Shown here piece after piece: positions 1 to 64,000 of a DNA stretch of 64,000 bases. Each line of letters begins with the position of its first letter. Position 1 is the stretch's first letter. Made by a program: the position numbers and the translations under genes. Location of the stretch: NCBI GenBank assembly GCA_031292145.1, contig JARLHR010000074.1:31376-95375 (forward strand), read 5' to 3'. The notes below the pieces were generated by a model, which made no database searches, was not told the DNA's origin, and saw only the letters and a program-made list of their open reading frames with translations. This stretch comes from Clostridium sp. Lineage in GTDB: Bacteria; Bacillota; Clostridia; Clostridiales; Clostridiaceae.

Positions 1-2
1 CA

Positions 3-314
3 GGTGGAAGCTATAAGCGCTTAAGCAAGAACTTTTTAAATAGACTGCATGACAAGAAGTTTAAAGTGTATGATTGGAATTTGGACAACAGTGATGGATT
101 AAAACCAAAAGCTTCACCAGATGAATTATACGCAAAAGCTATAGAAGGAAGCGAAAAAAAGGAAAGGATTATTTTACTTTTGCATTGCAATGATACCCAT
201 CAAAATACATGCAAAGCACTTCCCCAGATAATAAATTATTATAAATCAAAGGGTTATGAATTTAGAACTATTACTGAAGAAACAAAAGAGTTGTATGCTC
301 CAATAAAAGGTTAA
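3..314 (+). CDS. Polysaccharide deacetylase, C-terminal part (5' end outside window)
   Basis: The frame is already open at base 3, so the gene is cut by the window edge and the ATG at 66 is probably internal. The visible 103 residues show the end of a NodB-type polysaccharide deacetylase: the VYDWNLDNSD strand, then an ILLLHCNDTHQNT segment matching the late His motif (usually LLHD), then a helix and the closing GYEFRTI strand. The family removes acetyl or N-acetyl groups from peptidoglycan or other glycans outside the membrane. The catalytic Asp/His motifs lie upstream and are not seen. A second C-terminal piece of the same family lies at 55493-55756. The family call is fairly sure; the substrate is unknown. 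Confidence 0.8.
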   Translation, partial: GGSYKRLSKNFLNRLHDKKFKVYDWNLDNSDGLKPKASPDELYAKAIEGSEKKERIILLLHCNDTHQNTCKALPQIINYYKSKGYEFRTITEETKELYAPIKG

Positions 315-359
315 AACTTTAACTTAAAGAGTATACTTTGTTAAGTGAGGTGAAATACT

Positions 360-1052
360 TTGAAAATAAAAAAACATCTAAAAAGCCTGTTTTTTGTAAT
401 TACAATTGCATTCATATTTAATATATGTGAATGCACAACAAAGGCAGATTCAAAAGTTCCTCCAAAAGAAAATCTTGCTATACTAGTAGATCTTACTGAA
501 GAAAGACTTTACTTAATTAATAAAGAAAAAAATATAATTGCAAAAAAATATAGCATAGCTAGTGGTAAAATAGAAACACCTTCGCCAATAGGTACATGGA
601 AAGTGATTGGTAAGTCTAAATGGAGTGGAGGATTTGGTACAAGATGGATTGGATTAAATGTTCCTTGGGGTATATTTGGAATTCATGGGACAAATAAACC
701 AGGATCAATTGGTTCAGAAGCATCTCATGGTTGCATTAGGATGTTAAATAAAGATGTTGAGGAGCTATATAGATATGTGGAGAAGGGAATGATAGTAGCC
801 ATATATGCAGGGCCATATGGTCCTTTTGAAAAAGGATTAGTAACTCTAGAACCAGGAGATAGGGGAGCAGACGTTTTAGAGGTACAAAGAAAAATGAAAG
901 AAAAAGGGTATTATCCAGGAAAATTAGATGGCATATATGGAGAGGGAATGAAACAATATGTAATGAAATTTAAAGAAGACAATGGTCTTAAAATTAACCA
1001 TAATGTAGATTATGAATTTTATAAAGAACTTGGGATAATATTGGTAGATTAA
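360..1052 (+). CDS. L,D-transpeptidase (YkuD) with C-terminal peptidoglycan-binding domain
   Basis: This 230-residue exported protein starts at a TTG preceded by GTGAGGTG. Residues 1-30 form a signal peptide (KIKKHLKS followed by a hydrophobic core). Residues about 40-150 are a YkuD catalytic domain with the HGTNKPGSIGSEASHGCIR signature carrying the nucleophilic Cys. Residues about 165-225 are a PG_binding_1 domain (GDRGADVLEVQRKMKEKGYY). The family forms 3-3 peptide cross-links in peptidoglycan, or attaches proteins to it, outside the membrane. It lies 45 bp after the deacetylase, so the two may be co-transcribed as a wall-modification unit. Confident on family; the exact acceptor is unknown. 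Confidence 0.9.
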   Translation: MKIKKHLKSLFFVITIAFIFNICECTTKADSKVPPKENLAILVDLTEERLYLINKEKNIIAKKYSIASGKIETPSPIGTWKVIGKSKWSGGFGTRWIGLNVPWGIFGIHGTNKPGSIGSEASHGCIRMLNKDVEELYRYVEKGMIVAIYAGPYGPFEKGLVTLEPGDRGADVLEVQRKMKEKGYYPGKLDGIYGEGMKQYVMKFKEDNGLKINHNVDYEFYKELGIILVD

Positions 1053-1165
1053 AAATATAAACTTGATTTATTACCCAATAGTAGTATCTTGAGCTGCGGC
1101 TGTAGGATTATTTTAGGGAGGTAATAGTTGAATATATAATTGCTTTTGTAACAAACTATATTTAT

Positions 1166-1198
1166 AGAATTAAACTTTACGAAGTAAAGTTTAATTCT
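1166..1198. repeat. Perfect 15-bp inverted repeat with 3-nt loop
   Basis: AGAATTAAACTTTAC and its exact reverse complement are separated by GAA. The hairpin sits in the 264-bp gap between the L,D-transpeptidase and the MFS gene. No T-run follows it, so it is not a standard intrinsic terminator. It could be an operator, an RNA processing structure or a weak transcription barrier. Nothing else recognisable was seen in this gap. Confidence 0.6.
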
Positions 1199-1316
1199 TA
1201 CATAAGATAGTTGAAAGAAAACCAACAACAAGATTATCATGTGGATTATTAAATAATTAGATTAATCAATTTAACATTTCAGATTTATAATATTCTGAAA
1301 GGAGCTTTGTAAGTAA

Positions 1317-2714
1317 ATGAATACTTTCAATATTAAAATGATTTATACTATATTTGTCTTTGTAGCATTAGCAGCTTTTGATAATATCATTATAGGATTG
1401 TTTCCACCACTTTTTTCTTCGATTGCAAATGACTTAAATGTCAACTTATCAGCACTTGGACTTGTTTCAGCTGTAAATATCCTAGTAACCTCTACATCAT
1501 CCATTTATTGGGGGTATCTTGCAGGTAGATTTAATAGAAAAAAGCTTATTATTGCAGGTACTATTTTTTGGTCAGTATCGGTATTTTTAACATCTCAAAG
1601 CAGTACTTATGCTCAACTTTTAATTTCCCAAATTTTTACTGGAATAGGGTTAGGATGTATAGCATCAATTGGCTTTAGCGTTTTAACTGATTATATTCCC
1701 CAAAAATTTCGTGGAATGCTGCTAAGTCTTTGGGGAATGTCCCAAGGCTTTGGTGGAATTTCAGGTTCAATAATGGCGTCGCTAATTGGTACAGCTACAA
1801 ATTGGAGAAAACCCTTTGAAATTGTAAGTATAATAGGTTTTTTCTTGATTATTTTATACTTTTTCATAAAAGAACCTACTTTAGGCGAATCAGAGCCTGA
1901 ATTGCAGGAGCTCATCAAAGAAGGGCACGACTATACTTATAATATGGAATTTACGCATTTTAGAGAAATAATATCAAAGCATAGTAATATTTTTTTATTC
2001 TTTCAAGGATTTTTTATTAATATTTCTATTGGAAGCTTGATATGGCTTCCAACATTATATATTTCAAAAATTCAACAACAAGGATACAGTAATAAGGTAG
2101 CAATTATCGCTTCTGGATATCTATATGCCCTATTTCAAATAGGAGGTTTGGCATCCGGATATTTCGGTTATCTTGGGGATAGATTTCAAAGGAAAACCTA
2201 TAAAGGAAGAGCTTTATTGACTTCGGTTTTTGTGTTTATTACTATCCCACTTTATTTCGCCATGTTTATAATTCCAATGAAGAATCTATTGATTTCCGAT
2301 AATAATGTTTCTTCAATTTTACTAAGTCTATTGAAAGAAATAGTTATGAATCCTTGGATGACTGTAATGTTTGTATTATCGTTTCTTGTTTCAGCAGCAC
2401 AATCTGCAAATGCACCAAACTGGCTTGCTTTAATAACAGATGTAAATCTTCCAGAACATAGAGGAACGGCCTTTAGTGTAGCTAATATCGCAAGCAGCTT
2501 AGGTAGAACATTGGGTAACGTTGGTATTGGTTATTTACTAACTATTATTTCTAAATATGCGGGAGAACCAAATAACTATATAATTACGCTTTCTATATTC
2601 CAAATGTCTCTTCTTCCAGCAGCGATGTGTTATATAAGAATGGCGGAAAGTAATGTTCAAGATATTAATAAAGTTAAATCAGATCTCCGTAAACGAGCAA
2701 AATTAGGCACATGA
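1317..2714 (+). CDS. MFS transporter (Spinster-like)
   Basis: A 465-residue polytopic membrane protein with about 12 hydrophobic segments and major facilitator features: YWGYLAGRFNRKK between TM2 and TM3, a repeated GYFGYLGDRFQRKTYKGR motif at the start of the second half, and a hydrophilic central loop at residues 185-215. The start is ATG with GAAAGGAG 12-14 bases upstream. The gene lies 40 bp before a glycolipid-type glycosyltransferase on the same strand, so they probably form an operon. Such a pairing could export or flip a lipid or sugar product, but that is inference; the substrate cannot be read from the sequence. Confidence 0.85.
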   Translation: MNTFNIKMIYTIFVFVALAAFDNIIIGLFPPLFSSIANDLNVNLSALGLVSAVNILVTSTSSIYWGYLAGRFNRKKLIIAGTIFWSVSVFLTSQSSTYAQLLISQIFTGIGLGCIASIGFSVLTDYIPQKFRGMLLSLWGMSQGFGGISGSIMASLIGTATNWRKPFEIVSIIGFFLIILYFFIKEPTLGESEPELQELIKEGHDYTYNMEFTHFREIISKHSNIFLFFQGFFINISIGSLIWLPTLYISKIQQQGYSNKVAIIASGYLYALFQIGGLASGYFGYLGDRFQRKTYKGRALLTSVFVFITIPLYFAMFIIPMKNLLISDNNVSSILLSLLKEIVMNPWMTVMFVLSFLVSAAQSANAPNWLALITDVNLPEHRGTAFSVANIASSLGRTLGNVGIGYLLTIISKYAGEPNNYIITLSIFQMSLLPAAMCYIRMAESNVQDINKVKSDLRKRAKLGT

Positions 2715-2754
2715 AACATGTTTAAACAATATAATTTATGAGAGGATTGATATT

Positions 2755-3876
2755 ATGATTAAAAAAATACTTATCATTTCATCTAACTATACAGGACATG
2801 GGCATAAGAGTATAACGGAATCTTTATGTGAAAAATTTGAAGTAAATAATGAGATCGATGTATATGTTGTAGACGGATTCTCCCTAGGTGGAAACACATT
2901 ACTTAAAATAGGCAAATCGTATGGCCCAATAACTAGAACTTCTGAAAGTCTATGGGAACTAATATGGGAGTTATCAGCCATAAAAGCGTCATTAGTTAAT
3001 GAAGCTATTGAGTTAATGATAGAGCATAAATTCATTGAGCTATTAAAAGAAGTAGAGCCTGATTTGATTTTATCTGTGCATGCAAATTTTAATGGATCTA
3101 TTATAAATATACTAGAAAAACATAATATCAAAATTCCATTCATTACTTTAATTGCAGATCTTGTAAGTATTTATTCACTATGGGCAGATCCTAGAGTAGA
3201 TTATATTTTAAGTCCAACACAGGAAGCAAAAGACAAGAGCATTGAATACGGTGTTTCTGAAGAAAAGATAAAAGTTTTAGGATTTCCAGTACGCTCAAGG
3301 TTTTGCAAAAATGTAGAAGATAATAAAGAATATAGTTTAGATATGCCTTTACAATGCTTAATAATGAGTGGGGGTGAAGGTGTAGGAAATATGAGAAAGA
3401 TTTCTGAAATTCTTCTTGATAATTTTGATTGTATTGTAAAAATTGTGGCAGGACGAAACACAAGATTAAGAAATAGATTGGAGCAGACACTAGCTGAAAA
3501 ATATGGAGATAGAGTTGAAATTTATGGATTTATGGAAAATATACAAGATCTAATGCTAGCTTCAGATATTGCGTTTACAAGAGGAAGTCCTAATGTTATG
3601 ATGGAGGCTGTGGCATGTAATATACCTTTAGTAATAACTAGCGCTTTACCAGGTCAGGAAGAGAGAAATCCCGAATTTGCTGAAAAGTATAACCTTGGAG
3701 TAATGTGTACGGATATTAAAAATATGAAAAATATTATAAGTGATTTACTTGAAAATAATGGACAAAGATTAAGTGAAATCAAAAAATCCCAAAGAGACTA
3801 TGCTAACCCTAATGTTGCAAAAAATATTGTGGATTTTATTCTAAATATAGGAAATAACAATGAGACTATAATGTAA
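2755..3876 (+). CDS. MGDG-synthase/UgtP-like glycosyltransferase (GT28 type)
   Basis: The 373 residues open with IISSNYTGHGHKSITESL, the N-terminal signature of monogalactosyldiacylglycerol synthase and processive diacylglycerol glucosyltransferases. The C-terminal nucleotide-sugar half shows FMENIQDLMLASDIAFTRGS and the SALPGQEERN motif typical of this group. Members transfer glucose or galactose from UDP-sugar to diacylglycerol at the inner membrane face, making glycolipids that can anchor lipoteichoic acid. An LtaS-type synthase is encoded 50 kb away at 53585. The gene follows the MFS carrier by 40 bp. The acceptor lipid is assigned by family only. Confidence 0.85.
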   Translation: MIKKILIISSNYTGHGHKSITESLCEKFEVNNEIDVYVVDGFSLGGNTLLKIGKSYGPITRTSESLWELIWELSAIKASLVNEAIELMIEHKFIELLKEVEPDLILSVHANFNGSIINILEKHNIKIPFITLIADLVSIYSLWADPRVDYILSPTQEAKDKSIEYGVSEEKIKVLGFPVRSRFCKNVEDNKEYSLDMPLQCLIMSGGEGVGNMRKISEILLDNFDCIVKIVAGRNTRLRNRLEQTLAEKYGDRVEIYGFMENIQDLMLASDIAFTRGSPNVMMEAVACNIPLVITSALPGQEERNPEFAEKYNLGVMCTDIKNMKNIISDLLENNGQRLSEIKKSQRDYANPNVAKNIVDFILNIGNNNETIM

Positions 3877-3910
3877 TCTTAAACAATTAATTTACTTTGA
3901 TTATCCAATC

Positions 3911-4073
3911 TAAGACATATTCAAAAAAATAACAAGTCAGTATGCTAATCTATTTTGTGTCATACTTCGTTAGTATATTTCCCTAATACATCCGCTATGA
4001 GGAAAATATACTTCCTTGTCTGACGCCAAACATGCATCGCATCTTTGGCTTGTTATTTTCTTTCATATACCTA
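3911..4073. repeat. Dispersed inverted-repeat element, long form (copy 1)
   Basis: About 163 bp running from AAGACATATTCAAAAAAATA, with AACAAGTC just inside, to GGCTTGTTATTTTCTTTCAT followed by ATACCTA. The ends are imperfect inverted repeats of about 28 bp. A second pair of imperfect repeats lies inside (ATACTTCGTTAGTATATT and AATATACTTCCTTG). No ORF of note. The ends are more degraded than in copies at 14317, 23077, 32078 and 48293. Confidence 0.75.
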
Positions 4074-4188
4074 AAAATACTTTAATTTGACAAATATATT
4101 ATAAAAGTTTGAATAATTGACGAAAAGTGATAAAATTAATATAGAAAATTGATTGCAAAATTAAGATATAAGGAAAGATGGTGGGATA

Positions 4189-5253
4189 TTGAAAAAAGTT
4201 TTATTGTTATTATCCTTGGCATTCTGTACAACTTTATTAGGTTGTGGAGCGACGCAAACGACAAGTCAAAATAATCAGAATCAAACTGCAGCTGCTCCTA
4301 GACAGATAACTGTAAATAGTAGTACTAGTTCTTCTGGAGGAAGCACTACTAATTCTAATTTAGATAAAGAGGCATTTAAGAATGGGTATACAGCTTTTTC
4401 GTTAAAAGACTCAGCAATGTATACCAGCATATTTCAAGTAAATGGAACTTCTATGGTTTTTCCAAATTGGGACGATAATAATAATCTTTCCATAGTGAAT
4501 GAGCCTTACCCTAAAAATCTAATAAATACTTCTAATGTTAGCGATTTTTATAACTACCCAATTAATTCATTGGTAGTTATGAACAATATTGCTTATTTTT
4601 CTGATGCTGATAATAATAATAAGTTATCTTCAATAGATTTATCAAATAGATCGTATAAACCAAATTTAGCGTTAGGAAAAGTTTCAAATATGATAGGTGT
4701 AAATAATGTTGTATATTTTATTGATCCAAGTGACGGAAATAAACTCCATGCGTTTGATACAACTAATAATGCAGATACTATTATATCTAATGATAATATT
4801 GGAAACTATTTAGTGGATGAAGATACTATTTTATATGAAAATAAGAGTGATAAGTCAACTTTATATAAGATAAATACAGATGGTACCCAGAAGCAAAAGC
4901 TTTCTGATTTTTCAGTAAACAGCTTTGCACCTTACTCAGGACAAATATTAGCTATAAATTCTTCAGATAATAATAATCTCTATTCAATAAACTTAACTGA
5001 TCTATCAACAAAAAGAATAGCAGTAATGGATGGAGAAGATATGAAGATTTTTAATGGAACAATATATTTTATCAATGTAACTAATAATAGGCATCTTTCT
5101 AAAATGACAGTGAATTTAACTCAGGCAACTCCAACTGTAAGTTTTAGTGATATTTCTGATTATCAAGTAAATGAATATTATCCAACTACTAACGGTATAC
5201 TTGCACGAAAAGGGGTTAATGTTGACAATGGTTATATGTTCTTATTAACATAA
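4189..5253 (+). CDS. Lipoprotein with DUF5050-like beta-propeller domain
   Basis: A TTG start behind GGTGGG gives a 354-residue protein. A type II signal ends in the lipobox LLGC with the lipid-modified Cys at residue 19, followed by a Gln/Thr/Ser/Asn-rich linker to about residue 60. The remainder has repeated units of the type NNIAYFSDADNNNKLSSID and NNVVYFIDPSDGNKLHAFD, as in DUF5050-like propellers often found in clostridial surface lipoproteins. It is predicted to be tethered outside the membrane. The function is unknown; the propeller could bind protein or glycan. It is a single gene, followed by the promoter of the M-box transcript. Confidence 0.8.
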   Translation: MKKVLLLLSLAFCTTLLGCGATQTTSQNNQNQTAAAPRQITVNSSTSSSGGSTTNSNLDKEAFKNGYTAFSLKDSAMYTSIFQVNGTSMVFPNWDDNNNLSIVNEPYPKNLINTSNVSDFYNYPINSLVVMNNIAYFSDADNNNKLSSIDLSNRSYKPNLALGKVSNMIGVNNVVYFIDPSDGNKLHAFDTTNNADTIISNDNIGNYLVDEDTILYENKSDKSTLYKINTDGTQKQKLSDFSVNSFAPYSGQILAINSSDNNNLYSINLTDLSTKRIAVMDGEDMKIFNGTIYFINVTNNRHLSKMTVNLTQATPTVSFSDISDYQVNEYYPTTNGILARKGVNVDNGYMFLLT

Positions 5254-5265
5254 ATAATATAATTA

Positions 5266-5295
5266 TTGACGTATTATGTCATATAGTGGTAAACT
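5266..5295 (+). promoter_or_regulatory. Sigma-A-type promoter for the M-box transcript
   Basis: TTGACG (5266-5271) and TAAACT (5290-5295) are separated by 18 bp. Transcription would begin near 5302, about 30 bases before the M-box aptamer, which is where a leader promoter is expected. Confidence 0.55.
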
Positions 5296-5330
5296 AAATA
5301 TGCAAAATAAAAAGTTTAAATAAAATTTTT

Positions 5331-5585
5331 GTTAGGTGAGGCTCCTATATAGATACATGCTGCTGCCCGGAAACGTCGAGAGACGCCAATGGGTCAACAG
5401 GTATTACCGGATTAAGGTTCTACTTAATGTAGCCGAAAACCATAGGGTTTTCTATGCTATATAGTGCTAAAACTCAACGAGTGAAGAAAATGTTGCGATT
5501 GTATTACGGGTATAAGTATGCATATTTGCGATGAAACATTATTTATGTTAGTAACCCTTCACTTTAAGTGAGGGGTTTTTTATTG
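5331..5585 (+). promoter_or_regulatory. M-box (ykoK leader) Mg2+ riboswitch
   Basis: The leader contains conserved M-box blocks in order: GTTAGGTGAGGCTCCTATAT, GCTGCTGCCCGGAAACGTCG, AGACGCCAATGGGTCAACAG and CCGGATTAAGGT. It ends in an intrinsic terminator at 5553-5585. M-box aptamers fold when Mg2+ is plentiful and then favour termination, so downstream genes are expressed when Mg2+ is low. The genes behind it, an MgtE-like protein and an NRAMP-family carrier, suit Mg2+ uptake. The aptamer is recognised by motif only; no covariance search was run. Confidence 0.93.
5553..5585 (+). terminator. Intrinsic terminator of the M-box expression platform
   Basis: AACCCTTCACT and AGTGAGGGGTT form an 11-bp stem (one G-U pair) over a TTA loop, followed by six T residues. 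It lies between the aptamer and the first gene, as expected for transcriptional control. Confidence 0.85.
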
Positions 5586-5606
5586 TTTTTAAAGGAGGTG
5601 TATCCA

Positions 5607-5699
5607 ATGGATGGTGACAGTACGGATAAGCGGAATATGTATTTTAATTTAGGTTTAAGTAATACTATTTTTATGGGCGTTGATTGGATGCACTTTTAA
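5607..5699 (+). CDS. Small ORF (30 aa) between the M-box terminator and the MgtE-like gene
   Basis: An ATG eight bases after an unusually strong ribosome site (AAAGGAGGTG, 5591-5600) opens a 30-codon frame, MDGDSTDKRNMYFNLGLSNT followed by IFMGVDWMHF, and stops 27 bp before the next gene. It is not a family I recognise, has no clear membrane segment and contains no proline run of the MgtL kind. It could be a leader peptide, a small partner of the transporter, or translated by chance. The strong ribosome site and the position inside a Mg2+-controlled leader are the arguments for it. Confidence 0.45.
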   Translation: MDGDSTDKRNMYFNLGLSNTIFMGVDWMHF

Positions 5700-5726
5700 T
5701 GCCCTAAACTGAAAGGGTGAAAATGT

Positions 5727-6977
5727 ATGGAAAAAGTAACAAGTTTCTTTTTTAGCAAGATTCTTAATAAAGAAATTTATAATATTTCAGGACAAATAAT
5801 TGGTAAACTAAAGGATTTTATCATTGATTTTAGCCAAGAAAATCCGACTGTAATATATATACAAATTAGAAATGGGCGAAAATCTTTTTATGTATCAGCT
5901 GAAGCACTCGATATATCAAAAGATGATAAGGAAAAATATAATATTAAAATTAACAGTGAAAGTCTTTTAATAAAGCTACCAAATGAAGAAGATATTTTTT
6001 TAGTAAGAGACTTTTTAGATAAGCAAATAGTAGATATAAATGGTAGGAAGGTAGAACGTGTTAATGATGTAAGACTTGGAAATATAAATTCTAAGTGGCA
6101 GCTTGTAGCTGTTGATATAGGTACTAGAGGATTGCTTAGGCGGCTTGGTGTAGAGTATCCGCTCATCGTATTAATGGAAACTTTAAGGTATAAATTGAGA
6201 AATAAATTAATTATCTGGGATAATGTACAGACATTATCAACTGGAGTTAACAATTTACAACTTCATATGCCAGCAAATAAAATTGAAACTTTACATGCAG
6301 CAGATATAGCAGATATTATTGAAGATCTTGATAGCAAAAGTAGAGATATCTTATTTCATAGTTTAAACAATCAAAAGGCTGCTGAGGTTCTTGAAGAAAT
6401 TGAAACTGATATTCAAGTAAACTTAATAAAGTCCATGTCTGATGAAAAAGCTTCTGATATACTTGAAATTATGCCATCTGATGAAATAGCAGATATTTTA
6501 GAAGAAATAGAAGAAGATAGAGCTGAAAAACTATTGACACATATGGATGAAGAAAGCCAGGATGAAATTAGAGAACTTATGGAGTATGAAAAAGAAACAG
6601 TAGGAAGTATTATGTCAAAAGATTTCCTAACTTTCTTACCTGATGTTACTGTAAATGATGTCTTAATGTGGATTAAATCTAATACACCTGACGAGGATGA
6701 AAGTTATTATATATATATTACAAATGATAAAAATAATCTTATTGGTGTTGTTTCTATATTTTCACTTATTATGTCTAATAAAAATACTAAACTTTATAAC
6801 ATAATGACTAGTAGACCTAAGAGCTTAAGAGATACTGATGAAATTGAGGATGCTATTGCCTTGATGCAGAAATATAATCTTGTTTGCATACCTGTTATGG
6901 ATGAAGATAATAATTTGGTTGGCGTAGTATCAATAAACGATAGTATTCATGAGTATAAACTGTTAAGAGGGGTGTAA
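5727..6977 (+). CDS. MgtE-like cytoplasmic protein: PRC-barrel, MgtE N domain and CBS pair, no membrane domain
   Basis: The 416 residues carry PRC-barrel-like segments at about 5-150 (GQIIGKLKDFIIDFS and later DINGRKVERVNDVRLG), an MgtE N-terminal helical domain at about 170-285 with repeated DIADIIEDLD / EIADILEEIEEDRAEKLL units, and two CBS domains at about 290-416 (VGSIMSKDFLTFLPD, then LYNIMTSRPKSLRDTDEIED). The protein stops there: the five-helix Mg2+ channel domain of true MgtE is absent. In MgtE these cytoplasmic parts bind Mg2+ and gate the channel. Here the next gene, one base downstream, is an NRAMP carrier under the same M-box, so this protein may sense Mg2+ and regulate it. That role is inference. 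Confidence 0.85.
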   Translation: MEKVTSFFFSKILNKEIYNISGQIIGKLKDFIIDFSQENPTVIYIQIRNGRKSFYVSAEALDISKDDKEKYNIKINSESLLIKLPNEEDIFLVRDFLDKQIVDINGRKVERVNDVRLGNINSKWQLVAVDIGTRGLLRRLGVEYPLIVLMETLRYKLRNKLIIWDNVQTLSTGVNNLQLHMPANKIETLHAADIADIIEDLDSKSRDILFHSLNNQKAAEVLEEIETDIQVNLIKSMSDEKASDILEIMPSDEIADILEEIEEDRAEKLLTHMDEESQDEIRELMEYEKETVGSIMSKDFLTFLPDVTVNDVLMWIKSNTPDEDESYYIYITNDKNNLIGVVSIFSLIMSNKNTKLYNIMTSRPKSLRDTDEIEDAIALMQKYNLVCIPVMDEDNNLVGVVSINDSIHEYKLLRGV

Positions 6978-6978
6978 T

Positions 6979-8220
6979 ATGAAAAAGTTATTAGCAAATA
7001 AATACAAAAAGATGCTTTTTGTTATGACTATTATTGGTCCAGGACTAATTACTGTAAATGCTGGTAATGATGCTGGCGGCATTACAACATATGCTTCAGT
7101 TGGTGCTTCATATGGATATAAAATGTTATGGGGATTACTTTTAATTACATTTAGCCTTGCAGTAATACAGGAAATGAATGCGAGAATGGCAGTAGTAACT
7201 GGCAAGGGATTGTCTGATTTGATTCGAGAAAAGTTTGGAGTTAAGCTTACTTTTTTTGCAATGACTATTCTTTTAATTGCAAATATGGGGGTTGTTTTTG
7301 GAGATTTTGCGGGTATTGCAGCAAGTTTAGAACTTTTTAATATAAGCAAGTTTATATCAATACCTATTGTTTCTATAGCAATTTGGTTTCTTGTTACTAA
7401 AGGATCTTATAAGAAGGTAGAAAATATTTTCTTATTATTTACATTTGTATTTTTTACTTATATTATTTCAGCATTTTTAAGTAAACCAGATTGGGGGAAT
7501 GTGTTTAAATCAATGGCTACGCCTACTATGGAATTAAATTCAGATTTTCTTCTTACATTCATAGGAATGATTGGAACAACAATTACTCCATACATGCAGT
7601 TTTATCTACAATCATCAATAGTAGATAAAAAACTAAGTATATCTGATTACAAATATGAAAAACTTGATGTTTATTTGGGTTCATTTTGGGGAAATGCAGT
7701 ATCATTTTTTATAATTGTTTGTACAGCCGCAACACTTTATAAAGCTGGTATAACTATAAATGCAGCAGAAGAAGCTGCAATGGCTTTAGAACCACTAGCT
7801 GGACGCTGGGCATTTATACTTTTTGGAGCTGGATTGTTTGGAGCATCAGTACTTGCCACAGCTGTTATTCCACTTTCAACTTCTTATGCAATATGTGAAG
7901 CCTTTGGATGGGAGAGTGGTGTTGACAATGACTATAAGGATGCACCAGCCTTCTTTGGAATATATACTGGTATAATTTTATTAGGAGCAGTATTCATACT
8001 TATACCAGGAATATCACTTATTCAAATTATACTTGTAACTCAAGAAATAGCTGGAATATTATCTCCTATTATACTAACCTTCATGATAATATTAATAAAT
8101 GACAAACGTATAATGGGCGAATATATTAATAACAAAACTCAAAATATTATATCTTGGGCGACAGTTATATTTATTATAATTTTATCTGTAATTTTGTTTA
8201 TATCACCGCTTATCACGTAA
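6979..8220 (+). CDS. NRAMP-related Mg2+ transporter (NMT type)
   Basis: A 413-residue membrane protein with about 11 helices and the NRAMP fold. The metal-site motif of TM1, DPGN in Mn/Fe NRAMPs, reads D31-A-G-G here (NAGNDAGG), and the TM6 MPH motif reads T203-P-Y (TTITPYMQFYL). The canonical motifs are kept in the second NRAMP of this window (11600-12907). Loss of the Met and the Asn, which favour transition metals, together with M-box control matches the NRAMP-related Mg2+ transporters described from Clostridium acetobutylicum. It is one base after the MgtE-like gene and is probably translationally coupled to it. A repeat element begins on the base after the stop codon. Family is sure; Mg2+ as substrate is well supported by context. 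Confidence 0.88.
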   Translation: MKKLLANKYKKMLFVMTIIGPGLITVNAGNDAGGITTYASVGASYGYKMLWGLLLITFSLAVIQEMNARMAVVTGKGLSDLIREKFGVKLTFFAMTILLIANMGVVFGDFAGIAASLELFNISKFISIPIVSIAIWFLVTKGSYKKVENIFLLFTFVFFTYIISAFLSKPDWGNVFKSMATPTMELNSDFLLTFIGMIGTTITPYMQFYLQSSIVDKKLSISDYKYEKLDVYLGSFWGNAVSFFIIVCTAATLYKAGITINAAEEAAMALEPLAGRWAFILFGAGLFGASVLATAVIPLSTSYAICEAFGWESGVDNDYKDAPAFFGIYTGIILLGAVFILIPGISLIQIILVTQEIAGILSPIILTFMIILINDKRIMGEYINNKTQNIISWATVIFIIILSVILFISPLIT

Positions 8221-8282
8221 TTAGGCACAATCAAAAAATAGTAGACCAGAATGCTGGGCTACTATTTTTTTGATTGTGCCTT
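8221..8282. repeat. Dispersed inverted-repeat element, short form (copy 2)
   Basis: A 62-bp near-perfect hairpin: TTAGGCACAATCAAAAAATA, then GTAG, a short loop region, CTACTATTTTTTTGATTGTG and CCTTA. It starts directly after the stop codon of the NRAMP gene. The long stem with a T-run could also act as its transcription terminator in both directions. Confidence 0.85.
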
Positions 8283-8329
8283 AATATATAAATGAAGTGC
8301 TTTTAATCGTTATTTATGAAAAAGTAAGC

Positions 8330-8727
8330 ATAATAGAAAAAATAAATCCACAGGCGAAAATAATTGGAGAAGTTTTAAATAAAATAGATTTTAGTGAAAT
8401 AATAAATTTTGAGAAAAATATAAGAATATGTGAAGAAAATGAAATCATAGTTGATGAAAAATAATCATATAATAATCTAACTAATGTAAGTAATAGGAAT
8501 CAAATAACCAAAAATTATTTGATTCAGAAGAAAAAGAAAAGCATCTTCACAATTATAAGTTAACTGGCAAAAATAATTTAAGAAAGTGCATTCAATTTCA
8601 TTATGTATCTGGAAAACTTGCAATAAGTGATATGAGTTAATAAAAAATGGTATATATGCGAATTAATGAAAGTAACATAAATAAAAATAAGTTAAATTAC
8701 TTTATAAATAATCTAATGGGTATTTAG
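8330..8727 (+). pseudogene. Decayed COG0523 (CobW-like) GTPase, C-terminal remnant
   Basis: Stretches match the C-terminal half of the intact GTPase at 56001-56981, for example translated INPQAKIIGEVLNKIDFSEI here against INPYAKIIRETLNEIDFSEV there, then NYKLTGKNNLRKCIQFHYVS, which joins two regions separated in the intact gene. In-frame stops (TAA near 8462 and TAA near 8639) and internal deletions break the frame, and the 5' half with the GTP-binding motifs is missing. The remnant begins just after repeat copy 2 and ends before the GTPase-permease fusion gene, exactly where the intact GTPase sits in the other cassette. It is therefore a dead paralogue, not a new gene. Confidence 0.85.
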
Positions 8728-8736
8728 GGGTGAAAT

Positions 8737-10350
8737 ATGAGTATAAAAGTAGAAATAGTTATAGGATTTCTTGGATTTGGGAAAACAAGGTTTATAAATT
8801 CTATGTTACAAAGTGAAGAATTACAAAATGAAATTATTGTAGTTATTCAAGATGAGTTTGGAAAATGTGAAATAATTGATAACTTAAATAATCAAAAACA
8901 ACAAAGCCAAATTATAGTAATAAAAAATGAGGAGGATAAAGAAATCAATGCAGATTATATAAAAAAAATTATAAAGGAATATATTCCGGACAGAATTTTT
9001 ATTGAAGTAAATGGTATGAAAAATTCTACTAATATTATTAATATATTTAATGAGAAAGGTATAAAAAAATTATGTGAAATTGATGATATAATAAGTGTAA
9101 TTGATGTAATAAAATTCCCCATGTATTTTAGAAATATGAAAAGTATGGTTAGCACTCATATTTTCAATAGTGAAACCATAATATTAAATAATGTAGATGC
9201 ATTAAAAAAGAAGGGATTTTCAAGGTTACAAAAAGAAATTAAAAGTATTAATGAAACAGCTAATATACTTAAACACGTTAATATAATAAATAAACGAGAA
9301 CCAAATGAAGATGAGTATGTTGAGATAAAGAAGAATAATTATTTTGTTTTAAAAACTTTGCTCAATTTTACTTTTTTTATATTTATATTTATCTACCTAA
9401 TTACAATGACAACATTGGATAATAACGTGTATAGTGAATTCTTAGATAAATTCAAAAAATTTTATAATGTATTTATAAGTATATTGATTCAAGGTTTTCC
9501 TTTCATTCTTATTGGAAGTTTTGTATCAGCAATAATTCAAATTTGTATATCAAAAGATAAGCTCATCAAAATATTTCCAAAGAATATTTTTTTATCATGT
9601 ATAGTTGCAGCCTTTGCAGGATTATTATTTCCTATATGTGATTGTGGGACTATCCCCGTTGTTAGAGGACTGATGAAAAAGAAAGTACCTATGGCTGCTG
9701 GAGTTACATTTATGTTAGCAGCGCCAATAGTAAATCCAATAGCGATTGTCTCAACTATATATGCTTTTCAAGGAATGAAATCTGTAGTAATTTATAGGGT
9801 AATTGCAGGTATAATAATTGCAATTTCAGTAGGACTTATTATGCAATTTTGTACAAAGAAAGATGAAGATATTTTAAACAGTAGTGAAGAAATAGGCGAA
9901 TGTGATTGTGGATTTTGCAATGATGACTATGGGGATAACAAAAGTAAATTAAAAAAGGTAAGAGCTGTATTTGTTCATGCAGGAGATGAATTTTTTAATG
10001 TAGGAAAATTTATGATTCTAGGAACATTTTTATCTAGCATTTTTCAAAATGTAGTATCATTAAATAATAATATGTATATTTCAAATGATAATAGGATTTC
10101 ACTTTTGATTATGATAGCATTGGCTTTTTTACTTTCAGTATGTTCAACATCAGATGCTTTTATTGCTAAGAGTTTTTTAAAGCAATTTTCAATAAATTCT
10201 GTAATGGGATTTCTAGTAGTTGGACCTATGTTAGATGTTAAGAATACAATTATGCTTTTTGGCAGTTTTAAAAAGAAATTTGTATTAAAGTTAATACTTA
10301 TTATTCTTGTAGTATCGTTTGGAGTTTTGATTAATTGTAAATTATCGTAG
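8737..10350 (+). CDS. COG0523-like GTPase domain fused to YcgR-type permease (UPF0718/DUF318), copy 1
   Basis: A 537-residue fusion. Residues 1-195 resemble a G3E/COG0523 GTPase: P-loop GFLGFGKT, strand VVIQDEFGKCEI and the IFIEVNGM segment. The CxCC metal motif of metallochaperones is absent. From about residue 200 come roughly eight membrane helices of the UPF0718 permease family, with PICDCGTIPVVRGLMKKKVP and LAAPIVNPIAIVSTIYAF. A Cys-rich loop (ECDCGFCNDDYGD) lies between helices. SD AGGGGTG precedes the ATG. It is closely similar to 57009-58622. A metal-export or metal-uptake role coupled to GTP hydrolysis is plausible but unproved. Confidence 0.82.
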   Translation: MSIKVEIVIGFLGFGKTRFINSMLQSEELQNEIIVVIQDEFGKCEIIDNLNNQKQQSQIIVIKNEEDKEINADYIKKIIKEYIPDRIFIEVNGMKNSTNIINIFNEKGIKKLCEIDDIISVIDVIKFPMYFRNMKSMVSTHIFNSETIILNNVDALKKKGFSRLQKEIKSINETANILKHVNIINKREPNEDEYVEIKKNNYFVLKTLLNFTFFIFIFIYLITMTTLDNNVYSEFLDKFKKFYNVFISILIQGFPFILIGSFVSAIIQICISKDKLIKIFPKNIFLSCIVAAFAGLLFPICDCGTIPVVRGLMKKKVPMAAGVTFMLAAPIVNPIAIVSTIYAFQGMKSVVIYRVIAGIIIAISVGLIMQFCTKKDEDILNSSEEIGECDCGFCNDDYGDNKSKLKKVRAVFVHAGDEFFNVGKFMILGTFLSSIFQNVVSLNNNMYISNDNRISLLIMIALAFLLSVCSTSDAFIAKSFLKQFSINSVMGFLVVGPMLDVKNTIMLFGSFKKKFVLKLILIILVVSFGVLINCKLS

Positions 10351-10436
10351 GAATACTCAAAAATAACAGAATAATATGGTTTGTATACCATTTAGTTATT
10401 TTTCAATACTTTAAGATTGATTGAAAGAGGTAGTAT

Positions 10437-11294
10437 ATGAAAAAATTAAATTTAGACACTATTGTAAAGATATTAATATTACTTGGCTTTTCATTATTTT
10501 ATTTTAGAATTATTATAAATAATGAAATATTGATGTATGTACATCCAAGAATTGTTCCATTTGTAGTTTTAGGAATGATAGCTATGTTTGTAATTGCATT
10601 ATTTTTAATTAAAGATAGCTTTCATAATAAAAAGAAAAAATTTAAGTTTAAGAACTATGTAATTTTTATAATTCCACTAATTATGATATTTTTTATGCAA
10701 AGTACTAATGCAAATTCTGCAATCAAAACTAGTGATATAAACACTAGTTCCAATATTACATCAAATAATAATTTGGGTAATAGTTCAAATGATACTTCAA
10801 ATAATACTTCTAATCAAGGTAACAATATAAACAATAAATTAACTTCTGCTAACTCCACATTCGAGATATATGGTGGAAAAACTGAAAGTGATGGGCAGGG
10901 TACAGTTGACAAAAAAGAACTAGATATAAAAAATAATGTTATAGAGGTAGATGCTAAAAATTTTGTAGTTTCCCTTGATGAGATTCTAGGAAACCCAGAT
11001 AAATATGACGGAAAAGAAATAGAGATAACAGGATTTGTATATAAAGATAAAGACTTAAAAGAAAATGAATATATAATAGGAAGATTTATGATGATCTGCT
11101 GTGCAGCTGATATGCAGATTGCTGGAATCAGATGCGATAGTAATAATTTAGAATCTTATGATAGTGACACTTGGATAAAAATAAAAGGAAAAATTAAGAA
11201 GGATACTTTTGAAGGTGAGGTAGATCCTCTTATAGTAGTTGAACATGTAGAAAAAGATCTTAATCCAGATACTTCATATGTATATCCTTTTTAA
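10437..11294 (+). CDS. TIGR03943/YcgQ-family membrane protein, copy 1
   Basis: A 285-residue protein with two or three N-terminal helices (residues 10-90) starting MKKLNLDTIVKILILLGFSL, and a soluble C-terminal domain (about 165-285) with ITGFVYKDKDLKENEYIIGR and the conserved Cys pair FMMICCAADMQIAGI. The family is usually encoded next to UPF0718 permeases (YcgR/YcgQ in Bacillus), as here 86 bp downstream. Between the parts lies an Asn/Ser/Thr-rich linker (residues about 100-150) that is longer than in the paralogue at 58699-59439. The function is unknown; the Cys pair and the context suggest metal handling. Confidence 0.82.
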   Translation: MKKLNLDTIVKILILLGFSLFYFRIIINNEILMYVHPRIVPFVVLGMIAMFVIALFLIKDSFHNKKKKFKFKNYVIFIIPLIMIFFMQSTNANSAIKTSDINTSSNITSNNNLGNSSNDTSNNTSNQGNNINNKLTSANSTFEIYGGKTESDGQGTVDKKELDIKNNVIEVDAKNFVVSLDEILGNPDKYDGKEIEITGFVYKDKDLKENEYIIGRFMMICCAADMQIAGIRCDSNNLESYDSDTWIKIKGKIKKDTFEGEVDPLIVVEHVEKDLNPDTSYVYPF

Positions 11295-11445
11295 AAAGTA
11301 TTAAAAAAATGATAAATGTCAATTAATGCTATGTGCTTTTGTAAGTAAATTTAATAGTCTAGAGTTTATCTCAAAATGATGGTAATTCAAATATAAAAGG
11401 GATGTATATCCAGACTAATTAGGATATGCTTCTCTTTTAATAATG

Positions 11446-11510
11446 TTAAGGCACAATCAGAAAAATAATAGGCCAGTATTCTTGTCTATTATTTTCCTTA
11501 ATGTGTGCCC
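11446..11510. repeat. Dispersed inverted-repeat element, short form (copy 3)
   Basis: About 65 bp: TTAAGGCACAATCAGAAAAA, then TAATAGGCC, a short loop, GTCTATTATTTTCCTTAATG and TGTGCC. It lies in the 305-bp convergent gap between the TIGR03943 gene and mntH, where it could terminate both transcripts. The rest of the gap holds nothing recognisable. Confidence 0.8.
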
Positions 11511-11599
11511 AAAATAAACATCAAAAGAGTCTTTATTTCTAAAATTAATAAATTTAAATATAAAATGGTACGTATTTATGTCTTTAAGATAATATAATA

Positions 11600-12907
11600 T
11601 TAAGCATTACCTGTAAAGGTTAGAAATAATAGCACTGCATTCAGTACAATTATGCAAGTAGCTATTAGAACACCTAAGAAACGTACAGATGTCTTATTAA
11701 CTAAAATACCCATTAAATCTTTACGTTTAGCTATAATTAACATTTGTATTATTGGAAATGGTAAAATAAAACTAAGTGCAACTTGGCTTAAAACAAGAGC
11801 ATTCATTGGATTAATTCCAAGTGTTATTATAATCAAAGCTGGCAGCATGGTTATAAGTCTTCTGACATTTACAGGTATGCTTAAATTAACAAACCCCTTC
11901 ATTATTGTTTGTCCAGCCAGTGTTCCAACAGCAGAGGATGATAGTCCTGATGCAAGTAATGCGATTCCAAAGGCACCACTTGATAAAGAACCCAATAAAG
12001 GTTGTAGCGATTGATGAGCTTGTTCCATTGTATCTACTAACATTCCATTTCTATAAAAAACTGCTGCTGATACTACAACCATTGCAGCATTAACAACAAA
12101 TGCAATATTCATAGCTATACCAATATCTATTTTTTCCATTCTTAAATGTCTTAGTTTCCCTTCATCTGACGAATCAGTAATTCTGTGCTGAACTAAATGT
12201 GAGTGTAAATATATTACATGAGGCATAACTGTTGCACCAAGCATTCCAACAGCAATTAATACAGCTTCACCATTAGGCAATATTGGAATTATTGTATGAA
12301 TGCCTACTTGAGTCCAATTAGGCTTAGCAAGAAATAATTCTATTGTATATGCAATACTTATTACAGCAACAAGTATTGATATTATGATCTCAATAGATTT
12401 CTGACCATATTTCTCCATATAACAAATTATAAATGTTATAAGTCCAGTAAGAAGTCCTGCGTATATCATAGGTATATTAAACAATAAATATAATCCTAAT
12501 GTTCCACCGAGAAACTCTGCTAAATCTGTTGCCATAGCTCCTATTTCTGCAATAATCCAAAATATCCAGTTTACGGACTTAGGGAATACTTTAGCACACA
12601 TTTCAGGGAGGTTATGACCTGTAGCTATCCCGAGTTTGGCAGACATAGTCTGTAAGAATATAGCCATTAAGTTACTCCACAAAATTACCCAAATGAGTAT
12701 ATAGTTGAATTGTGATCCTGCACTGATATTAGTAGCAAAATTTCCTGGATCAATATATGCTACGCTAACAACAAAAGCCGGTCCTAAAAACTTTAATAAT
12801 TCTTTTAACTTACTTGATTTTCTTATTATATTATTTGTTTCTCTTTTCAAAGTAAAAAGTTTTTCTGAAGATACATCAATATCTCCTACGGTTAGTTCTT
12901 TTTTCAT
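11600..12907 (-). CDS. mntH: Mn2+ transporter MntH (NRAMP family)
   Basis: The 435-residue protein has canonical NRAMP motifs: TM1 YIDPGNFATNI (Asp53, Asn56) and TM6 GATVMPHVIYLHSHLVQHR, plus EIGAMATDLAEFLGG. These residues bind Mn2+ or Fe2+ in the family, and transport is proton-coupled at the cytoplasmic membrane. I chose the ATG at 12907 (MKKELTVGD) because the SD AAGGA lies 11 bases upstream; the ATG codons at 12919 and 12916 overlap or touch it. The gene is monocistronic and convergent with the TIGR03943 gene. It contrasts with the Mg2+-type NRAMP at 6979-8220. Confidence 0.93.
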   Translation of the reverse strand: MKKELTVGDIDVSSEKLFTLKRETNNIIRKSSKLKELLKFLGPAFVVSVAYIDPGNFATNISAGSQFNYILIWVILWSNLMAIFLQTMSAKLGIATGHNLPEMCAKVFPKSVNWIFWIIAEIGAMATDLAEFLGGTLGLYLLFNIPMIYAGLLTGLITFIICYMEKYGQKSIEIIISILVAVISIAYTIELFLAKPNWTQVGIHTIIPILPNGEAVLIAVGMLGATVMPHVIYLHSHLVQHRITDSSDEGKLRHLRMEKIDIGIAMNIAFVVNAAMVVVSAAVFYRNGMLVDTMEQAHQSLQPLLGSLSSGAFGIALLASGLSSSAVGTLAGQTIMKGFVNLSIPVNVRRLITMLPALIIITLGINPMNALVLSQVALSFILPFPIIQMLIIAKRKDLMGILVNKTSVRFLGVLIATCIIVLNAVLLFLTFTGNA

Positions 12908-12975
12908 AAAATACATCATCCTTATTAATTAAATTTTTCGTATACTTAAAAAATAGTTAGTAATAGTTAATAGTG

Positions 12976-12989
12976 TTAGTCTAAACTAA
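12976..12989. promoter_or_regulatory. Candidate MntR/DtxR-type operator upstream of mntH
   Basis: TTAGTCTAAACTAA is a 14-bp imperfect palindrome (6 of 7 pairs) about 70 bp upstream of the mntH start, in the 310-bp divergent region shared with the hemerythrin gene. Position and TTAG...CTAA ends fit a metal-dependent DtxR-family repressor site, but the match is short. Confidence 0.3.
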
Positions 12990-13218
12990 TTTATTTTTCT
13001 AATATAAACTATGTAGTAGTTAAAAGAAATGTTACAATAAAGTAATTATTTTGTTTGCTTAAGCATATAATGTCATTAACAGAAAATTTGGCAAAGAATT
13101 TACATTAATATTTGTAAGCAATAAACTATATAATCTATGGTTTACAAATAACTTATTGCTATGGATTGGAAAAGAAAGCGATTTTTATAAAATTAATATG
13201 AAAAGGTAGTGATTAGTA

Positions 13219-13881
13219 GTGAGTACAAATACTGAACAAAATAATGAGAAAAAAACAGAGGTTTCGCCTACTGAAGATCTAATGCGAGAGCATGGAGTTT
13301 TACATCGTATACTATTGATTTATAATGATTCATTAAAACATTTGAAAAGACAAAAAGTAAATAATCAGATAAATATTTATTTTATTATTTATAATATTGC
13401 TTCTATAGCACATGAATTTATTGAAGGTTACCATCAAAAACTAGAGGAACAATATGTTTTTCCAAGATTTTTACAAAATGTTCAGTATATTAAACTTATA
13501 AACACACTTCTTAATCAACATAATGCAGCTTATAACTTAACAGAAAATATACTTTATTTTTCATCAATAAAAAATATAAAGTATTTTGAAAATAGTCTAC
13601 AATTAATACCATTATTAGAATCATATATAAGCATGTATGATCCTCATTCTGCCCGTGAAGATACAGTTATTTTTCCAGCTTTTCATGAATTAGTAACAGA
13701 AGAAAAATTTAAAGAATTAGGAGAGCGCTTTGAGGAAATAGAAGAACAAAAATTTGGTAAGGACGGATTTAAACATATAGTTAATGAAGTTAGTCAAATT
13801 GAGAAAATATTAGGTATTTATAATTTGGCTCAATTTACACCAATAGAAATAAGCCTTACAGATAAACCACATGAATTCTAA
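13219..13881 (+). CDS. Hemerythrin-like (HHE) cation-binding protein
   Basis: The 220-residue protein starts at GTG behind AAAGGT. Its all-helical sequence shows the HHE pattern: MREHGVLHRILL (helix 1), HEFIEGYHQKLEEQYVFPRF (helix 2), NQHNAAYNLTE (helix 3) and DPHSAREDTVIFPAFHEL (helix 4). These His, Glu and Asp residues fit a di-iron centre of the hemerythrin family, used for oxygen or NO sensing and scavenging or for iron-centre repair. It is cytoplasmic with no signal peptide. It is transcribed divergently from mntH with a shared 310-bp region. The exact physiological role is unknown. Confidence 0.88.
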   Translation: MSTNTEQNNEKKTEVSPTEDLMREHGVLHRILLIYNDSLKHLKRQKVNNQINIYFIIYNIASIAHEFIEGYHQKLEEQYVFPRFLQNVQYIKLINTLLNQHNAAYNLTENILYFSSIKNIKYFENSLQLIPLLESYISMYDPHSAREDTVIFPAFHELVTEEKFKELGERFEEIEEQKFGKDGFKHIVNEVSQIEKILGIYNLAQFTPIEISLTDKPHEF

Positions 13882-13890
13882 ACTTATGTG

Positions 13891-14093
13891 GTGACTTACC
13901 GAAATCATAAATATTTTTATTCCAAAGGACTATGAAAATGTCGCTGAAGGTTCTAAGTTATAGGTTGTACCCACTTTAGCATGTTCCCACTTTAAGAGTG
14001 ACAAACTAAAGTGGAACAACCTACAACTAAGAACCTTTAACAGCTCATTTTCAAATGCCTTCTTCATAAAAATATTTATGATTTCTAGTGAGG
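13891..14093. repeat. Long imperfect palindrome of about 200 bp
   Basis: The left arm from ACTTACCGAAATCATAAATA to CCCACTTTAG pairs with a right arm from CTAAAGTGGAACAACCTACA to GAAATCATAAATA-type sequence read on the other strand. About 88 bp per arm match at roughly 85% by eye, around a 24-bp centre. The ends differ from the TTAAGGCACA-type elements, so this is another family, possibly a MITE. It follows the hemerythrin stop codon by 9 bp. The 67-codon minus-strand frame across it is only a by-product. Confidence 0.75.
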
Positions 14094-14316
14094 AGATCCT
14101 CTTATAATTTAGGAAATATGTAACTATGTTCATCTAATAACTACAACATGAGATTTACTTATTTGCTTAAATAATAAAATATAATTATACAATTTTAATT
14201 GTAGTTACTTCAATTGTTATACAATTAAGATAGGAAATAACAATATGTAGAATTAATAACTGGTATATAAATAATTTTATTATCTTAAACTATGCTTAGA
14301 AAGTTTAATGTTTACA

Positions 14317-14483
14317 TTAAGGCACAATCAAAAAAATAACAAGTCCATCTGCCAAGCCTATTTTTTCATCATGCTACGTCAGCATATTGCCCTAATAGGC
14401 CCGCTATGAGACCAATATGCTTTCTTGCCTGATGAAAAATAATCATGGCATTTTGGACTTGTTATTTTCTTTCATGTGCCTAA
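14317..14483. repeat. Dispersed inverted-repeat element, long form (copy 4)
   Basis: About 167 bp beginning TTAAGGCACAATCAAAAAAA, then TAACAAGTCC, and ending GGACTTGTTATTTTCTTTCA then TGTGCCTAA. Internal sequence (CATCATGCTACGTCAGCATA, CCCTAATAGGCCCGCTATGA) is shared with the other long copies. It lies 20 bp before the phytase start codon, so it must be part of, or replace part of, that gene's promoter region. The stretch 14094-14316 before it is AT-rich with nothing recognisable. Confidence 0.85.
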
Positions 14484-14503
14484 TACGAAAGAAGGAATTA
14501 TGA

Positions 14504-16963
14504 TTGCGTAAAAATTTTAAAATATCTATTATATTAACGGTGCTAATATCTATATTTTTATCTTTTGGGGCTAATAAAAATGTTATAGCTCAGACACCTG
14601 CTGAAAATAATGTCCATCTTATTTTTGATTCGTTAGGTTACATTAATGTTGTTCCAAGAGAATTTCGTAAAACCACAGATTTAACAGCTATAAAAGATAA
14701 TAAAAATTTAAATCTTAATGGTTTGGAGAAATTAAATATTTCTGGAAGTCAGCAGTTTTCTGAACATAACCTTCCTCTTTTAATAGAGGCTATAGGAACT
14801 TCATTGCCAATAACAGTGGTAGATTTGAGACAGGAATCTCATGGATTTATTAACGGACTTCCAGTAAGCTGGGCTGATTTAAAAAATAATGCCAATGTAG
14901 GCTTGACTAGGGAGCAGGTTTTAGAAGATGAGGCTAATAAATTAAAAAGCATTAAATTAAATGAACCTATAACTTTGTATAATAGGCCTAAAGATGTTAT
15001 AGTACCAACAAAAGTTCAAGATGAAAATGAACTTGTTAAGTCTAAAAATTTATCTTACAATCGAATAACAGTTAGAGATGGCGGAATACCTTCTGATGAT
15101 ATGGTTGATTATTTTATAGAATTTATAAAGAATCAAAAGGAAAATTCATGGCAGCATTTTCATTGTAAAGAAGGGGAAGGAAGAACTACAACCTTTATGA
15201 TTATGTATGATATGCTTAAAAATTATAAAGAAGTTAGTGCTGATGATATTATTAATAGACAAATAGCATTAGCAAGATTTGATGAAGCCCATGATAAATC
15301 TTTTCGTAACAAAGAAAGGATTGATTTTTTAAATAAGTTTTATAATTATTGTAAAGCTAATGGAGATTCCTTTAATACAAAATGGAGTGAGTGGAAAAAA
15401 ACAGCTGCTACTGATAATGCAGCTGCTTTCCATGCTTACCATATGTCAAATATAACTTCTAGTTATATAAAAAATACTGTAATTCCTAAGTTTTTATATG
15501 TTGCCAATCTGGATTCGATGACACCAGGTGAAAGAACAATGGTTGCTAGCCTTCAAGGGCTAGCTAATAGCCATTGTTCTTTTCAAATATATACACTTAA
15601 TTCTTCTCAGTCAGATTATAAAATATGGCTAGAGGATTTAAAAAATAATTATAAAGTTTCTTATGAAGTAATATCAGATCCATGGAAATTATTAAATATA
15701 TACAAAGATTATATAAATGGATATGTACTTTATAGCAATAAAACATCCAAGGATCCTTCTATTAATAATGCTTGTTCTTTTGCATCCTTAAATAATGCAA
15801 TAGTTATTGATGAGACTATGGAGCCTAAAATAAGGCAGATGAATATAAAGCTTAGGGGAGACTGCAGAAATACAGATGAAAGCTGGGCTTATAATAATTT
15901 ATGGAATAAAGGACTAAATCATTCAACAGTAATAGAGCTTTCACCTGACAAAGCAGCAGCTTTAAGGGATTATGCCATAATGACTAAGTCATTGGTATTT
16001 TATGAAGACAGTATAGATAAAACAACGCTTCGAGATAAGATATTTTATTCTATGGATGGTAATTCTACCTGCTTAGGGTGGGGGCCAGACGAATTTATTA
16101 ATGTAAGTACAGCATCTAAATATGGTGTAAGCGTAGTTGCTGCAGACTGGTCATATAATTTAACTACTTTAAGTGCGTTTCCATCAAGTCCTATCACAAA
16201 AAGTTCTTTATTAGAGATTCCTAAAGAAGAAAATGTTCATTATGTTACTTTTATAATGTCTGATGGAGATAACCAGCAGTGGAATCTTGGAACTAATTAT
16301 GATTCTAATAAATGGTTTGGTTATCATGATAGGAATAAGCTTGCTTTAGGATGGTCTATGAGCCCATCTTTATATTATTTAGCTCCTACTGTTTTTGACT
16401 TATACTATAAAAGTATAAGTAATGAAAATCAAAATAATAATTTTATTGTATCACCATCTGGAAATGGGTATATGTATCCAAGTAAATTTCCTAGAAATAA
16501 ATTAAATACATATATTAAGACATTAAATGATTATATGAAAGAAGTGGATGAAAAGTATGTAGCTATAATAGATGAGTCTTCTTTTAATAATATTAGACTT
16601 TGGGATAAGTTTACTGAAAAGTCTAGTATCCAAGGATTATTTTATCTTGATTATCATAGGCATGATAAGTTTCAAGGAAAAATTTTATGGTCCAATAATA
16701 AACCTATAGTATCTTGTAGAGATTTACTTTGGGATTCACTTGAAAATGAAGATGAATTAGTGGAAAAAATAAATGATAGAGTTATTTCAGGTCAAATAAA
16801 TGTATCCAGTCCTGAGGCATATACTTTTGTTTATGTTCATGTTTGGAGCAAAGGTGTTAGTAATGTTGAAGAAGTTATAAATAAATTAAAGCAAAATTCT
16901 AATATAAGAATAGTGGCTCCTGAAATTTTTATGGAACTAATAAAGAAAAATGTTAAGCCTTAG
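14504..16963 (+). CDS. Secreted PTP-like phytase fused to GxGYxYP domain protein
   Basis: An 819-residue exported protein from a TTG start behind GAAGGA. The signal peptide spans residues 1-30 (cleavage probably after VIAQ or nearby). Residues about 35-290 resemble cysteine (PTP-like) phytases, with the P-loop H220-C-K-E-G-E-G-R followed by TT, which fits the HCx5R catalytic loop. Residues about 320-815 form a second domain with PSGNGYMYPSKFP at about 650-663, the signature of the GxGYxYP family, thought to resemble glycoside hydrolases. The first part should cleave inositol phosphates; the second has no known reaction. The pairing suggests attack on a phosphorylated or glycosylated inositol compound. 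No anchor is seen, so it is probably secreted. Confidence 0.85.
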   Translation: MRKNFKISIILTVLISIFLSFGANKNVIAQTPAENNVHLIFDSLGYINVVPREFRKTTDLTAIKDNKNLNLNGLEKLNISGSQQFSEHNLPLLIEAIGTSLPITVVDLRQESHGFINGLPVSWADLKNNANVGLTREQVLEDEANKLKSIKLNEPITLYNRPKDVIVPTKVQDENELVKSKNLSYNRITVRDGGIPSDDMVDYFIEFIKNQKENSWQHFHCKEGEGRTTTFMIMYDMLKNYKEVSADDIINRQIALARFDEAHDKSFRNKERIDFLNKFYNYCKANGDSFNTKWSEWKKTAATDNAAAFHAYHMSNITSSYIKNTVIPKFLYVANLDSMTPGERTMVASLQGLANSHCSFQIYTLNSSQSDYKIWLEDLKNNYKVSYEVISDPWKLLNIYKDYINGYVLYSNKTSKDPSINNACSFASLNNAIVIDETMEPKIRQMNIKLRGDCRNTDESWAYNNLWNKGLNHSTVIELSPDKAAALRDYAIMTKSLVFYEDSIDKTTLRDKIFYSMDGNSTCLGWGPDEFINVSTASKYGVSVVAADWSYNLTTLSAFPSSPITKSSLLEIPKEENVHYVTFIMSDGDNQQWNLGTNYDSNKWFGYHDRNKLALGWSMSPSLYYLAPTVFDLYYKSISNENQNNNFIVSPSGNGYMYPSKFPRNKLNTYIKTLNDYMKEVDEKYVAIIDESSFNNIRLWDKFTEKSSIQGLFYLDYHRHDKFQGKILWSNNKPIVSCRDLLWDSLENEDELVEKINDRVISGQINVSSPEAYTFVYVHVWSKGVSNVEEVINKLKQNSNIRIVAPEIFMELIKKNVKP

Positions 16964-17311
16964 ATTAAAACATGCTTCAAAATATAATTATCCATTTACA
17001 TTAAATAGTACAATGAACAATACACCTATGAATGAAAGCTTAATGAGAAAGGATACAGCTATTGAAACTGATACAAGTGATTTTACCCCTGATGACTGGG
17101 TTAGGTATAGCACACCATTAGTTGATCGTGCCTTGGAAGAATTTAAGGAAGGCAACAATCCTGAACACTATATCAAGAATTTATAGTAGCAGGCATACTT
17201 GTTGGTTTAGGAAAGAAACCAGAGGAGGCTATTGAACAAGTTCAAGAGTGGGAAAAAACAGGGACTTCTAAGTTATTAACTAGGAGTAAAATGAGTAGAT
17301 ATTTTGATTAA
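16950..17311 (+). pseudogene. Frameshifted gene of unknown function
   Basis: A frame of 78 codons begins inside the end of the phytase gene and stops at 17184-17186. Reading on one base back from 17183, a second open piece continues to TAA at 17309-17311 (IVAGILVGLGKKPEEAIEQV then QEWEKTGTSKLL). Joined, the pieces read LVDRALEEFKEGNNPEHYIK then N, a join residue and IVAGILVGLG, which looks like one protein broken by a single-base deletion near 17180. I do not recognise the family. There is no ribosome site at the first ATG, so the 5' end may also be lost. Confidence 0.5.
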
Positions 17312-17354
17312 AATAATAATATAACTTGAGAAAATAATATTCCCCCAAATAAGG

Positions 17355-17395
17355 AAACATCAACGTTTTATACCTTGCAAACGTTGATGTTTATT
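17355..17395. terminator. Bidirectional intrinsic terminator
   Basis: AAACATCAACGTTT and AAACGTTGATGTTT form a perfect 14-bp stem over a 10-base loop, with A/T-rich flanks on both sides. It lies between the broken gene and the convergent aspartase gene. Confidence 0.75.
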
Positions 17396-17455
17396 AATTT
17401 GGTGATTGATATGTGGACGGACCTATGGATCAAGAACTAATTATATGTAATTAGT

Positions 17456-18853
17456 TTATTTTCCAGGTATATGAGTTCTTATTAATTCGGATGGAGATAA
17501 TATCTTGTCTATAATATCTTCAGGCAATATTTGATCTTCCAATAGAATTTCTCTTATAGTTTTTCCAGTAGATAAGGCTTTTTTTGATATTGAGCTAGCT
17601 TGATCATAACCTATATGGGGAACTAATGCAGTTGCAGAAACTAAGGATTTTTCGAGGTTTTCTAAACATCTATCCTTGTTCATCTCTAATCCATCTATAC
17701 ATTTTTCTTTAAAAATTGCAACACTTCTATCGAGAAGTTCCAAAGATTCCAGTAAGCATTCTGCTATAAGTGGAGTAAAGGCATTTAGTTCTAATTGTCC
17801 CATGGAGCTTGCCATAGTTATTGCACTATCATTAGCAATTACTCTTAAGCTGACCTGTGCGACCATTTCAGGAATAACAGGGTTTACCTTTCCAGGCATA
17901 ATTGTTGAACCAGCTTGCATTTTAGGAAGAATTACTTCTCCTATTCCTCCTCGAGGTCCAGAATTTAATAATCTCAAGTCATTTGAAATCTTAAGCAGAT
18001 TTACGCTGCAGGATTTTAATAACCCAGAGGTTTCTACAAATATGTCGCAGTTTTGTGTAATGTCCATAGGATAGTCAGACCTTGCTATGCCAAGACCAGT
18101 GAGATCTTGAATAATATCTGTCATCATAAATACGTATTTATTTGTAGCATTTAATCCTGTGCCTATGGCAGTACCTCCAAGGTTAATTTGTCTTAATCTT
18201 TCTTCCACTTTGTATATTCTCCATCTGTCTCTTTCTATTGCTTTTGAATATGCTCCAAAACTTTGACCAGCTGTCATTGGCAGTGCATCCATTAATTGAG
18301 TTCTTCCAAGTTTTATTATATCTGCGAACTCATTTTCTTTCAGTTGAAGAGCTTCCTGCAAACTGGATAAAGAATTGCTTAACTTTCTAATTAACTTTAT
18401 TGCTGCAATTCTAAGAGCAGAAGGATAAACATCATTAGTTGATTGTGACATATTAACGTGGTTAAGAGGGTGCACTAAATTATAATCTCCTTTACATCCA
18501 CCTAATAGTTCAATTGCTCTGTTAGCAATAACTTCATTTACATTCATATTAGTAGATGTACCGGCACCTCCTTGAAATGCACTGAGTTTAAATTCACTAT
18601 CAAATTTTCCTTCAATGATTTCTTCACTAGCATTTATTATTGCATCAGCTTTTTCAGGGTCAAGTAATTTCAATTTTTTATTTGTCATTGCTGCTGCTTT
18701 CTTTATAAGAGCAATTTCTTTTACCAAATTTAAATTTACAGTTTTGCTGTTTAGATCAAAGTTTTCAAAGGCTCTAGCTGTATTTATTCCACTGTATGTA
18801 GAATTAACTATATTTTTTTCACCTAATACATCTTGTTCTAATCTATAATCCAA
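17456..18853 (-). CDS. aspA: Aspartate ammonia-lyase (aspartase)
   Basis: The 465-residue protein belongs to the fumarase/aspartase superfamily, with GGAGTSTNMNVNEVIANRA, HVNMSQSTNDVYPSALRIA and the signature AGSTIMPGKVNPVIPE carrying the catalytic Ser loop. The length and the GRTQLMDALPMTAGQ segment fit aspartase better than fumarase C. It converts L-aspartate to fumarate and ammonia in the cytoplasm. I take TTG at 18853 as start (MDYRLEQDVLG) because AAGGAG lies 8 bases upstream; the GTG at 18862 overlaps that site. Monocistronic, with a terminator downstream. Fumarase cannot be fully excluded. Confidence 0.9.
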   Translation of the reverse strand: MDYRLEQDVLGEKNIVNSTYSGINTARAFENFDLNSKTVNLNLVKEIALIKKAAAMTNKKLKLLDPEKADAIINASEEIIEGKFDSEFKLSAFQGGAGTSTNMNVNEVIANRAIELLGGCKGDYNLVHPLNHVNMSQSTNDVYPSALRIAAIKLIRKLSNSLSSLQEALQLKENEFADIIKLGRTQLMDALPMTAGQSFGAYSKAIERDRWRIYKVEERLRQINLGGTAIGTGLNATNKYVFMMTDIIQDLTGLGIARSDYPMDITQNCDIFVETSGLLKSCSVNLLKISNDLRLLNSGPRGGIGEVILPKMQAGSTIMPGKVNPVIPEMVAQVSLRVIANDSAITMASSMGQLELNAFTPLIAECLLESLELLDRSVAIFKEKCIDGLEMNKDRCLENLEKSLVSATALVPHIGYDQASSISKKALSTGKTIREILLEDQILPEDIIDKILSPSELIRTHIPGK

Positions 18854-18958
18854 AATTAACACTCCTTAAATAATATGTAGTAATCATAAGTTGTTGGACG
18901 TAACTAAGAAATTGTTATTTTTAACTTTTAGTTTGTTAGATATATGAAAGAATATCTA

Positions 18959-19195
18959 CTAATATTTTTGAATTGATAATAAATCATCAATACTTCTATT
19001 CATGTATTTATAAGAATCATAAACTCCTTGATTATAAAATTCTAATGCTAACTCATTTATTATAAAGTTCAATATGTTACTTGATGCTAAATCTCCTAAT
19101 TCTTCCTCACGTTCGTTATAAAAATATTCTTTTATTGAAGAAATCATATCTTCTCTTTTTTCTTTGGTTAATGTGAGTTTATCTTTATCTCTCAT
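18959..19195 (-). CDS. DUF2164 family protein
   Basis: A 78-residue cytoplasmic protein. The KREDMISSIKEYFYNEREEE helix, ELGDLASSNILNFIINELAL and YNQGVYDSYKYMNRSIDDLL match the DUF2164 pattern (IGDLAA...LLDF..EEIGP..YNQGV.DA). The ATG at 19195 is preceded by AAGGAG 8 bases upstream; the GTG at 19204 overlaps that site and is less likely. It is divergent from hydF with a 129-bp shared promoter region. The function of DUF2164 is unknown. Confidence 0.8.
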   Translation of the reverse strand: MRDKDKLTLTKEKREDMISSIKEYFYNEREEELGDLASSNILNFIINELALEFYNQGVYDSYKYMNRSIDDLLSIQKY

Positions 19196-19324
19196 TTGAA
19201 ACACTCCTTAATTATAAGTTATCAATTGTGTTTTGATAATTGCAATGTATATTATTGATAGTTTATATTATAATAGAAGAAACAAATTAAAAAAATAACA
19301 AAATGATTTAAAGGAGTAATAATT

Positions 19325-20563
19325 ATGAGTTTAAATACAACACCAACAGGAGAAAGAGTACATATTGCTCTGTTTGGAATGACAAACGCAGGTAAATCCA
19401 GTATTATAAATGCACTTACAAATCAAGAAATTTCTATTGTTTCGGATGTTAAAGGGACAACTACTGACCCTGTTTATAAAGCGATTGAAATTCTTCCTAT
19501 AGGACCTTGTATGATAATTGATACCGCAGGACTTGATGATGAAAGTGAATTGGGGGAGTCAAGAAAAAAGAAAACCTTTGAAGTTTTATCAAAAACAAAT
19601 GTTGCATTAGTAGTAATAGATAGTGCTATTGGAATTACTGAAAATGATACTGCTATAATAAATGAAATAAAAGAAAAGAAAATACCTGTGGTTTGCATTT
19701 TCAATAAGGCAGACCAAAAGAGTATAACGAAAGAAGAAATAAATAGTATTGAGAAGGAAATTGCTGTTCCTGTTGTTTCTGTTTCAGCATTAAACAAAAG
19801 TGGAATAGAAGAACTTAAGCAAAAAATTATATCTTTAATACCGGATGATGAAGATAAATTCAAGTTAGTAGGAGATCTTATAAGTCCAGGTGATATAGTT
19901 ATTCTTGTTACACCTATTGATAAAGCAGCTCCAAAGGGAAGACTTATTTTACCACAGCAGCAAACTATAAGGGATATAATAGAAAGTGATGCTATAGCAG
20001 TTGTAACAAAAGAACATGAATTAAGAGAAACCATTGAAAATCTAAAGAAAAAGCCTAAGCTTGTTATAACAGACTCACAAGTGTTTTTAAAGGCGTCAGC
20101 AGATACACCTAAAGACATAAAGCTTACTTCTTTTTCAATATTGCAGGCAAGATATAAAGGTAACCTTGTTGAGCTTGTAAAAGGTGCTAAGGCAATAGAA
20201 AGTCTTGAAGATGGTGATAGTGTATTGATTTCAGAAGGCTGCACTCATCATAAACAGTGTGACGATATTGGAACAGTGAAAATTCCAAGATGGGTAAGAC
20301 AAATGACTGGTAAACAAATAAATTTTGAACATTCTTCTGGAAATTCTTTCACGGAAGATATTAAAAAATATAAGCTTATCATTCACTGTGGAGGATGTAT
20401 GTTAAATAGAGCAGCCATGCTTTCAAGAATTGATAATGCAATTAAAAATGATATTCCAATTGTTAATTATGGAGTATTGATAGGATATGTCCAAGGTATT
20501 TTGGAAAGAGCTCTTGAGCCATTCCCGCTGGCAAAAGCAATATATGACGGGGATTTTAATTAA
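19325..20563 (+). CDS. hydF: [FeFe]-hydrogenase maturation GTPase HydF
   Basis: The 412-residue protein has an N-terminal Era-like GTPase domain (P-loop GMTNAGKS at 17-24, DTAGLDD, NKAD), a dimerisation domain, and a C-terminal Fe-S domain with Cys306 in EGCTHHKQC and Cys355/Cys358 in HCGGCM, the ligands of the HydF cluster. HydF is the scaffold that receives the 2Fe subcluster made by HydE and HydG and hands it to hydrogenase HydA. hydE, hydG and hydA are not in this window. SD AAAGGAG lies 9 bases before the ATG, and a terminator follows. This gene marks an H2-producing anaerobe. Confidence 0.97.
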   Translation: MSLNTTPTGERVHIALFGMTNAGKSSIINALTNQEISIVSDVKGTTTDPVYKAIEILPIGPCMIIDTAGLDDESELGESRKKKTFEVLSKTNVALVVIDSAIGITENDTAIINEIKEKKIPVVCIFNKADQKSITKEEINSIEKEIAVPVVSVSALNKSGIEELKQKIISLIPDDEDKFKLVGDLISPGDIVILVTPIDKAAPKGRLILPQQQTIRDIIESDAIAVVTKEHELRETIENLKKKPKLVITDSQVFLKASADTPKDIKLTSFSILQARYKGNLVELVKGAKAIESLEDGDSVLISEGCTHHKQCDDIGTVKIPRWVRQMTGKQINFEHSSGNSFTEDIKKYKLIIHCGGCMLNRAAMLSRIDNAIKNDIPIVNYGVLIGYVQGILERALEPFPLAKAIYDGDFN

Positions 20564-20585
20564 AACTAAATTAAGGTATATAAAA

Positions 20586-20618
20586 AATAATAAGTCATCA
20601 TAGACTTATTATTTTTTT
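20586..20618 (+). terminator. Intrinsic terminator of hydF
   Basis: AATAATAAGTC and GACTTATTATT form an 11-bp stem over ATCATA, followed by a run of T residues, 23 bp after the hydF stop codon. Confidence 0.85.
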
Positions 20619-21007
20619 ATTTATAGATAAACAACTTTCACATACTTATGTTTAGAATATATATTTTCTCGATTTACCCATGTGTAGGTTATGTAGCATC
20701 AAAGTTAGCTAAGGAGGCTATAAAAATAGAAAAATAGGAATATCATTAGAACTCTTATATATAAGTCAATTACCATTTTTACATCAATTTAACACAAGCA
20801 ACCAATATTTTTAATAATCCTGTGTTATTCTTTAACAGTATTAAAAGAACTTACTATGAATAGATTCGTTAAAACAAAGATTCTGTTAGGTAATTATAAA
20901 AAATGGCTTAACACTTTGTAAAATTTTTAGTTCGTTAAGAATTGTATAAGTTTAGTAATGTTCATATAAGTTAACAGAATGATAATTATGCAAAGGGGAA
21001 ATAAAAT
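20619..21007. other. AT-rich intergenic region before the surface protein
   Basis: About 390 bp with no reading frame of note and no repeat shared with the rest of the window. It should hold the promoter of the choline-binding-type protein; no clear -35/-10 pair with proper spacing was found by eye. AAGGGGA is the ribosome site. Confidence 0.5.
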
Positions 21008-22921
21008 ATGCTTAAAAGAATTACAAAAATTACAGGTTTATTAATGAGTGCAGCTTCAATTATATCAATTGTGCCAGTACAAGCTGCTGATTATCAAAGT
21101 GTAACTGCTCAACAAGGTACTATCTATAATGCAAAAGCAAAAGCAGGCGGTATTTTTATTGATGGAGAAATAAATGGACAAGATGAGGCTTTATATTGGG
21201 TATCAGCTGATGGTAAATACAATAAACTTGATGGAATTGACTCCACTAATGATACTGCAAGTGATGTTATACAAAATAGATATCTAGAAATTGATACTGG
21301 TGCTATTAAATCTGATGGTACTCCTGATTATACTTATGTAGATTTAAAAGATAATTATAAGGTATTAGATTATGATGTAAGAACAGATTTAGAAGATACA
21401 GCTGCAAGAACTGTAAAGAGCAAAATAAAAGATGACAATAACGGAAGATTTGCGAAAGATTTTTATGACAATCAAGAGGTTTCAAGTTCAACTCAACTTA
21501 AGGGTGCTGTAGCAAATAGTAAGTCTGGTTCAATTTTACCTATTATAGAAAACGGTAAGGATTGGTATCAAAATGCTGGAAGTGGATTAGCCGTTTATCA
21601 ATATAATTTAGATAGTGATAAAACACGACTTAATGGACAACTTGTTTCTACAATTTATGCTGATGCACAAGGAAATTATGTTGATGCAGATTATAATTTA
21701 GGAAACTTAAGAGTATGTACAAGTACTACTGGTGCTGGTGCTAGTGCTACTCTTAACAATACTGAAGATTCTTATCAAATAAAAGAAGGCAATACAACCT
21801 ATGATATAAAAGCAACCCTTAAAGAAGGCAAATATCTTACAGATAGTTCTGATTATATATACAGGCTTGCATATCTTAAAATATATAAAAAAGAAGACGG
21901 TCAGCCAGATTCTGCTTATGTAGATGCAACAGGTGAATTCAAATTTGGAAGTAAGGGATATACAGTAACACCAGATAATACATCTGATAATTCTATAACT
22001 GTATTACAAAAATTCTCAAAGGCTCCAGCTACAAATACTATAGATGGTATTAAGTATTCTAAGGATTCACAAATTTATTTCTTTGCAGATAAAGATGGAA
22101 AATCTGAATATGTATTAGGAAAATCTGCTAGTGATGCAAGTAAAAAGACTGGCGCAAATACAGGTGGAAAAACAAAGGTAACAACTAGTTCGCAAAACAT
22201 TCTTTCCAGTATATATCTTGATACCACAAGTAGTAGAATATATGCAGAAACTATTACACCAAAAGCAAAAGATAGCTTTAATTATATAGATGTTAGCAGC
22301 TATGATGAATCAGACACAGATTCAACTGCAAGTGGTATAGTTACAGCAGGTGGATGTCCATGGTTCTTACATGATGGATATATAATGACATGGGATCAAA
22401 ACAAAAACTTTATTAAAGCATATCAATCAGATTCTGGTGAATCTAACATATCTGTTGATAGCAAAGATAACTTTATTGATTGGGATCAAGATAAAGGGGT
22501 ATATACAGTTATACACAATGTAAAACCTGCTTCTGCAACTGGTACAGCAACTGCTACAACGGGTGCAACTAATACAGCTGCTACTACAGGTTCTGCTGTT
22601 TCAGTAAGTACAACTACTAAAACTGGCTGGGTATTAAATAAAGACAATACTTGGAATTATCTTTTAGAAAATGGAACTAAGAAGACTGGGTGGTTAAATG
22701 ATAATGGAGCTTGGTATTATTTAAAAGTTGATGGTATTATGGCTACAGGTTGGATCAATGATAACGGTACTTGGTACTACCTAAATGCATCAGGTGCTAT
22801 GAAAACTGGATGGGTAAATGACAATGGAACTTGGTATTACTTAAATGCATCAGGAGCTATGTTAGCTGACACAACAGTTGATGGATATACATTAGGCAGC
22901 AATGGAGCATGGATAGGTTAG
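21008..22921 (+). CDS. Secreted protein with C-terminal choline-binding-type cell-wall repeats
   Basis: A 637-residue exported protein. Residues 1-26 are a signal peptide ending VQAA. Residues 30-515 are a large region of unknown fold, rich in Asp, Ser, Thr and Tyr. A Thr/Ala/Ser-rich linker lies at about 518-537. Residues about 540-625 carry four CW_binding_1 repeats: TGWVLNKDNTWNYLLENG, TGWLNDNGAWYYLKVDG, TGWINDNGTWYYLNASG and TGWVNDNGTWYYLNASG. Such repeats bind choline-bearing teichoic acids and hold the protein on the wall non-covalently. No catalytic domain is recognised. The last two repeats are nearly identical, a sign of recent repeat expansion. Confidence 0.88.
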   Translation: MLKRITKITGLLMSAASIISIVPVQAADYQSVTAQQGTIYNAKAKAGGIFIDGEINGQDEALYWVSADGKYNKLDGIDSTNDTASDVIQNRYLEIDTGAIKSDGTPDYTYVDLKDNYKVLDYDVRTDLEDTAARTVKSKIKDDNNGRFAKDFYDNQEVSSSTQLKGAVANSKSGSILPIIENGKDWYQNAGSGLAVYQYNLDSDKTRLNGQLVSTIYADAQGNYVDADYNLGNLRVCTSTTGAGASATLNNTEDSYQIKEGNTTYDIKATLKEGKYLTDSSDYIYRLAYLKIYKKEDGQPDSAYVDATGEFKFGSKGYTVTPDNTSDNSITVLQKFSKAPATNTIDGIKYSKDSQIYFFADKDGKSEYVLGKSASDASKKTGANTGGKTKVTTSSQNILSSIYLDTTSSRIYAETITPKAKDSFNYIDVSSYDESDTDSTASGIVTAGGCPWFLHDGYIMTWDQNKNFIKAYQSDSGESNISVDSKDNFIDWDQDKGVYTVIHNVKPASATGTATATTGATNTAATTGSAVSVSTTTKTGWVLNKDNTWNYLLENGTKKTGWLNDNGAWYYLKVDGIMATGWINDNGTWYYLNASGAMKTGWVNDNGTWYYLNASGAMLADTTVDGYTLGSNGAWIG

Positions 22922-22990
22922 TAGAATAATTGCAATACTTTAAGTCTGTCAGGATTCTAGTATAAAATAAAAAAATAATATGTTATTTAA

Positions 22991-23030
22991 AAAGGTTGGA
23001 GGTAGAATTAAGCTTCCAACCTTTATTTTA
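22991..23030 (+). terminator. Intrinsic terminator of the surface-protein gene
   Basis: AAAGGTTGGA and TCCAACCTTT form a 10-bp stem, with T-rich sequence after it, 70 bp after the stop codon. Confidence 0.8.
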
Positions 23031-23076
23031 TAAAAGTTAGAACTTAAATAAAATTATCTTAAAACGAAAAACAGAA

Positions 23077-23239
23077 TAAGGCACATGAAAGAAAATAATA
23101 GGCCAAAGATGCGACGTATATTTCGTGTCAGACAAGAAAGCAAATTCTGCTCATAGCGGGCCTATTAGTAGAATTTGCTGACACAGTATGACGCGAAATA
23201 GACAAGCATACTGGTCTATTATTTTCTTGATTGTGCCTA
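23077..23239. repeat. Dispersed inverted-repeat element, long form (copy 5)
   Basis: About 163 bp from ATAAGGCACATGAAAGAAAA, then TAATAGGCC, to GGTCTATTATTTTCTTGATT and GTGCCTA. Its core is the reverse complement of the core in copies 1 and 4 (GACAAGAAAGCAAATTCTGC, TCATAGCGGGCCTATTAGTA), so it is inserted in the opposite orientation. It sits between a terminator and the next gene. Confidence 0.85.
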
Positions 23240-23395
23240 CAAGTTAAAAGTAAATCATTTTCAATATTTTGAGTAATTCAATTTAATCCTTATTCACTAA
23301 AATATACAACACATAATATGAAATTCAGGTTAAACAATATTATTAGGATAAGAAGTTACAATTATGAAATATACTGAAATAAAGGAATGATGAAA

Positions 23396-24631
23396 ATGTC
23401 AAAAGTATTATTTATAGCTATAGCAGGCCATGGACATGTTAACCCAACTATAGGTATCGTTAGAGAATTAATAGATCGAGGAGAAAATGTTACATATATT
23501 GCTGGCGAAGAATTTAGAGAAAAAATAGAAGCGACTGGAGCTAAATTTAAAGGTCATAAGAATTTCAATATGTCAGACCGTGTTACTAAAAATTTAAATG
23601 TACCTAATAATAAATCGTTGTTGGATATCATCGGAAATATAAATTTAACCGATAGTAAGATATTATCCAATCTTACTAATACATTTAAAGAAATAATTGA
23701 AGCTGTATTTAATTCAAATGAAAAATTTGATTATATTATTTATGATTCGCCATTTATCTTAGGTCCAGAAATAGGAAGAGTACTAAAAATTCCTACCATT
23801 TCTTCTACTAGTACCTTTGGAATAAATGAAGCAATAATAAAAAATATATTAGCATCATTAAACCTTGATAAATTCAAGGAAATTTTAAATAATCCTGATT
23901 ATATAAATTTTACGAAGGATTTACAAGAAAAGTATGATATAAAATTTCCTAGCATGCTTAGTGAATTTACTGGAAAAGGTATGATTAATATTGTGTATAC
24001 GTCTAAATATTTTCAACCATATAGTGAAACATTTGATGAAAGTTATAAGTTTATTGGTCCATCAGTAATAGATAGAAAAGAAAGTATCGACATTAATTTA
24101 AAAAATAAAGAGAATAAAAAAATTATTTATATATCTCTAGGAACTATATTTAATAATTCCATTGAATTTTATGAAAGCTGCTTTGAAGCTTTTAAAGATA
24201 TAGATGCGGAAGTTATTATGTCTGTGGGCAAAAAAATTGATATAAATATTTTTGAAAATATTCCATCAAATTTTAGTGTTCACAATTATGTACCTCAACT
24301 TGAAGTGTTAAAACATGCAGATGTATTTATTACTCATGGTGGTATGAATAGTACAAATGAAGGTTTGTATTACGATGTACCATTAATCCTTATACCACAA
24401 TCCGTTGATCAGCCTTTAGTAGCTAATAGAGTTGCAGAGCTTGGTGCAGGTATTGTTATTGAAAAAAGTGAAACTACTCCAGAAATGTTGAAGGAATGTG
24501 TAGAAAGGATTTTTTCAGATAATAGTTTTAAGATAAACAGTAAAAAAATCGGAAAATCTTTAAGGGAAGCAGGAGGATATAAAAGAGGAGTTGATGAAAT
24601 CTTAAACTTAAAAAACTCCATTCAAAGTTAA
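23396..24631 (+). CDS. MGT-family UDP-glycosyltransferase (GT1)
   Basis: The 411-residue cytoplasmic protein starts SKVLFIAIAGHGHVNPTIGI, typical of macrolide-type glycosyltransferases (YjiC/OleD group). The C-terminal half has YISLGTIFNN, NYVPQLEVLKHADVFITHGG and MNSTNEGLYYDVPLILIPQS then DQP, the nucleotide-sugar-binding signature. The ATG at 23396 is preferred because AAAGGA ends 9 bases upstream; ATGs at 23387 and 23390 abut it. These enzymes glucosylate small lipophilic acceptors such as macrolides, flavonoids or lipids. The acceptor is unknown. It precedes the COG4705 gene by 54 bp. Confidence 0.88.
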   Translation: MSKVLFIAIAGHGHVNPTIGIVRELIDRGENVTYIAGEEFREKIEATGAKFKGHKNFNMSDRVTKNLNVPNNKSLLDIIGNINLTDSKILSNLTNTFKEIIEAVFNSNEKFDYIIYDSPFILGPEIGRVLKIPTISSTSTFGINEAIIKNILASLNLDKFKEILNNPDYINFTKDLQEKYDIKFPSMLSEFTGKGMINIVYTSKYFQPYSETFDESYKFIGPSVIDRKESIDINLKNKENKKIIYISLGTIFNNSIEFYESCFEAFKDIDAEVIMSVGKKIDINIFENIPSNFSVHNYVPQLEVLKHADVFITHGGMNSTNEGLYYDVPLILIPQSVDQPLVANRVAELGAGIVIEKSETTPEMLKECVERIFSDNSFKINSKKIGKSLREAGGYKRGVDEILNLKNSIQS

Positions 24632-24685
24632 TAAAAAATACAATCATTTAGATAAATAATAAGAGTGTATACGGAGGGAGAATAA

Positions 24686-25528
24686 TTGAGGAATGATAGT
24701 AATAGTAGAGAAAATCATTCAAAACTTCATGTAGTTGGAGCTAAACCGTCACTAGGGAGGGAAATGTTGAACAAAGTTCCAGAGATTACAATCTTTTTCT
24801 GGATTATCAAAGTGCTAACCACTGGAATGGGCGAGGTGGCATCTGATTATCTAGCTAATCAACTAGATCCTGTAATTGCAGTAGCCATTGCAGGTATTGC
24901 ACTAGTAGCCTCATTAGTATTACAGTTCTTAGTACGCCGATATGTGGCATGGATTTACTGGATAACTGTCATCATGGTAAGTATTTTTGGTACGATGGCC
25001 GCAGATGTAGTGCACGTTGGATTTGGCGTACCATACATTGCCTCAGCAGTATTCTTTGTGGTGGCCTTGGCAATTATCTTCGTAACCTGGTATGTAAGTG
25101 AGAAGACTTTGTCCATACATAGCATCTACACTAGCCGTCGAGAGTTTTTTTATTGGGCTACCATATTGACTACGTTCGCACTGGGTACCGCGGCAGGAGA
25201 CATGACTGCCACAACAATGCACTTAGGTTATTTTTATTCGGGTGTGCTATTTGCACTCTTAATTGCTATCTCGGCTTTGGTCTATTGGTTGTTTGCTTTA
25301 AACGAGATTTTTACCTTTTGGTTCGCGTACATAGTTACACGACCGTTGGGTGCTTCATTTGCGGATTGGATGGGAGTACCTAGTAATCGAGGAGGTCTTG
25401 GATTAGGAACTGGGTGGGTCAGCTTAGGCTTAACGATTATAATTTTTGCCCTTATTGGTTACATTACGATAACCCGTAAGGATATTGAAGTTCGTAGACA
25501 TGCTGAGTCACAGTCACGCAAAAAATAA
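24686..25528 (+). CDS. COG4705-type membrane protein, possibly acquired
   Basis: A 280-residue protein with eight or nine helices and repeated motifs such as TTGMGEVASDYLA, GTMAADVVHVGFGVPY, GTAAGDMTATTMHLGY and GASFADWMGVPSNRGGLGLG. The repeated G(T/E)xAxD and HxGxG units recall the COG4705 membrane-anchored protein group, of unknown function. The start is TTG behind GGAGGGA. Codon use is visibly richer in G and C (GCC, GTG, CGC, CTG) than in every neighbour, which suggests transfer from a higher-GC donor. It follows the glycosyltransferase on the same strand. Confidence 0.7.
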   Translation: MRNDSNSRENHSKLHVVGAKPSLGREMLNKVPEITIFFWIIKVLTTGMGEVASDYLANQLDPVIAVAIAGIALVASLVLQFLVRRYVAWIYWITVIMVSIFGTMAADVVHVGFGVPYIASAVFFVVALAIIFVTWYVSEKTLSIHSIYTSRREFFYWATILTTFALGTAAGDMTATTMHLGYFYSGVLFALLIAISALVYWLFALNEIFTFWFAYIVTRPLGASFADWMGVPSNRGGLGLGTGWVSLGLTIIIFALIGYITITRKDIEVRRHAESQSRKK

Positions 25529-25638
25529 CATTTTTATTAATATCAGAAAATTATAAGAGAAGTATTGATGAAGTTACATTAATATATTCTATTTGTTATT
25601 GATAAGTATTTAATAAATAAATATTTAGATAGGTTAAT

Positions 25639-25651
25639 TTAGGTAGCCTAA
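25639..25651. promoter_or_regulatory. Palindrome resembling a DtxR-family (IdeR/MntR-like) half operator
   Basis: TTAGGTAGCCTAA is a perfect palindrome with a 3-bp centre, and AGGTTAAT just before it extends the likeness to the TTAGGTTAGCCTAACC type. It lies about 75 bp before the 86-residue ORF at 25725. Only sequence likeness supports it. Confidence 0.35.
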
Positions 25652-25724
25652 TTTTATTTATGAACTATACCATGACTTCCAACATATTATAGTTTCAGAA
25701 GACTTTGAAAAGGAGTTAAATCAT

Positions 25725-25985
25725 ATGGTACAATATGGACCTCCGAATTCTCCACCACCAAAAACTAAACCTAAAAAACCAAGAAATTCATATATTATTG
25801 ACTGCTTACACTCATATACGTATGTATGGCCGAAGAAAGGAAAGCCTTTTTGGTTCTATCCTACAAGAATAGAGTATGGCGAGGTTTCAGGTTATAGATG
25901 GGATGGAAAGAAGTGGACATTCTATGGATTTGATCCAAAATCTATTGATCAGGTTGCATGTTCTCCAGTTCCTACACTTTACTAA
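25725..25985 (+). CDS. Small conserved-looking protein of unknown function (86 aa)
   Basis: The ATG is preceded by AAAGGAG and the gene ends with its own terminator, so it is likely real. The 86 residues have a Pro/Lys-rich start (GPPNSPPPKTKPKKPR) and an aromatic body (CLHSYTYVWPKKGKPFWFYP, GYRWDGKKWTFYGFD) with two Cys and no membrane segment or signal peptide. I do not recognise a family with certainty. The aromatic, Trp/Tyr-rich body suggests a small beta-rich domain. A possible metal-regulator palindrome lies upstream at 25639. Confidence 0.65.
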   Translation: MVQYGPPNSPPPKTKPKKPRNSYIIDCLHSYTYVWPKKGKPFWFYPTRIEYGEVSGYRWDGKKWTFYGFDPKSIDQVACSPVPTLY

Positions 25986-25997
25986 AGTTATAAAACA

Positions 25998-26034
25998 GGC
26001 CCTCAATGTATTTAATTACGTTGGAGGGCCTTTG
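25998..26034 (+). terminator. Intrinsic terminator of the 86-aa gene
   Basis: GGCCCTC-AA and TT-GGAGGGCC form a stem of nine to ten pairs with one bulge, followed by TTTGTGTT, 12 bp after the stop. It may also serve the convergent ytaF gene. Confidence 0.8.
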
Positions 26035-26058
26035 TGTTCACTCGTAAATACAAGAATA

Positions 26059-26673
26059 TTAATTGAGAAATTCAATAATACCAAGTATTATTAGCAATAT
26101 GCCTGAAATTAATGGTGCATATTTACCTAAAAAATTACCCAATACATTGTTTCCTATAGTTTCCCCAAGTAGTATTGTGAGAATACTTAATACAAATGTG
26201 AATATGACTGTAAATTCAATACTAACTCCTGTTATACTTGCCGCTACGCCAGTACCTAAGTTGTTAAAGGTTAATGCGAATGCAACAAGGATAGCCTCTT
26301 TTATATTTATATCACCAGAGTTGTCTAAGTCTGATTTTTCAGCATACTCAATCATATCAGTGATATCTTTTAAAGCAAGTTCTTTTGAACATTTATTACT
26401 TATAAGTTTTATTATGCTTTGGACTACAAAATATCCTCCCAATATAATAATAACTCCGGCGCCAAAACCATTTGCTATATAATGTGGTAAAAATTTTGAG
26501 ATATATACGCCAAGGGACATAGATAAAAATGTGCCTGTAGATGTTATAATTGCTATGATAAGATTTGCAATTATTCCTATCTTTATTTTTTTTAGCCCAT
26601 ATGCGGTGCCTACAACTACGTTATCTAGATTAGAGGATAAACTAAACAATAATGCAGATAAAAGTAATGCCAT
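26059..26673 (-). CDS. ytaF: Sporulation membrane protein YtaF (MntP-like fold)
   Basis: The 204-residue protein has about six helices in two repeats: ALLFSLSSNLDNVVVGTAYG near the start and AFALTFNNLGTGVAASITG in the second half, the paired S/NxxDN-type motifs of the YtaF/MntP superfamily. I place the start at the ATG at 26673 (MALLLSALL) because AAAGGAAA lies 8 bases upstream; the frame remains open further up but without a ribosome site. YtaF is annotated as a sporulation membrane protein; related MntP exports Mn2+. A metal-export role here is inference from fold and from the metal genes nearby. Confidence 0.8.
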   Translation of the reverse strand: MALLLSALLFSLSSNLDNVVVGTAYGLKKIKIGIIANLIIAIITSTGTFLSMSLGVYISKFLPHYIANGFGAGVIIILGGYFVVQSIIKLISNKCSKELALKDITDMIEYAEKSDLDNSGDINIKEAILVAFALTFNNLGTGVAASITGVSIEFTVIFTFVLSILTILLGETIGNNVLGNFLGKYAPLISGILLIILGIIEFLN

Positions 26674-26940
26674 AAATATGTTTTCCTTTTTATTATTTAT
26701 ATTATAATATATGTATATGGATATATATTCATATGGTGATTTAGAATTTTTAAACCACTTGTGGCAACGTAAAAAAATCTCTATATATAACATAAGAGAT
26801 GTATATGGGAAGATGATTAATTTTTTAGTATAACCAACTATAGCTTTACTTGAATAAGTATTATTGCATAACTACTCCATATGGATTTATTCTAAATCTA
26901 ATGATAAAATATAATGTATTTAATAATAGGAGGGAAATGA

Positions 26941-27483
26941 ATGATTTTTTTTGGGCATTTAGGTTTAACTACTGGAGCTATAAAGGCATATGAAGTAATT
27001 TCTCATAAAGATAAAAAGTTAAGTGATAAAGTTTTAATTGATTACAGAGTTGTTCTGATTGGAGCAATATTACCTGATATTATAGATAAACCAATTGGTG
27101 CTGGTTTATTTCGCAGTACATTCCATAATAGCCGTATTTTTGGACATACACTAATATTCTCGCTTTTATTGATTTTGATAGGTTTCTATATGTTAAATAA
27201 ACGTGGGAAAAAGAATATTTTAATATTTGGAATTTGTAGTTCTATTCATTTAGTATTAGATAGTATGTGGTTATATCCTGACATATTGTTTTGGCCATAC
27301 TTCGGATGGAGGTTTCCTGAAAGGCCAGAAGGAAATTGGGTAAGCAGTGATATGATTAGACTTATTACAGACCAAAGTTATTACCTGCCTGAATTAATAG
27401 GTTTTATAATTATTGCGTATTTTTTTATACGGCTTTTAAGGAATAAACAGATGAAGTATTTTATAAGTCAAGGAAAATTATAG
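26941..27483 (+). CDS. YdjM-like membrane-bound metal-dependent hydrolase (DUF457 type)
   Basis: A 180-residue membrane protein with several helices and conserved polar residues: FFGHLGLTTGAI, ILPDIIDKPIGAG, HNSRIFGHTLIF and SSIHLVLDSMW. The His and Asp residues in this order are those of the YdjM/DUF457 family, predicted to be membrane-embedded metal-dependent hydrolases. SD GGAGGG lies 5 bases before the ATG. The substrate is unknown. A second family feature, the aromatic loop LFWPYFGWRFPE, is present. Confidence 0.75.
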   Translation: MIFFGHLGLTTGAIKAYEVISHKDKKLSDKVLIDYRVVLIGAILPDIIDKPIGAGLFRSTFHNSRIFGHTLIFSLLLILIGFYMLNKRGKKNILIFGICSSIHLVLDSMWLYPDILFWPYFGWRFPERPEGNWVSSDMIRLITDQSYYLPELIGFIIIAYFFIRLLRNKQMKYFISQGKL

Positions 27484-27663
27484 TTTTAACGAAGAACATG
27501 TAGTTAGCAAACATACTATCGGTCTTGACAATATTTTTGGATTATGGAATGATAATTAAATACTAGAAAACTATTAATGAATTAATTACTTTATGAATAG
27601 ATGCTGTATTACTTGGATTAGGTGGTATAATTGAACATGCTAAAGATTTTTTAAAGAGGGTTA

Positions 27664-30600
27664 ATGAGTAGTATGAAAAGAATAAATGAAGCTTTTAGTG
27701 ATTATAAATCCGGTGGGAACATAATTAACGCCGTTATAGAATCCGTAACTTTACGTAAAAGAACTAAAATCTTAGAAATGGAAATTAGTTCAGATAAATA
27801 TATTGAATTAGGAGAAATTGAGGGCTTTAATAATTTTATAAAAGAAAGATTTGACTTAAACGATACTAAAATTTTTGTTAAGTATACTGAGGGAGTGAAT
27901 ATAAAGCCTATAGAAGAGGAATTGAAAAACATTTTATTTTCTATGTCAAATAAATATCCTGCTTTAAAAGCAGTGGTGAATAATGGCGAATACGAAATAG
28001 ATGGAAAAACTATAAATTTCAATTTGAAAATTCCAGTAGCAGGTTTTTTGAAAACCATGGAATATGATACAAAAATTAACAGAGCTATAAAAAGCCTATA
28101 TGGTACACACTATAATATTAATTTTGTTGATAAATTAGGTAGTGAAGAGTTAGTAAAAATTGCAGAAGATAAACGCGCAAATGAAATGATGTTTATTAAA
28201 GAAATTAAAACTACGCAAAGCAATAATACCCCTGAATTACCTAAGAAAGTCGAAGAAAGCAAACCGGAAGTAAAGGCAGAAGGTGATGATAAAAAAGCAA
28301 ATTCACTATTAATTGTTGGCAGAAATCCTAACATTAAGGAACCAGTAGTAAAAATTACTGATATCACACCAAATGAGGGTAGGGTAGTTATACAAGGCGA
28401 AGTATCTAATATAGAAGCAAAGGAATTAAGAAGTGGAAAAACTTTAATTTCTTTTGACTTATATGATGGATCAAATTCCATGACTTGTAAGGTGTTTTGC
28501 AAGCCTGGCGAAGATTCTGAAGTATTACCTAAACTTAAAAAAGCTAAGGGCGTTAAGCTTGCTGGAAATGCAGGTTATAGTAATTTTTCTCATGAAGTTG
28601 AGCTTATTGCTAATACTGTAATTGAAACAGATGGAATGAGGAAGGTTAAGAGACAGGATAATGCAGAGGTGAAGAGAGTGGAACTTCACATGCATACACA
28701 AATGAGCCAAATGGATGCCATGTCCAGTGCCAGTGATTTGATTAAAAGAGCCATGAGTTGGGGAATGAAATCTATTGCCATAACTGATCATGGAGTGGTG
28801 CAGTCATTTCCTGAAGCACATAAACTTTTAGGAAGAGATAATCCAGACATGAAAGTTATATATGGAGTAGAAGGTTATTTGGCACCTGATAAAAAGCCAT
28901 CTGTAACAAATATTAAGGGGCAGAGCATTGATACAACATATTGTGTTCTAGATTTGGAAACCACAGGCTTTTCTCCAGTAACAGAGAAAATTACTGAAAT
29001 AGGAGTTATGAAAATCAAGGATGGAAAGGTAATAGATAAATTTAGCTGCTTTGTTAATCCTGAAAAGTCAATTCCATCAAGGGTTGTGGAAGTTACTAAT
29101 ATAACCGATGATATGGTGAGAAATGCGGAAACCATAGATAAGGTATTCCCTAAAATGATGGAATTTATTGAAGGAAGTGTTTTAGTTGCTCATAATGCTG
29201 AATTTGATATCAACTTTTTAAAGCATAATTCAAGGGTTTTAGGCTATGAGTTTGATTTTACCTATGTGGATACCTTGTCTTTAGCACAAGAAATCTTCCC
29301 GGATTTTAAAACTTATAAATTAGGAAGAATTGCTAAAAACCTTGGAATAAAGGTGGAGGTTGCTCATAGAGCTTTAGATGACGTGGATACCACTGTTAAG
29401 GTGTTTAACATAATGATTGAAAAGCTAAAGGAAAGGGGAGCAGAAACACTTGAGGATATTGAAGTTTATGCTTCTGATGAGGAATCCAGGAAGCAAGCCT
29501 ATAAAAAGGTTAAAACTAATCATATAATAATACTAGCAAAGGATTCTGTGGGCTTAAAGAACTTGTATAAGCTTGTATCATATTCACATTTAGATTATTT
29601 TTATAAAAAGCCGCGTATATTAAAGAGTATGCTAAAAAAATATTCTGAAGGCTTAATCATTGGAAGTGCCTGCAGCGAAGGTGAGCTATTTCAAGCAATA
29701 CTTCTAGGAAAATCTGAGGAGAAAATAGAAGCAATTGCAAACTTCTATGATTATTTAGAGATTCAGCCTTTGGGTAATAATGATTATTTAGTAAGGCAGG
29801 AGCAGGTACCAAGTAAAGAATACCTAAAGGAAATTAATAAAAAAATAATAGCACTAGCAGAAAAATTAAATAAACCTGTTGTGGCAACAGGAGACGTTCA
29901 CTTCTTAGATCCCGAGGACGAGATATACAGGCGTATATTAGAAGCAGGACAGGGCTTTAAGGATGCTGATGATCAAGCTCCATTATATTTAAGAACCACT
30001 GAGGAGATGCTTAATGAATTTGCCTATTTAGGAAGAGAAAAGGCTTATGAAGTTGTTGTTACAAACACCAATAAGGTAGCAGATATGTGTGAGCAGATTA
30101 GTCCTATTTCACCTGAAAAATGTCCACCACACATTGAGGGCTGCGAACAGACTATTAAAGATATTGCATATGATAAGGCCCATGAACTGTATGGAGATCC
30201 GCTTCCAGAAATCGTTCAGGCTAGACTAGATAGAGAGTTGGATTCCATCATAAAAAATGGATTCTCCGTAATGTATATTATCGCTCAAAAGCTAGTATGG
30301 AAATCAAATGAAGATGGCTATTTGGTAGGTTCCAGAGGATCTGTTGGTTCATCTTTTGTAGCAAATATGACTGGTATAACAGAAGTAAACGCATTGCCAC
30401 CGCACTATAGATGCTCCAAATGCAAGCATTCTGACTTTTCGGATTATGGTGCTAAAATTGGTTTCGACTTACCTGATAAGGACTGTCCTATCTGCAACGA
30501 AAAGCTAGTTAAGGATGGTATAGACATACCATTTGAAACCTTTTTAGGCTTTAATGGAGATAAGGAGCCGGATATAGATTTAAACTTCTCAGGAGAATAT

Positions 30601-32013
30601 CAGGCAAAAGCCCATAGATATACAGAGGTTATCTTTGGAAAGGGCACAACCTTTAAGGCTGGAACTATAGGTACTATAGCAGAAAAGACAGCTTTTGGTT
30701 ATGTGAAAAAGTATTATGAGGAAAAAAATATTCCAATAAACAAGGCAGAAACAATGAGAATATCAGTAGGGTGTACAGGTATAAAAAGAACTTCAGGGCA
30801 GCATCCAGGAGGAATTATAGTTGTACCAAAGGGGCGCGAAATCTTTGAATTTTGCCCTGTACAGCATCCTGCAGATGATGCTAATTCAGATATTATAACA
30901 ACCCATTTTGATTATCACTCCATTGACCAGAACTTATTAAAGCTGGATATACTAGGGCATGACGATCCGACAGTTATAAGAATGCTTCAGGATATAACTG
31001 GGGTTGAACCAAAAGATATACCAATGGATGATAAGAAGACTATGTCTATATTCTCATCCACTGAGGCCCTAGGAGTAACACCACAGCAGATAAATTCAAA
31101 GGTAGGGACTTTTGGAATTCCTGAATTTGGAACCAAGTTTGTAAGGGGAATGCTTGTAGATACAAATCCTAAAATTTTCTCGGATTTAATATTTATATCA
31201 GGGCTTTCCCACGGTACCGATGTTTGGGTAGGAAATGCTAAGGACTTAATTGATGCGGGAATAGTAACCTTAAGTGAGGCAATATGTACGAGAGATGATA
31301 TTATGATTTATCTTATCAAAAAAGGACTGCCACCAGGCGATGCCTTTAAGATAATGGAGTTAGTACGTAAGGGGCAGGCATTGAAGAATCCGTCTAAATG
31401 GGCAGAATATGAAGCATTAATGAGAGCGCATGATGTACCGGAATGGTATATAGATTCTTGTAAAAAGATAAAATACATGTTCCCTAAAGCCCATGCTGCA
31501 GCGTATGTAATGATGGCCTTCAGAATAGCCTGGTTTAAGGTGCACATCCCCCAGGCTTATTACGCAACATACTTTAGTATTAGAGCAAAGGCTTTCGATG
31601 CAGAATTTATGATTTATGGAAAAGAAAAGGTTAAGGAAAAGATGAAGGAAATTGATATACTGGGTTATGACGCCGCACCTAAGGATAAGGATATGTATGA
31701 TGATTTGGAGATTGTTCTGGAAATGTATGAGAGGGGCTTTAAATTTCTGCCAATCGATTTATACAAATCTCATGCTACAAAATTTCAGCTTGAGGAGGAT
31801 GGCATAAGACCACCTATAAATAGTATATCAGGAATGGGAAATGTGGCAGCAGAAGGTATAGCAAATGCTGCTTTAGAAAAAGAATTTAACTCAATAGAGG
31901 ATGTAAGGAAACGTTCAAAGATTGGTAATGCCGCTATAGAGTTGCTTAGAAAATTTGATTGTTTAAATGGTCTTCCTGAAAGTGATCAGATGAGCTTTTT
32001 TGATGCAGTGTAA
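27664..32013 (+). CDS. polC: DNA polymerase III PolC-type alpha subunit
   Basis: A full-length 1449-residue PolC. In order: N-terminal domain (1-200), OB-fold (about 225-325, ITDITPNEGRVVIQGEV), PHP domain start (VELHMHTQMSQMDAMSS), inserted DEDDh 3'-5' exonuclease (TTYCVLDLETTGFSPVTEKI at about 420, HNAEFDINFLKHNSR), PHP end, then the polymerase core with GSRGSVGSSFVANMTG, a four-Cys zinc motif (CSKCKHSDF ... CPICNEKL) and the catalytic EPDIDLNFSGEYQ. This is the leading replicase of low-GC Gram-positives. Start: ATG at 27664 has AGAGGG 3 bases upstream; ATG at 27673 is an alternative. Here it lacks the usual proS/rimP-nusA neighbours. Confidence 0.97.
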   Translation: MSSMKRINEAFSDYKSGGNIINAVIESVTLRKRTKILEMEISSDKYIELGEIEGFNNFIKERFDLNDTKIFVKYTEGVNIKPIEEELKNILFSMSNKYPALKAVVNNGEYEIDGKTINFNLKIPVAGFLKTMEYDTKINRAIKSLYGTHYNINFVDKLGSEELVKIAEDKRANEMMFIKEIKTTQSNNTPELPKKVEESKPEVKAEGDDKKANSLLIVGRNPNIKEPVVKITDITPNEGRVVIQGEVSNIEAKELRSGKTLISFDLYDGSNSMTCKVFCKPGEDSEVLPKLKKAKGVKLAGNAGYSNFSHEVELIANTVIETDGMRKVKRQDNAEVKRVELHMHTQMSQMDAMSSASDLIKRAMSWGMKSIAITDHGVVQSFPEAHKLLGRDNPDMKVIYGVEGYLAPDKKPSVTNIKGQSIDTTYCVLDLETTGFSPVTEKITEIGVMKIKDGKVIDKFSCFVNPEKSIPSRVVEVTNITDDMVRNAETIDKVFPKMMEFIEGSVLVAHNAEFDINFLKHNSRVLGYEFDFTYVDTLSLAQEIFPDFKTYKLGRIAKNLGIKVEVAHRALDDVDTTVKVFNIMIEKLKERGAETLEDIEVYASDEESRKQAYKKVKTNHIIILAKDSVGLKNLYKLVSYSHLDYFYKKPRILKSMLKKYSEGLIIGSACSEGELFQAILLGKSEEKIEAIANFYDYLEIQPLGNNDYLVRQEQVPSKEYLKEINKKIIALAEKLNKPVVATGDVHFLDPEDEIYRRILEAGQGFKDADDQAPLYLRTTEEMLNEFAYLGREKAYEVVVTNTNKVADMCEQISPISPEKCPPHIEGCEQTIKDIAYDKAHELYGDPLPEIVQARLDRELDSIIKNGFSVMYIIAQKLVWKSNEDGYLVGSRGSVGSSFVANMTGITEVNALPPHYRCSKCKHSDFSDYGAKIGFDLPDKDCPICNEKLVKDGIDIPFETFLGFNGDKEPDIDLNFSGEYQAKAHRYTEVIFGKGTTFKAGTIGTIAEKTAFGYVKKYYEEKNIPINKAETMRISVGCTGIKRTSGQHPGGIIVVPKGREIFEFCPVQHPADDANSDIITTHFDYHSIDQNLLKLDILGHDDPTVIRMLQDITGVEPKDIPMDDKKTMSIFSSTEALGVTPQQINSKVGTFGIPEFGTKFVRGMLVDTNPKIFSDLIFISGLSHGTDVWVGNAKDLIDAGIVTLSEAICTRDDIMIYLIKKGLPPGDAFKIMELVRKGQALKNPSKWAEYEALMRAHDVPEWYIDSCKKIKYMFPKAHAAAYVMMAFRIAWFKVHIPQAYYATYFSIRAKAFDAEFMIYGKEKVKEKMKEIDILGYDAAPKDKDMYDDLEIVLEMYERGFKFLPIDLYKSHATKFQLEEDGIRPPINSISGMGNVAAEGIANAALEKEFNSIEDVRKRSKIGNAAIELLRKFDCLNGLPESDQMSFFDAV

Positions 32014-32077
32014 ATTAATTATATTAATTACTTATTGTGTAAAACTATTAATAGTATAATCAAATATTTGAAGAAAT

Positions 32078-32281
32078 TAGACACATGAAAGAAAATAACA
32101 AGTCCAAAATGCCATGATTATTTTTCATCAGGCAAGGAAGTAAATTGCCATCATAGCTGATCTATTAGGTCAATTTGCTGGCGTAGCATGATGGGAAATG
32201 GGCACTTATGAAAAGAGCAGCTATGCTGCAATACGGAACTTTTCTAGCAGATGGACTTGTTATTTTTTTGAATGTGCCTTA
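32078..32281. repeat. Dispersed inverted-repeat element, long form with inserted module (copy 6)
   Basis: About 204 bp from AGACACATGAAAGAAAATAA, then CAAGTCC, to GGACTTGTTATTTTTTTGAA and TGTGCCTTA. The core resembles the other long copies (GGCAAGGAAGTAAATTGCCA, GGCGTAGCATGATGGGAAAT). An extra piece of about 45 bp (32205-32255, with AAAGAGCAGCTATGCTGCAA) sits near the right end and recurs at 50499-50540. It lies 64 bp after the polC stop codon. Confidence 0.85.
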
Positions 32282-32287
32282 GCTAAG

Positions 32288-32323
32288 ATACCGCATTATT
32301 CAAAATGAATTTGCGGTATTTTT
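32288..32323 (+). terminator. Hairpin with T-run after polC and repeat copy 6
   Basis: ATACCGCA and TGCGGTAT form an 8-bp stem, followed by five T residues. It leads straight into TTTTTGATTGTGCCTTA, a lone repeat end of the dispersed family (32319-32336), so a partial element abuts copy 6. Confidence 0.6.
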
Positions 32324-32336
32324 GATTGTGCCTTAC

Positions 32337-32725
32337 TGCAGTGACTTGTATATCTAGCTTTGCTATGGGCTTTTTTAGAATAGTTTTGAAAGATATCCTT
32401 AAAGTTTATGTTTCGATTATGAAATATCCCCAGATCTATATTAAACATTTATATTCACAAAAATATTCATCATAGAATATATTATAAATAAGAAATATAT
32501 AATAATTACAGAATATGTTAAGTCTGTTAAATTGGGATTATTATAAATTTGCAATAAAATTATATAATATATTAGTCTAATTTATAAATACATATATATA
32601 TCAACTTAAACTTAAGATTTAAAAACATTTAATGATATATTTATGTATGAAAATTACAAATGAATAAATAGAATTAAAGGTATGATTTTACTCTGAAATT
32701 TATATGTACAAAGGAGTTGTATTAA
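32337..32725. other. AT-rich intergenic region before the Cys-rich protein
   Basis: About 390 bp, strongly AT-rich with many TATA-like runs and no reading frame or recognisable repeat. It should contain the promoter of the gene at 32726. AAAGGAG ends about 9 bases before that ATG. Confidence 0.45.
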
Positions 32726-33085
32726 ATGAAAAGATACACTGAGAACAAGTGTACTAAAGAATCATGTGAGTTATGTAGTTGTATTAATGCTAAGCCAGTA
32801 GATATGGAAAGACATGGAGCTAAATTATTAACCGTAAGAATAAAAATAAATAATGTATGTATAGGCAAAAAAGTAGCTATTGCAGCTGTTTTATGTGATG
32901 AAGGTGATAGAATAGTTGCATTTAAAGGTTTCATTACAATGGCACAGGAAGAAAATGCATGTGATCACGAAGCATGTGGAACTATTGAACGTAAAATAGT
33001 GTTTGTAATTCCAGAACATGAACAATGTGATACAAGAAAATTAAAAGTTCGTACCATAAGCAATTATATATATCCATGTGATTAA
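32726..33085 (+). CDS. Cys-rich protein of unknown function (119 aa)
   Basis: AAAGGAG before the ATG and a strong terminator after the stop support a real gene. The 119 residues have nine Cys: a cluster near the start (CTKESCELCSC), single Cys at NVCIGKK and VLCDEG, CDHEACG in the middle, and QCDT plus a final PCD. The body has beta-strand-like stretches (LLTVRIKINNVCIGKKVAIA, RKIVFVIPEH, LKVRTISNYIYP). It has no signal peptide or membrane helix. I do not recognise the family with certainty. Paired Cys could bind metal or form disulfides; which one cannot be read here. Confidence 0.65.
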   Translation: MKRYTENKCTKESCELCSCINAKPVDMERHGAKLLTVRIKINNVCIGKKVAIAAVLCDEGDRIVAFKGFITMAQEENACDHEACGTIERKIVFVIPEHEQCDTRKLKVRTISNYIYPCD

Positions 33086-33101
33086 AATAATTAATTGAAT
33101 A

Positions 33102-33152
33102 AAAAGCACTTATGAGTAGAGGGAATTAATTAGACTACTCATAAGTGCTTTT
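33102..33152. terminator. Strong intrinsic terminator (18-bp stem)
   Basis: AAAAGCACTTATGAGTAG and CTACTCATAAGTGCTTTT form a perfect 18-bp stem over a 15-base loop, 16 bp after the stop codon of the Cys-rich gene. A/T tracts on both sides allow action in both directions. Confidence 0.85.
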
Positions 33153-33205
33153 AAAGCATACATATTTTCGGCGAATGAATTTAATTAACTTTTGATTGTG
33201 CCTTA

Positions 33206-33236
33206 TTGACTTGAAGTAGGCTACAGATGCTATAAT
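33206..33236 (+). promoter_or_regulatory. MerR-type promoter with 19-bp spacer, upstream of the MerR gene
   Basis: TTGACT (33206-33211) and TATAAT (33231-33236) are 19 bp apart. A spacer this long is a hallmark of promoters that MerR-family activators untwist. The spacer holds the small dyad GTAGGCTAC. The start codon follows at 33258, which leaves a very short leader. Just upstream lies a repeat-end sequence (TTTTGATTGTGCCTTA, about 33191-33206). Confidence 0.6.
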
Positions 33237-33257
33237 GTCAAAAGGAGGTGAAACATT

Positions 33258-33644
33258 ATGACAATTGCAGAAGTAAGTAAAAAATTTGAGCTTTCCCATG
33301 ATACACTCAGATATTATGAACGCATTGGACTGCTTCCAGGAGTAAACCGTAATAAAAGTGGAATTAGGAACTATTCGGAAGAAGACTGCAAGTGGGTAGA
33401 ATTTATCAAATGTATGAGAAGTGCAGGCCTTCCTATTGAAGTCTTAATTGTGTATGTTGAGCTGTTTCAACAAGGAGATGGAACTATTGAAGCAAGAAAA
33501 GAGCTATTAAAAGAACAACGAAAGCAGTTAGTTGAAAAAATGGAAGATATGAAAAAAACAATAGAACGCTTGGATTATAAAATAGAAAGATATGAAAAAG
33601 GAATAGTTGCGAAAGAAAAGGAACTAAAAAGAACGGATGACTAG
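33258..33644 (+). CDS. MerR-family transcriptional regulator (AdhR/YyaN-like)
   Basis: The 128-residue protein begins with the winged helix-turn-helix MTIAEVSKKFELSHDTLRYY then ERIGLLPGVNRNKSGIRNY, characteristic of MerR regulators. It continues with CMRSAGLPIEVLIVYVELFQ and a C-terminal coiled coil (EQRKQLVEKMEDMKKTIERL). There is a single Cys-bearing position before GLP and no metal-binding Cys loop, so it resembles the AdhR-type group that responds to aldehydes or electrophiles. SD AAAGGAGGTG precedes the ATG. Matching 19-bp-spacer promoters lie before this gene and before the aldo/keto reductase, so it probably controls both. Confidence 0.88.
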   Translation: MTIAEVSKKFELSHDTLRYYERIGLLPGVNRNKSGIRNYSEEDCKWVEFIKCMRSAGLPIEVLIVYVELFQQGDGTIEARKELLKEQRKQLVEKMEDMKKTIERLDYKIERYEKGIVAKEKELKRTDD

Positions 33645-33685
33645 TATTTCTGTATCGTATATGTAAAATTATGAAATGTTCGCCG

Positions 33686-33727
33686 TTTACACTTGGTAGG
33701 GAATTAAAAAGTGTAAAGAGTTTTTTT
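33686..33727 (+). terminator. Intrinsic terminator of the MerR-family gene
   Basis: TTTACACTT and AAGTGTAAA form a perfect 9-bp stem, followed by GAG and seven T residues. Confidence 0.8.
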
Positions 33728-33757
33728 ATTATATATTTTCACACAGAGAAAAACATC

Positions 33758-33788
33758 TTGACTTAGAGCTCACTCTAAGTGGTAGAAT
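33758..33788 (+). promoter_or_regulatory. MerR-type promoter/operator before the aldo/keto reductase
   Basis: TTGACT (33758-33763) and TAGAAT (33783-33788) are 19 bp apart. Between and overlapping them lies ACTTAGAG-CTCA-CTCTAAGT (33761-33780), a perfect inverted repeat with 8-bp arms. This is the classic layout of a MerR-activated promoter. The regulator encoded at 33258 is the obvious candidate to bind it. Confidence 0.75.
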
Positions 33789-33854
33789 TTAGACAGTAGG
33801 GAAAAATAATTTGAAATCCAATAAAAACAATTAAGATAACGAAGGATAATTATT

Positions 33855-33908
33855 ATGAAGTACAGAAAATTATGCGGAATAGACATTGAACGTGCTTACC
33901 TGCATTAA
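33855..33908 (+). pseudogene. Possible N-terminal remnant of an aldo/keto reductase (17 aa)
   Basis: GAAGGA followed by an ATG opens the frame [17 protein letters not shown], then stop. MKYRKLG..I is a common opening of aldo/keto reductases, so this may be a gene start left by deletion, or a short leader peptide on the transcript from 33788 to the next gene. It is too short to be sure. Confidence 0.25.
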
Positions 33909-33954
33909 TGAAATTATTTCGAGAAATAAGTTAAAATTAGGAGGGAATACAGAG

Positions 33955-35067
33955 ATGGAAAAGAAGAAATTAGGATTTGGCTTGATGCGATTACCAGTAG
34001 ATGAGGCTGAAAATATTGACTTGAAAACAGTTGAAAAAATGGTTGATACTTTTTTAGAAAGAGGATTTACTTATTTTGATACAGCTTATATGTACCATGC
34101 ATTTAAGAGTGAAATTGCTTTAAGAGAAGCTTTAGTAAAACGTCATAAAAGAGATAGTTTTACTGTAGCAACAAAGCTGCCAACTATGTTTTTGAAAAAA
34201 GAGGGAGATCAAGAAAGAATTTTTGACGAACAGTTAGAAAAATGTGGTGTAGATTATTTTGATTACTATCTGCTTCATAATTTAGGAGTAACACATTATG
34301 AGATAGCTAAAAAATTTAACAGCTTTGCATTTATTCAAAAAAAGAAAGAAGAAGGTAAAATAAAAAATATAGGTTTTTCTTATCATGATAATGCAGAGTT
34401 GTTAGATGAGATTTTAACTGCTCATCCGGAGGTAGATTTTGTTCAATTACAAATTAATTATATTGATTGGGATAATGAAAGTATTCAATCTAGAAAATGC
34501 TATGAAATTGCAAGAAAGCATAACAAACCAGTAATTGTTATGGAGCCAATTAAAGGCGGTACTCTAGCAAATGTACCTGAAGAAGCTGAAAGATTGTTTA
34601 AAGAATATCATCATGATATGTCTATACCATCATGGGCAATCCGTTTTGTAGCTAGTCATGAGGGGATAATGATGGTTCTAAGTGGAATGTCTAATATGGA
34701 ACAATTGTTGGATAATACAGGATATATGCAAGATTTTAAACCATTTGTAAAGGAAGAATATGATATTGTTGAAAAGGCAGTTGATATTATTAATAAATCA
34801 ATTACTGTTCCATGTACAGCCTGTGAATATTGTGTAAAAGGCTGCCCTAAAAATATTGCTATTCCAAAATACTTTGCACTGTATAATACTGAAAAACAAT
34901 GGATGAGCTCCGGTTTTTCAACACAAAAAGTATATTATGGTAATTATACAAAAACATATGGAAAAGCATCAGATTGTATTGGATGCAAGCAGTGTGAAAG
35001 AGAATGTCCTCAGCATATTGAAATTACAAAACATTTAAAGGACGTAGCTGATACGTTTGAAGCATAG
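33955..35067 (+). CDS. Aldo/keto reductase with C-terminal 4Fe-4S ferredoxin domain
   Basis: A 370-residue protein starting at ATG 33955 ([18 protein letters not shown]), nine bases after AGGAGGG. The TIM-barrel domain has [10 protein letters not shown] (catalytic Asp and Tyr), VATKLPT (Lys) and DYYLLHNLG (His). The C-terminal 90 residues hold [12 protein letters not shown] and [14 protein letters not shown], two sets of Cys for 4Fe-4S clusters. Such fused enzymes are common in clostridia; they are thought to reduce aldehydes or ketones with electrons from NAD(P)H or Fe-S donors. It is under the MerR-type promoter at 33758. The substrate is unknown. Confidence 0.9.
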
Positions 35068-35192
35068 GGTTATTAAAGTGTAAAGATGCTGACATCGAAG
35101 CCAGCCTTATATTCTTTGAGCGAGAAGAAAATATATATACAAACTCAAAATTACTAATATATTTATGGAATTATAAGAAAGGTGATGACGAT

Positions 35193-36206
35193 ATGGTAAA
35201 TGTTACATTGGGGAGAACAGGAATAACAGTAAACAGAAATGGATTTGGTGCTCTTCCAGTTCAACGTGTTTCTACAGGGGAAGCAGTAAAGCTGCTCCGA
35301 AAAGCTTATGATAATGGTATTAATTTTTTTGATACAGCAAAAAGTTATACAGATAGCGAGTATAAAATAGGTCTTGCTTTAAGTGATGTTAGGGCGAAAA
35401 TATTTATTGCAACAAAAACACCATCTACTACTGTAGAGGGATTTTGGCGTGATTTAGAAAATAGCCTTGTTTTACTTAAAACAGATTATATAGATATTTA
35501 TCAGTTTCATAATCCAAGCTTTTGTCCTAAACCAAATGATGGAACTGGACTGTATGAGGCTATGTTAGAGGCAAAAAAACAAGGAAAAATTCGTTTTATA
35601 GGTATTACCAATCATAGACTTGCAGTAGCTATAGAAGCTGTTGAATCAGGACTTTACGACACTTTACAGTTCCCATTTAGTTATCTTGCTGATAAAAAAG
35701 AAGAGGACGTAGTAAATCTATGCAAAGAGAAGAATGTGGGTTACATATGTATGAAGGCGTTGGCTGGCGGACTTATAACAAGAAGTGGTGTGGCTTATGC
35801 ATATCTTTCCCAGTTTGCCAACACTTTGCCTATTTGGGGAATTCAACGAGAAAATGAACTTGATGAATTTATTTCTTATATAGAAAATCCTCCTGTAATG
35901 ACAGCTGAGATTAAAGAATATATTGAAAATGAAAGAAAAGAACTTGTAGGTGAATTCTGTCGTGGCTGCGGATACTGTATGCCATGTCCTGCAGGTATAG
36001 AGATTAATAATTGTGCAAGAATGTCACTGCTTCTTCGCAGATCTCCAGCTGGAGGGCATCTTTCAGAAGAAGGGCAGGCTAAGATGAAAAAAATTGAAGA
36101 TTGCATAGAGTGTGGCAATTGCAAAGCTCATTGCCCTTATGGTCTTGATACTCCAAATCTTTTGAAGAGAAACTATGAGGACTATAAAACATTTTTGAAA
36201 AAATAA
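35193..36206 (+). CDS. Second aldo/keto reductase with C-terminal ferredoxin domain
   Basis: A 337-residue relative of the previous gene, 125 bp downstream. It starts MVNVTLGRTGITVNRNGFGA and has FFDTAKSYTDSEYKIG (Asp and Tyr), IATKTPS (Lys) and YQFHNPSF (His). The C-terminal part has CRGCGYCMPCPAGIEI and CIECGNCKAHCPYG, again two Cys clusters. Sequence likeness to the first enzyme is limited to motifs, so it is not a recent duplicate. SD AAAGGTGATG precedes the ATG. It is probably induced with its neighbour by the MerR-family regulator, as part of an electrophile or carbonyl response; that is inference. Confidence 0.88.
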   Translation: MVNVTLGRTGITVNRNGFGALPVQRVSTGEAVKLLRKAYDNGINFFDTAKSYTDSEYKIGLALSDVRAKIFIATKTPSTTVEGFWRDLENSLVLLKTDYIDIYQFHNPSFCPKPNDGTGLYEAMLEAKKQGKIRFIGITNHRLAVAIEAVESGLYDTLQFPFSYLADKKEEDVVNLCKEKNVGYICMKALAGGLITRSGVAYAYLSQFANTLPIWGIQRENELDEFISYIENPPVMTAEIKEYIENERKELVGEFCRGCGYCMPCPAGIEINNCARMSLLLRRSPAGGHLSEEGQAKMKKIEDCIECGNCKAHCPYGLDTPNLLKRNYEDYKTFLKK

Positions 36207-36300
36207 AGTAATATGAATATATTCTAATATAGATAGGGTATATAAGTCAGTTTATAAATAAGATATAAACTAATATTATGGATGGGAGGCGGAAATATAA

Positions 36301-37125
36301 ATGAAAAACAATGAAAAGTACAATGAATTAGTAGAATATCTTAAAGGTTTAGGAAAAGTGGTTTTAGCATTTTCAGGTGGAGTAGATAGTACGTTTTTAC
36401 TTAGAGCAGCAAAAGAAGCTCTTGGAGATAATGTAAAAGCAGTGACAATTTTATCACCATATATTCCAAAGTGGGAAATAGCAGAAGCAAAGGAACTAGT
36501 TAAGGAATTAGGGGTGCAGCATGAAATTATAGAAGCTCCAATTATTGATTCAATTAAATTTAATCCAGAAGATAGATGTTATCTTTGCAAAACTGCAGTG
36601 TTTAGTATGATATTGTCTGTTGCGAAGGAGCAAGGATATAACTGTGTAATTGATGGAACTAACTTTGATGACATAAGTGATTATAGACCAGGTTTAAAAG
36701 CGTTGAAGGAATTAGATGTAAAAAGTCCGCTTTTAGATTGCAAATTAACTAAAGCAGAAATAAGAGCTTTTTCTAAAGAATTAGGACTTAATACTTGGGA
36801 TAAGCCACCATATGCTTGTCTTTTAACCAGAATACCATATGGGAATGAATTAAGAGTAGAATATTTTGAGAAAATTGAAAATGCAGAAAAATATATGATG
36901 AGCATAGGGTTTAGAGCTGTTAGAGTAAGATGTCATGGAGATTTAGCAAGAGTTGAAGTAGCTAGACATGACAGGAGTAAATTATTTGATGAAGAGCTTT
37001 TAGACACCATTGCTAAAAATATAAAAGAATGCGGATTTAAATATGTAACATTAGACTTGCAAGGATATAGAGTAGGGAGCTTCAATGAAACTATAATGAA
37101 AAATTCAGATGAGCAAAATAAATAA
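36301..37125 (+). CDS. larE: ATP-dependent sacrificial sulfur transferase LarE
   Basis: The 274-residue protein has a PP-loop ATP pyrophosphatase motif (VVLAFSGGVDSTFLLRAAKE), DRCYLCKTAVF, and PPYACLLTRIPYGNE with Cys173 in the position of the Cys whose sulfur is donated in known LarE proteins. LarE sulfurises the pyridinium carboxylate intermediate of the nickel-pincer nucleotide, the cofactor of lactate racemase LarA. It adenylates its substrate with ATP first. SD GGGAGG precedes the ATG. larB follows 68 bp later. larC and larA are absent from the window. Confidence 0.92.
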   Translation: MKNNEKYNELVEYLKGLGKVVLAFSGGVDSTFLLRAAKEALGDNVKAVTILSPYIPKWEIAEAKELVKELGVQHEIIEAPIIDSIKFNPEDRCYLCKTAVFSMILSVAKEQGYNCVIDGTNFDDISDYRPGLKALKELDVKSPLLDCKLTKAEIRAFSKELGLNTWDKPPYACLLTRIPYGNELRVEYFEKIENAEKYMMSIGFRAVRVRCHGDLARVEVARHDRSKLFDEELLDTIAKNIKECGFKYVTLDLQGYRVGSFNETIMKNSDEQNK

Positions 37126-37193
37126 AAGATTGTTTAGAACAAATTTAAAAGATATAAAGGAAAGTAAATAAAAATCCTAGGAGGATAAAGCCA

Positions 37194-37940
37194 GTGGATA
37201 AAGAAGAAATTAAAGTTTTGTTGGAAGGTGTTAAAAATAATAAAATAAACATAGAAGAAGCTCTTGAAGAATTAGAAGATTTACCTTTTAAAGATCTAGG
37301 GTTTGCTAAAATAGATAATCATAGAGAACTTAGGGTTGGTTATCCAGAAGTAATATATTGTGAAGGAAAAACAGTAGGTCAAGTAAAAGATATTGTTAAA
37401 TTTATGCTTACAAAAAATAATAATATACTAGGAACTAGGGCTAATGAGGAAATGTATAATGCTGTAAAAGAAATATGTGAAGAAGCAGAATATAGTAAAC
37501 TTGGGCGAACAATAACTATTAAAAAAAAGGAGCAGCCTCTTACTGAAAGCTATATAGCGATAGTTGCAGCAGGCACTTCTGATTTACCTGTTGTAGAAGA
37601 AGCATTTGAAACTGCTAAACTATTAGGAAATAGAGTTGAAAAAATAACTGATGTTGGTGTTGCGGGTATACATAGGCTTTTTTCAAGATTAGATGTTATT
37701 AGAGGAGCAAAAGTTGTTATAGTGATTGCGGGAATGGAAGGCGCTTTAGCTAGCGTTATAGGAGGTCTTGTGGACAAGCCAGTGATAGCAGTTCCAACCA
37801 GTGTTGGTTATGGAGCAAATTTTGGAGGAATTTCAGCTTTATTATCAATGTTAAATAGCTGTGCCAGTGGTGTTAGTGTAGTAAACATAGATAATGGCTT
37901 TGGTGCAGCGTATAATGCTAGTATTATTAATAAGCTCTAA
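37194..37940 (+). CDS. larB: Pyridinium-3,5-biscarboxylic acid synthase LarB
   Basis: The 248-residue protein has the LarB N-terminal part (FAKIDNHRELRVGYPEVIYC) and a C-terminal AIR-carboxylase-like domain (VAAGTSDLPVVEEAFETAKL, VIVIAGMEGALASVIGGL, PTSVGYGANFGGISALLSML). LarB carboxylates and hydrolyses nicotinic acid adenine dinucleotide in the first step of nickel-pincer cofactor synthesis. It starts at GTG behind AGGAGGA. It forms a unit with larE. A terminator at 38105 closes the transcript. Confidence 0.93.
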   Translation: MDKEEIKVLLEGVKNNKINIEEALEELEDLPFKDLGFAKIDNHRELRVGYPEVIYCEGKTVGQVKDIVKFMLTKNNNILGTRANEEMYNAVKEICEEAEYSKLGRTITIKKKEQPLTESYIAIVAAGTSDLPVVEEAFETAKLLGNRVEKITDVGVAGIHRLFSRLDVIRGAKVVIVIAGMEGALASVIGGLVDKPVIAVPTSVGYGANFGGISALLSMLNSCASGVSVVNIDNGFGAAYNASIINKL

Positions 37941-38104
37941 TTAATAAAATTAATTGCTAGTTAAAGTAGGCTTATCATTCAATAAGCCCTCACAAAATGA
38001 TGAGAATAATTATAGACAATATGGTTTTAATGATATTGATGTTGTGCTTACAATAGAATTTTATAGATTCTTGGATCTAGAATTTATTATGAAACCAGAA
38101 ATAA

Positions 38105-38147
38105 AAATGGAGATTTATCCGAATAAGGACAAATCTCCATTTCTTAT
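38105..38147 (+). terminator. Intrinsic terminator after larB
   Basis: AAATGGAGATTT and AAATCTCCATTT form a perfect 12-bp stem over a 14-base loop, then TTCTTATTTG. The 67-codon frame that crosses it (37954-38157) is therefore not taken as a gene. Confidence 0.85.
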
Positions 38148-38240
38148 TTGTTTATAATTGACAATTTTATTTTAAAAATAAATACTTTTGTATCAAATTA
38201 ATGGTAAAATGGGAATATAATCTAAAATAGGGGTGAAAAG

Positions 38241-38942
38241 ATGGAGAATAACAAGATATTAGTTGTTGAAGATGATAAAAGTATAAGGGAAATGTTCATT
38301 TTTGCCCTTGAAGCAGAGGGATTTAAAGTAGATAGCGGAAAAAATGGAGCAGAAGCTTTAAAGAAAAACAGCGAAATTAAACCTAACTTAATTCTGTTAG
38401 ATTTGACGTTGCCTGATATAAATGGATTTGAAGTATGCAAAAAAATTCAGCAGGAAAGAGATGTACCAGTAATTATGGTTACGGCGAAAAATGATATTGT
38501 GGACAAGGTGCTGGGGTTAGAAATAGGTGCTGATGATTATATTACTAAGCCTTTTCATATAAAAGAGGTAATAGCAAGAGTTAATAAGTCACTCCAAAGA
38601 ATAGAGAAAGTAATAAAATTAGAAAAAGAAAAGAATTTAATAGAAATAGCGCAAGACATATATATAGATGAGGATGGAAGAACTGTAGTTAAGAATGGCG
38701 TAGAAATAGGTTTAAGACCTAAGGAATATGAGCTTCTATATTTGCTGGCAACAAATAAAGGTAAGGTCTTCTCAAGAGAAGACCTTTTAGATAAAATATG
38801 GAGCTATGATTATTTTGGAGAACTTAGGACTGTAGATGTGCATGTTAGAAGACTTAGAGCTAAGATTGAGGATGATAGAAATAAATACATAGAAACAGTG
38901 TTTGGTGTCGGATATAAGATGAGGCAGCTATATGAAAAATAA
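38241..38942 (+). CDS. OmpR/PhoB-family response regulator
   Basis: The 233-residue protein has a receiver domain (1-120) with acidic pocket VEDDKSI, phospho-acceptor Asp in LILLDLTLPD (about residue 54), Thr in VTAKND and Lys in ITKPFH, then a winged-helix DNA-binding domain (135-230) ending with LRTVDVHVRRLRAKIEDD and VFGVGYKM. SD GGGGTG precedes the ATG. The kinase gene overlaps its end by 11 bp, so the two are translated together. The three envelope genes that follow are its likely targets or partners. Confidence 0.93.
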   Translation: MENNKILVVEDDKSIREMFIFALEAEGFKVDSGKNGAEALKKNSEIKPNLILLDLTLPDINGFEVCKKIQQERDVPVIMVTAKNDIVDKVLGLEIGADDYITKPFHIKEVIARVNKSLQRIEKVIKLEKEKNLIEIAQDIYIDEDGRTVVKNGVEIGLRPKEYELLYLLATNKGKVFSREDLLDKIWSYDYFGELRTVDVHVRRLRAKIEDDRNKYIETVFGVGYKMRQLYEK

Positions 38943-40344
38943 GAAGCTAAGAACTAAAATAACTATAAGAGTGGGAGTTTTGTTAGTCTTAGGTGGTGTT
39001 GCTTTAAATATAGTTGTAAAAAATATTATTGATTACAGTAGTAATAATACTATAAAAAATGATATGGCTATGCAGCAAAATAATTCTACAAATTTTATTA
39101 ATGAATACTTTATGATAAATAGTAAAAATATAGATAGACAAACTTTCATAAGTAATAGCGCTAAAATAGCAATAAGTTTATCAGAAAATAATAATTCTAC
39201 AATAGGTATTTATGACGATAAAGGGCAGCTTCAATATCAAAATGTAAAAGGTGAAGTTAACAAAAAAATTAGTGAGCATATTGATAAGGCTAAGGAAAAT
39301 AAGGCATATATATATTTTAGCCAGGAAAATAATGAGTATAAAGGATATTTTGCATATCCATTTTATTCGAACGAAGAATTTATTGGAATTGTTGAAATCA
39401 TTAGGGATTATAAAGAGATAATAACAAACAATAGGAATATATATTTACTCTTTACATTGGTAGAGAGCTTTTTCTTTCTCATAATTTTAATATTAACTTA
39501 TCTTATAATGAGAAAATCTACAAAGCCTGTAGAAAATTTATTAAACGGTGTCCGAGAAATCTGCAATGGTAATTATGGATATGAAGTATTAGAACATGCA
39601 AATAAAGATGAAATTAGTGATTTAGCTTATGAATACAATAAAATGAGAAAAAAGATTAAAAAGCAGATAGAATTAACGCATCACTTAGAAAAAACTAGGC
39701 GAGATTTTTTTTGTAACATTACTCATGAATTGAAAACACCACTAACTTCAATATCTGGATATGCGGAACTTCTGCAAACAAATTTTCATAATGAAAAATT
39801 TAGAAAGCAGGCAGTAAGTTCAATTGAAAAGGAAAGTGCCAAATTAAATAACATGATTTCAAGCATATTAGAAGTATCAAGAGGCCAGATTTTAAGCAGG
39901 GAAAAAAGTGAATTTAATATAGGGAAAGCGTTAAATGAAATTTCTGATGAAATGAAGATAAGAAATAACAACAGTATAAGAGTTAAAGTAAATATTGAAG
40001 AAGGCAATATTCTTGGCATATATGATGAGGTAAAAAGTCTTTTATTAAATTTACTTGAAAATGCTTATAAATATTCAATTGAAAATGGAGAGATAGTTAT
40101 TGAAGGCTATAAAAAAAATGGTTTCTATAACATAACAATTTCAAATAAAAGTTGTAACCTAAATTCAGATTTTGAGGGAAAAGCCTTTGAACCATTTATA
40201 AGGGGTGAAAATGCTACAAATAAGGAAGGAAATGGCTTGGGATTGTATATATGTAAGTTAATTGTAGAGGAGCATAATGGAGACATAACAATAGATATTG
40301 CAGAAAATATCGTAAAGATTGGTGTAAAGTTAACATGTTTGTAA
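38932..40344 (+). CDS. Membrane sensor histidine kinase
   Basis: A 470-residue kinase overlapping the response regulator. TM1 is at about residues 10-30, an extracellular sensor domain at 31-165, TM2 at about 168-190 (YLLFTLVESFFFLIILILTY), HAMP at about 195-245, then HisKA with the phospho-acceptor His in FFCNITHELKTPLTSISGYA, and a HATPase domain (N box LLLNLLENAYKYS, G box GNGLGLYICKL). The signal sensed outside is unknown. The adjacent wall and lipoprotein genes suggest an envelope cue. Confidence 0.92.
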   Translation: MKNKKLRTKITIRVGVLLVLGGVALNIVVKNIIDYSSNNTIKNDMAMQQNNSTNFINEYFMINSKNIDRQTFISNSAKIAISLSENNNSTIGIYDDKGQLQYQNVKGEVNKKISEHIDKAKENKAYIYFSQENNEYKGYFAYPFYSNEEFIGIVEIIRDYKEIITNNRNIYLLFTLVESFFFLIILILTYLIMRKSTKPVENLLNGVREICNGNYGYEVLEHANKDEISDLAYEYNKMRKKIKKQIELTHHLEKTRRDFFCNITHELKTPLTSISGYAELLQTNFHNEKFRKQAVSSIEKESAKLNNMISSILEVSRGQILSREKSEFNIGKALNEISDEMKIRNNNSIRVKVNIEEGNILGIYDEVKSLLLNLLENAYKYSIENGEIVIEGYKKNGFYNITISNKSCNLNSDFEGKAFEPFIRGENATNKEGNGLGLYICKLIVEEHNGDITIDIAENIVKIGVKLTCL

Positions 40345-40457
40345 CAACTTATACAAATTTTGAAACATTTAGTATGTAATATGTATATGTAGAAAACATT
40401 TTTAAATTAATAAATGGATATTTTAGAAAACCCTAAGCTTAATTAGGAGGACTTAAA

Positions 40458-41690
40458 GTGAAATATATAACAAAAACAATTCTGATAGGATTAATTACTG
40501 TAACCACGATATTAAGTGGATGCACTAATACAAAAGAAATTAGACTTTCAGAAAACGTTAAAAATGATATCTTAGCTAAAGCTGAGGATAATAAAATTAG
40601 AAGTGAACCAGTATTGAAAAAGAAATTAGATGGACTTGATAATCAAAGAATACTATTTTGGATTGATGATGAGAACATTTTAACGATTAATCGTGATGCT
40701 TTTGGTATGGAAGATCAAAATATAATTTTATATAGTTATAATCTGGAAAGTGGAGAGAGTACTGAAATACTAAATGATAGCAGTATAACTAGGATATATG
40801 GATTTGATGAGAGCGGAGTAGTACTCCTTGGAAGTGATGAAAAAGCTTTTATATATGATGCTAAGAAAGGAAAGCTTGAGGAAGTACTGGATTTTAGTAA
40901 AGAATTTGAAGATAAAATTTCAGATATGAAATCTCTAAAAAATAAGTCTTATGTATTATCTCAAACTCATTTAAAGTTAATAAATAGAGAGTATATATCT
41001 TATACTAATAAAGTAAATTATAAGCAATCTAATGGGATAAAAGAGATAGAAGGGACTGCAGAGTATACAATATTTAATTATAAGGAAAATAAAAAATATA
41101 CTACTGAATCAAGTTTCTATGGTGGAGGGCTTAATTGTAAACTTGATTTAACAGGTAAGAATATTTACATACAAGAGTCAAATCAAATAACTAAATTAAA
41201 TTTAGAAACTGGAGATAAATCATCAATGAAATTGAGTGAACCCAAGATTGAAAAGGTGTTTGAAGATGGAACGTTATTAGCTGAGTGTGTTGAAAAAAAT
41301 AAAAGCGGTAATCTTAATGAAAGATGGTACAAGCTAGATTTTGATAATAAAGAAATAACTAAATATGATGTAAATTTTGAAAGTAAGAATTTATCAATTG
41401 ATGCAGTTGATCTAAAAAATGAGTTTATTGTATTTACATACCTTGGTGATGGAAAAGACAGAAATAAAAATACAGCTATGTATGGAAGGGTAGAAGGAAA
41501 TAAGATAGTTTTAAAAGATAAAATATTTAAAAATAATGAAGATAAGGGATGTAATACAGCAAGGCATTTTATTTTTAGTCCTGACCATAATAAATTTATT
41601 ACTGGAGTTGAAATACACAAATGGGAAGATGATTCATCTAATAATGAAATGAATATAATGGATTCAGAATATCTATTTGAATTAAAATAG
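40458..41690 (+). CDS. Lipoprotein with propeller-like repeats, linked to the two-component system
   Basis: The 410-residue protein has a lipoprotein signal ending in ILSGC (Cys at about residue 22), SD TAGGAGG before the GTG start, and a body of beta-strand repeats (RILFWIDDENILTINRDAFG, IILYSYNLESGESTEILND, KAFIYDAKKGKLEEVLD) that resemble TolB- or WD-like propellers. It should sit outside the membrane, held by lipid. It lies 113 bp after the kinase and may be an extracellular partner of it. I do not assign a named family. Confidence 0.75.
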   Translation: MKYITKTILIGLITVTTILSGCTNTKEIRLSENVKNDILAKAEDNKIRSEPVLKKKLDGLDNQRILFWIDDENILTINRDAFGMEDQNIILYSYNLESGESTEILNDSSITRIYGFDESGVVLLGSDEKAFIYDAKKGKLEEVLDFSKEFEDKISDMKSLKNKSYVLSQTHLKLINREYISYTNKVNYKQSNGIKEIEGTAEYTIFNYKENKKYTTESSFYGGGLNCKLDLTGKNIYIQESNQITKLNLETGDKSSMKLSEPKIEKVFEDGTLLAECVEKNKSGNLNERWYKLDFDNKEITKYDVNFESKNLSIDAVDLKNEFIVFTYLGDGKDRNKNTAMYGRVEGNKIVLKDKIFKNNEDKGCNTARHFIFSPDHNKFITGVEIHKWEDDSSNNEMNIMDSEYLFELK

Positions 41691-41736
41691 ATTTTACCAA
41701 AAAGTATATGTGTATTTATAGAAAGGATACCTAGTG

Positions 41737-42774
41737 ATGAATAAAAATAGAAGACATAAAAAGAAGTTTGTAAGATTATTGTCAAAACTAAAGGATGGTA
41801 TAAAAAATAATAAGAAGTTACGTTTTACTAATATAGTATTTTTTCTTATATTTGAGTTTATGTTTACTGCAGTTACATTTCCATTTTTACTTTTATATGG
41901 GCCCTTTGAAAATGCAAAAAGAACATTTGTTGGATCAGCAATGGGTACAATGAATACTCAATATTTAGCTACATTGTTTTTATCAGAAGAAAAAATAAAT
42001 AGCATTATAGGTACATCATCATCTGACACAGGAAACGAAACAACTAATATTAGCAGCGTTAAGATACCAAAGATTAAAGATGATAGTATTGAATTCTATG
42101 AGATAGCTGATAATCCTAAGTATAAGGGATACTATCTTGTTATAAAGGACTCAACAAGAGTAAAAATAGGTGTTAGCTCAAAATTACAAACAGAAGGTGA
42201 AACAACATCGCAAATTGCCGAAAATAATGGTGCTATTGTAGCTGTGAATGGAGGTGCATTTGTAGACAAATCTTCAGTTCAATGGACAGGTACAGGGGCA
42301 TTTCCAGATGGAATTGTAATGAGTGATGGGAAAGAAATATGGAATAGCTTAGATAAAGATGGCAAAACAGATTTATTTGCAATAACCAAAGATGGAGTAT
42401 TAATTGTTGGTAAGTATTCGGAAAATCAACTTAAAGAATTAGGCGTTCAAGAAGCATTGAGCTTTGGACCTACACTTATAGTAAATGGGAAAGAGACTAA
42501 TATTACATTAGATGGAGGAATAGCACCAAGAACAGCAATTGGTCAGCGAGAAGATAGTGCAATAATTCTTATGGTTATAGATGGACGAAGTTTAGCTAGT
42601 TTAGGAGCAACATATGAGGAAGTGCAAGAAGTAATGTATAAACTAGGTGCCATTAATGCAATTAATTTGGATGGTGGAAAATCTACAACACTATATTATG
42701 ATGGAGAAATTAGGAATACACCATCAAACAGTATGGGCGAAAGAACAATTCCAACAGCAGTCATTGTTAAGTAA
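41737..42774 (+). CDS. Phosphodiester glycosidase (NAGPA-domain) membrane-anchored protein
   Basis: About 345 residues from ATG 41737 (the GTG just before it is an alternative; GAAAGGA lies 9 bases upstream of the ATG). A Lys/Arg-rich N-terminus and one transmembrane helix (about 32-54) anchor it; the rest is extracellular. The NAGPA domain shows AIVAVNGGAFVD, FPDGIVMSDGKEIW, SFGPTLIVNGK, APRTAIGQRED and AINLDGGKSTTLYYDG. Family members cleave sugar phosphodiester bonds, for instance in exopolysaccharide or teichoic acid turnover. It lies between two beta-propeller proteins in the kinase cluster. Confidence 0.87.
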   Translation: MNKNRRHKKKFVRLLSKLKDGIKNNKKLRFTNIVFFLIFEFMFTAVTFPFLLLYGPFENAKRTFVGSAMGTMNTQYLATLFLSEEKINSIIGTSSSDTGNETTNISSVKIPKIKDDSIEFYEIADNPKYKGYYLVIKDSTRVKIGVSSKLQTEGETTSQIAENNGAIVAVNGGAFVDKSSVQWTGTGAFPDGIVMSDGKEIWNSLDKDGKTDLFAITKDGVLIVGKYSENQLKELGVQEALSFGPTLIVNGKETNITLDGGIAPRTAIGQREDSAIILMVIDGRSLASLGATYEEVQEVMYKLGAINAINLDGGKSTTLYYDGEIRNTPSNSMGERTIPTAVIVK

Positions 42775-42796
42775 CTTTAAGGAGAGTTTATATAGA

Positions 42797-43819
42797 ATGA
42801 AAAAATTAATTGTTTGGACAACACTGGCTTTAATGTTAGAAATAAGTTTATTATACGGATTAAATAATTTTGTGTTTACAAATTCATCAGAATTTAATAG
42901 TAAAAAGATTGAAATTAAAAAAGATTTTGCAAACGGTATCAACGTAACTATTCCAAGTAATACAGAAAATATTAATTTATCTTATGAAGGTAAATACTTA
43001 ACATATTTTAAAGAAAAAAATTTATATATTCAAGATACTAAAACAGGGAAAGTAAGTGAAATTAACACTGAAAATAATGAAGTGATTATGTGCTATAGAT
43101 GGTTAGATAGCAGAGATTTAATTGCAATAGTTGAAAAGGTAAAAAAAGATGGAAAAGAAAAAGTTCAACTTATAACATATAATCCTGAAAATTCTTCTAA
43201 AACCTTGGTAAAAGAAATCTGTAAGTATGAAAAGAATATGGTAGTAAACAATATGACAACATCAGTACTTACAAATGTATTTTATATAGACATAAATAAA
43301 GGTGGTTCAAGAAATGTAGTCTATAGAATAGATAGAAATGAGGACCTTACCAATATAGATATCAAAGCTAATAGTTTAGGTAATATGCAGGTAATACCAC
43401 ATGAGGATAGGTTAATATATGAAGATAATATAAATGATAAATTCTTTATTACAAGTCCAAATAAACAATTAATGTTTAATTCAAATAATAAATTAACACT
43501 TTTAGGCATTGATAAAAATGATGTAATATATATGGGCGAGATTAATGGAGATAAAATATCAAGTATAGTTTATGGTAAAGTCGATGAAGATACATCTACT
43601 TGGAATACAGTAACAATTGATTCAAGTGTAGGTAAAAATGATTTGTACTTTAGTGATGAAAGTGAAATGTTAATTAATGACAATCTCAAGGGAAAGGTGA
43701 TAAATTTAACAACTGGTAAAGAAATTGAATATGAAGGAAAGCTTATTCAAATAAAAGAAGGTTTTATAGCTATTATTGATAGTAGTGGAAAATTAGTTTA
43801 TAAGAATTTTAAGAAATAG
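42797..43819 (+). CDS. Membrane-anchored beta-propeller protein
   Basis: I start at ATG 42797 (MKKLIVWTTLALMLEISLLY), 13 bases after GGAGAG, because the longer frame runs back into the NAGPA gene without a ribosome site. This gives 340 residues: an N-terminal helix (5-25) as uncleaved anchor or signal, then repeated strands such as LSYEGKYLTYFKEKNLYIQD, LDSRDLIAIVEKVKKDGKEK and NDVIYMGEINGDK, as in dipeptidyl-peptidase IV or TolB-type propellers. No catalytic domain is seen. It probably acts outside the cell with the NAGPA protein 22 bp upstream. Confidence 0.78.
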   Translation: MKKLIVWTTLALMLEISLLYGLNNFVFTNSSEFNSKKIEIKKDFANGINVTIPSNTENINLSYEGKYLTYFKEKNLYIQDTKTGKVSEINTENNEVIMCYRWLDSRDLIAIVEKVKKDGKEKVQLITYNPENSSKTLVKEICKYEKNMVVNNMTTSVLTNVFYIDINKGGSRNVVYRIDRNEDLTNIDIKANSLGNMQVIPHEDRLIYEDNINDKFFITSPNKQLMFNSNNKLTLLGIDKNDVIYMGEINGDKISSIVYGKVDEDTSTWNTVTIDSSVGKNDLYFSDESEMLINDNLKGKVINLTTGKEIEYEGKLIQIKEGFIAIIDSSGKLVYKNFKK

Positions 43820-44139
43820 AGGAATTATTAATTTTTTGAGTTAATCAAAGATAAAAATGGACAGTAAATCTCATTAATTTGATTAAACCATATTGGTTCT
43901 GCAGATGAATGCGAAAACTTAATTTAAATTAGCTTAAATGAGAAAAGTGTGATGAAAGAATGTATAAAAATCGGTTATATAGTAAATTCAAGTGTAAAGC
44001 AATTTGAAAAGCTTCGAAGTGATATGTACCGAATCTATTAAAAGTTATTTATGATAATAGGAAAAACTATGGAGTCTATTGGGAACAATATGGCTGGCTT
44101 TTAAATAAAATTGATAAATAATAGATATTTTAGTAATTA
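43820..44139. other. Intergenic region with decayed coding traces
   Basis: About 320 bp. Short frames in different phases, MKECIKIGYIVNSSVKQFEK then LRSDMYRIY and, later, KNYGVYWEQYGWLLNKIDK, look like fragments of a lost gene but do not join in one frame. I do not recognise them. Confidence 0.35.
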
Positions 44140-44180
44140 GGGATTATTCATAGATTATCAAGTTTAATGAATAATCCCTT
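44140..44180. terminator. Hairpin terminator before the ROK gene
   Basis: GGGATTATTCAT and ATGAATAATCCC form a perfect 12-bp stem over 15 bases, followed by TTAATT. The T-run is weak. Confidence 0.6.
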
Positions 44181-44268
44181 AATTAATACAAAGACTTTAT
44201 CATCCGTATCAGAAGAAATGGCAGCATTATCATTTTTTAAAGAATTTTCTACGTTTACATTATGTATA

Positions 44269-44333
44269 TTGACATAGTTGAATATATAATATACACTTAA
44301 TAAATATACTTTATTAAGTATATTTATTAAGTG
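44269..44333 (+). promoter_or_regulatory. Promoter and 18-bp-arm palindromic operator of the ROK regulator
   Basis: TTGACA (44269-44274) and TACACT (44292-44297) have a 17-bp spacer. Overlapping the -10 and the start region lies a perfect palindrome: CACTTAATAAATATACTT (44294-44311), TATT, and AAGTATATTTATTAAGTG (44316-44333). The ribosome site GGAGGA follows at once. A repressor bound here would block transcription, so autoregulation by the ROK protein is likely. As RNA the hairpin could also mask the ribosome site. Confidence 0.7.
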
Positions 44334-44346
44334 TGGAGGAAAATTG

Positions 44347-45354
44347 ATGATCAGTGGAAATGCGAATTTAGTAAAAGAAATTAATTTAAATATGCTCAGA
44401 AATGCATTTAAATCAAAAAAAATAGCTACAAAACCTCAATTATCAGAATTAACAGGGTTAAGTGTAGTAACTATTAATTCTTTAGTCAATATACTTGTTG
44501 AAAATGGGGAAGTAATGGAAGATGTAATATTGCCATCTAATGGAGGAAGACCAGCAGCTGCTTTTAGATTTAACAGTGAATTTAGCTTGGCATTGGTTAT
44601 TTATATGTATGAGCAAAGAGGAGAAGATACAGCATTTATATGTGTCTCAAATTTATGTGGAGAAATTATAGAAAAAATAGAGAAACCAATGATTAAGATA
44701 GAAAGGAGCAGCTTTGATAATTTGATTGAGGAAATGCTTTTAAAATACTCAAATATGAAAGTAATAAGTTTTGGAATGCCTGGGCAAGAAATAGATGGAA
44801 GATTACTAATTAGTGATTATAAAGATTTGAGAAATCAATTCTTCACATCTTATATAGAAGAGAAATTTCAATTGCCAGTCATATTTGAAAATGATATTAA
44901 TTCCGCTGTTGAAGGATATTGCTATTCTCATGGAGTAACAGAGAAACAATGCGTGATAGGGATATATTTTCCAAGCAAGTATCCTCCAGGAGCTGGAATT
45001 TATATTAATGGAGGTATTTACAAAGGTTGCAATGGCCTTGCAGGTGAAATTAAGTATCTTCCCTTTGAAATTGATTGGGAAAATTTTAATTTTAATAAAG
45101 AGCAAGTAAAAGAAATAATTATAAAAACGTTATTAGCTTTTTGTTGTATGTATAATCCAGACACTATTGTTCTATATGGAGAAGGAGTAACTGACTCAAT
45201 TATTGCAGACTTCAAAAACAGATGCAATTCTGAAATTGAAAAAATTATGATTCCAGAAATAGTGATTTCTGAAGAATTGAATTACGATTTTGAAATTGGA
45301 ATAAAACAGATTGCATTAAAGGCTTTAGCTCCAACCTTACAAGTGAGAAGATAA
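44347..45354 (+). CDS. ROK-family (NagC/XylR-like) transcriptional regulator
   Basis: The 335-residue protein has an N-terminal winged helix (NLNMLRNAFKSKKIATKPQL, LTGLSVVTINSLVNILVENG) and a C-terminal ROK fold (VISFGMPGQEIDGRLLISDY, FENDINSAVEGYC, GAGIYINGGIYKGCNGLAGE). The Cys-rich zinc motif of ROK kinases is missing, which fits a regulator rather than a sugar kinase. Start at ATG 44347, six bases after GGAGGA; TTG 44344 is possible. It lies 43 bp before an acetyltransferase gene and probably controls that operon in response to a sugar. Confidence 0.85.
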   Translation: MISGNANLVKEINLNMLRNAFKSKKIATKPQLSELTGLSVVTINSLVNILVENGEVMEDVILPSNGGRPAAAFRFNSEFSLALVIYMYEQRGEDTAFICVSNLCGEIIEKIEKPMIKIERSSFDNLIEEMLLKYSNMKVISFGMPGQEIDGRLLISDYKDLRNQFFTSYIEEKFQLPVIFENDINSAVEGYCYSHGVTEKQCVIGIYFPSKYPPGAGIYINGGIYKGCNGLAGEIKYLPFEIDWENFNFNKEQVKEIIIKTLLAFCCMYNPDTIVLYGEGVTDSIIADFKNRCNSEIEKIMIPEIVISEELNYDFEIGIKQIALKALAPTLQVRR

Positions 45355-45397
45355 GAAAAATTATATAGATATTTATAAAGAAAAGGGGAATAGAGAA

Positions 45398-46012
45398 ATG
45401 AATCAAAAAGAAAGAATGTTAGTAGGGTTACCATACAAAGCTTGGTTAGATGGACTTAGTGAAGAAAGAATGGAAAATAAGTTGAAAATACATGAGTATA
45501 ATTTACTTCGTCCAGATGAAAAGAAAAAAATGAATGAACTGATTAAAGATATACTTGGAAAAACAGGAGATAGTGTTTTTATAGAGCAGCCCTTTCATTG
45601 TGATTATGGTAAAAATATTGAAGTGGGTAATAACTTTTACGCAAATTATAATTGTACAATATTAGATGTTGGAAAAGTAGTAATAGGTGAAAATGTTATG
45701 CTCGCACCTAATGTATCAATTTATACGGCAGGGCATCCAATTCATCCTGAGTCAAGGAATTCAGGTTATGAGTATGGTATTGGAGTGGTAATTGGAGATA
45801 ATGTATGGGTGGGAGGAAGTGTTGTTATAAATCCTGGAATTCATATTGGAAATAATGTTGTTATAGGTTCTGGAAGTGTTGTAACAAAAGATATGCCAGA
45901 TAATGTGATAGCAGTGGGAAATCCATGCAAGGTTATTCGTGAGATTACAGAAGAAGATCGTAAATATTATTATAAAAACTTAGAGTTTGATGTTGAGGAT
46001 TACAACATTTAG
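45398..46012 (+). CDS. maa: Maltose/galactoside O-acetyltransferase (hexapeptide family)
   Basis: The 204-residue protein matches maltose acetyltransferases: N-terminal MLVGLPYKAWLDGLSEERME (Mac domain), then left-handed beta-helix hexapeptide repeats (VGKVVIGENVMLAPNVSIYT, AGHPIHPESR with the catalytic His, GVVIGDNVWVGGSVVINPGI, GNNVVIGSGSVVTKDMPDNV). It transfers acetyl from acetyl-CoA to a hydroxyl of glucose, maltose or a galactoside in the cytoplasm. SD AAAGGGG precedes the ATG. It follows the ROK gene and is probably co-transcribed with it. Confidence 0.92.
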   Translation: MNQKERMLVGLPYKAWLDGLSEERMENKLKIHEYNLLRPDEKKKMNELIKDILGKTGDSVFIEQPFHCDYGKNIEVGNNFYANYNCTILDVGKVVIGENVMLAPNVSIYTAGHPIHPESRNSGYEYGIGVVIGDNVWVGGSVVINPGIHIGNNVVIGSGSVVTKDMPDNVIAVGNPCKVIREITEEDRKYYYKNLEFDVEDYNI

Positions 46013-46053
46013 TTATATCTTGAAATCTAAAATTAATTAAGAGGTGTATGAAT

Positions 46054-46443
46054 ATGAAAATTGAACATGTAGCTATATGGACTAAGGATATAGATAAATT
46101 AAAAGATTTTTATGTTACTTATTTTGATGGTGTTGCTGGAGACAAATATACTAATCATAAAAAAGAATTTGAGTCATACTTTATTAAATTTGATTCAGGG
46201 GTAAGACTTGAAATTATGCAGATGCCGACAATTCCTTCAAATTTAAATGATACTGTTAATCAATATATAGGTTTAATTCATATTGCCATTTCTGTAGGGA
46301 GTGTTGAAAAGGTTAATAACGTTACTGAAACGTTAAGAAATGCAGGTTGTAGTGTAGTAAGTGAACCACGTTATACTGGTGATGGTTATTATGAGAGTTG
46401 CATTTTGGATCCCGATGGAAATCGAATAGAAATAACAGAATAA
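46054..46443 (+). CDS. VOC-family (glyoxalase-like) metalloprotein
   Basis: The 129-residue protein has the paired beta-alpha-beta-beta-beta modules of the vicinal oxygen chelate fold: MKIEHVAIWTKDIDKLKDFY with metal His5, then FDSGVRLEIMQMP, LIHIAISVGSVEKVNNVTET, and YYESCILDPDGNRIEITE with the closing Glu. GAGGTG lies seven bases before the ATG at 46054, which is better placed than the ATG at 46048. Family members include glyoxalase I, dioxygenases and resistance proteins. The reaction here is not known. It is downstream of the acetyltransferase by 41 bp. Confidence 0.88.
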   Translation: MKIEHVAIWTKDIDKLKDFYVTYFDGVAGDKYTNHKKEFESYFIKFDSGVRLEIMQMPTIPSNLNDTVNQYIGLIHIAISVGSVEKVNNVTETLRNAGCSVVSEPRYTGDGYYESCILDPDGNRIEITE

Positions 46444-46623
46444 TGTTGATAGTTCTATTATTACTTTGGAATTGAATTTTAAAAACTAAACAATTTATGA
46501 GTGATGAATTGATTTTAAAAGGCTTATTTGATAAGGAAGTATTGTAATTACTTGGTGTTAAAAAAGATACTACAAAATTAATTGGAAAATAATATAAAAT
46601 TAGATTGATAATAATTAAAAAAG

Positions 46624-47018
46624 TTGTTAAAATCTCGGGACATTGAAAATGCATGCCATAGAGATATTAATTTTATGTTTTTACTTGAGGATTCAACTGC
46701 TCCGAATCATGCAACATTTGCAAGATTTAGAAGCTTGCATTTTGCCCCATGTGCAGAAAAACTTCTTGCTGAAATGAGTAATTTTCTTTATGATATTAAG
46801 GTTACTTAAAAAATACGGTGCAAATGAAACATGTAAAAAAAATTAGAAAAAAGCTTTATACACTGAAAAAATCAGAGGGCATAGAATTCGTTCACGGATG
46901 TGGGAAAAGAAAGACCGCATTACAACGTTCAATTGAAACTCTTGAAGAATACCTAGCAAAATTTAAAGAATACACAAAAAAAGTATACACTTGTGGTAGT
47001 CGTAACAGTTATTTTTAG
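46624..47018 (+). pseudogene. IS1182-family transposase remnant
   Basis: Two pieces in different frames. The first (46624-46809) reads DSTAPNHATFARFRSLHFAP, as in the N-terminal DUF772 part of IS1182/IS5-type transposases. The second (46818-47018) reads HGCGKRKTALQRSIETLEEY then LAKFKEYTKK and CGSRNSYF, matching the region before the DDE core in IS1182 transposases. The core itself, the second half of the protein and both terminal inverted repeats are missing. It marks an old insertion that can no longer move. A short frame with one in-frame stop lies just upstream (46497-46592) and is unassigned. Confidence 0.75.
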
Positions 47019-47040
47019 AAAATATTTTATACAAGCTAAA

Positions 47041-47091
47041 AAAGGAGCTATCGCTAACGGATTTTAATCCGCTAATGCGACAGCCCCTTAT
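47041..47091 (-). terminator. Terminator of the exported protein gene at 47088-47408
   Basis: Read on the minus strand, GGGGCTGTCGC and GCGATAGCTCC enclose an inner CGGATT-AATCCG pair, and T-rich sequence follows. The outer stem has two mismatches. The hairpin begins at the stop codon of the minus-strand gene. Confidence 0.75.
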
Positions 47092-47408
47092 GAAAATGCT
47101 ACACTGCCAGTACCGTAAATTATAATTGAATAGTTATAGTCGAGTGGAGGTAAAACTTGTTGAGTAACTTTAGGATTTAATCTTACTAGTGCCTGTATAG
47201 TTTGATCAGAATCAATAACTATAATCATAGCACTATCATTAGAAGATGTCATTTTTACAGTAATGGGGGTACCTATCAGTAAATTAGCATCTCTTACATT
47301 ATAAATACCTTGAGTCAGTTTTATATGTTGTTGAGCAAATGCATTTACTGTGCTCATACTAAGCAATAGAAATGAAACAATGGAAAATATGATAATAAAT
47401 CTTTTCAT
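47088..47408 (-). CDS. Small exported protein of unknown function (106 aa)
   Basis: The ATG at 47408 follows AAAGGTGG by 8 bases; the GTG at 47420 overlaps that site. Residues 1-26 are a signal peptide (MKRFIIIFSIVSFLLLSMST then VNAFAQ). The mature 80 residues form probable beta strands (IKLTQGIYNVRDANLLIGTP, AMIIVIDSDQTIQALVRLNP, YNYSIIIYGTGSVAFS) and have no Cys. No family is recognised. It has its own terminator and lies after the transposase remnant. Confidence 0.75.
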   Translation of the reverse strand: MKRFIIIFSIVSFLLLSMSTVNAFAQQHIKLTQGIYNVRDANLLIGTPITVKMTSSNDSAMIIVIDSDQTIQALVRLNPKVTQQVLPPLDYNYSIIIYGTGSVAFS

Positions 47409-48149
47409 TTGTTTAACCACCTTTAAAGTTATTTTTATATAGTTAAATGTATTTTTATTATGCGAATCCAGGAAAGAATTTATGCTATGTATGGTGTAGA
47501 TAAATTAAATTATAGTCTGCCATATTACTGACATAATCATCTTGTAATATATAAATATAAAGTAGTTAAACATATTTATCCCCTATTAAATAATTATTAA
47601 CCAGTATTTAGAATGATCTATTACACCCTAGTAGATTATTCTTTTTTTATTTGGGGAAAACAATAACTTTAAGGTATACATAATACCAATTATGACAGTT
47701 ATATTATGTATATTAAGTCTAGTATTTATGCCAAAAAATATGTATATAGGAATACTACTACCTACGTGTATATCAATATAGATTTATATAAATACAAATA
47801 TTTAATAAATGTATTTAAAATTATTCAAATACATATAAGTAAGAACTTATGCAGTGGCAAAATTTGTATTTAGTTTAGGATAAGGAAAGAATCGATTGTA
47901 AAAATAGATGTGAATTTTACTAAAATTACATTGTAGTAAGAAAATTTAAGAATGAATATTTACATTAAATATACGAAGATAGTATAAGCATTACTGGAGG
48001 TGAGTTTATAAACAAAAATGAATTATATATTCCAAATATTAATTGATTTTTTAAAATAATGATGGTATGGTTATGAATATGAATGTAATTATAAAAATTT
48101 GATAATAAAATATAGGTTTAATGAAAATTAGAAAAGTAATTTTTATTAA
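47409..48149. other. AT-rich gene-free region
   Basis: About 740 bp with only a few short frames. A weak hairpin with a T-run (AATGATCTA ... TAGATTATT, about 47611-47650) is the one structure noticed. It separates the minus-strand exported-protein gene from the cobalamin leader and should hold promoters of both. No copy of the dispersed repeat is present here. Confidence 0.5.
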
Positions 48150-48285
48150 TTAAAAGGGAATTAGGTGAAATTCCTAAACTATCCCGTAGCTGTATTGGAG
48201 GAGTTTAAGTGCATTGTGTGTCACTTGGAAACAGGGAAGGCGTACTTAAATGATGATTCCTAAGTCAGAAGACCTGCCTATATTT
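48150..48285 (+). promoter_or_regulatory. Cobalamin (B12) riboswitch
   Basis: The leader shows GGGAATTAGGTGAAATTCCT, then ACTATCCCGTAGCTGTA, TCACTTGGAA, ACAGGGAAGGC and TAAGTCAGAAGACCTGCC, in the order and spacing of the cobalamin aptamer core. Its sequence departs from the consensus at some positions (ATCCCGTAGC for CCCCGCAACTG). The genes downstream encode a cobalt transporter, a common target: high cobalamin turns such operons off. A dispersed repeat sits directly behind it, so the original expression platform may be displaced. Confidence 0.88.
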
Positions 48286-48292
48286 TGCACCA

Positions 48293-48490
48293 TAAGGCAC
48301 ATGAAAAAATAACAAGTCTAAGATGCGATGAAATGTTCTTAGATACAGCATAGCTGCTTTGTTCTAATGTGTATATTTTCATCAGATGAGGAGACGTATG
48401 CATATCATAGCGGGCTATTAGATGCAGATGACGACGAAGTATGATGGAAAATAGACTAGCATATTGACTTGTTATTTTTTGAATGTGACT
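48293..48490. repeat. Dispersed inverted-repeat element, long form (copy 7), behind the B12 riboswitch
   Basis: About 198 bp from AAGGCACATGAAAAAATAAC, then AAGTC, to GACTTGTTATTTTTTGAATG and TGACT. The core holds TCATCAGATGAGGAGACGTA and TCATAGCGGGCTATTAGATG, as in the other long copies, plus an extra piece (TACAGCATAGCTGCTTTGTT) akin to the module in copy 6. It begins 8 bp after the aptamer core. The stretch from here to cbiQ (48491-48735) has no gene. Confidence 0.85.
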
Positions 48491-48735
48491 AAACTCTACG
48501 AGTGATAGGGGGCGTTTTAATAAAAATTTATTTGCTTATTTTATATGAGTAAGTATGTTTTGTTATTATGTCTTTTTAACACTTTAGTTAGAAGGACTTT
48601 TTATTTTGTAGAGAATTAAAGTTAGAATGTAATAAATGTACATATTGATGCACAGCCTTTATATATAACTTGAAAAATTATATATATTAATTTTTACAGA
48701 AGCGAATATAGATAGAAGTTAAAAGGAGATGTGAT

Positions 48736-49638
48736 ATGGAAAAAATTATTGTTTTATGTGCTATATTTTTGATGGTTGTCTTTTTCTTTATATGGAAACA
48801 TCAAAGTGAGCATATTCATAGGAATGGAGCATACCATCGTAATCATAAAATAGGGCATAAACATGGGGAAGGGTATTCAATTGATTTTTATGCTTATGCT
48901 TCAAAAATCAGACAGTGGAATGCTGGATTTAAAGTATATTTATCAATTTTGACATTGGTTCTTTGCATTGTATTGGACAATCCATATGTGTCTGTTGCAA
49001 TAATAATTGCAATGGCATATCTGACAGTTATAAAAGGAAAAATTCCGGCAATTGAATACGTGTCAATACTGGCAATTCCGATTACTTTTATTTTACTTAG
49101 CACTTTTACTATTGCTATTGATTTTTCTAAACAGGCAATAGGACAGTATAACCTACATCTTGGTTTCTTTTATCTGTTTACATCTCAGGAGCAGATTAAG
49201 AAAATGGCTTTTTTGATTATAAAAATTTTCGCAGCTATCAGTGCTTTACAGATGATGACATTGTCCACTCCATCTTCTGAGATTATTTCCGTACTTCGAA
49301 ATGCTCGTGTACCAAAGATAATTGTAGAATTGATGAGTCTGATTTACCGTTACATATTTATTTTAATGGATGTTTGTACTAAAATGAAAAATTCTGCAAA
49401 ATCACGTCAGGGCTATTGTGATTTTAAAACTTCTTGTTATACATTTGGAAGTATTGCAAGCAATATGCTTATTATTTCACTTAAGAAAGCAAATGCTTAT
49501 TATGATGCTATGGAGGCTAGATGCTATGATGGAGATCTCGTATTTTTTGAGGAAGATAAAAAGGTAGAAATAAGACAGATTATTGTTGCAGCAGTATTTA
49601 TAATTGTATTGATTTTGCTTTGGATCTTTACAAGATAG
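48736..49638 (+). CDS. cbiQ: Cobalt ECF transporter T component CbiQ with His-rich N-terminus
   Basis: A 300-residue membrane protein. After a first helix (1-22) comes a His-rich stretch, HQSEHIHRNGAYHRNHKIGH then KHGEG, with eight His in 25 residues, not typical of CbiQ. The rest is the T-component fold: four or so helices and the coupling motifs NARVPKIIVELMSLIYRYI and EARCYDGDL (Arg-rich ends contact the ATPase). With CbiM, CbiN and CbiO it imports Co2+ for cobalamin synthesis. SD AAAAGGAG. It is the first gene after the B12 riboswitch. Confidence 0.9.
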   Translation: MEKIIVLCAIFLMVVFFFIWKHQSEHIHRNGAYHRNHKIGHKHGEGYSIDFYAYASKIRQWNAGFKVYLSILTLVLCIVLDNPYVSVAIIIAMAYLTVIKGKIPAIEYVSILAIPITFILLSTFTIAIDFSKQAIGQYNLHLGFFYLFTSQEQIKKMAFLIIKIFAAISALQMMTLSTPSSEIISVLRNARVPKIIVELMSLIYRYIFILMDVCTKMKNSAKSRQGYCDFKTSCYTFGSIASNMLIISLKKANAYYDAMEARCYDGDLVFFEEDKKVEIRQIIVAAVFIIVLILLWIFTR

Positions 49639-49650
49639 AAAGGAACGATT

Positions 49651-50481
49651 ATGAGAAAATTAATATTGAAAATTGAAGATCTCCATTATACCTATGGAAA
49701 TGGAAAATCTGCATTAGATGGAGTAAGCGTGGAGATTTATGAAGGTGAGAAAATAGCTGTTATTGGTTCTAATGGCTCAGGAAAATCAACATTTTTTTTT
49801 AATGTGGATGGTGTATTGACTCCAGAGCACGGGAAAATCATTTATCGAGACATAGCTATTAATAAAAAGAATTTGAATGAACTTAGAAAAAATATAGGAA
49901 TAGTATTTCAGGACGCTGATAATCAAATTATTGCATCTACAGTTATGGCAGAAGTTGGATTCGGACCGATGAATTTAAAGCTTCCCAAAGAAGAAGTATT
50001 GAAACGTGTTGATGAAGCACTGGAATATATGAATATTTCTCATTTAAAGGATCGTCCTCCTCATTATTTAAGTGGTGGTGAAAAGAAACGTGTTAGTATT
50101 GCTGATATTATTGCCATGAAATCAGAAATTGTTATTTTTGATGAACCAACAGCAGCGCTTGATCCTTTAAATGCAATGATGTTAGAAGAGGTTTTGTTAA
50201 AGCTTGGTTCTGAAGGGAAGACAATACTAATTTCGACACATGATGTAGATTTTACATATAGATGGGCTGAGAGAGTGCTTGTATTCTGTGAAGGAAAAAT
50301 CATTGCAGATGGAACGCCTCTAGAAATATTTAAAAACAAAGAAATTTTAAAGCAGGCAAATCTAAAACAGCCAACTATGCTAGAGGTATATGAATCTCTT
50401 ATAGAAAAAAAGATTTTAAAAGATATAAAAGCCTATCCTAAAAGTATACAGGAATTTAAAGAAATACTTGCACATATATAA
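49651..50481 (+). CDS. cbiO: Cobalt ECF transporter ATPase CbiO
   Basis: The 276-residue ABC ATPase has Walker A GSNGSGKSTFF, Q-loop GIVFQDADNQI, ABC signature LSGGEKKRVSIADIIAM, Walker B IVIFDEPTAALDP and the switch His in STHDVDF. It drives cobalt uptake with CbiQ. The gene starts 12 bp after cbiQ. After it comes a 190-bp break before cbiM. Confidence 0.93.
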   Translation: MRKLILKIEDLHYTYGNGKSALDGVSVEIYEGEKIAVIGSNGSGKSTFFFNVDGVLTPEHGKIIYRDIAINKKNLNELRKNIGIVFQDADNQIIASTVMAEVGFGPMNLKLPKEEVLKRVDEALEYMNISHLKDRPPHYLSGGEKKRVSIADIIAMKSEIVIFDEPTAALDPLNAMMLEEVLLKLGSEGKTILISTHDVDFTYRWAERVLVFCEGKIIADGTPLEIFKNKEILKQANLKQPTMLEVYESLIEKKILKDIKAYPKSIQEFKEILAHI

Positions 50482-50671
50482 AAAGCAGCTATGCACCTAT
50501 GAAAAGAGCAGCTATGCTGCAATACGGAACTTTTCTGCATATAAGAACTTAAATTATTCAACATTCATAATTAATTAAAGACAATTTAGTTTGCTAAAAA
50601 TTAACACAAAGTGTTATTTTATTATTTAGCTTTTAATGATATAAGTATTAAAAGCTCAAAGGGGGAGAAAA
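50482..50671. other. Break inside the cbi operon with shared repeat module
   Basis: The gap between cbiO and cbiM holds a piece of about 45 bp, CCTATGAAAAGAGCAGCTAT then GCTGCAATACGGAACTTTTC, that also occurs inside repeat copy 6 (32205-32255). AGCAGCTATGCTGC is itself a hairpin. A second hairpin, AGCTTTTAAT/ATTAAAAGCT (50628-50656), lies just before the cbiM ribosome site. The break was probably made by insertion. Confidence 0.65.
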
Positions 50672-51424
50672 ATGAATAAAAAAGAAAAAAGAATTGTCGC
50701 TTTAGCGGCAGCATTTGCTTTAGTTTTTGGAGTAACTCCAGCAGCAAATGCAATGCACATTATGGAAGGGTATCTTCCACCACAATTTTGCATTATGTGG
50801 GGCGTTATCTGCATTCCATTCATAGTAGTAGGGTATTTATCGATTAAGAAAACAGTATCTAATCATCGTAGATCAATTACTATTTTAGCGATGGCGGGAG
50901 CATTTGTTTTTGTACTTTCATCTTTAAAAATTCCATCTGTAACAGGAAGCTGCTCACATATGACAGGTACTGGACTTGGTGCAATATTGTTTGGACCAAG
51001 CGCAGTTAGTATTTTAGGAATTATTGTACTTATTTTCCAAGCCATCCTGCTTGCTCATGGTGGTTTAACTACTCTTGGCGCTAATACATTTTCTATGGCT
51101 ATTGCAGGTCCATTTCTTTCTTATGGAATCTACAAATTATGTAAAATGCTAAATGTTAATAAGTATGTAGGTATTTTTTTTGCGGCATCAATTGGTGATT
51201 TATTTACTTATTGTATAACAAGTATTCAGCTTGCATTTGCATATCCATCTGAAAATGGTGGGATTATGGCATCAGCAGCTAAATTTCTTGCAGTATTCGC
51301 ACCGACACAGGTTCCACTAGCAATTATTGAAGGTATTTTGACAGTTGTCATTATAATTGGGCTTGAAACATATGCAAAATCAGAATTAAAAGATCTTGGA
51401 TTAGTAAATGGAGGCGAAAATTAA
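50672..51424 (+). CDS. cbiM: Cobalt ECF transporter S component CbiM
   Basis: The 250-residue membrane protein has a signal-like first helix (RIVALAAAFALVFGVTPAAN) ending just before AMHIMEGYLPPQ, so that the conserved MHIMEG motif would become the new N-terminus; its Met/His amino end binds Co2+ in the family. Further conserved stretches are IPSVTGSCSHMTGTGLGAIL and LAHGGLTTLGANTFSMAIAG. It selects and carries Co2+. Start ATG follows GGGGGAG. The stop overlaps the start of cbiN by one base. Confidence 0.95.
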   Translation: MNKKEKRIVALAAAFALVFGVTPAANAMHIMEGYLPPQFCIMWGVICIPFIVVGYLSIKKTVSNHRRSITILAMAGAFVFVLSSLKIPSVTGSCSHMTGTGLGAILFGPSAVSILGIIVLIFQAILLAHGGLTTLGANTFSMAIAGPFLSYGIYKLCKMLNVNKYVGIFFAASIGDLFTYCITSIQLAFAYPSENGGIMASAAKFLAVFAPTQVPLAIIEGILTVVIIIGLETYAKSELKDLGLVNGGEN

Positions 51425-51747
51425 TGTCAAAGACTAAAAAAACAGTTATAACTTTATTAATTATCGCTTCATTGATTGCTGTTATACCATTATTCACATT
51501 AAAAGGTGCTGAATTTGGTGGATCTGATGATGCAGGAAGCAAAGTTGTTTCTGAAATTACAGGTACTGAATATAAGCCTTGGGTTAAGCCCGTTATGGAA
51601 ACTTGGATTGGTGGAGAATTGCCAAGTGAGGTAGAAAGTTTACTTTTCTGTGTACAGACGGGGATTGGAGTCGGTGTTATTGCTTTCTTAATGGGAAGAT
51701 TTGTAGAGAGAAATAAAATAGAGAATCAGAAGAAAAAAATCAAATAA
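51424..51747 (+). CDS. cbiN: Cobalt transport protein CbiN
   Basis: The 107-residue protein has two helices with an extracellular loop: IALLFTLKG-type segment VIPLFTLKGAEFGGSDDAGS, then TEYKPWVKPVMETWIGGELP, EVESLLFCVQTGIGVGVIAF. The FGGSDD loop is the mark of CbiN, which helps CbiM load Co2+. It overlaps cbiM by one base (TAATG), so translation is coupled. A terminator lies 67 bp downstream. Confidence 0.93.
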   Translation: MSKTKKTVITLLIIASLIAVIPLFTLKGAEFGGSDDAGSKVVSEITGTEYKPWVKPVMETWIGGELPSEVESLLFCVQTGIGVGVIAFLMGRFVERNKIENQKKKIK

Positions 51748-51813
51748 TATATTTTGTATGATTAAAATAAGAAGAAAAAACGGTGCTGTAAGAAGGTAAT
51801 GCCTAAGATTAAG

Positions 51814-51847
51814 CCTTGTTCAGTAGTATATTGAACAAGGTTTTTAT
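51814..51847 (+). terminator. Terminator of the cbi operon
   Basis: CCTTGTTCA and TTGAACAAGG form a 9-10-bp stem, followed by TTTTTATT. Confidence 0.85.
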
Positions 51848-51893
51848 TATATAGAAAGTGAGTCATAGAATTTTTACATTAATAAATATTATT

Positions 51894-51942
51894 AAAAGCA
51901 CAAGAAAGTTTAGTTTCTATACTGAGCTTTTTTGTGCTTTTT
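51894..51942 (-). terminator. Terminator of the DUF2334 deacetylase gene
   Basis: AAAAGCACAA and TTGTGCTTTT form a 10-bp stem with an inner pair (AAAG/CTTT). T-runs are present on both strands, so it can work in both directions; it lies just after the minus-strand gene. Confidence 0.75.
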
Positions 51943-51946
51943 ATAT

Positions 51947-53326
51947 TTATTTAGATTTAAGTTCATCAATATGAACTGTTGTATATTGATCAGATTTAAG
52001 AGTTTTAATTATTTTTTGTAGTGGTGAATTCTCATCATAAGTAATATTAAGTTTGTTATTGTTAGTATTAAAATCTATATATTTTAATTCAATAAATGGA
52101 TGGAGATAAAAACTATGAAGTGTATCAGGATCTTCATTATTAAGCCCATCAATTATAGACGAAGGGTCTGAATCATGCACATACCCGAGTGGTGTTGGAA
52201 CAAATAAGTTACTGTCATTAAAATTATATATGTTCGTATTGTCTGTGCCATTAAAAGGTTCATATATAAATTGAAAATAATCTGCAATAACCTTCTTCTG
52301 AAGTTCAGTATCAAAATAATGAGGACTCTCATAATAGGAAATAGGAATATTTAAAGCACTAGCGGTATCAATACCTTTTTCAATTACAGCACGTGTTTCT
52401 GCTTCTGTGTTATTTACGTCTTTAGATAATTCTTCACCCTTTCCACTTATTTCATCACCATGCTGGTGAGTATAACCATGAAGACCTATTTCACAACCCT
52501 TATTAATCAAATAATCCAGCAAGTTAACAAATCCTGCATTTGTCATATTGTCATTAGTTAATAAATCATTGTCAATATTATCTGCTGGAGATACAAATCT
52601 AGGAATCCAGCTTACATGAAATTTCATTCCCTGTGAATAAAGAAGATTCGCCATACATTTAATTTTTGCTTGATTTTTATCTACAGCATAGTTGCTGCCA
52701 CATCCAAAATCCTCTAATCTGATTAAGGAAACCTTGTCAGTGCATGATACTGAAGAATTTTCAGGTGCTTTAACATTGCTGTCAAGCAAACTGATATTGT
52801 TATTTTTAAAGTCAAAAACAGCAGTTAAATTAAAAAGTTCTTCTATATCTGAGATGGAAATATAATCAGTACTATCACTAGTTAATAAATTACCGCGCAA
52901 GGAGCCTGTCCTAGAATTTTTAGTATAAGAATTTTCATTGAGTGAAATTTTATTATCATTGTTATATATTGAAATTTTGTTATTTGAAGTATCAAGAATA
53001 TAATTAAGCTTATCACAAATAAAACTAAGAGGTATATAATATCTTTGTGATTTAAGCAACATAGGAACATTAGTGATGTTAGATTCATTTAAAATATTTA
53101 AAATTATACCATTAACTTTTATTGCAGGCCTATCTTCAAATTTGATTTTGGGAGTATATGTACTTTTAAAATTATTATCAGGAAGTGTACTGGCATACAC
53201 AGTATTATTTATAACGGTTAGGTTTTTATCATAGAATTTATAATAAAAAAGTGAATGATTAAATAGGAATATTGCTAAAAGCATCGATGATATTAAAAAA
53301 ATTAGTAGTTTCTTTTTCTTTTGCAT
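51947..53326 (-). CDS. Exported DUF2334 polysaccharide deacetylase with Cu-amine-oxidase-like N domain
   Basis: A 459-residue exported protein: signal or anchor helix (5-25), then a copper-amine-oxidase N-terminal-type domain (about 55-195; RPAIKVNGIILNILNESNIT, SQRYYIPLSFICDKLNYILD, DYISISDIEELFNL), common in clostridial surface proteins, then a DUF2334 deacetylase domain (about 215-455) with VSLIRLEDFGCGSN, GMKFHVSWIPRFVSP, EIGLHGYTHQHGDEIS and YESPHYFD. The Asp and His residues fit the metal triad of NodB-like deacetylases. It should act on a wall or capsule glycan. It is divergent from the LtaS-type gene. Confidence 0.82.
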   Translation of the reverse strand: MQKKKKLLIFLISSMLLAIFLFNHSLFYYKFYDKNLTVINNTVYASTLPDNNFKSTYTPKIKFEDRPAIKVNGIILNILNESNITNVPMLLKSQRYYIPLSFICDKLNYILDTSNNKISIYNNDNKISLNENSYTKNSRTGSLRGNLLTSDSTDYISISDIEELFNLTAVFDFKNNNISLLDSNVKAPENSSVSCTDKVSLIRLEDFGCGSNYAVDKNQAKIKCMANLLYSQGMKFHVSWIPRFVSPADNIDNDLLTNDNMTNAGFVNLLDYLINKGCEIGLHGYTHQHGDEISGKGEELSKDVNNTEAETRAVIEKGIDTASALNIPISYYESPHYFDTELQKKVIADYFQFIYEPFNGTDNTNIYNFNDSNLFVPTPLGYVHDSDPSSIIDGLNNEDPDTLHSFYLHPFIELKYIDFNTNNNKLNITYDENSPLQKIIKTLKSDQYTTVHIDELKSK

Positions 53327-53584
53327 AATTATCCAGCCTTTCTTTATATAGAAATAATTCCAGTTTAATATTATATCAGGGATTTATGACAGATATTTGA
53401 CAAAGATAAATAATTTTAAATTTATAATAATCAGGGCTGATGGACACATTAATTAAAATTCATATTAGTTTAAAATCACATAAATATCTTTATGTAATAA
53501 AAATGTAATAAAAATTTATTGGTAATAAATCAAGTTTGAGGTACAATATAATAGAAATAAATAGAAAATTAGCGGAGAATGACA

Positions 53585-55405
53585 ATGAAACAAATATTAA
53601 AAAATGTAATACGAAAAAATTGGTTATTAATATTTATAGTAGTAATGTTGCAGGCTAAATCAGAATTACTATTATCTATGCTTAGAACACCAGATTCATC
53701 AAGTATAAACTTAGGAAGTGCTTATTTTGATCCACCAGTACTTTGGGTACACGTAGCAATAATAGTGTTAGTATGTAGTCCAATATTGCTTTTTAAAGAA
53801 AAAGGAAGGCTTAGAGCTGCGTTAATAATAGATATTTTAGTAACAATTCTTTTTGTTACAGATATCTGGTATTATCGTGCAAATGGAACATTTTTATCAA
53901 TAAGATACTTAATGCATAGTGAGATATTTAATCCAGAAGGTAAAAATTTATTTAATTTTAGAATGGTAGATTTAGTTTTTTTTATTGATTTTATTATACT
54001 TTTCTTAATTAATAAATTTATTAAATTTAAAGAAGTAAATGAAAGTCAAGCATATTTTAGAGTAGTAAAGACTATGTATGTATTTGTGGCGAGTGCGCTT
54101 GTTATATGGTATGGATATAATACTGTAGATGTTAAACAAATGGAGCCAGGAAAAAATATATTTAGATTATCCTGGGCGCCATTTCAAACATTTGGGGATA
54201 TGAGTCCACTAGGTTATCATGGTTTTGATATTGAATTTTATAAAAATAAGAATAAAACTTTAACAGATGAAGATAAAAATGAAATAGAAAATTGGTTTAA
54301 TGATAATAAAGAGGATTTGCCTGATAACAGTTATAAAGGTATGTTTAAAGGGAAAAATGTAGTTGCCCTGCAAATAGAATCTTTAGAAAACTGTGTTATT
54401 AATCAAAAAGTTTATGGGCAGGAAATAACGCCAAATTTAAATAGGTTATTATCAAATAGTTTGTATTTTAATAATATACGTGAACAAAATAATTCTGGAA
54501 CAAGTTCAGATTGTGACTTGATGGTTAATACTTCAGTACTTCCTATACGAGAAGGCACTACAGTATATTCCTATCCTTGGAGTCAATATAATACGCTTCA
54601 AGATATATTGAAAGGTAAGGGATATACTACAATGTCTACTCATGCAGAACCGCCTGGAAACTGGAACTGGACAGAAATGCATAAAAGCTACGGAGCGGAT
54701 CAAATATTAGATGTAGGAAAATTTAATCAAGATGAAATTATAGGTTTAGGTCTTTCTGATGAATCATACTTAAAGCAAGTAGCTCAAAAGTTAAAAGATG
54801 AAAAACAACCTTATTATGCATTTATGACTACTTTAACTAGTCATGGGCCTTTTGAGATACCGGAAGATAAAAAATATTTAAACTTGCCAAAAGAACTCGA
54901 TGATAATATGCTTGGAAAATATTTTCAGGCTGTAAGATATACAGATGAAGCTATTGGAAAGTTTATAGCAGAATTAGATAATGAAGGTTTATTAGATAAT
55001 ACAGTGGTTATGATTTATGGTGACCATTGTGGGGTTCACAAATTTTATGAACAGGATATAGAAAATGCGCCTTTAGATGGAGAATGGTGGAAGGATAATC
55101 AAAGAAAAATTCCTTATATAGTTTATTCAAAGAATTTAAAACCAGAGGTTATATCAACAACAGGCGGACAAACAGACTTTAAGCCGACGATATTATACTT
55201 ACTTGGAGCAGATAGAAGTGAATTTGAGAACAATTCAATGGGAAGAGTATTAGTAAATACGAATAGAGATGCTACAATTTTAAATGAAGGTCAAATTGTT
55301 GGAAATCCAAAGGATGAAAAAGAAGTACAGCATCTTAAAGATGAATTTAAAGTTGCAGAAACTATTATTGAAAAAAATTATTTCAAAGATAATAAAAATA
55401 ATTAA
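53585..55405 (+). CDS. LtaS-family lipoteichoic acid synthase-like sulfatase-fold protein
   Basis: The ATG at 53585 is preferred since GGAG lies 7-8 bases upstream; ATG 53579 touches it. About 606 residues: five N-terminal helices (1-190), then an extracellular sulfatase-fold domain. Key stretches are NVVALQIESLENCVINQKVY (metal Glu), REQNNSGTSSDCDLM (catalytic Thr in GTSSD), TTLTSHGPFEIP and TVVMIYGDHCGVHKF (metal Asp-His). LtaS enzymes polymerise glycerol phosphate from phosphatidylglycerol onto a glycolipid outside the membrane; a glycolipid-type glycosyltransferase is at 2755. A phosphoglycerol-transferase role is also possible. Confidence 0.9.
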   Translation: MKQILKNVIRKNWLLIFIVVMLQAKSELLLSMLRTPDSSSINLGSAYFDPPVLWVHVAIIVLVCSPILLFKEKGRLRAALIIDILVTILFVTDIWYYRANGTFLSIRYLMHSEIFNPEGKNLFNFRMVDLVFFIDFIILFLINKFIKFKEVNESQAYFRVVKTMYVFVASALVIWYGYNTVDVKQMEPGKNIFRLSWAPFQTFGDMSPLGYHGFDIEFYKNKNKTLTDEDKNEIENWFNDNKEDLPDNSYKGMFKGKNVVALQIESLENCVINQKVYGQEITPNLNRLLSNSLYFNNIREQNNSGTSSDCDLMVNTSVLPIREGTTVYSYPWSQYNTLQDILKGKGYTTMSTHAEPPGNWNWTEMHKSYGADQILDVGKFNQDEIIGLGLSDESYLKQVAQKLKDEKQPYYAFMTTLTSHGPFEIPEDKKYLNLPKELDDNMLGKYFQAVRYTDEAIGKFIAELDNEGLLDNTVVMIYGDHCGVHKFYEQDIENAPLDGEWWKDNQRKIPYIVYSKNLKPEVISTTGGQTDFKPTILYLLGADRSEFENNSMGRVLVNTNRDATILNEGQIVGNPKDEKEVQHLKDEFKVAETIIEKNYFKDNKNN

Positions 55406-55492
55406 GAAACTTTAAAATACATAATTAATACTGATTTTGAGTGATTAATTTTAATAGCAGATTAGACTTTGGGTCAGGAGTAGTTATTTAAT

Positions 55493-55756
55493 TTGAGGAA
55501 GTTTTTTGTGAAAATCAGACAGAAAGAAGTGACAGGTTATTATCAAATTGATTGGAATGCGTTATCTGGAGATGCAGAAGGTGCACCTAAAAATGCAGAA
55601 CAATTAAAACAAGAAGTTATAAAAACTGTGGCAGGCAGACAAAAAGCAATAATATTAATGCATGATACTTATGGAAAAGAAGAAACTGCAAAACCTTTAC
55701 CGGGAATAATAGAGTATTTAAAGGGACAAGGATATGAATTTAAAATTATAAAATAA
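55493..55756 (+). pseudogene. Polysaccharide deacetylase C-terminal remnant
   Basis: A TTG-started frame of 87 codons reads YYQIDWNALSGDAEGAPKNA, then QKAIILMHDTYGKEETAKPL and GYEFKIIK, i.e. the last third of a NodB deacetylase with the LMHD motif but without the catalytic N-terminal motifs. No plausible ribosome site or signal sequence precedes it. It is probably a truncated gene. The complete 3' structure and terminator remain. Confidence 0.75.
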
Positions 55757-55764
55757 CTAAATAT

Positions 55765-55844
55765 GACTGTGCTAATTTTCAGTTAATATTTGAGTAGCTA
55801 TTTATGCTAACAATACCAACTGAAAATAGCGCAGTCTATTTTTA
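55765..55844 (+). terminator. Long terminator after the deacetylase remnant
   Basis: GACTGTGCTAATTTTCAGTT and AACTGAAAATAGCGCAGTC pair over about 19 bases (one bulge and one mismatch), enclosing a 34-base loop, then TATTTTTATT. It closes the LtaS region before the metal cassette. Confidence 0.8.
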
Positions 55845-56000
55845 TTCTTTAGAAATTTATAATGCAACTAAATATGGAATATATATTAAGAATTTATTAC
55901 AGGAATGGTATATGTGAGTATTATTCTTGTAATTTTATATACACATGGATATAATTTATTTAGCTAAAAATGCAAATTTATCGCAATAAGGAGAGATTAT

Positions 56001-56981
56001 ATGGAAACAAAGATTGATATAATATCTGGATTTTTGGGTGCAGGAAAAACTACTTTGATAAAAAAGTTAATTGATGATAAGCTTAAAGACGAAAAAATTG
56101 CAATTATAGAAAATGAATTTGGTGAAGTTTCAATTGACGGAGATATCTTAAAAGAGTTGAAGTTTAATATAAAAGAAATAAAATCGGGCTGCATATGTTG
56201 TAGTCTCACGGGTGATTTAAAAGATTCTATTAAAAGTATAATAGATTTATATTCTCCAGAAAGGATATTAATTGAACCTTCAGGAGTGGCAAAACTAAGT
56301 GATGTGATTAAAGTATGTGAAGATTTGTATGATGATTGTAGTATTAAAATTAATATGTTAGTTACAGTTTTAGATGTTTTTAATGCGAAAGTATATATTA
56401 AAAATTTTGGAGAATTTTATAAAGATCAAATTAAAAATGCAAAAACAATTATTTTAACTAGAATAGAAAATGTTTCTGAAGAAAAAATTAATGAAACAAT
56501 AGGCTTAATAGAAGAAATAAATCCATATGCAAAAATAATTAGAGAAACTTTAAATGAAATAGATTTTAGTGAAGTGATAAATCTTGAGAAAAATATAAGG
56601 ATAGATGAAAAAGAAAAGCAATTTAAAAATTATAAGTTAATTCGCAAAAATAATTTAAGAAATGCTACATATGTAAAGCAGCATAATCAAAACGCAGATA
56701 GTATGTTTAGTACTTGGTCATTAGAAACAAAAAAAGAATTTAATAAATATACATTAAAAGAGTTATTTGAGGAGATTGCAAAAAGCAAAGATTATGGATT
56801 TATATTAAGAGGTAAAGGCATAGTAAAATTAGATACAGGAAAATGCATTCAATTTCATTATGTACCTGGAAAATTTGCAATAAGTGATATAAACGAGCAA
56901 GAAATTAGTAAAATGTGCATTATTGGAAGTAATGTAAATAAAGATAAGTTAAATTATTTATTTAAAGGTGATTATAAATAA
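56001..56981 (+). CDS. COG0523 (CobW-like G3E) metallochaperone GTPase
   Basis: A 326-residue cytoplasmic GTPase: P-loop IISGFLGAGKTTLIKKL, IIENEFGEVSIDGDIL, the metal-binding CxCC motif IKSGCICCSLTGDL, LIEPSGVAKLSDV, and a C-terminal CobW_C domain (FNKYTLKELFEEIAKSKDYG, KCIQFHYVPGKFAISDI). COG0523 proteins insert or deliver metals such as Zn, Co or Ni. It is the first gene of a cassette with the GTPase-permease fusion 27 bp downstream. A decayed paralogue lies at 8330-8727. The metal is unknown; the YcgR/YcgQ-type neighbours hint at Zn or a related metal. Confidence 0.92.
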   Translation: METKIDIISGFLGAGKTTLIKKLIDDKLKDEKIAIIENEFGEVSIDGDILKELKFNIKEIKSGCICCSLTGDLKDSIKSIIDLYSPERILIEPSGVAKLSDVIKVCEDLYDDCSIKINMLVTVLDVFNAKVYIKNFGEFYKDQIKNAKTIILTRIENVSEEKINETIGLIEEINPYAKIIRETLNEIDFSEVINLEKNIRIDEKEKQFKNYKLIRKNNLRNATYVKQHNQNADSMFSTWSLETKKEFNKYTLKELFEEIAKSKDYGFILRGKGIVKLDTGKCIQFHYVPGKFAISDINEQEISKMCIIGSNVNKDKLNYLFKGDYK

Positions 56982-57008
56982 TTTGAATCGATTTTTTTGA
57001 GGTGAAAT

Positions 57009-58622
57009 ATGAATACAAAAGTAGAAATAGTGATTGGATTTCTTGGCTCTGGAAAAACAAGTTTTATAAATTCTAAGTTACAAGAGAAAGAATTACAAGA
57101 CGAAACTATTGTTGTTATACAAGATGAATTTGGAAACTGTGAAATAAAAGATGACTTGAATAATAAAAATCAAATTATAGTAATGAAAAATGATGAAGAT
57201 AAAGAAATCAATGCAGATTATATAAAGAAAATTATAAGTAAATATACTCCAAATAGAATTTTTATTGAAACAAATGGAATGAAAGATTCTGCTAATATAA
57301 TTAGTATATTTAATAATAAAGGGATAAAAAAAATATGTAAAATTGATGATATAATAAATTTAATTGATGCAATAAGCTTTAATATGTATTTTAGAAATAT
57401 GAGAAGTATAATTAGCACTCATATTTTTAATGGTGAAACGATAATCTTAAACAATACAAATCAATTAGAGAAAAAAGAATTTTCAAGAATACAAAAAGAA
57501 ATTGAAAATATTAATGAAACAGCTAAAATTCTGAAACATGTCGCCATGATAAATAAGGAAAAATCAAAGGAAGAAGAATATGTAGAGATAAAAAGACATG
57601 TTTTTTCGTTGTTTAATACTTTTTTTTATTTAGGTCTTGTAATATTTTTACTTGTTTTTATAATTACACTGACAACATTAAATATTAAAATATCCAGTGT
57701 ATATTTAGATGGATTTAAAAAGTTTTATGATGTGTTTATAAGCATATTAATTGAAGGTTTTCCTTTCATTTTTATTGGGAGTTTTGTATCTGCAATGATA
57801 CAAATTTGTGTATCCAGGGACACGTTTATTAAAATATTTTCAAAGAATATTTTTTTATCTTGTATAATTGCAGCTTTTGCAGGTTTATTATTTCCAATAT
57901 GTGATTGTGGGACAATCCCTATAGTTAAAGGACTTATGAAGAAGAAAATTCCTATAGCAGCAGGAATTACTTTTATGTTAGCAGCACCAATAGTAAATCC
58001 AATAACGATAATTTCAACTATATATGCATTTCCTGGAATGGAATCTGTAGTAATTTATAGGGTAAGTACTGGAATTATAATCGCTATTTTAGTAGGTTTA
58101 TTTATGCAATTTTGCACAAAAAAAGATGAAGAGATTTTGAAAAATAATGCTGATACAGTTGAATGTGACTGTGGTTTTTGTAATGATAACTATGATTATT
58201 CAAAAAGTAAATTACAAAAAATTAAAGCAATATTTATTCATGCAGGAGATGAATTTTTTAATATGGGCAAATTTATGATTATTGGAACTTTTTTATCTAG
58301 CATTTTTCAAAATATAGTATCAATAAATAATAGTATGTATATTCCAAACGATGACAGAAGTTCTCTTATAGTAATGATTTTATTATCTTTTTTACTTTCA
58401 GTTTGTTCAACTTCAGATGCATTTGTTGCTAAGGGTTTTTTAAAAGTATTTTCAATAAACTCTATAATGGGATTTTTAGTAGTTGGACCAATGTTAGATG
58501 TTAAAAATACAATTATGCTCTTTGGAAGCTTTAAAAAGAAATTTGTATTAAAGTTAATATTTATTATTATTGTGGTGTCGTTTGGTGTTTTGATTAATTG
58601 TAAATTAGCTTATCAATATTGA
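57009..58622 (+). CDS. COG0523-like GTPase domain fused to YcgR-type permease, copy 2
   Basis: The 537-residue protein mirrors 8737-10350 over its entire length. Residues 1-195: P-loop GFLGSGKTS (Ser where copy 1 has Phe), VVIQDEFGNCEI, IFIETNGM, and no CxCC motif. Residues 200-537: about eight helices of the UPF0718 permease family with PICDCGTIPIVKGLMKKKIP and LAAPIVNPITIISTIYAF, and the Cys loop ECDCGFCNDNYDYS. The domain order GTPase then permease in one chain is unusual: family members are usually separate. It lies between a CxCC GTPase and a TIGR03943 protein and may move metal under GTPase control. Confidence 0.83.
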   Translation: MNTKVEIVIGFLGSGKTSFINSKLQEKELQDETIVVIQDEFGNCEIKDDLNNKNQIIVMKNDEDKEINADYIKKIISKYTPNRIFIETNGMKDSANIISIFNNKGIKKICKIDDIINLIDAISFNMYFRNMRSIISTHIFNGETIILNNTNQLEKKEFSRIQKEIENINETAKILKHVAMINKEKSKEEEYVEIKRHVFSLFNTFFYLGLVIFLLVFIITLTTLNIKISSVYLDGFKKFYDVFISILIEGFPFIFIGSFVSAMIQICVSRDTFIKIFSKNIFLSCIIAAFAGLLFPICDCGTIPIVKGLMKKKIPIAAGITFMLAAPIVNPITIISTIYAFPGMESVVIYRVSTGIIIAILVGLFMQFCTKKDEEILKNNADTVECDCGFCNDNYDYSKSKLQKIKAIFIHAGDEFFNMGKFMIIGTFLSSIFQNIVSINNSMYIPNDDRSSLIVMILLSFLLSVCSTSDAFVAKGFLKVFSINSIMGFLVVGPMLDVKNTIMLFGSFKKKFVLKLIFIIIVVSFGVLINCKLAYQY

Positions 58623-58698
58623 AAAGTAACTTAATAGATAGTCGTATATTTTATATGAATTATCCGTATATTAACAAATTAAATAAAAGAGGTAGGAT

Positions 58699-59439
58699 AT
58701 GAAAAAATTAAATTCGGATATAATTATTAAAATATTAATATTATTGTGTTTTGCGGTATTTTACTTTAGAATTATCAGGAATAATGAAATAATAATGTAT
58801 GTACATCCGAGAATTATTCCATTTGCAATTTTTGGAATGATATCAATGTTTATGGTTGCAATATTTCTAATTACAAATAGTTATCACATCAAAAAAAAGA
58901 AAATAAGATTAAACAATTATGTGATTTTTATAATTCCATTAATAATGATATTTTGCATGCAAAGTACTAGCGCAAATTCTTCAATAAAAACTGATGATAT
59001 AAATACAAATGTAACTTATGATAGTTATAAACTTCATTCATCTCAAGAAGATGATGATGATAATCTATCTAGAAAAAATAATGTTATAGAAGTGGATGCC
59101 AACAATTTTCTACGTTCCATTGATGAGCTTCAGGGAAACGCAGATAAATATGAGGGACAGGAAATAGAAATAACAGGGTTTGTTTATAAAGATAAAAAGC
59201 TAAAAGATAATGAGTTTACAATAGGTCGATTTGTAATGGCGTGCTGTGCAGCTGATTTACAAATTGAAGGAATTAAATGTGATAGTAATAATCTAGAAAC
59301 TTATGATAATGATACATGGGTAATAATAAAGGGGAAAATTAAGACTGAAACTGTTAACTATGCAGTAAAGCCAGTTATAGTAGTGGAACATATAGAAAAA
59401 GATCCTAACCCTAAAACAGAATATTTATATCCATTTTAA
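58699..59439 (+). CDS. TIGR03943/YcgQ-family membrane protein, copy 2
   Basis: A 246-residue protein like 10437-11294: N-terminal helices (MKKLNSDIIIKILILLCFAV; VIFIIPLIMIFCMQSTSANS), a short acidic linker (SQEDDDDNLSRKNN) in place of the long Asn/Ser-rich linker of copy 1, and the C-terminal domain with ITGFVYKDKKLKDNEFTIGR and VMACCAADLQIEGI. SD AAAGAGGTAGG precedes the ATG. It closes the cassette, and a terminator follows 8 bp later. The function is unknown; association with the permease is the main clue. Confidence 0.83.
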   Translation: MKKLNSDIIIKILILLCFAVFYFRIIRNNEIIMYVHPRIIPFAIFGMISMFMVAIFLITNSYHIKKKKIRLNNYVIFIIPLIMIFCMQSTSANSSIKTDDINTNVTYDSYKLHSSQEDDDDNLSRKNNVIEVDANNFLRSIDELQGNADKYEGQEIEITGFVYKDKKLKDNEFTIGRFVMACCAADLQIEGIKCDSNNLETYDNDTWVIIKGKIKTETVNYAVKPVIVVEHIEKDPNPKTEYLYPF

Positions 59440-59446
59440 AAAGAAA

Positions 59447-59498
59447 AATAATACGATATATTAGAGTTTCAACCCAATATATTGTATTATTTTTTTTA
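59447..59498 (+). terminator. Terminator of the GTPase/permease cassette
   Basis: AATAATACGATATATT and AATATATTGTATTATT form a 16-bp stem (one G-U pair) over 13 bases, followed by eight T residues. Confidence 0.87.
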
Positions 59499-59542
59499 GA
59501 GAAACCATTTTAATAATACATATTTAGAAATGCATATGAAAA

Positions 59543-59555
59543 GATAATGATTATC
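59543..59555. promoter_or_regulatory. Fur-box-like site upstream of feoA
   Basis: GATAATGATTATC is a perfect 6-1-6 inverted repeat and continues as AATT; this matches the core of the Fur box (GATAATGATAATC...). It lies about 100 bp before the feoA start, in the only promoter region of the feo operon. Fur with Fe2+ would repress the operon. Confidence 0.7.
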
Positions 59556-59648
59556 AATTACTATTGAAATAAGAATTCAATAGGTGTAATATATATATAG
59601 GAGTTAAACACAACAAAATTACTCTAAATGTTAGAGAAGGTGATTATA

Positions 59649-59873
59649 ATGAATTTACTTGATGGAATAATAGGAAATGAATATAAAGTGATAAATATAA
59701 AAGTTGAGGAAAATATAAGTAGACGGCTTCAAGCTCTTGGCTTAACCATGGGAACGAAAGTAAAAATATTAAATAACAAGAAAAGTGGATCAGTTATTTT
59801 TAAAGTAAGAGGAACAAGACTTGCTATTGGAAAGAAGATAGCAGAAGGAATTTTAGTGTGTATGGAGGAATAG
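59649..59873 (+). CDS. feoA: Ferrous iron transport protein FeoA
   Basis: The start is ATG 59649, after GAGAAGGTGA; the ATG at 59628 has its nearest GGAG 26 bases away. The 74-residue SH3-like protein (MNLLDGIIGNEYKVINIKVE, RRLQALGLTMGTKVKILNNK, VIFKVRGTRLAIGKKIAEGI) is typical of FeoA, which helps FeoB in Fe2+ uptake. Its stop is 2 bp before the likely feoB start, and the feoB ribosome site lies inside the feoA end. Confidence 0.93.
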   Translation: MNLLDGIIGNEYKVINIKVEENISRRLQALGLTMGTKVKILNNKKSGSVIFKVRGTRLAIGKKIAEGILVCMEE

Positions 59874-59875
59874 AT

Positions 59876-61918
59876 GTGGAGAAATCATTAAATGTTGCTT
59901 TTATTGGAAATCCAAACTGTGGAAAGACAACTTTATTTAATGCTTATACAGGGGCAAAATTAAAAGTGGCAAATTGGCCAGGTGTAAGTGTAGAAAAAAA
60001 GGAAGGCAATTATAATTATCATGATAATAATTTTAAATTAGTAGATTTACCTGGAATCTACAGCTTGACTTCTTATTCAATGGAAGAAAAGGTATCTAGG
60101 CAGTATATATTAGAAGATGAGGTAGACGTAGTTGTTGATATTGCAGATGCATCTTGTTTAGAACGTAATTTATATTTAACACTTCAATTAATAGAATTGG
60201 GAAAACCTGTTGTACTTGCATTAAATATGATGGACATAGTAGAGCAGAGAGGTATGGAGATTGATCTTCATAGACTTCCAGAAATGCTTGGAATTCCAGT
60301 AGTACCTGTGTCAGCAAGAAAGAAAAAGGGTCTGGATATATTAATGCATGCGGTTGTTCATCATAAAGGTAAAAGGTTGGACAACCTAGAGCATGAACAT
60401 AAGAATAACAAGAAAAGCTGTCATAAACATGATCATCATAAAGATTGTGTAGTTGTTTATAGTGATGAAATTGAAGAAAAGATTGACCTTATATCTGAAA
60501 GGTTAGAAGATACATATAGAGAAATAAATAATGTTAGATGGCATGCAATTAAATTATTAGAAATGGATGTTGAAATACAAGAAAAATATTCAATTGATTT
60601 ATCAGATATAATAGATAAAAATTATGAAGCGGATATTACTAATGAAAAATATGATTTTATAGAAGAAATAATAGCTGAAGTTTTAGTAAACAAAGATGAA
60701 AAAGCAGAAGTAACAGATAAAATTGACAATGTATTAACTAATAGATATTTTGGAATACCTGTTTTTCTAATGATTATGGCATTAGTATTTTTCTTAACAT
60801 TTATCATTGGAGATTTCTTAAAGGGTGGATTTCAAATTGGGTTAGATGCATTCTCAGAAGTGGTATCAACATTATTAAAAAACCTTAATGTTAATTCTAC
60901 AATAACTTCGTTAGTCGTAGATGGTATCATTGCTGGAGTTGGAGGTATATTAACATTTTTGCCTAATATCTTTATTCTTTTCTTAGCTTTAGGTTTTTTA
61001 GAAGATAGCGGATACATGGCAAGAGTTGCCTATGTGATGGATGGACTTATGGCTAAAATGGGGCTGTCAGGCAGGGCATTTATACCAATGATATTAGGAT
61101 ATGGATGTACAGTTCCAGCAGTAATGGCAGCACGTACACTTGAGGATGAAAAAGATAGATTGAAGACAATACTTGTAACACCATTTATGTCATGCAGCGC
61201 AAGACTTCCTATTTATGTTTTATTTTCAGAAGTGTTCTTCCCACATTATTCAATGCTAGTTGCTTTTTCAATGTATGTAATTGGATTAGTTGTAGCAATA
61301 ATAGTGGCTATTATTGCAGGGAAGATAGGATATAAAAAAGAAATTAATACATTATTAATAGAGCTTCCAGAATATAAAGCACCTAATGCAAGAACAATAG
61401 CAATTTATGTGTGGGAAAAAGTAAAAGATTATTTATCAAAAGCAGGAACAACAATTTTTGTAGCTTCAATTTTTATGTGGTTTATATTAAATTTCAATTC
61501 TACTGGAATGGTAGATGATATATCTAAAAGTTTTGGAGCAAGTATAGGAAAGGTATTAGTCCCAGTTTTAAAACCTGGCGGACTTGGAATGTGGCAGATA
61601 GTTGTTACGCTTATATCTGGAATAGCTGCAAAAGAAGTAGTTGTATCAAGCTTTACTGTATTATTCAATATTAATAATATTACATCAGCAGCTGGAATGG
61701 CAGCAATGGCTGGGAATCTTGGAGCATACGGATTTGGACCACTTAATGCATACTCACTTATGATATTTTGTCTTTTATATACACCTTGTATGGCAACAAT
61801 TGCAACAGTTAAGAAGGAAACAAATTCATGGAAATTCACAACATTTATGATAGTATTTCAATTATTCATAGCGTGGGGAATGTCAACATTAATATTTCAA
61901 ATTGGATCATTGTTTTAA
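59876..61918 (+). CDS. feoB: Ferrous iron transporter FeoB
   Basis: A 680-residue transporter. I take GTG 59876 (VEKSLNVAFIGNPNCGKTTL), 7 bases after GGAGG; GTG 59858 lies inside feoA. The N-terminal GTPase has G1 GNPNCGKTT, G3 VDLPGIYS and G4 LNMMD. A linker at about residues 172-187 is rich in His and Cys (HEHKNNKKSCHKHDHHKDC), which may bind metal. The membrane domain has the two Gate motifs (GYGCTVPAVMAARTLEDEKD; LYTPCMATIATVKKE). It imports Fe2+ in the anaerobic cell. It follows feoA and is probably Fur-controlled. Confidence 0.95.
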   Translation: MEKSLNVAFIGNPNCGKTTLFNAYTGAKLKVANWPGVSVEKKEGNYNYHDNNFKLVDLPGIYSLTSYSMEEKVSRQYILEDEVDVVVDIADASCLERNLYLTLQLIELGKPVVLALNMMDIVEQRGMEIDLHRLPEMLGIPVVPVSARKKKGLDILMHAVVHHKGKRLDNLEHEHKNNKKSCHKHDHHKDCVVVYSDEIEEKIDLISERLEDTYREINNVRWHAIKLLEMDVEIQEKYSIDLSDIIDKNYEADITNEKYDFIEEIIAEVLVNKDEKAEVTDKIDNVLTNRYFGIPVFLMIMALVFFLTFIIGDFLKGGFQIGLDAFSEVVSTLLKNLNVNSTITSLVVDGIIAGVGGILTFLPNIFILFLALGFLEDSGYMARVAYVMDGLMAKMGLSGRAFIPMILGYGCTVPAVMAARTLEDEKDRLKTILVTPFMSCSARLPIYVLFSEVFFPHYSMLVAFSMYVIGLVVAIIVAIIAGKIGYKKEINTLLIELPEYKAPNARTIAIYVWEKVKDYLSKAGTTIFVASIFMWFILNFNSTGMVDDISKSFGASIGKVLVPVLKPGGLGMWQIVVTLISGIAAKEVVVSSFTVLFNINNITSAAGMAAMAGNLGAYGFGPLNAYSLMIFCLLYTPCMATIATVKKETNSWKFTTFMIVFQLFIAWGMSTLIFQIGSLF

Positions 61919-62046
61919 TAAAATTATTATTAAAACAATGATTAAGATTAAATGATTTACCATTGAAACTAGTTTATTTAAATTAATGTATGAGTCTAAG
62001 TTTTAATTTGTTTATATATGCAAATAATATCTGAGGAGTGATAAAG

Positions 62047-62187
62047 ATGACAACAATTTTAATTATAACAGTAATTGGTTTATATACTGGATATGTTTTA
62101 TATAAAAAATATAAGGATATAAAAAAAGGAAAGTTTTGTAATTGTGGATGTGATAGTTGTCCGTCTAAAAATAAGTGCCATAAATAA
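62047..62187 (+). CDS. FeoB-associated Cys-rich membrane protein (46 aa)
   Basis: A short gene that starts at ATG 62047 after GAGGAG and encodes one helix (MTTILIITVIGLYTGYVLYK) then a Cys-rich tail KGKFCNCGCDSCPSKNKCHK with five Cys. Small proteins of this kind are often encoded behind feoB and are named FeoB-associated. The Cys tail may bind iron. It lies 128 bp after feoB. Confidence 0.85.
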   Translation: MTTILIITVIGLYTGYVLYKKYKDIKKGKFCNCGCDSCPSKNKCHK

Positions 62188-62196
62188 TATGCACAT

Positions 62197-62257
62197 ATAA
62201 AAAAAGCGCGTCAGCGCAACCAAGATCTTAATAAAAAAAGCGCGTCAGCGCAACCAA
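62197..62257. repeat. Two direct repeats of 27 bp with GCGC hairpin
   Basis: ATAAAAAAAGCGCGTCAGCG then CAACCAA occurs at 62197-62223 and 62231-62257, period 34 bp. GCGC-GTCA-GCGC in each unit can form a small hairpin preceded by an A-run. It follows the Cys-rich gene by 9 bp. Each unit could act as a weak terminator when read from the minus strand. Confidence 0.7.
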
Positions 62258-62272
62258 AATTAAATAATAGTG

Positions 62273-62321
62273 AAAAAATGAAGGAGTGCAGGCTGGTGTC
62301 ACTGGATATCCTTCATTTTTT
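62273..62321. terminator. Bidirectional terminator between the feo operon and the CDF gene
   Basis: AAAAAATGAAGGA and TCCTTCATTTTTT form a perfect 13-bp stem over 23 bases, with T-runs on either strand. It separates two convergent genes. Confidence 0.85.
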
Positions 62322-62338
62322 ATGGACAAAGTTTAAGT

Positions 62339-63301
62339 TTAGTGTATATGGGTTATTGTTGAGCTGCTTTTTTGGAGTTGCTCTTTTACTGGATCCACAT
62401 GAATTACCATGCAGATATTTAGATTATTAGAAATTTCACTTTCTGCTTTGTCTATTGTTTCCGTAAGATCCATTAGAGATAGTGTGTATGGAACTTCTAC
62501 ATGTATTGAAGCAAGTGTATTTCTTGGCCCATAATTATGAATCATTAAATCATGAACACCAATTATATGGTTGTATTTAGCGATTTCACGCATTATTTTT
62601 TCTACAAGTTTGTGATCTGGTGCTTCTCCGAGTAAAGGATTTAAAGTTTCTTTTATTAAGGAATAACCTGAAAATAAAATGAACAGTGAAATCAAAATTC
62701 CTATATAACCATCAATTGGAAAAGTGATATATCTAGATAAAATTAAGGATAAAGCAACACAAACAGAGGTAAATACATCACCTAAAGCATCAAGGCCAGA
62801 GGCTTTAAGTGCCGAGGAATCAATAGCTCTGCCTATGAATTTAGAAAAACTGCTTAGCCATAACTTAACTAATATAAATGATAATATAATTATAAAAGAA
62901 GTCCATTGAAAATTTACTATAGATGGATTTATTATTCTTTCATAAGAAGATTTAATAAATTCAACTCCGGCTAGCAAAACTAGAAAGGAAACTATTAGGC
63001 CAGAAATGTATTCAACTCTTCCATGGCCAAAAGGATGTTCTTTATCAGCCGGCTTAGAAGCCATTTTAAAGCCAATTATAGTTATCAATGAAGAAGTAGC
63101 ATCTGTTAAATTATTAACTGCATCTGCTATAACAGATATACTATGAGAAATAATTCCTATAGCAAATTTAACTAGAAACAAAGTAACATTTGAAATAATT
63201 CCTACTATTCCACCTAGATAACCATAGGCATCTCTAACCTTATGATTTTCTATGTTGGTATAATCTTTTATAAAAGTTCGAACAAGAAACTTTGATATCA
63301 T
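62339..63301 (-). CDS. Cation diffusion facilitator, probable Mn2+-type exporter
   Basis: The 320-residue protein starts at ATG 63301, after GAGGTG (the TTG at 63322 is an alternative lacking a ribosome site). Six helices are followed by a cytoplasmic C-terminal domain (EKIMREIAKYNHIIGVHDLM, RNTLASIHVEVPYTLSLMDL). The transport site pairs N63-x-x-x-D67 in TM2 (NNLTD) with D171-x-x-x-D175 in TM5 (DALGD). In zinc CDFs the residues are usually H/DxxxD and HxxxD; the N-D-D-D set is that of Mn2+ exporters (MntE/MneP type). It probably exports Mn2+ by proton exchange. MntH, the importer, is in the same window. Confidence 0.87.
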   Translation of the reverse strand: MISKFLVRTFIKDYTNIENHKVRDAYGYLGGIVGIISNVTLFLVKFAIGIISHSISVIADAVNNLTDATSSLITIIGFKMASKPADKEHPFGHGRVEYISGLIVSFLVLLAGVEFIKSSYERIINPSIVNFQWTSFIIILSFILVKLWLSSFSKFIGRAIDSSALKASGLDALGDVFTSVCVALSLILSRYITFPIDGYIGILISLFILFSGYSLIKETLNPLLGEAPDHKLVEKIMREIAKYNHIIGVHDLMIHNYGPRNTLASIHVEVPYTLSLMDLTETIDKAESEISNNLNICMVIHVDPVKEQLQKSSSTITHIH

Positions 63302-63718
63302 AAAATAACACCTCGCAGTCAATATAAGTTTATTATTACTCTTTTAAATATAATTTATAAGTAAGTATAATTATAGTTTATAAAAAAGATTGAGATTTAA
63401 AAATTATTACTCAGTTTTTATTGCGTGAATAACTTGAGGAAAAATTCAAGGTAAGGTTTATCAAAGAAAATTTAATACATAATACTTTTTGTGGGATAAT
63501 CAAATTATAGAATATAAAGAAAACAACGTTATATTTGAGAAATATGTTATAATTAACCAAAAGTGAATTATATTGTACTTACATTTGATGATTAATAAAT
63601 TGTAATTTTACGTATAGGTTATTTAATAATCTTTCAGAAAAGACAAAACATAACACAAAAAGTCGGGCAAAAGCCTTCTAAAAAAGATAAGATATATGTA
63701 CAGACAGGGGGGATGATT
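63302..63718. other. Divergent intergenic region
   Basis: About 415 bp between the CDF gene and the AraC-type gene. AT-rich, with no frame or repeat of note. It should hold both promoters; no operator was identified by eye. Confidence 0.45.
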
Positions 63719-64000
63719 ATGGGGTGGATTGAAGGAATTGGTGAAGCTATCAATTATATTGAGGAGAATATCACTGAAGAAATCGAAATAAAAAATATTG
63801 CAGAAAAAACATTTATGTCGACCTTTTATTTCCAAAAAGGCTTTGCAATGCTTTGTGGCTTTACGGTGGGAGAGTACATCAGACAACGAAGGCTTACACT
63901 TGCCGGCAGTGAGCTTGTTTCTACTGATGAAAAAATTATTGATATTGCACTAAAATATGGATACGCTTCACCAGATAGTTTCACAAAAGCTTTTACTCGA
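63719..64000 (+). CDS. AraC-family transcriptional regulator, N-terminal HTH part (3' end outside window)
   Basis: The frame is open to the window end (94 codons seen). The start at ATG 63719 has a run of six G (63707-63712) about 6 bases upstream; ATG 63713 is an alternative. The sequence MGWIEGIGEAINYIEENITE, then EIKNIAEKTFMSTFYFQKGF, GEYIRQRRLTLAGSELVSTD and IALKYGYASPDSFTKAFTR, shows both helix-turn-helix units of the AraC/XylS family at the N-terminus. In this subgroup an effector-binding domain usually follows, beyond the window. Target genes are unknown. Confidence 0.85.
   Translation, partial: MGWIEGIGEAINYIEENITEEIEIKNIAEKTFMSTFYFQKGFAMLCGFTVGEYIRQRRLTLAGSELVSTDEKIIDIALKYGYASPDSFTKAFTR

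Follow-up and report, generated by a model that had tools for sequence, protein, structure and literature searches.

A cassette in Clostridium sp. bears on the question of where COG0523 GTPases obtain their metal: a permease carrying a sister GTPase that appears blind to metal, encoded beside a CxCC-type chaperone, would offer a testable answer in the form of metal hand-over at the membrane. We analysed this cassette within its window, the whole stretch of 64,000 nucleotides, where an earlier note had described three closely spaced genes closed by one terminator; the coordinates are right, and the intergenic gaps are 27 and 76 bases (Table 1). The first gene encodes a protein that we call GL, a COG0523 member by its P-loop, its CxCC at residues 64–67 and its CobW_C domain (Pfam cobW 6.5e-39 and CobW_C 2.3e-8). 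The second gene (57009–58622) encodes a single chain of 537 residues with Pfam matches to cobW (residues 5–175, 6.3e-19) and ArsP_1 (residues 236–525, 3.6e-57; 194.2 bits for PF03773 against a cut-off of 32.3), and we call its N-terminal GTPase domain GS. The permease part has an extra hydrophobic segment at 206–224 and residues that are invariant in 18 fusions (C298, C300, C386, C388, C391, C466, D470 and D497). The third protein (DUF1980_C 2.1e-33 in Pfam; TIGR03943 176.9 bits, cut-off 88.8) has three hydrophobic segments followed by a domain with conserved R177, C182–C183 and D186 that probably lies outside. The terminator folds at −19.4 kcal/mol (z −8.42); a consensus scanner that needs three G–C pairs detects no terminator in the cassette region, and a search of 55000–60000 against Rfam returns no match. 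Downstream lie feoAB genes, with FeoB at 59858–61918.

Table 1 Features of the two cassettes in the window
Feature	Position	Strand	Basis
GL-gene remnant (CxCC-type GTPase), 5′ of second cassette	8312..8700	+	remnant search
Second GS–permease fusion, 74% identical to first	8737..10350	+	sequence comparison
Second TIGR03943/DUF1980 protein	10437..11294	+	profile match
Dyad-symmetric element TTACAGGAAT-N16-ATTCTTGTAA, putative operator	55897..55932	.	upstream-region comparison, pattern counts
Promoter-like site: −35 TTGTAA, 17-base spacer, −10 TATAAT	55927..55955	+	consensus scan, 10/12 matches
GL: CxCC COG0523/CobW-type GTPase with CobW_C, putative zinc metallochaperone	56001..56981	+	326 aa, Pfam
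GS: fusion residues 1–195, short G3E GTPase domain	57009..57593	+	Pfam, NCBIfam, alignment
ArsP_1/UPF0718 permease part of fusion	57594..58622	+	Pfam, alignment
TIGR03943/DUF1980 protein	58699..59439	+	246 aa, Pfam and TIGR03943 profile
Intrinsic terminator, AT-rich hairpin and U run	59440..59502	+	folding

The fused domain is GTPase-like, as the earlier note had proposed, since residues 1–195 alone match Pfam cobW at 1.7e-20. In the window fusion the P-loop lies at 10–17 and is accompanied by E87-x-N89-G90, and across 47 GS domains the P-loop (G-x4-G-K-[ST]) and residues E40, G42, E87 and N89 are kept in every one and CxCC is found in none, bearing out the description of a GTPase that retains its P-loop and lacks the metal motif. 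Pfam finds no CobW_C in the fusion. The 47 GS rows also stand apart from 46 rows of CxCC GTPases in a quick tree built without bootstrap (SH-aLRT 99.3). A search of solved structures gives four matches at E values up to 1; the only credible ones are the two YjiA sequences, which match the GTPase part. Structure prediction from a 6-row alignment reaches a mean pLDDT of 36.4.

Our leading, still tentative, explanation is that the cassette products form a complex in the membrane that handles zinc, or a divalent metal like it, and most likely imports it. The TIGR03943 protein would capture the ion outside the cell through the Cys–Cys site of its external domain, and the ArsP_1 permease would pass it inwards past the conserved cysteine and aspartate residues. 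GS, at the permease N-terminus on the inner face, would open the permease or admit a partner according to its nucleotide state; GL, a plausible metal partner whose metal site would form with GTP bound, could then dock at GS and take the ion away. In this reading GS is a metal-blind GTPase held at the membrane, where it would either gate the permease or provide the docking site for the CxCC chaperone. Published accounts of related proteins describe the metal site of CobW as GTP-dependent and CobW relatives as preferring zinc (PMC7895991), and list B. subtilis YciC as membrane-associated (PMC6120080) and an S. aureus DUF1980 protein as a lipoprotein (PMC5020093). Counted against the import explanation are the nearest named permease families, which are efflux families, the reading of Zur as an activator, the lack of zinc neighbours at split cassettes, the lack of a recognisable Zur box upstream of 40 cassettes, GL loss, the Nramp flanks, the unconserved guanine motif, the patchy occurrence of GS outside the genus and the low pLDDT.

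Export of a metal or organometal, with the permease acting as an ArsP/SO_0444-type effluxer that the GTPases load from inside, is unlikely but survives best among the alternatives. The best named matches of the permease half are indeed to the efflux families SO_0444 (Cu/Zn efflux, NF033936) and SaoE (NF040736), yet both fall far under their cut-offs, at 84 bits against 300 and 66.4 bits against 325, and these profiles, at 351–352 positions, are too short to accommodate a fused GTPase. Zur of B. anthracis binds upstream of the ArsP_1 gene BAS1632, and the authors interpret the Zur boxes 5′ of this gene as positive regulation (PMC6336718), which would fit zinc excess. Conversely, CxCC COG0523 proteins have been tied to zinc limitation (PMC2770081), and the metal genes among the neighbours chosen for Pfam scans, a minority of the flanking open reading frames, are of uptake type (ZnuA, ABC-3, Nramp, CbiM and Feo), with no P-type ATPase or CDF exporter among them. 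Many of the neighbour proteins scanned in this way are unrelated to metal.

Custom profiles match ZnuA or ABC-3 in 12 of 24 fused rows, representing nine different loci, and Pfam confirms these families at L043, L052 and L060; FUR-family genes lie near the ZnuA/ABC-3 matches at L115, L116, L118 and L119, and some GL proteins (L116, L118 and L131) carry His-rich inserts. ZnuABC-type and Fur-family genes beside several fused cassettes thus point to zinc. Within the stretch examined around each of 22 split-GS rows, no ZnuA/ABC-3 or FUR match is found. A somewhat less probable alternative than export is that some or all lineages handle another divalent metal (Mn, Co, Ni or Fe), zinc being one case. 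The ZnuA/ABC-3 families include manganese transporters, the second cassette in the window, whose fusion–TIGR03943 pair spans 8737–11294, sits between two Nramp genes and could mean manganese, L117 adjoins a CbiM cobalt/nickel-type gene, and the first window cassette is followed by feoAB; the FUR-family genes and the His-rich inserts weigh towards zinc and are compatible with other metals.

It is comparably improbable that GS is a pseudo-enzyme with weak or no nucleotide binding, which would only give the CxCC GTPase a scaffold or a surface on which to dock. The [NST]KxD guanine-specificity motif is not kept across the 47 GS rows, the CxCC loop is gone and the switch region varies. Retention of the P-loop and the Walker B glutamate in all 47 domains, including fusions without a neighbouring GL, argues against this alternative. 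In favour of the leading explanation, GS is under purifying selection in 8/8 fusion pairs (dN/dS 0.06–0.44; pairs chosen by hand, five of them between GL-less copies).

The fusion is not confined to this genome: it occurs in 11 of 58 other relatives and in at least 4 of 397 other genomes of the phylum, across six families, and its recurrence in the single-contig genomes G008, G424 and G364 shows that it is not an assembly artefact. These counts come from open reading frames; some split cassettes (for example, C199) look fused in a listing of open frames, but their DNA has stop codons between GS and the permease. Besides the genomes with the fusion, 16 further same-genus genomes encode GS and permease as separate neighbouring genes, with GL 5′ of the pair (complete in 15 and truncated at a contig edge in one) and a TIGR03943 gene 3′ of it in 13; counted together, fused or adjacent GS and permease occur in 26 of 35 same-genus genomes. 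In the window's own genome, all five ArsP_1 genes (one truncated) and all four TIGR03943 genes belong to such cassettes. GS seems to be tethered to the membrane in two ways, by fusion and, in L129 and L131, two loci of one family, by an apparent C-terminal transmembrane stretch of an unfused GS that was recognized by inspecting the sequence. Outside the genus GS is patchy: a GS-only profile at E 1e-25 matches 10 of 149 phylum genomes, with a fused GS in G424 only and the other matches in frames of 303–412 aa. A plasmid search returned 75 records, all of which fall short of 80% query coverage, and the best 20 of the 75 match the permease part only.

Neither of the two observations that the earlier note named as refuting its reading is made here: residues 1–195 are GTPase-like, and conserved genes adjoin the fusion in other genomes. 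A TIGR03943 gene follows 68 of 73 permease genes (one locus counted twice), but 10 of the 23 fusions on the permease tree have no GL next to them, so that a neighbouring GL is not obligatory. Remnants of GL persist in 5 of 11 tested upstream regions of fused-only loci. The association of GS with GL (Fisher p 1.6e-8) is inflated by relatedness, because an independent-pairs test on the permease tree finds just two pairs on starred branches and has no power. A chance joining of neighbouring genes by stop-codon loss, with no meaning for a system, is highly improbable and largely refuted by this distribution: split GS and permease genes adjoin, so that a read-through join would be easy, and in L044, L068 and L080 they share one frame parted by stop codons, yet the fused state recurs in six families under purifying selection and needs two changes on the permease tree, although the AU test does not reject a single clade (p 0.083).

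Upstream of the window cassette, a dyad-symmetric element overlaps a promoter-like site whose −35 falls within the right half of the dyad. The promoter-like site is weak alone, because the scan yields 52 sites against 39.6 expected, and it is preserved across the compared upstream regions of related cassettes; in related Clostridium the dyad, too, recurs 5′ of this cassette. Allowing up to three mismatches, the dyad has two sites in the window's whole genome and none in a reversed-pattern control, and a shorter pattern has one site in the window and none in 100 shuffles. As a regulon marker the dyad was rejected: a looser pattern at up to three mismatches gives 89 sites in 28 genomes against 69 in the reversed control, so that only sites with 0–1 mismatch are meaningful. 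Among the matches listed, all six such sites lie 5′ of a cassette, and several two-mismatch sites lie elsewhere. The dyad can also fold as an RNA hairpin, but it is positioned 5′ of the promoter-like site. In 40 cassette upstream regions, consensus sequences for Zur and Fur have best matches with 6 mismatches of 20 and 2 of 14, respectively, none convincing; the dyad differs from the Zur consensus.

Comparison with known systems defines which parts of the cassette are new. Relative to COG0523 proteins (CobW, YciC, ZagA and YjiA), GL is a member, whereas GS, which has the CobW-type domain and P-loop in common with them, carries neither CxCC nor CobW_C and falls into a separate group; according to PMC2770081 and PMC7895991, CxCC occurs in all COG0523 members. 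The best NCBIfam match of GS, the CobW-related selenoprotein NF041053 (195 aa), aligns over profile positions 3–177 and scores 49.8 bits with GS alone and 45.3 with the whole fusion, far under the cut-off of 180. Other components have been reported. ScfAB, YcgR–YcgQ and SMU.746–747 share the order of ArsP_1 permease then TIGR03943/DUF1980, a likeness known by families and order rather than by alignment, and the B. subtilis rings hold both families; ScfAB/YcgRQ is described as a pair with a role in streptococcal fitness in tissue and no known function, and the available sections describe no GS for such pairs (S. pyogenes, PMC5584981). In B. anthracis, Zur-bound BAS1632 is numbered next to the CxCC GTPase gene yciC (BAS1633), and the available sections of PMC6336718 mention neither GS nor a fusion. 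The suggestion of an undescribed system accordingly narrows: with the permease–TIGR03943 pair and a Zur-target ArsP_1–yciC operon already reported, only the GS group and the assembled system look undescribed, neither having been found described in the literature. The proposal also supplies a specific hypothesis for ScfAB/YcgRQ, and the natural series of split, fused, membrane-anchored and GL-less forms permits genetic tests.

FeoB likewise combines GTPase and transport domains within a single polypeptide and would work in a similar manner if our proposal is right. The neighbouring FeoB matches Pfam FeoB_N and Gate, and the fusion matches neither; we take its GTPase to be of the G3E/SIMIBI class and that of FeoB to be TRAFAC. 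With a rather low probability, the cassette could represent a second kind of GTP-coupled metal transporter besides FeoB. In it, a G3E GTPase that has lost its metal site and is built into or anchored beside a zinc permease would heterodimerize, in a GTP-dependent way, with its metal-binding sister GTPase at the mouth of the channel. Zinc would then be handed from permease to chaperone and bypass the free pool, much as in the GTPase pair of SRP and SRP receptor. The cassette may be an undescribed GTP-driven machine for metal transport.

The cassette in the window occupies exactly the coordinates given in the earlier note. Its three genes encode a CxCC COG0523 GTPase (GL), a short CxCC-less G3E GTPase domain (GS) fused to an ArsP_1/UPF0718 permease, and a TIGR03943/DUF1980 protein; they are separated by gaps of 27 and 76 bases and followed by a strong AT-rich hairpin (folding z -8.42). 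A dyad-symmetric putative operator upstream of the cassette overlaps the -35 element of a promoter-like site, and its sole other copy in the genome (up to three mismatches) lies in locus L043, between a znuABC-like operon and a GL gene with a truncated fusion. Downstream of the cassette are feoA and feoB; GATAATGATTATC, upstream of feoA, resembles a Fur box. The small ORF preceding the cassette is probably a C-terminal remnant, because a full polysaccharide deacetylase gene precedes GL in a sister genome (L045).

Coordinates of the window cassette, its further copies and related loci (window positions unless a locus is named)
Feature	Position	Content
GL	56001-56981	CxCC COG0523 protein, CobW_C domain
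GS–permease fusion	57009-58622	537 aa; CobW-type nucleotide-binding domain, residues 5-175; ArsP_1 permease, residues 236-525
TIGR03943/DUF1980 gene	58699-59439	third gene of the cassette
Dyad	55897-55932	putative operator
Small ORF	55493-55756	87 aa; no Pfam match
feoA and feoB	59540-61918	
Second cassette with neighbourhood	5727-13881	
Nramp gene	6979-8220 (plus)	flanks second cassette
GL remnant	8312-8700	
Second fusion	8737-10350	74% identical
Nramp gene	11600-12919 (minus)	flanks second cassette
znuABC-like operon and CxCC GTPase neighbourhood	L043 6576-11421	operon divergent from CxCC GTPase plus truncated fusion
Truncated fusion	L043 11449-13154	358 aa; about half of the permease; region includes the TetR-type regulator gene that it abuts
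Polysaccharide deacetylase	L045 3907-4854	precedes GL
Split permease	L067 5560-6474	two ORFs
GL with insert	L116 3965-4975	
GL with insert	L118 5541-6251	
GL with insert	L131 6951-7976	
Cassette neighbourhood	L117 8018-9724	CbiM gene and small ORF
Extended permease	L126 3019-4821	600 aa, ArsP_1

The fusion architecture, which the earlier note had proposed to seek across genomes, proved recurrent in six families (relatives and phylum sample combined) and is not confined to the window's genome. Full-length fusions occur in 11 of 58 other genomes among relatives, ten of them among 35 same-genus genomes and one in another family (G037), and a phylum-wide sample of 397 other genomes added four (G424, G403, G364 and G450), a lower bound because at most three candidates per genome were scored. 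Sixteen further same-genus genomes carry GS and the permease as adjacent separate genes, with GL upstream, intact in 15 and truncated at a contig end in one, and with TIGR03943 downstream in 13; GS therefore accompanies the permease in 26 of the 35. Seven of the remaining nine, some of them incomplete, gave no match whatever, G035 yielded other COG0523 proteins only, and the G024 locus has the permease and TIGR03943 without GS. The cassette is conserved in the genus. In L067, one of the 16 split loci, the permease is broken, apparently through a stop codon or frameshift.

The four-part order is GL, GS, permease, TIGR03943. Across 73 permease genes (L146 being a repeat of L079), TIGR03943 lies downstream of the permease in 23/24 fused, 18/22 split-GS and 27/27 GS-less rows, and GL lies on the same strand within 2.5 kb in 13/24, 20/22 and 3/27, respectively; because these loci were chosen by match to the fusion, the counts describe them rather than genomes at large. 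One of the three GS-less rows with GL, L131, does carry GS further downstream. In the 71-row tree set, with two GLs cut by contig ends scored as present, GL stands beside 34/45 GS-bearing versus 2/26 GS-less permeases, related rows that permit no sound test. The window's genome also holds a second fusion in the window, a third on contig C112, a split version on contig C199 and the truncated fourth fusion of L043, also on C112, which has GL, lacks TIGR03943 and abuts a TetR-type regulator gene. Every ArsP_1 and TIGR03943 gene found in this genome belongs to such a cassette.

GS keeps a P-loop and lacks the metal motif, as the first reading of the fused domain had it. In a comparison of 47 GS and 34 GL sequences, the P-loop, E40, G42, E87 and N89 are kept in 47/47 GS and G90 and N169 in 45/47, and the CxCC columns are gaps throughout (CxCC in 0/47). 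The EPSG/EPTG of GL corresponds to E-x-N-G in GS; glutamine is commonest in GS at the GL E37 position (36/47), and glutamate occupies the GL E42 position in only 16/47. The fourth motif is an unusual [ST]RxQ-like sequence in GL and mostly NN in GS, and since both deviate there, guanine specificity is uncertain for both. In a quick G-domain tree, with several long branches flagged, one branch parts the 47 GS rows from 46 CxCC rows (SH-aLRT 99.3). The consulted parts of two papers state CxCC for all COG0523 proteins (PMC2770081, PMC7895991), although one names Rv0106 as a homologue that lacks the GTPase motifs and one cysteine (PMC2770081); as the definition in those parts requires CxCC, GS is a COG0523 relative rather than a member. 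Three GL proteins (L116, L118 and L131) carry His-rich, partly Cys-rich inserts after the G domain.

GL is locally dispensable. Among 11 fused-only loci whose upstream regions were tested, five retain visible GL remnants, including the second window fusion, and GL-less copies are present in G027, G034, G008, G005 and G023. The C. puniceum locus L040 aside, these genomes and the window's own show another GL-type match elsewhere; CxCC was seen in that match in G027, G008, G005, G023 and the window's genome. In eight chosen pairs, dN/dS is 0.06-0.44 for GS and 0.10-0.45 for the permease, indicating purifying selection on GS. Because GL-less copies keep GS under such selection, GS seems to work without GL in the same operon, and GL may act in trans.

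The fused state requires two changes on the permease tree, most simply one gain of the fusion and one loss in L119, a locus with neither GS nor GL; a single clade of fused rows is not rejected (AU p 0.083). Two loci of another family, f87 (L129 and L131), encode an unfused GS-like protein downstream of TIGR03943, in L131 with GL in between, and its C-terminal hydrophobic stretch, as read from sequence, resembles a membrane anchor. Two different ways thus seem to bring GS to the membrane, fusion or an anchor-like end. Separately, the permease of L126 is extended at its N-terminus by some 300 residues that give no GS match above 25 bits, and is possibly a fusion of another kind.

The neighbourhoods lean towards zinc. 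Matches to ZnuA or ABC-3, uptake-type families, accompany 12/24 fused (9 loci), 0/22 split and 8/27 GS-less rows, using home-made profiles from 2-3 sequences, with Pfam confirmation for L043, L052, L060 and L131 and two L045 rows depending on a single unconfirmed ZnuA match. A FUR-family gene lies between ABC-3 and GL in L115 and L116, and L118 has the order GL, fusion, TIGR03943, ZnuA, ATPase, ABC-3, FUR. In Bacillus anthracis, according to the part of the report consulted, Zur binds DNA ahead of an ArsP_1 gene whose locus number adjoins that of yciC, and the authors inferred activation by Zur (PMC6336718). A purely zinc reading is weakened by the Nramp genes flanking the second window copy, the CbiM gene adjoining L117, the 0/22 split rows with zinc neighbours and that inferred activation. 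The second window cassette also neighbours genes for a PRC/MgtE_N/CBS protein and a hemerythrin-domain protein. The small ORF beside CbiM in L117 has a lipoprotein-like start and a His-Asp motif, a possible link to ECF-type metal uptake.

We consider import appreciably likelier than efflux. With three hydrophobic segments and, separating the last two, a loop rich in lysine, the TIGR03943 protein would have its Cys-Cys domain outside; a Staphylococcus aureus DUF1980 protein is listed as a lipoprotein in the portion consulted of PMC5020093. Such an outside capture domain, together with uptake-type neighbours, favours import. Named permease relatives point to efflux, but the window permease scores far below their cut-offs.

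No description of the fusion, or of a CxCC-less permease-bound GTPase, was found in the literature searched, weak evidence of novelty because most subscription papers lay outside it. We conclude that the cassette is real, with a mechanism that is for now a hypothesis, and that it is made of known families plus one apparently undescribed part; its permease–TIGR03943 pair has already been described, in the part of PMC5584981 consulted, as ScfAB/YcgRQ.
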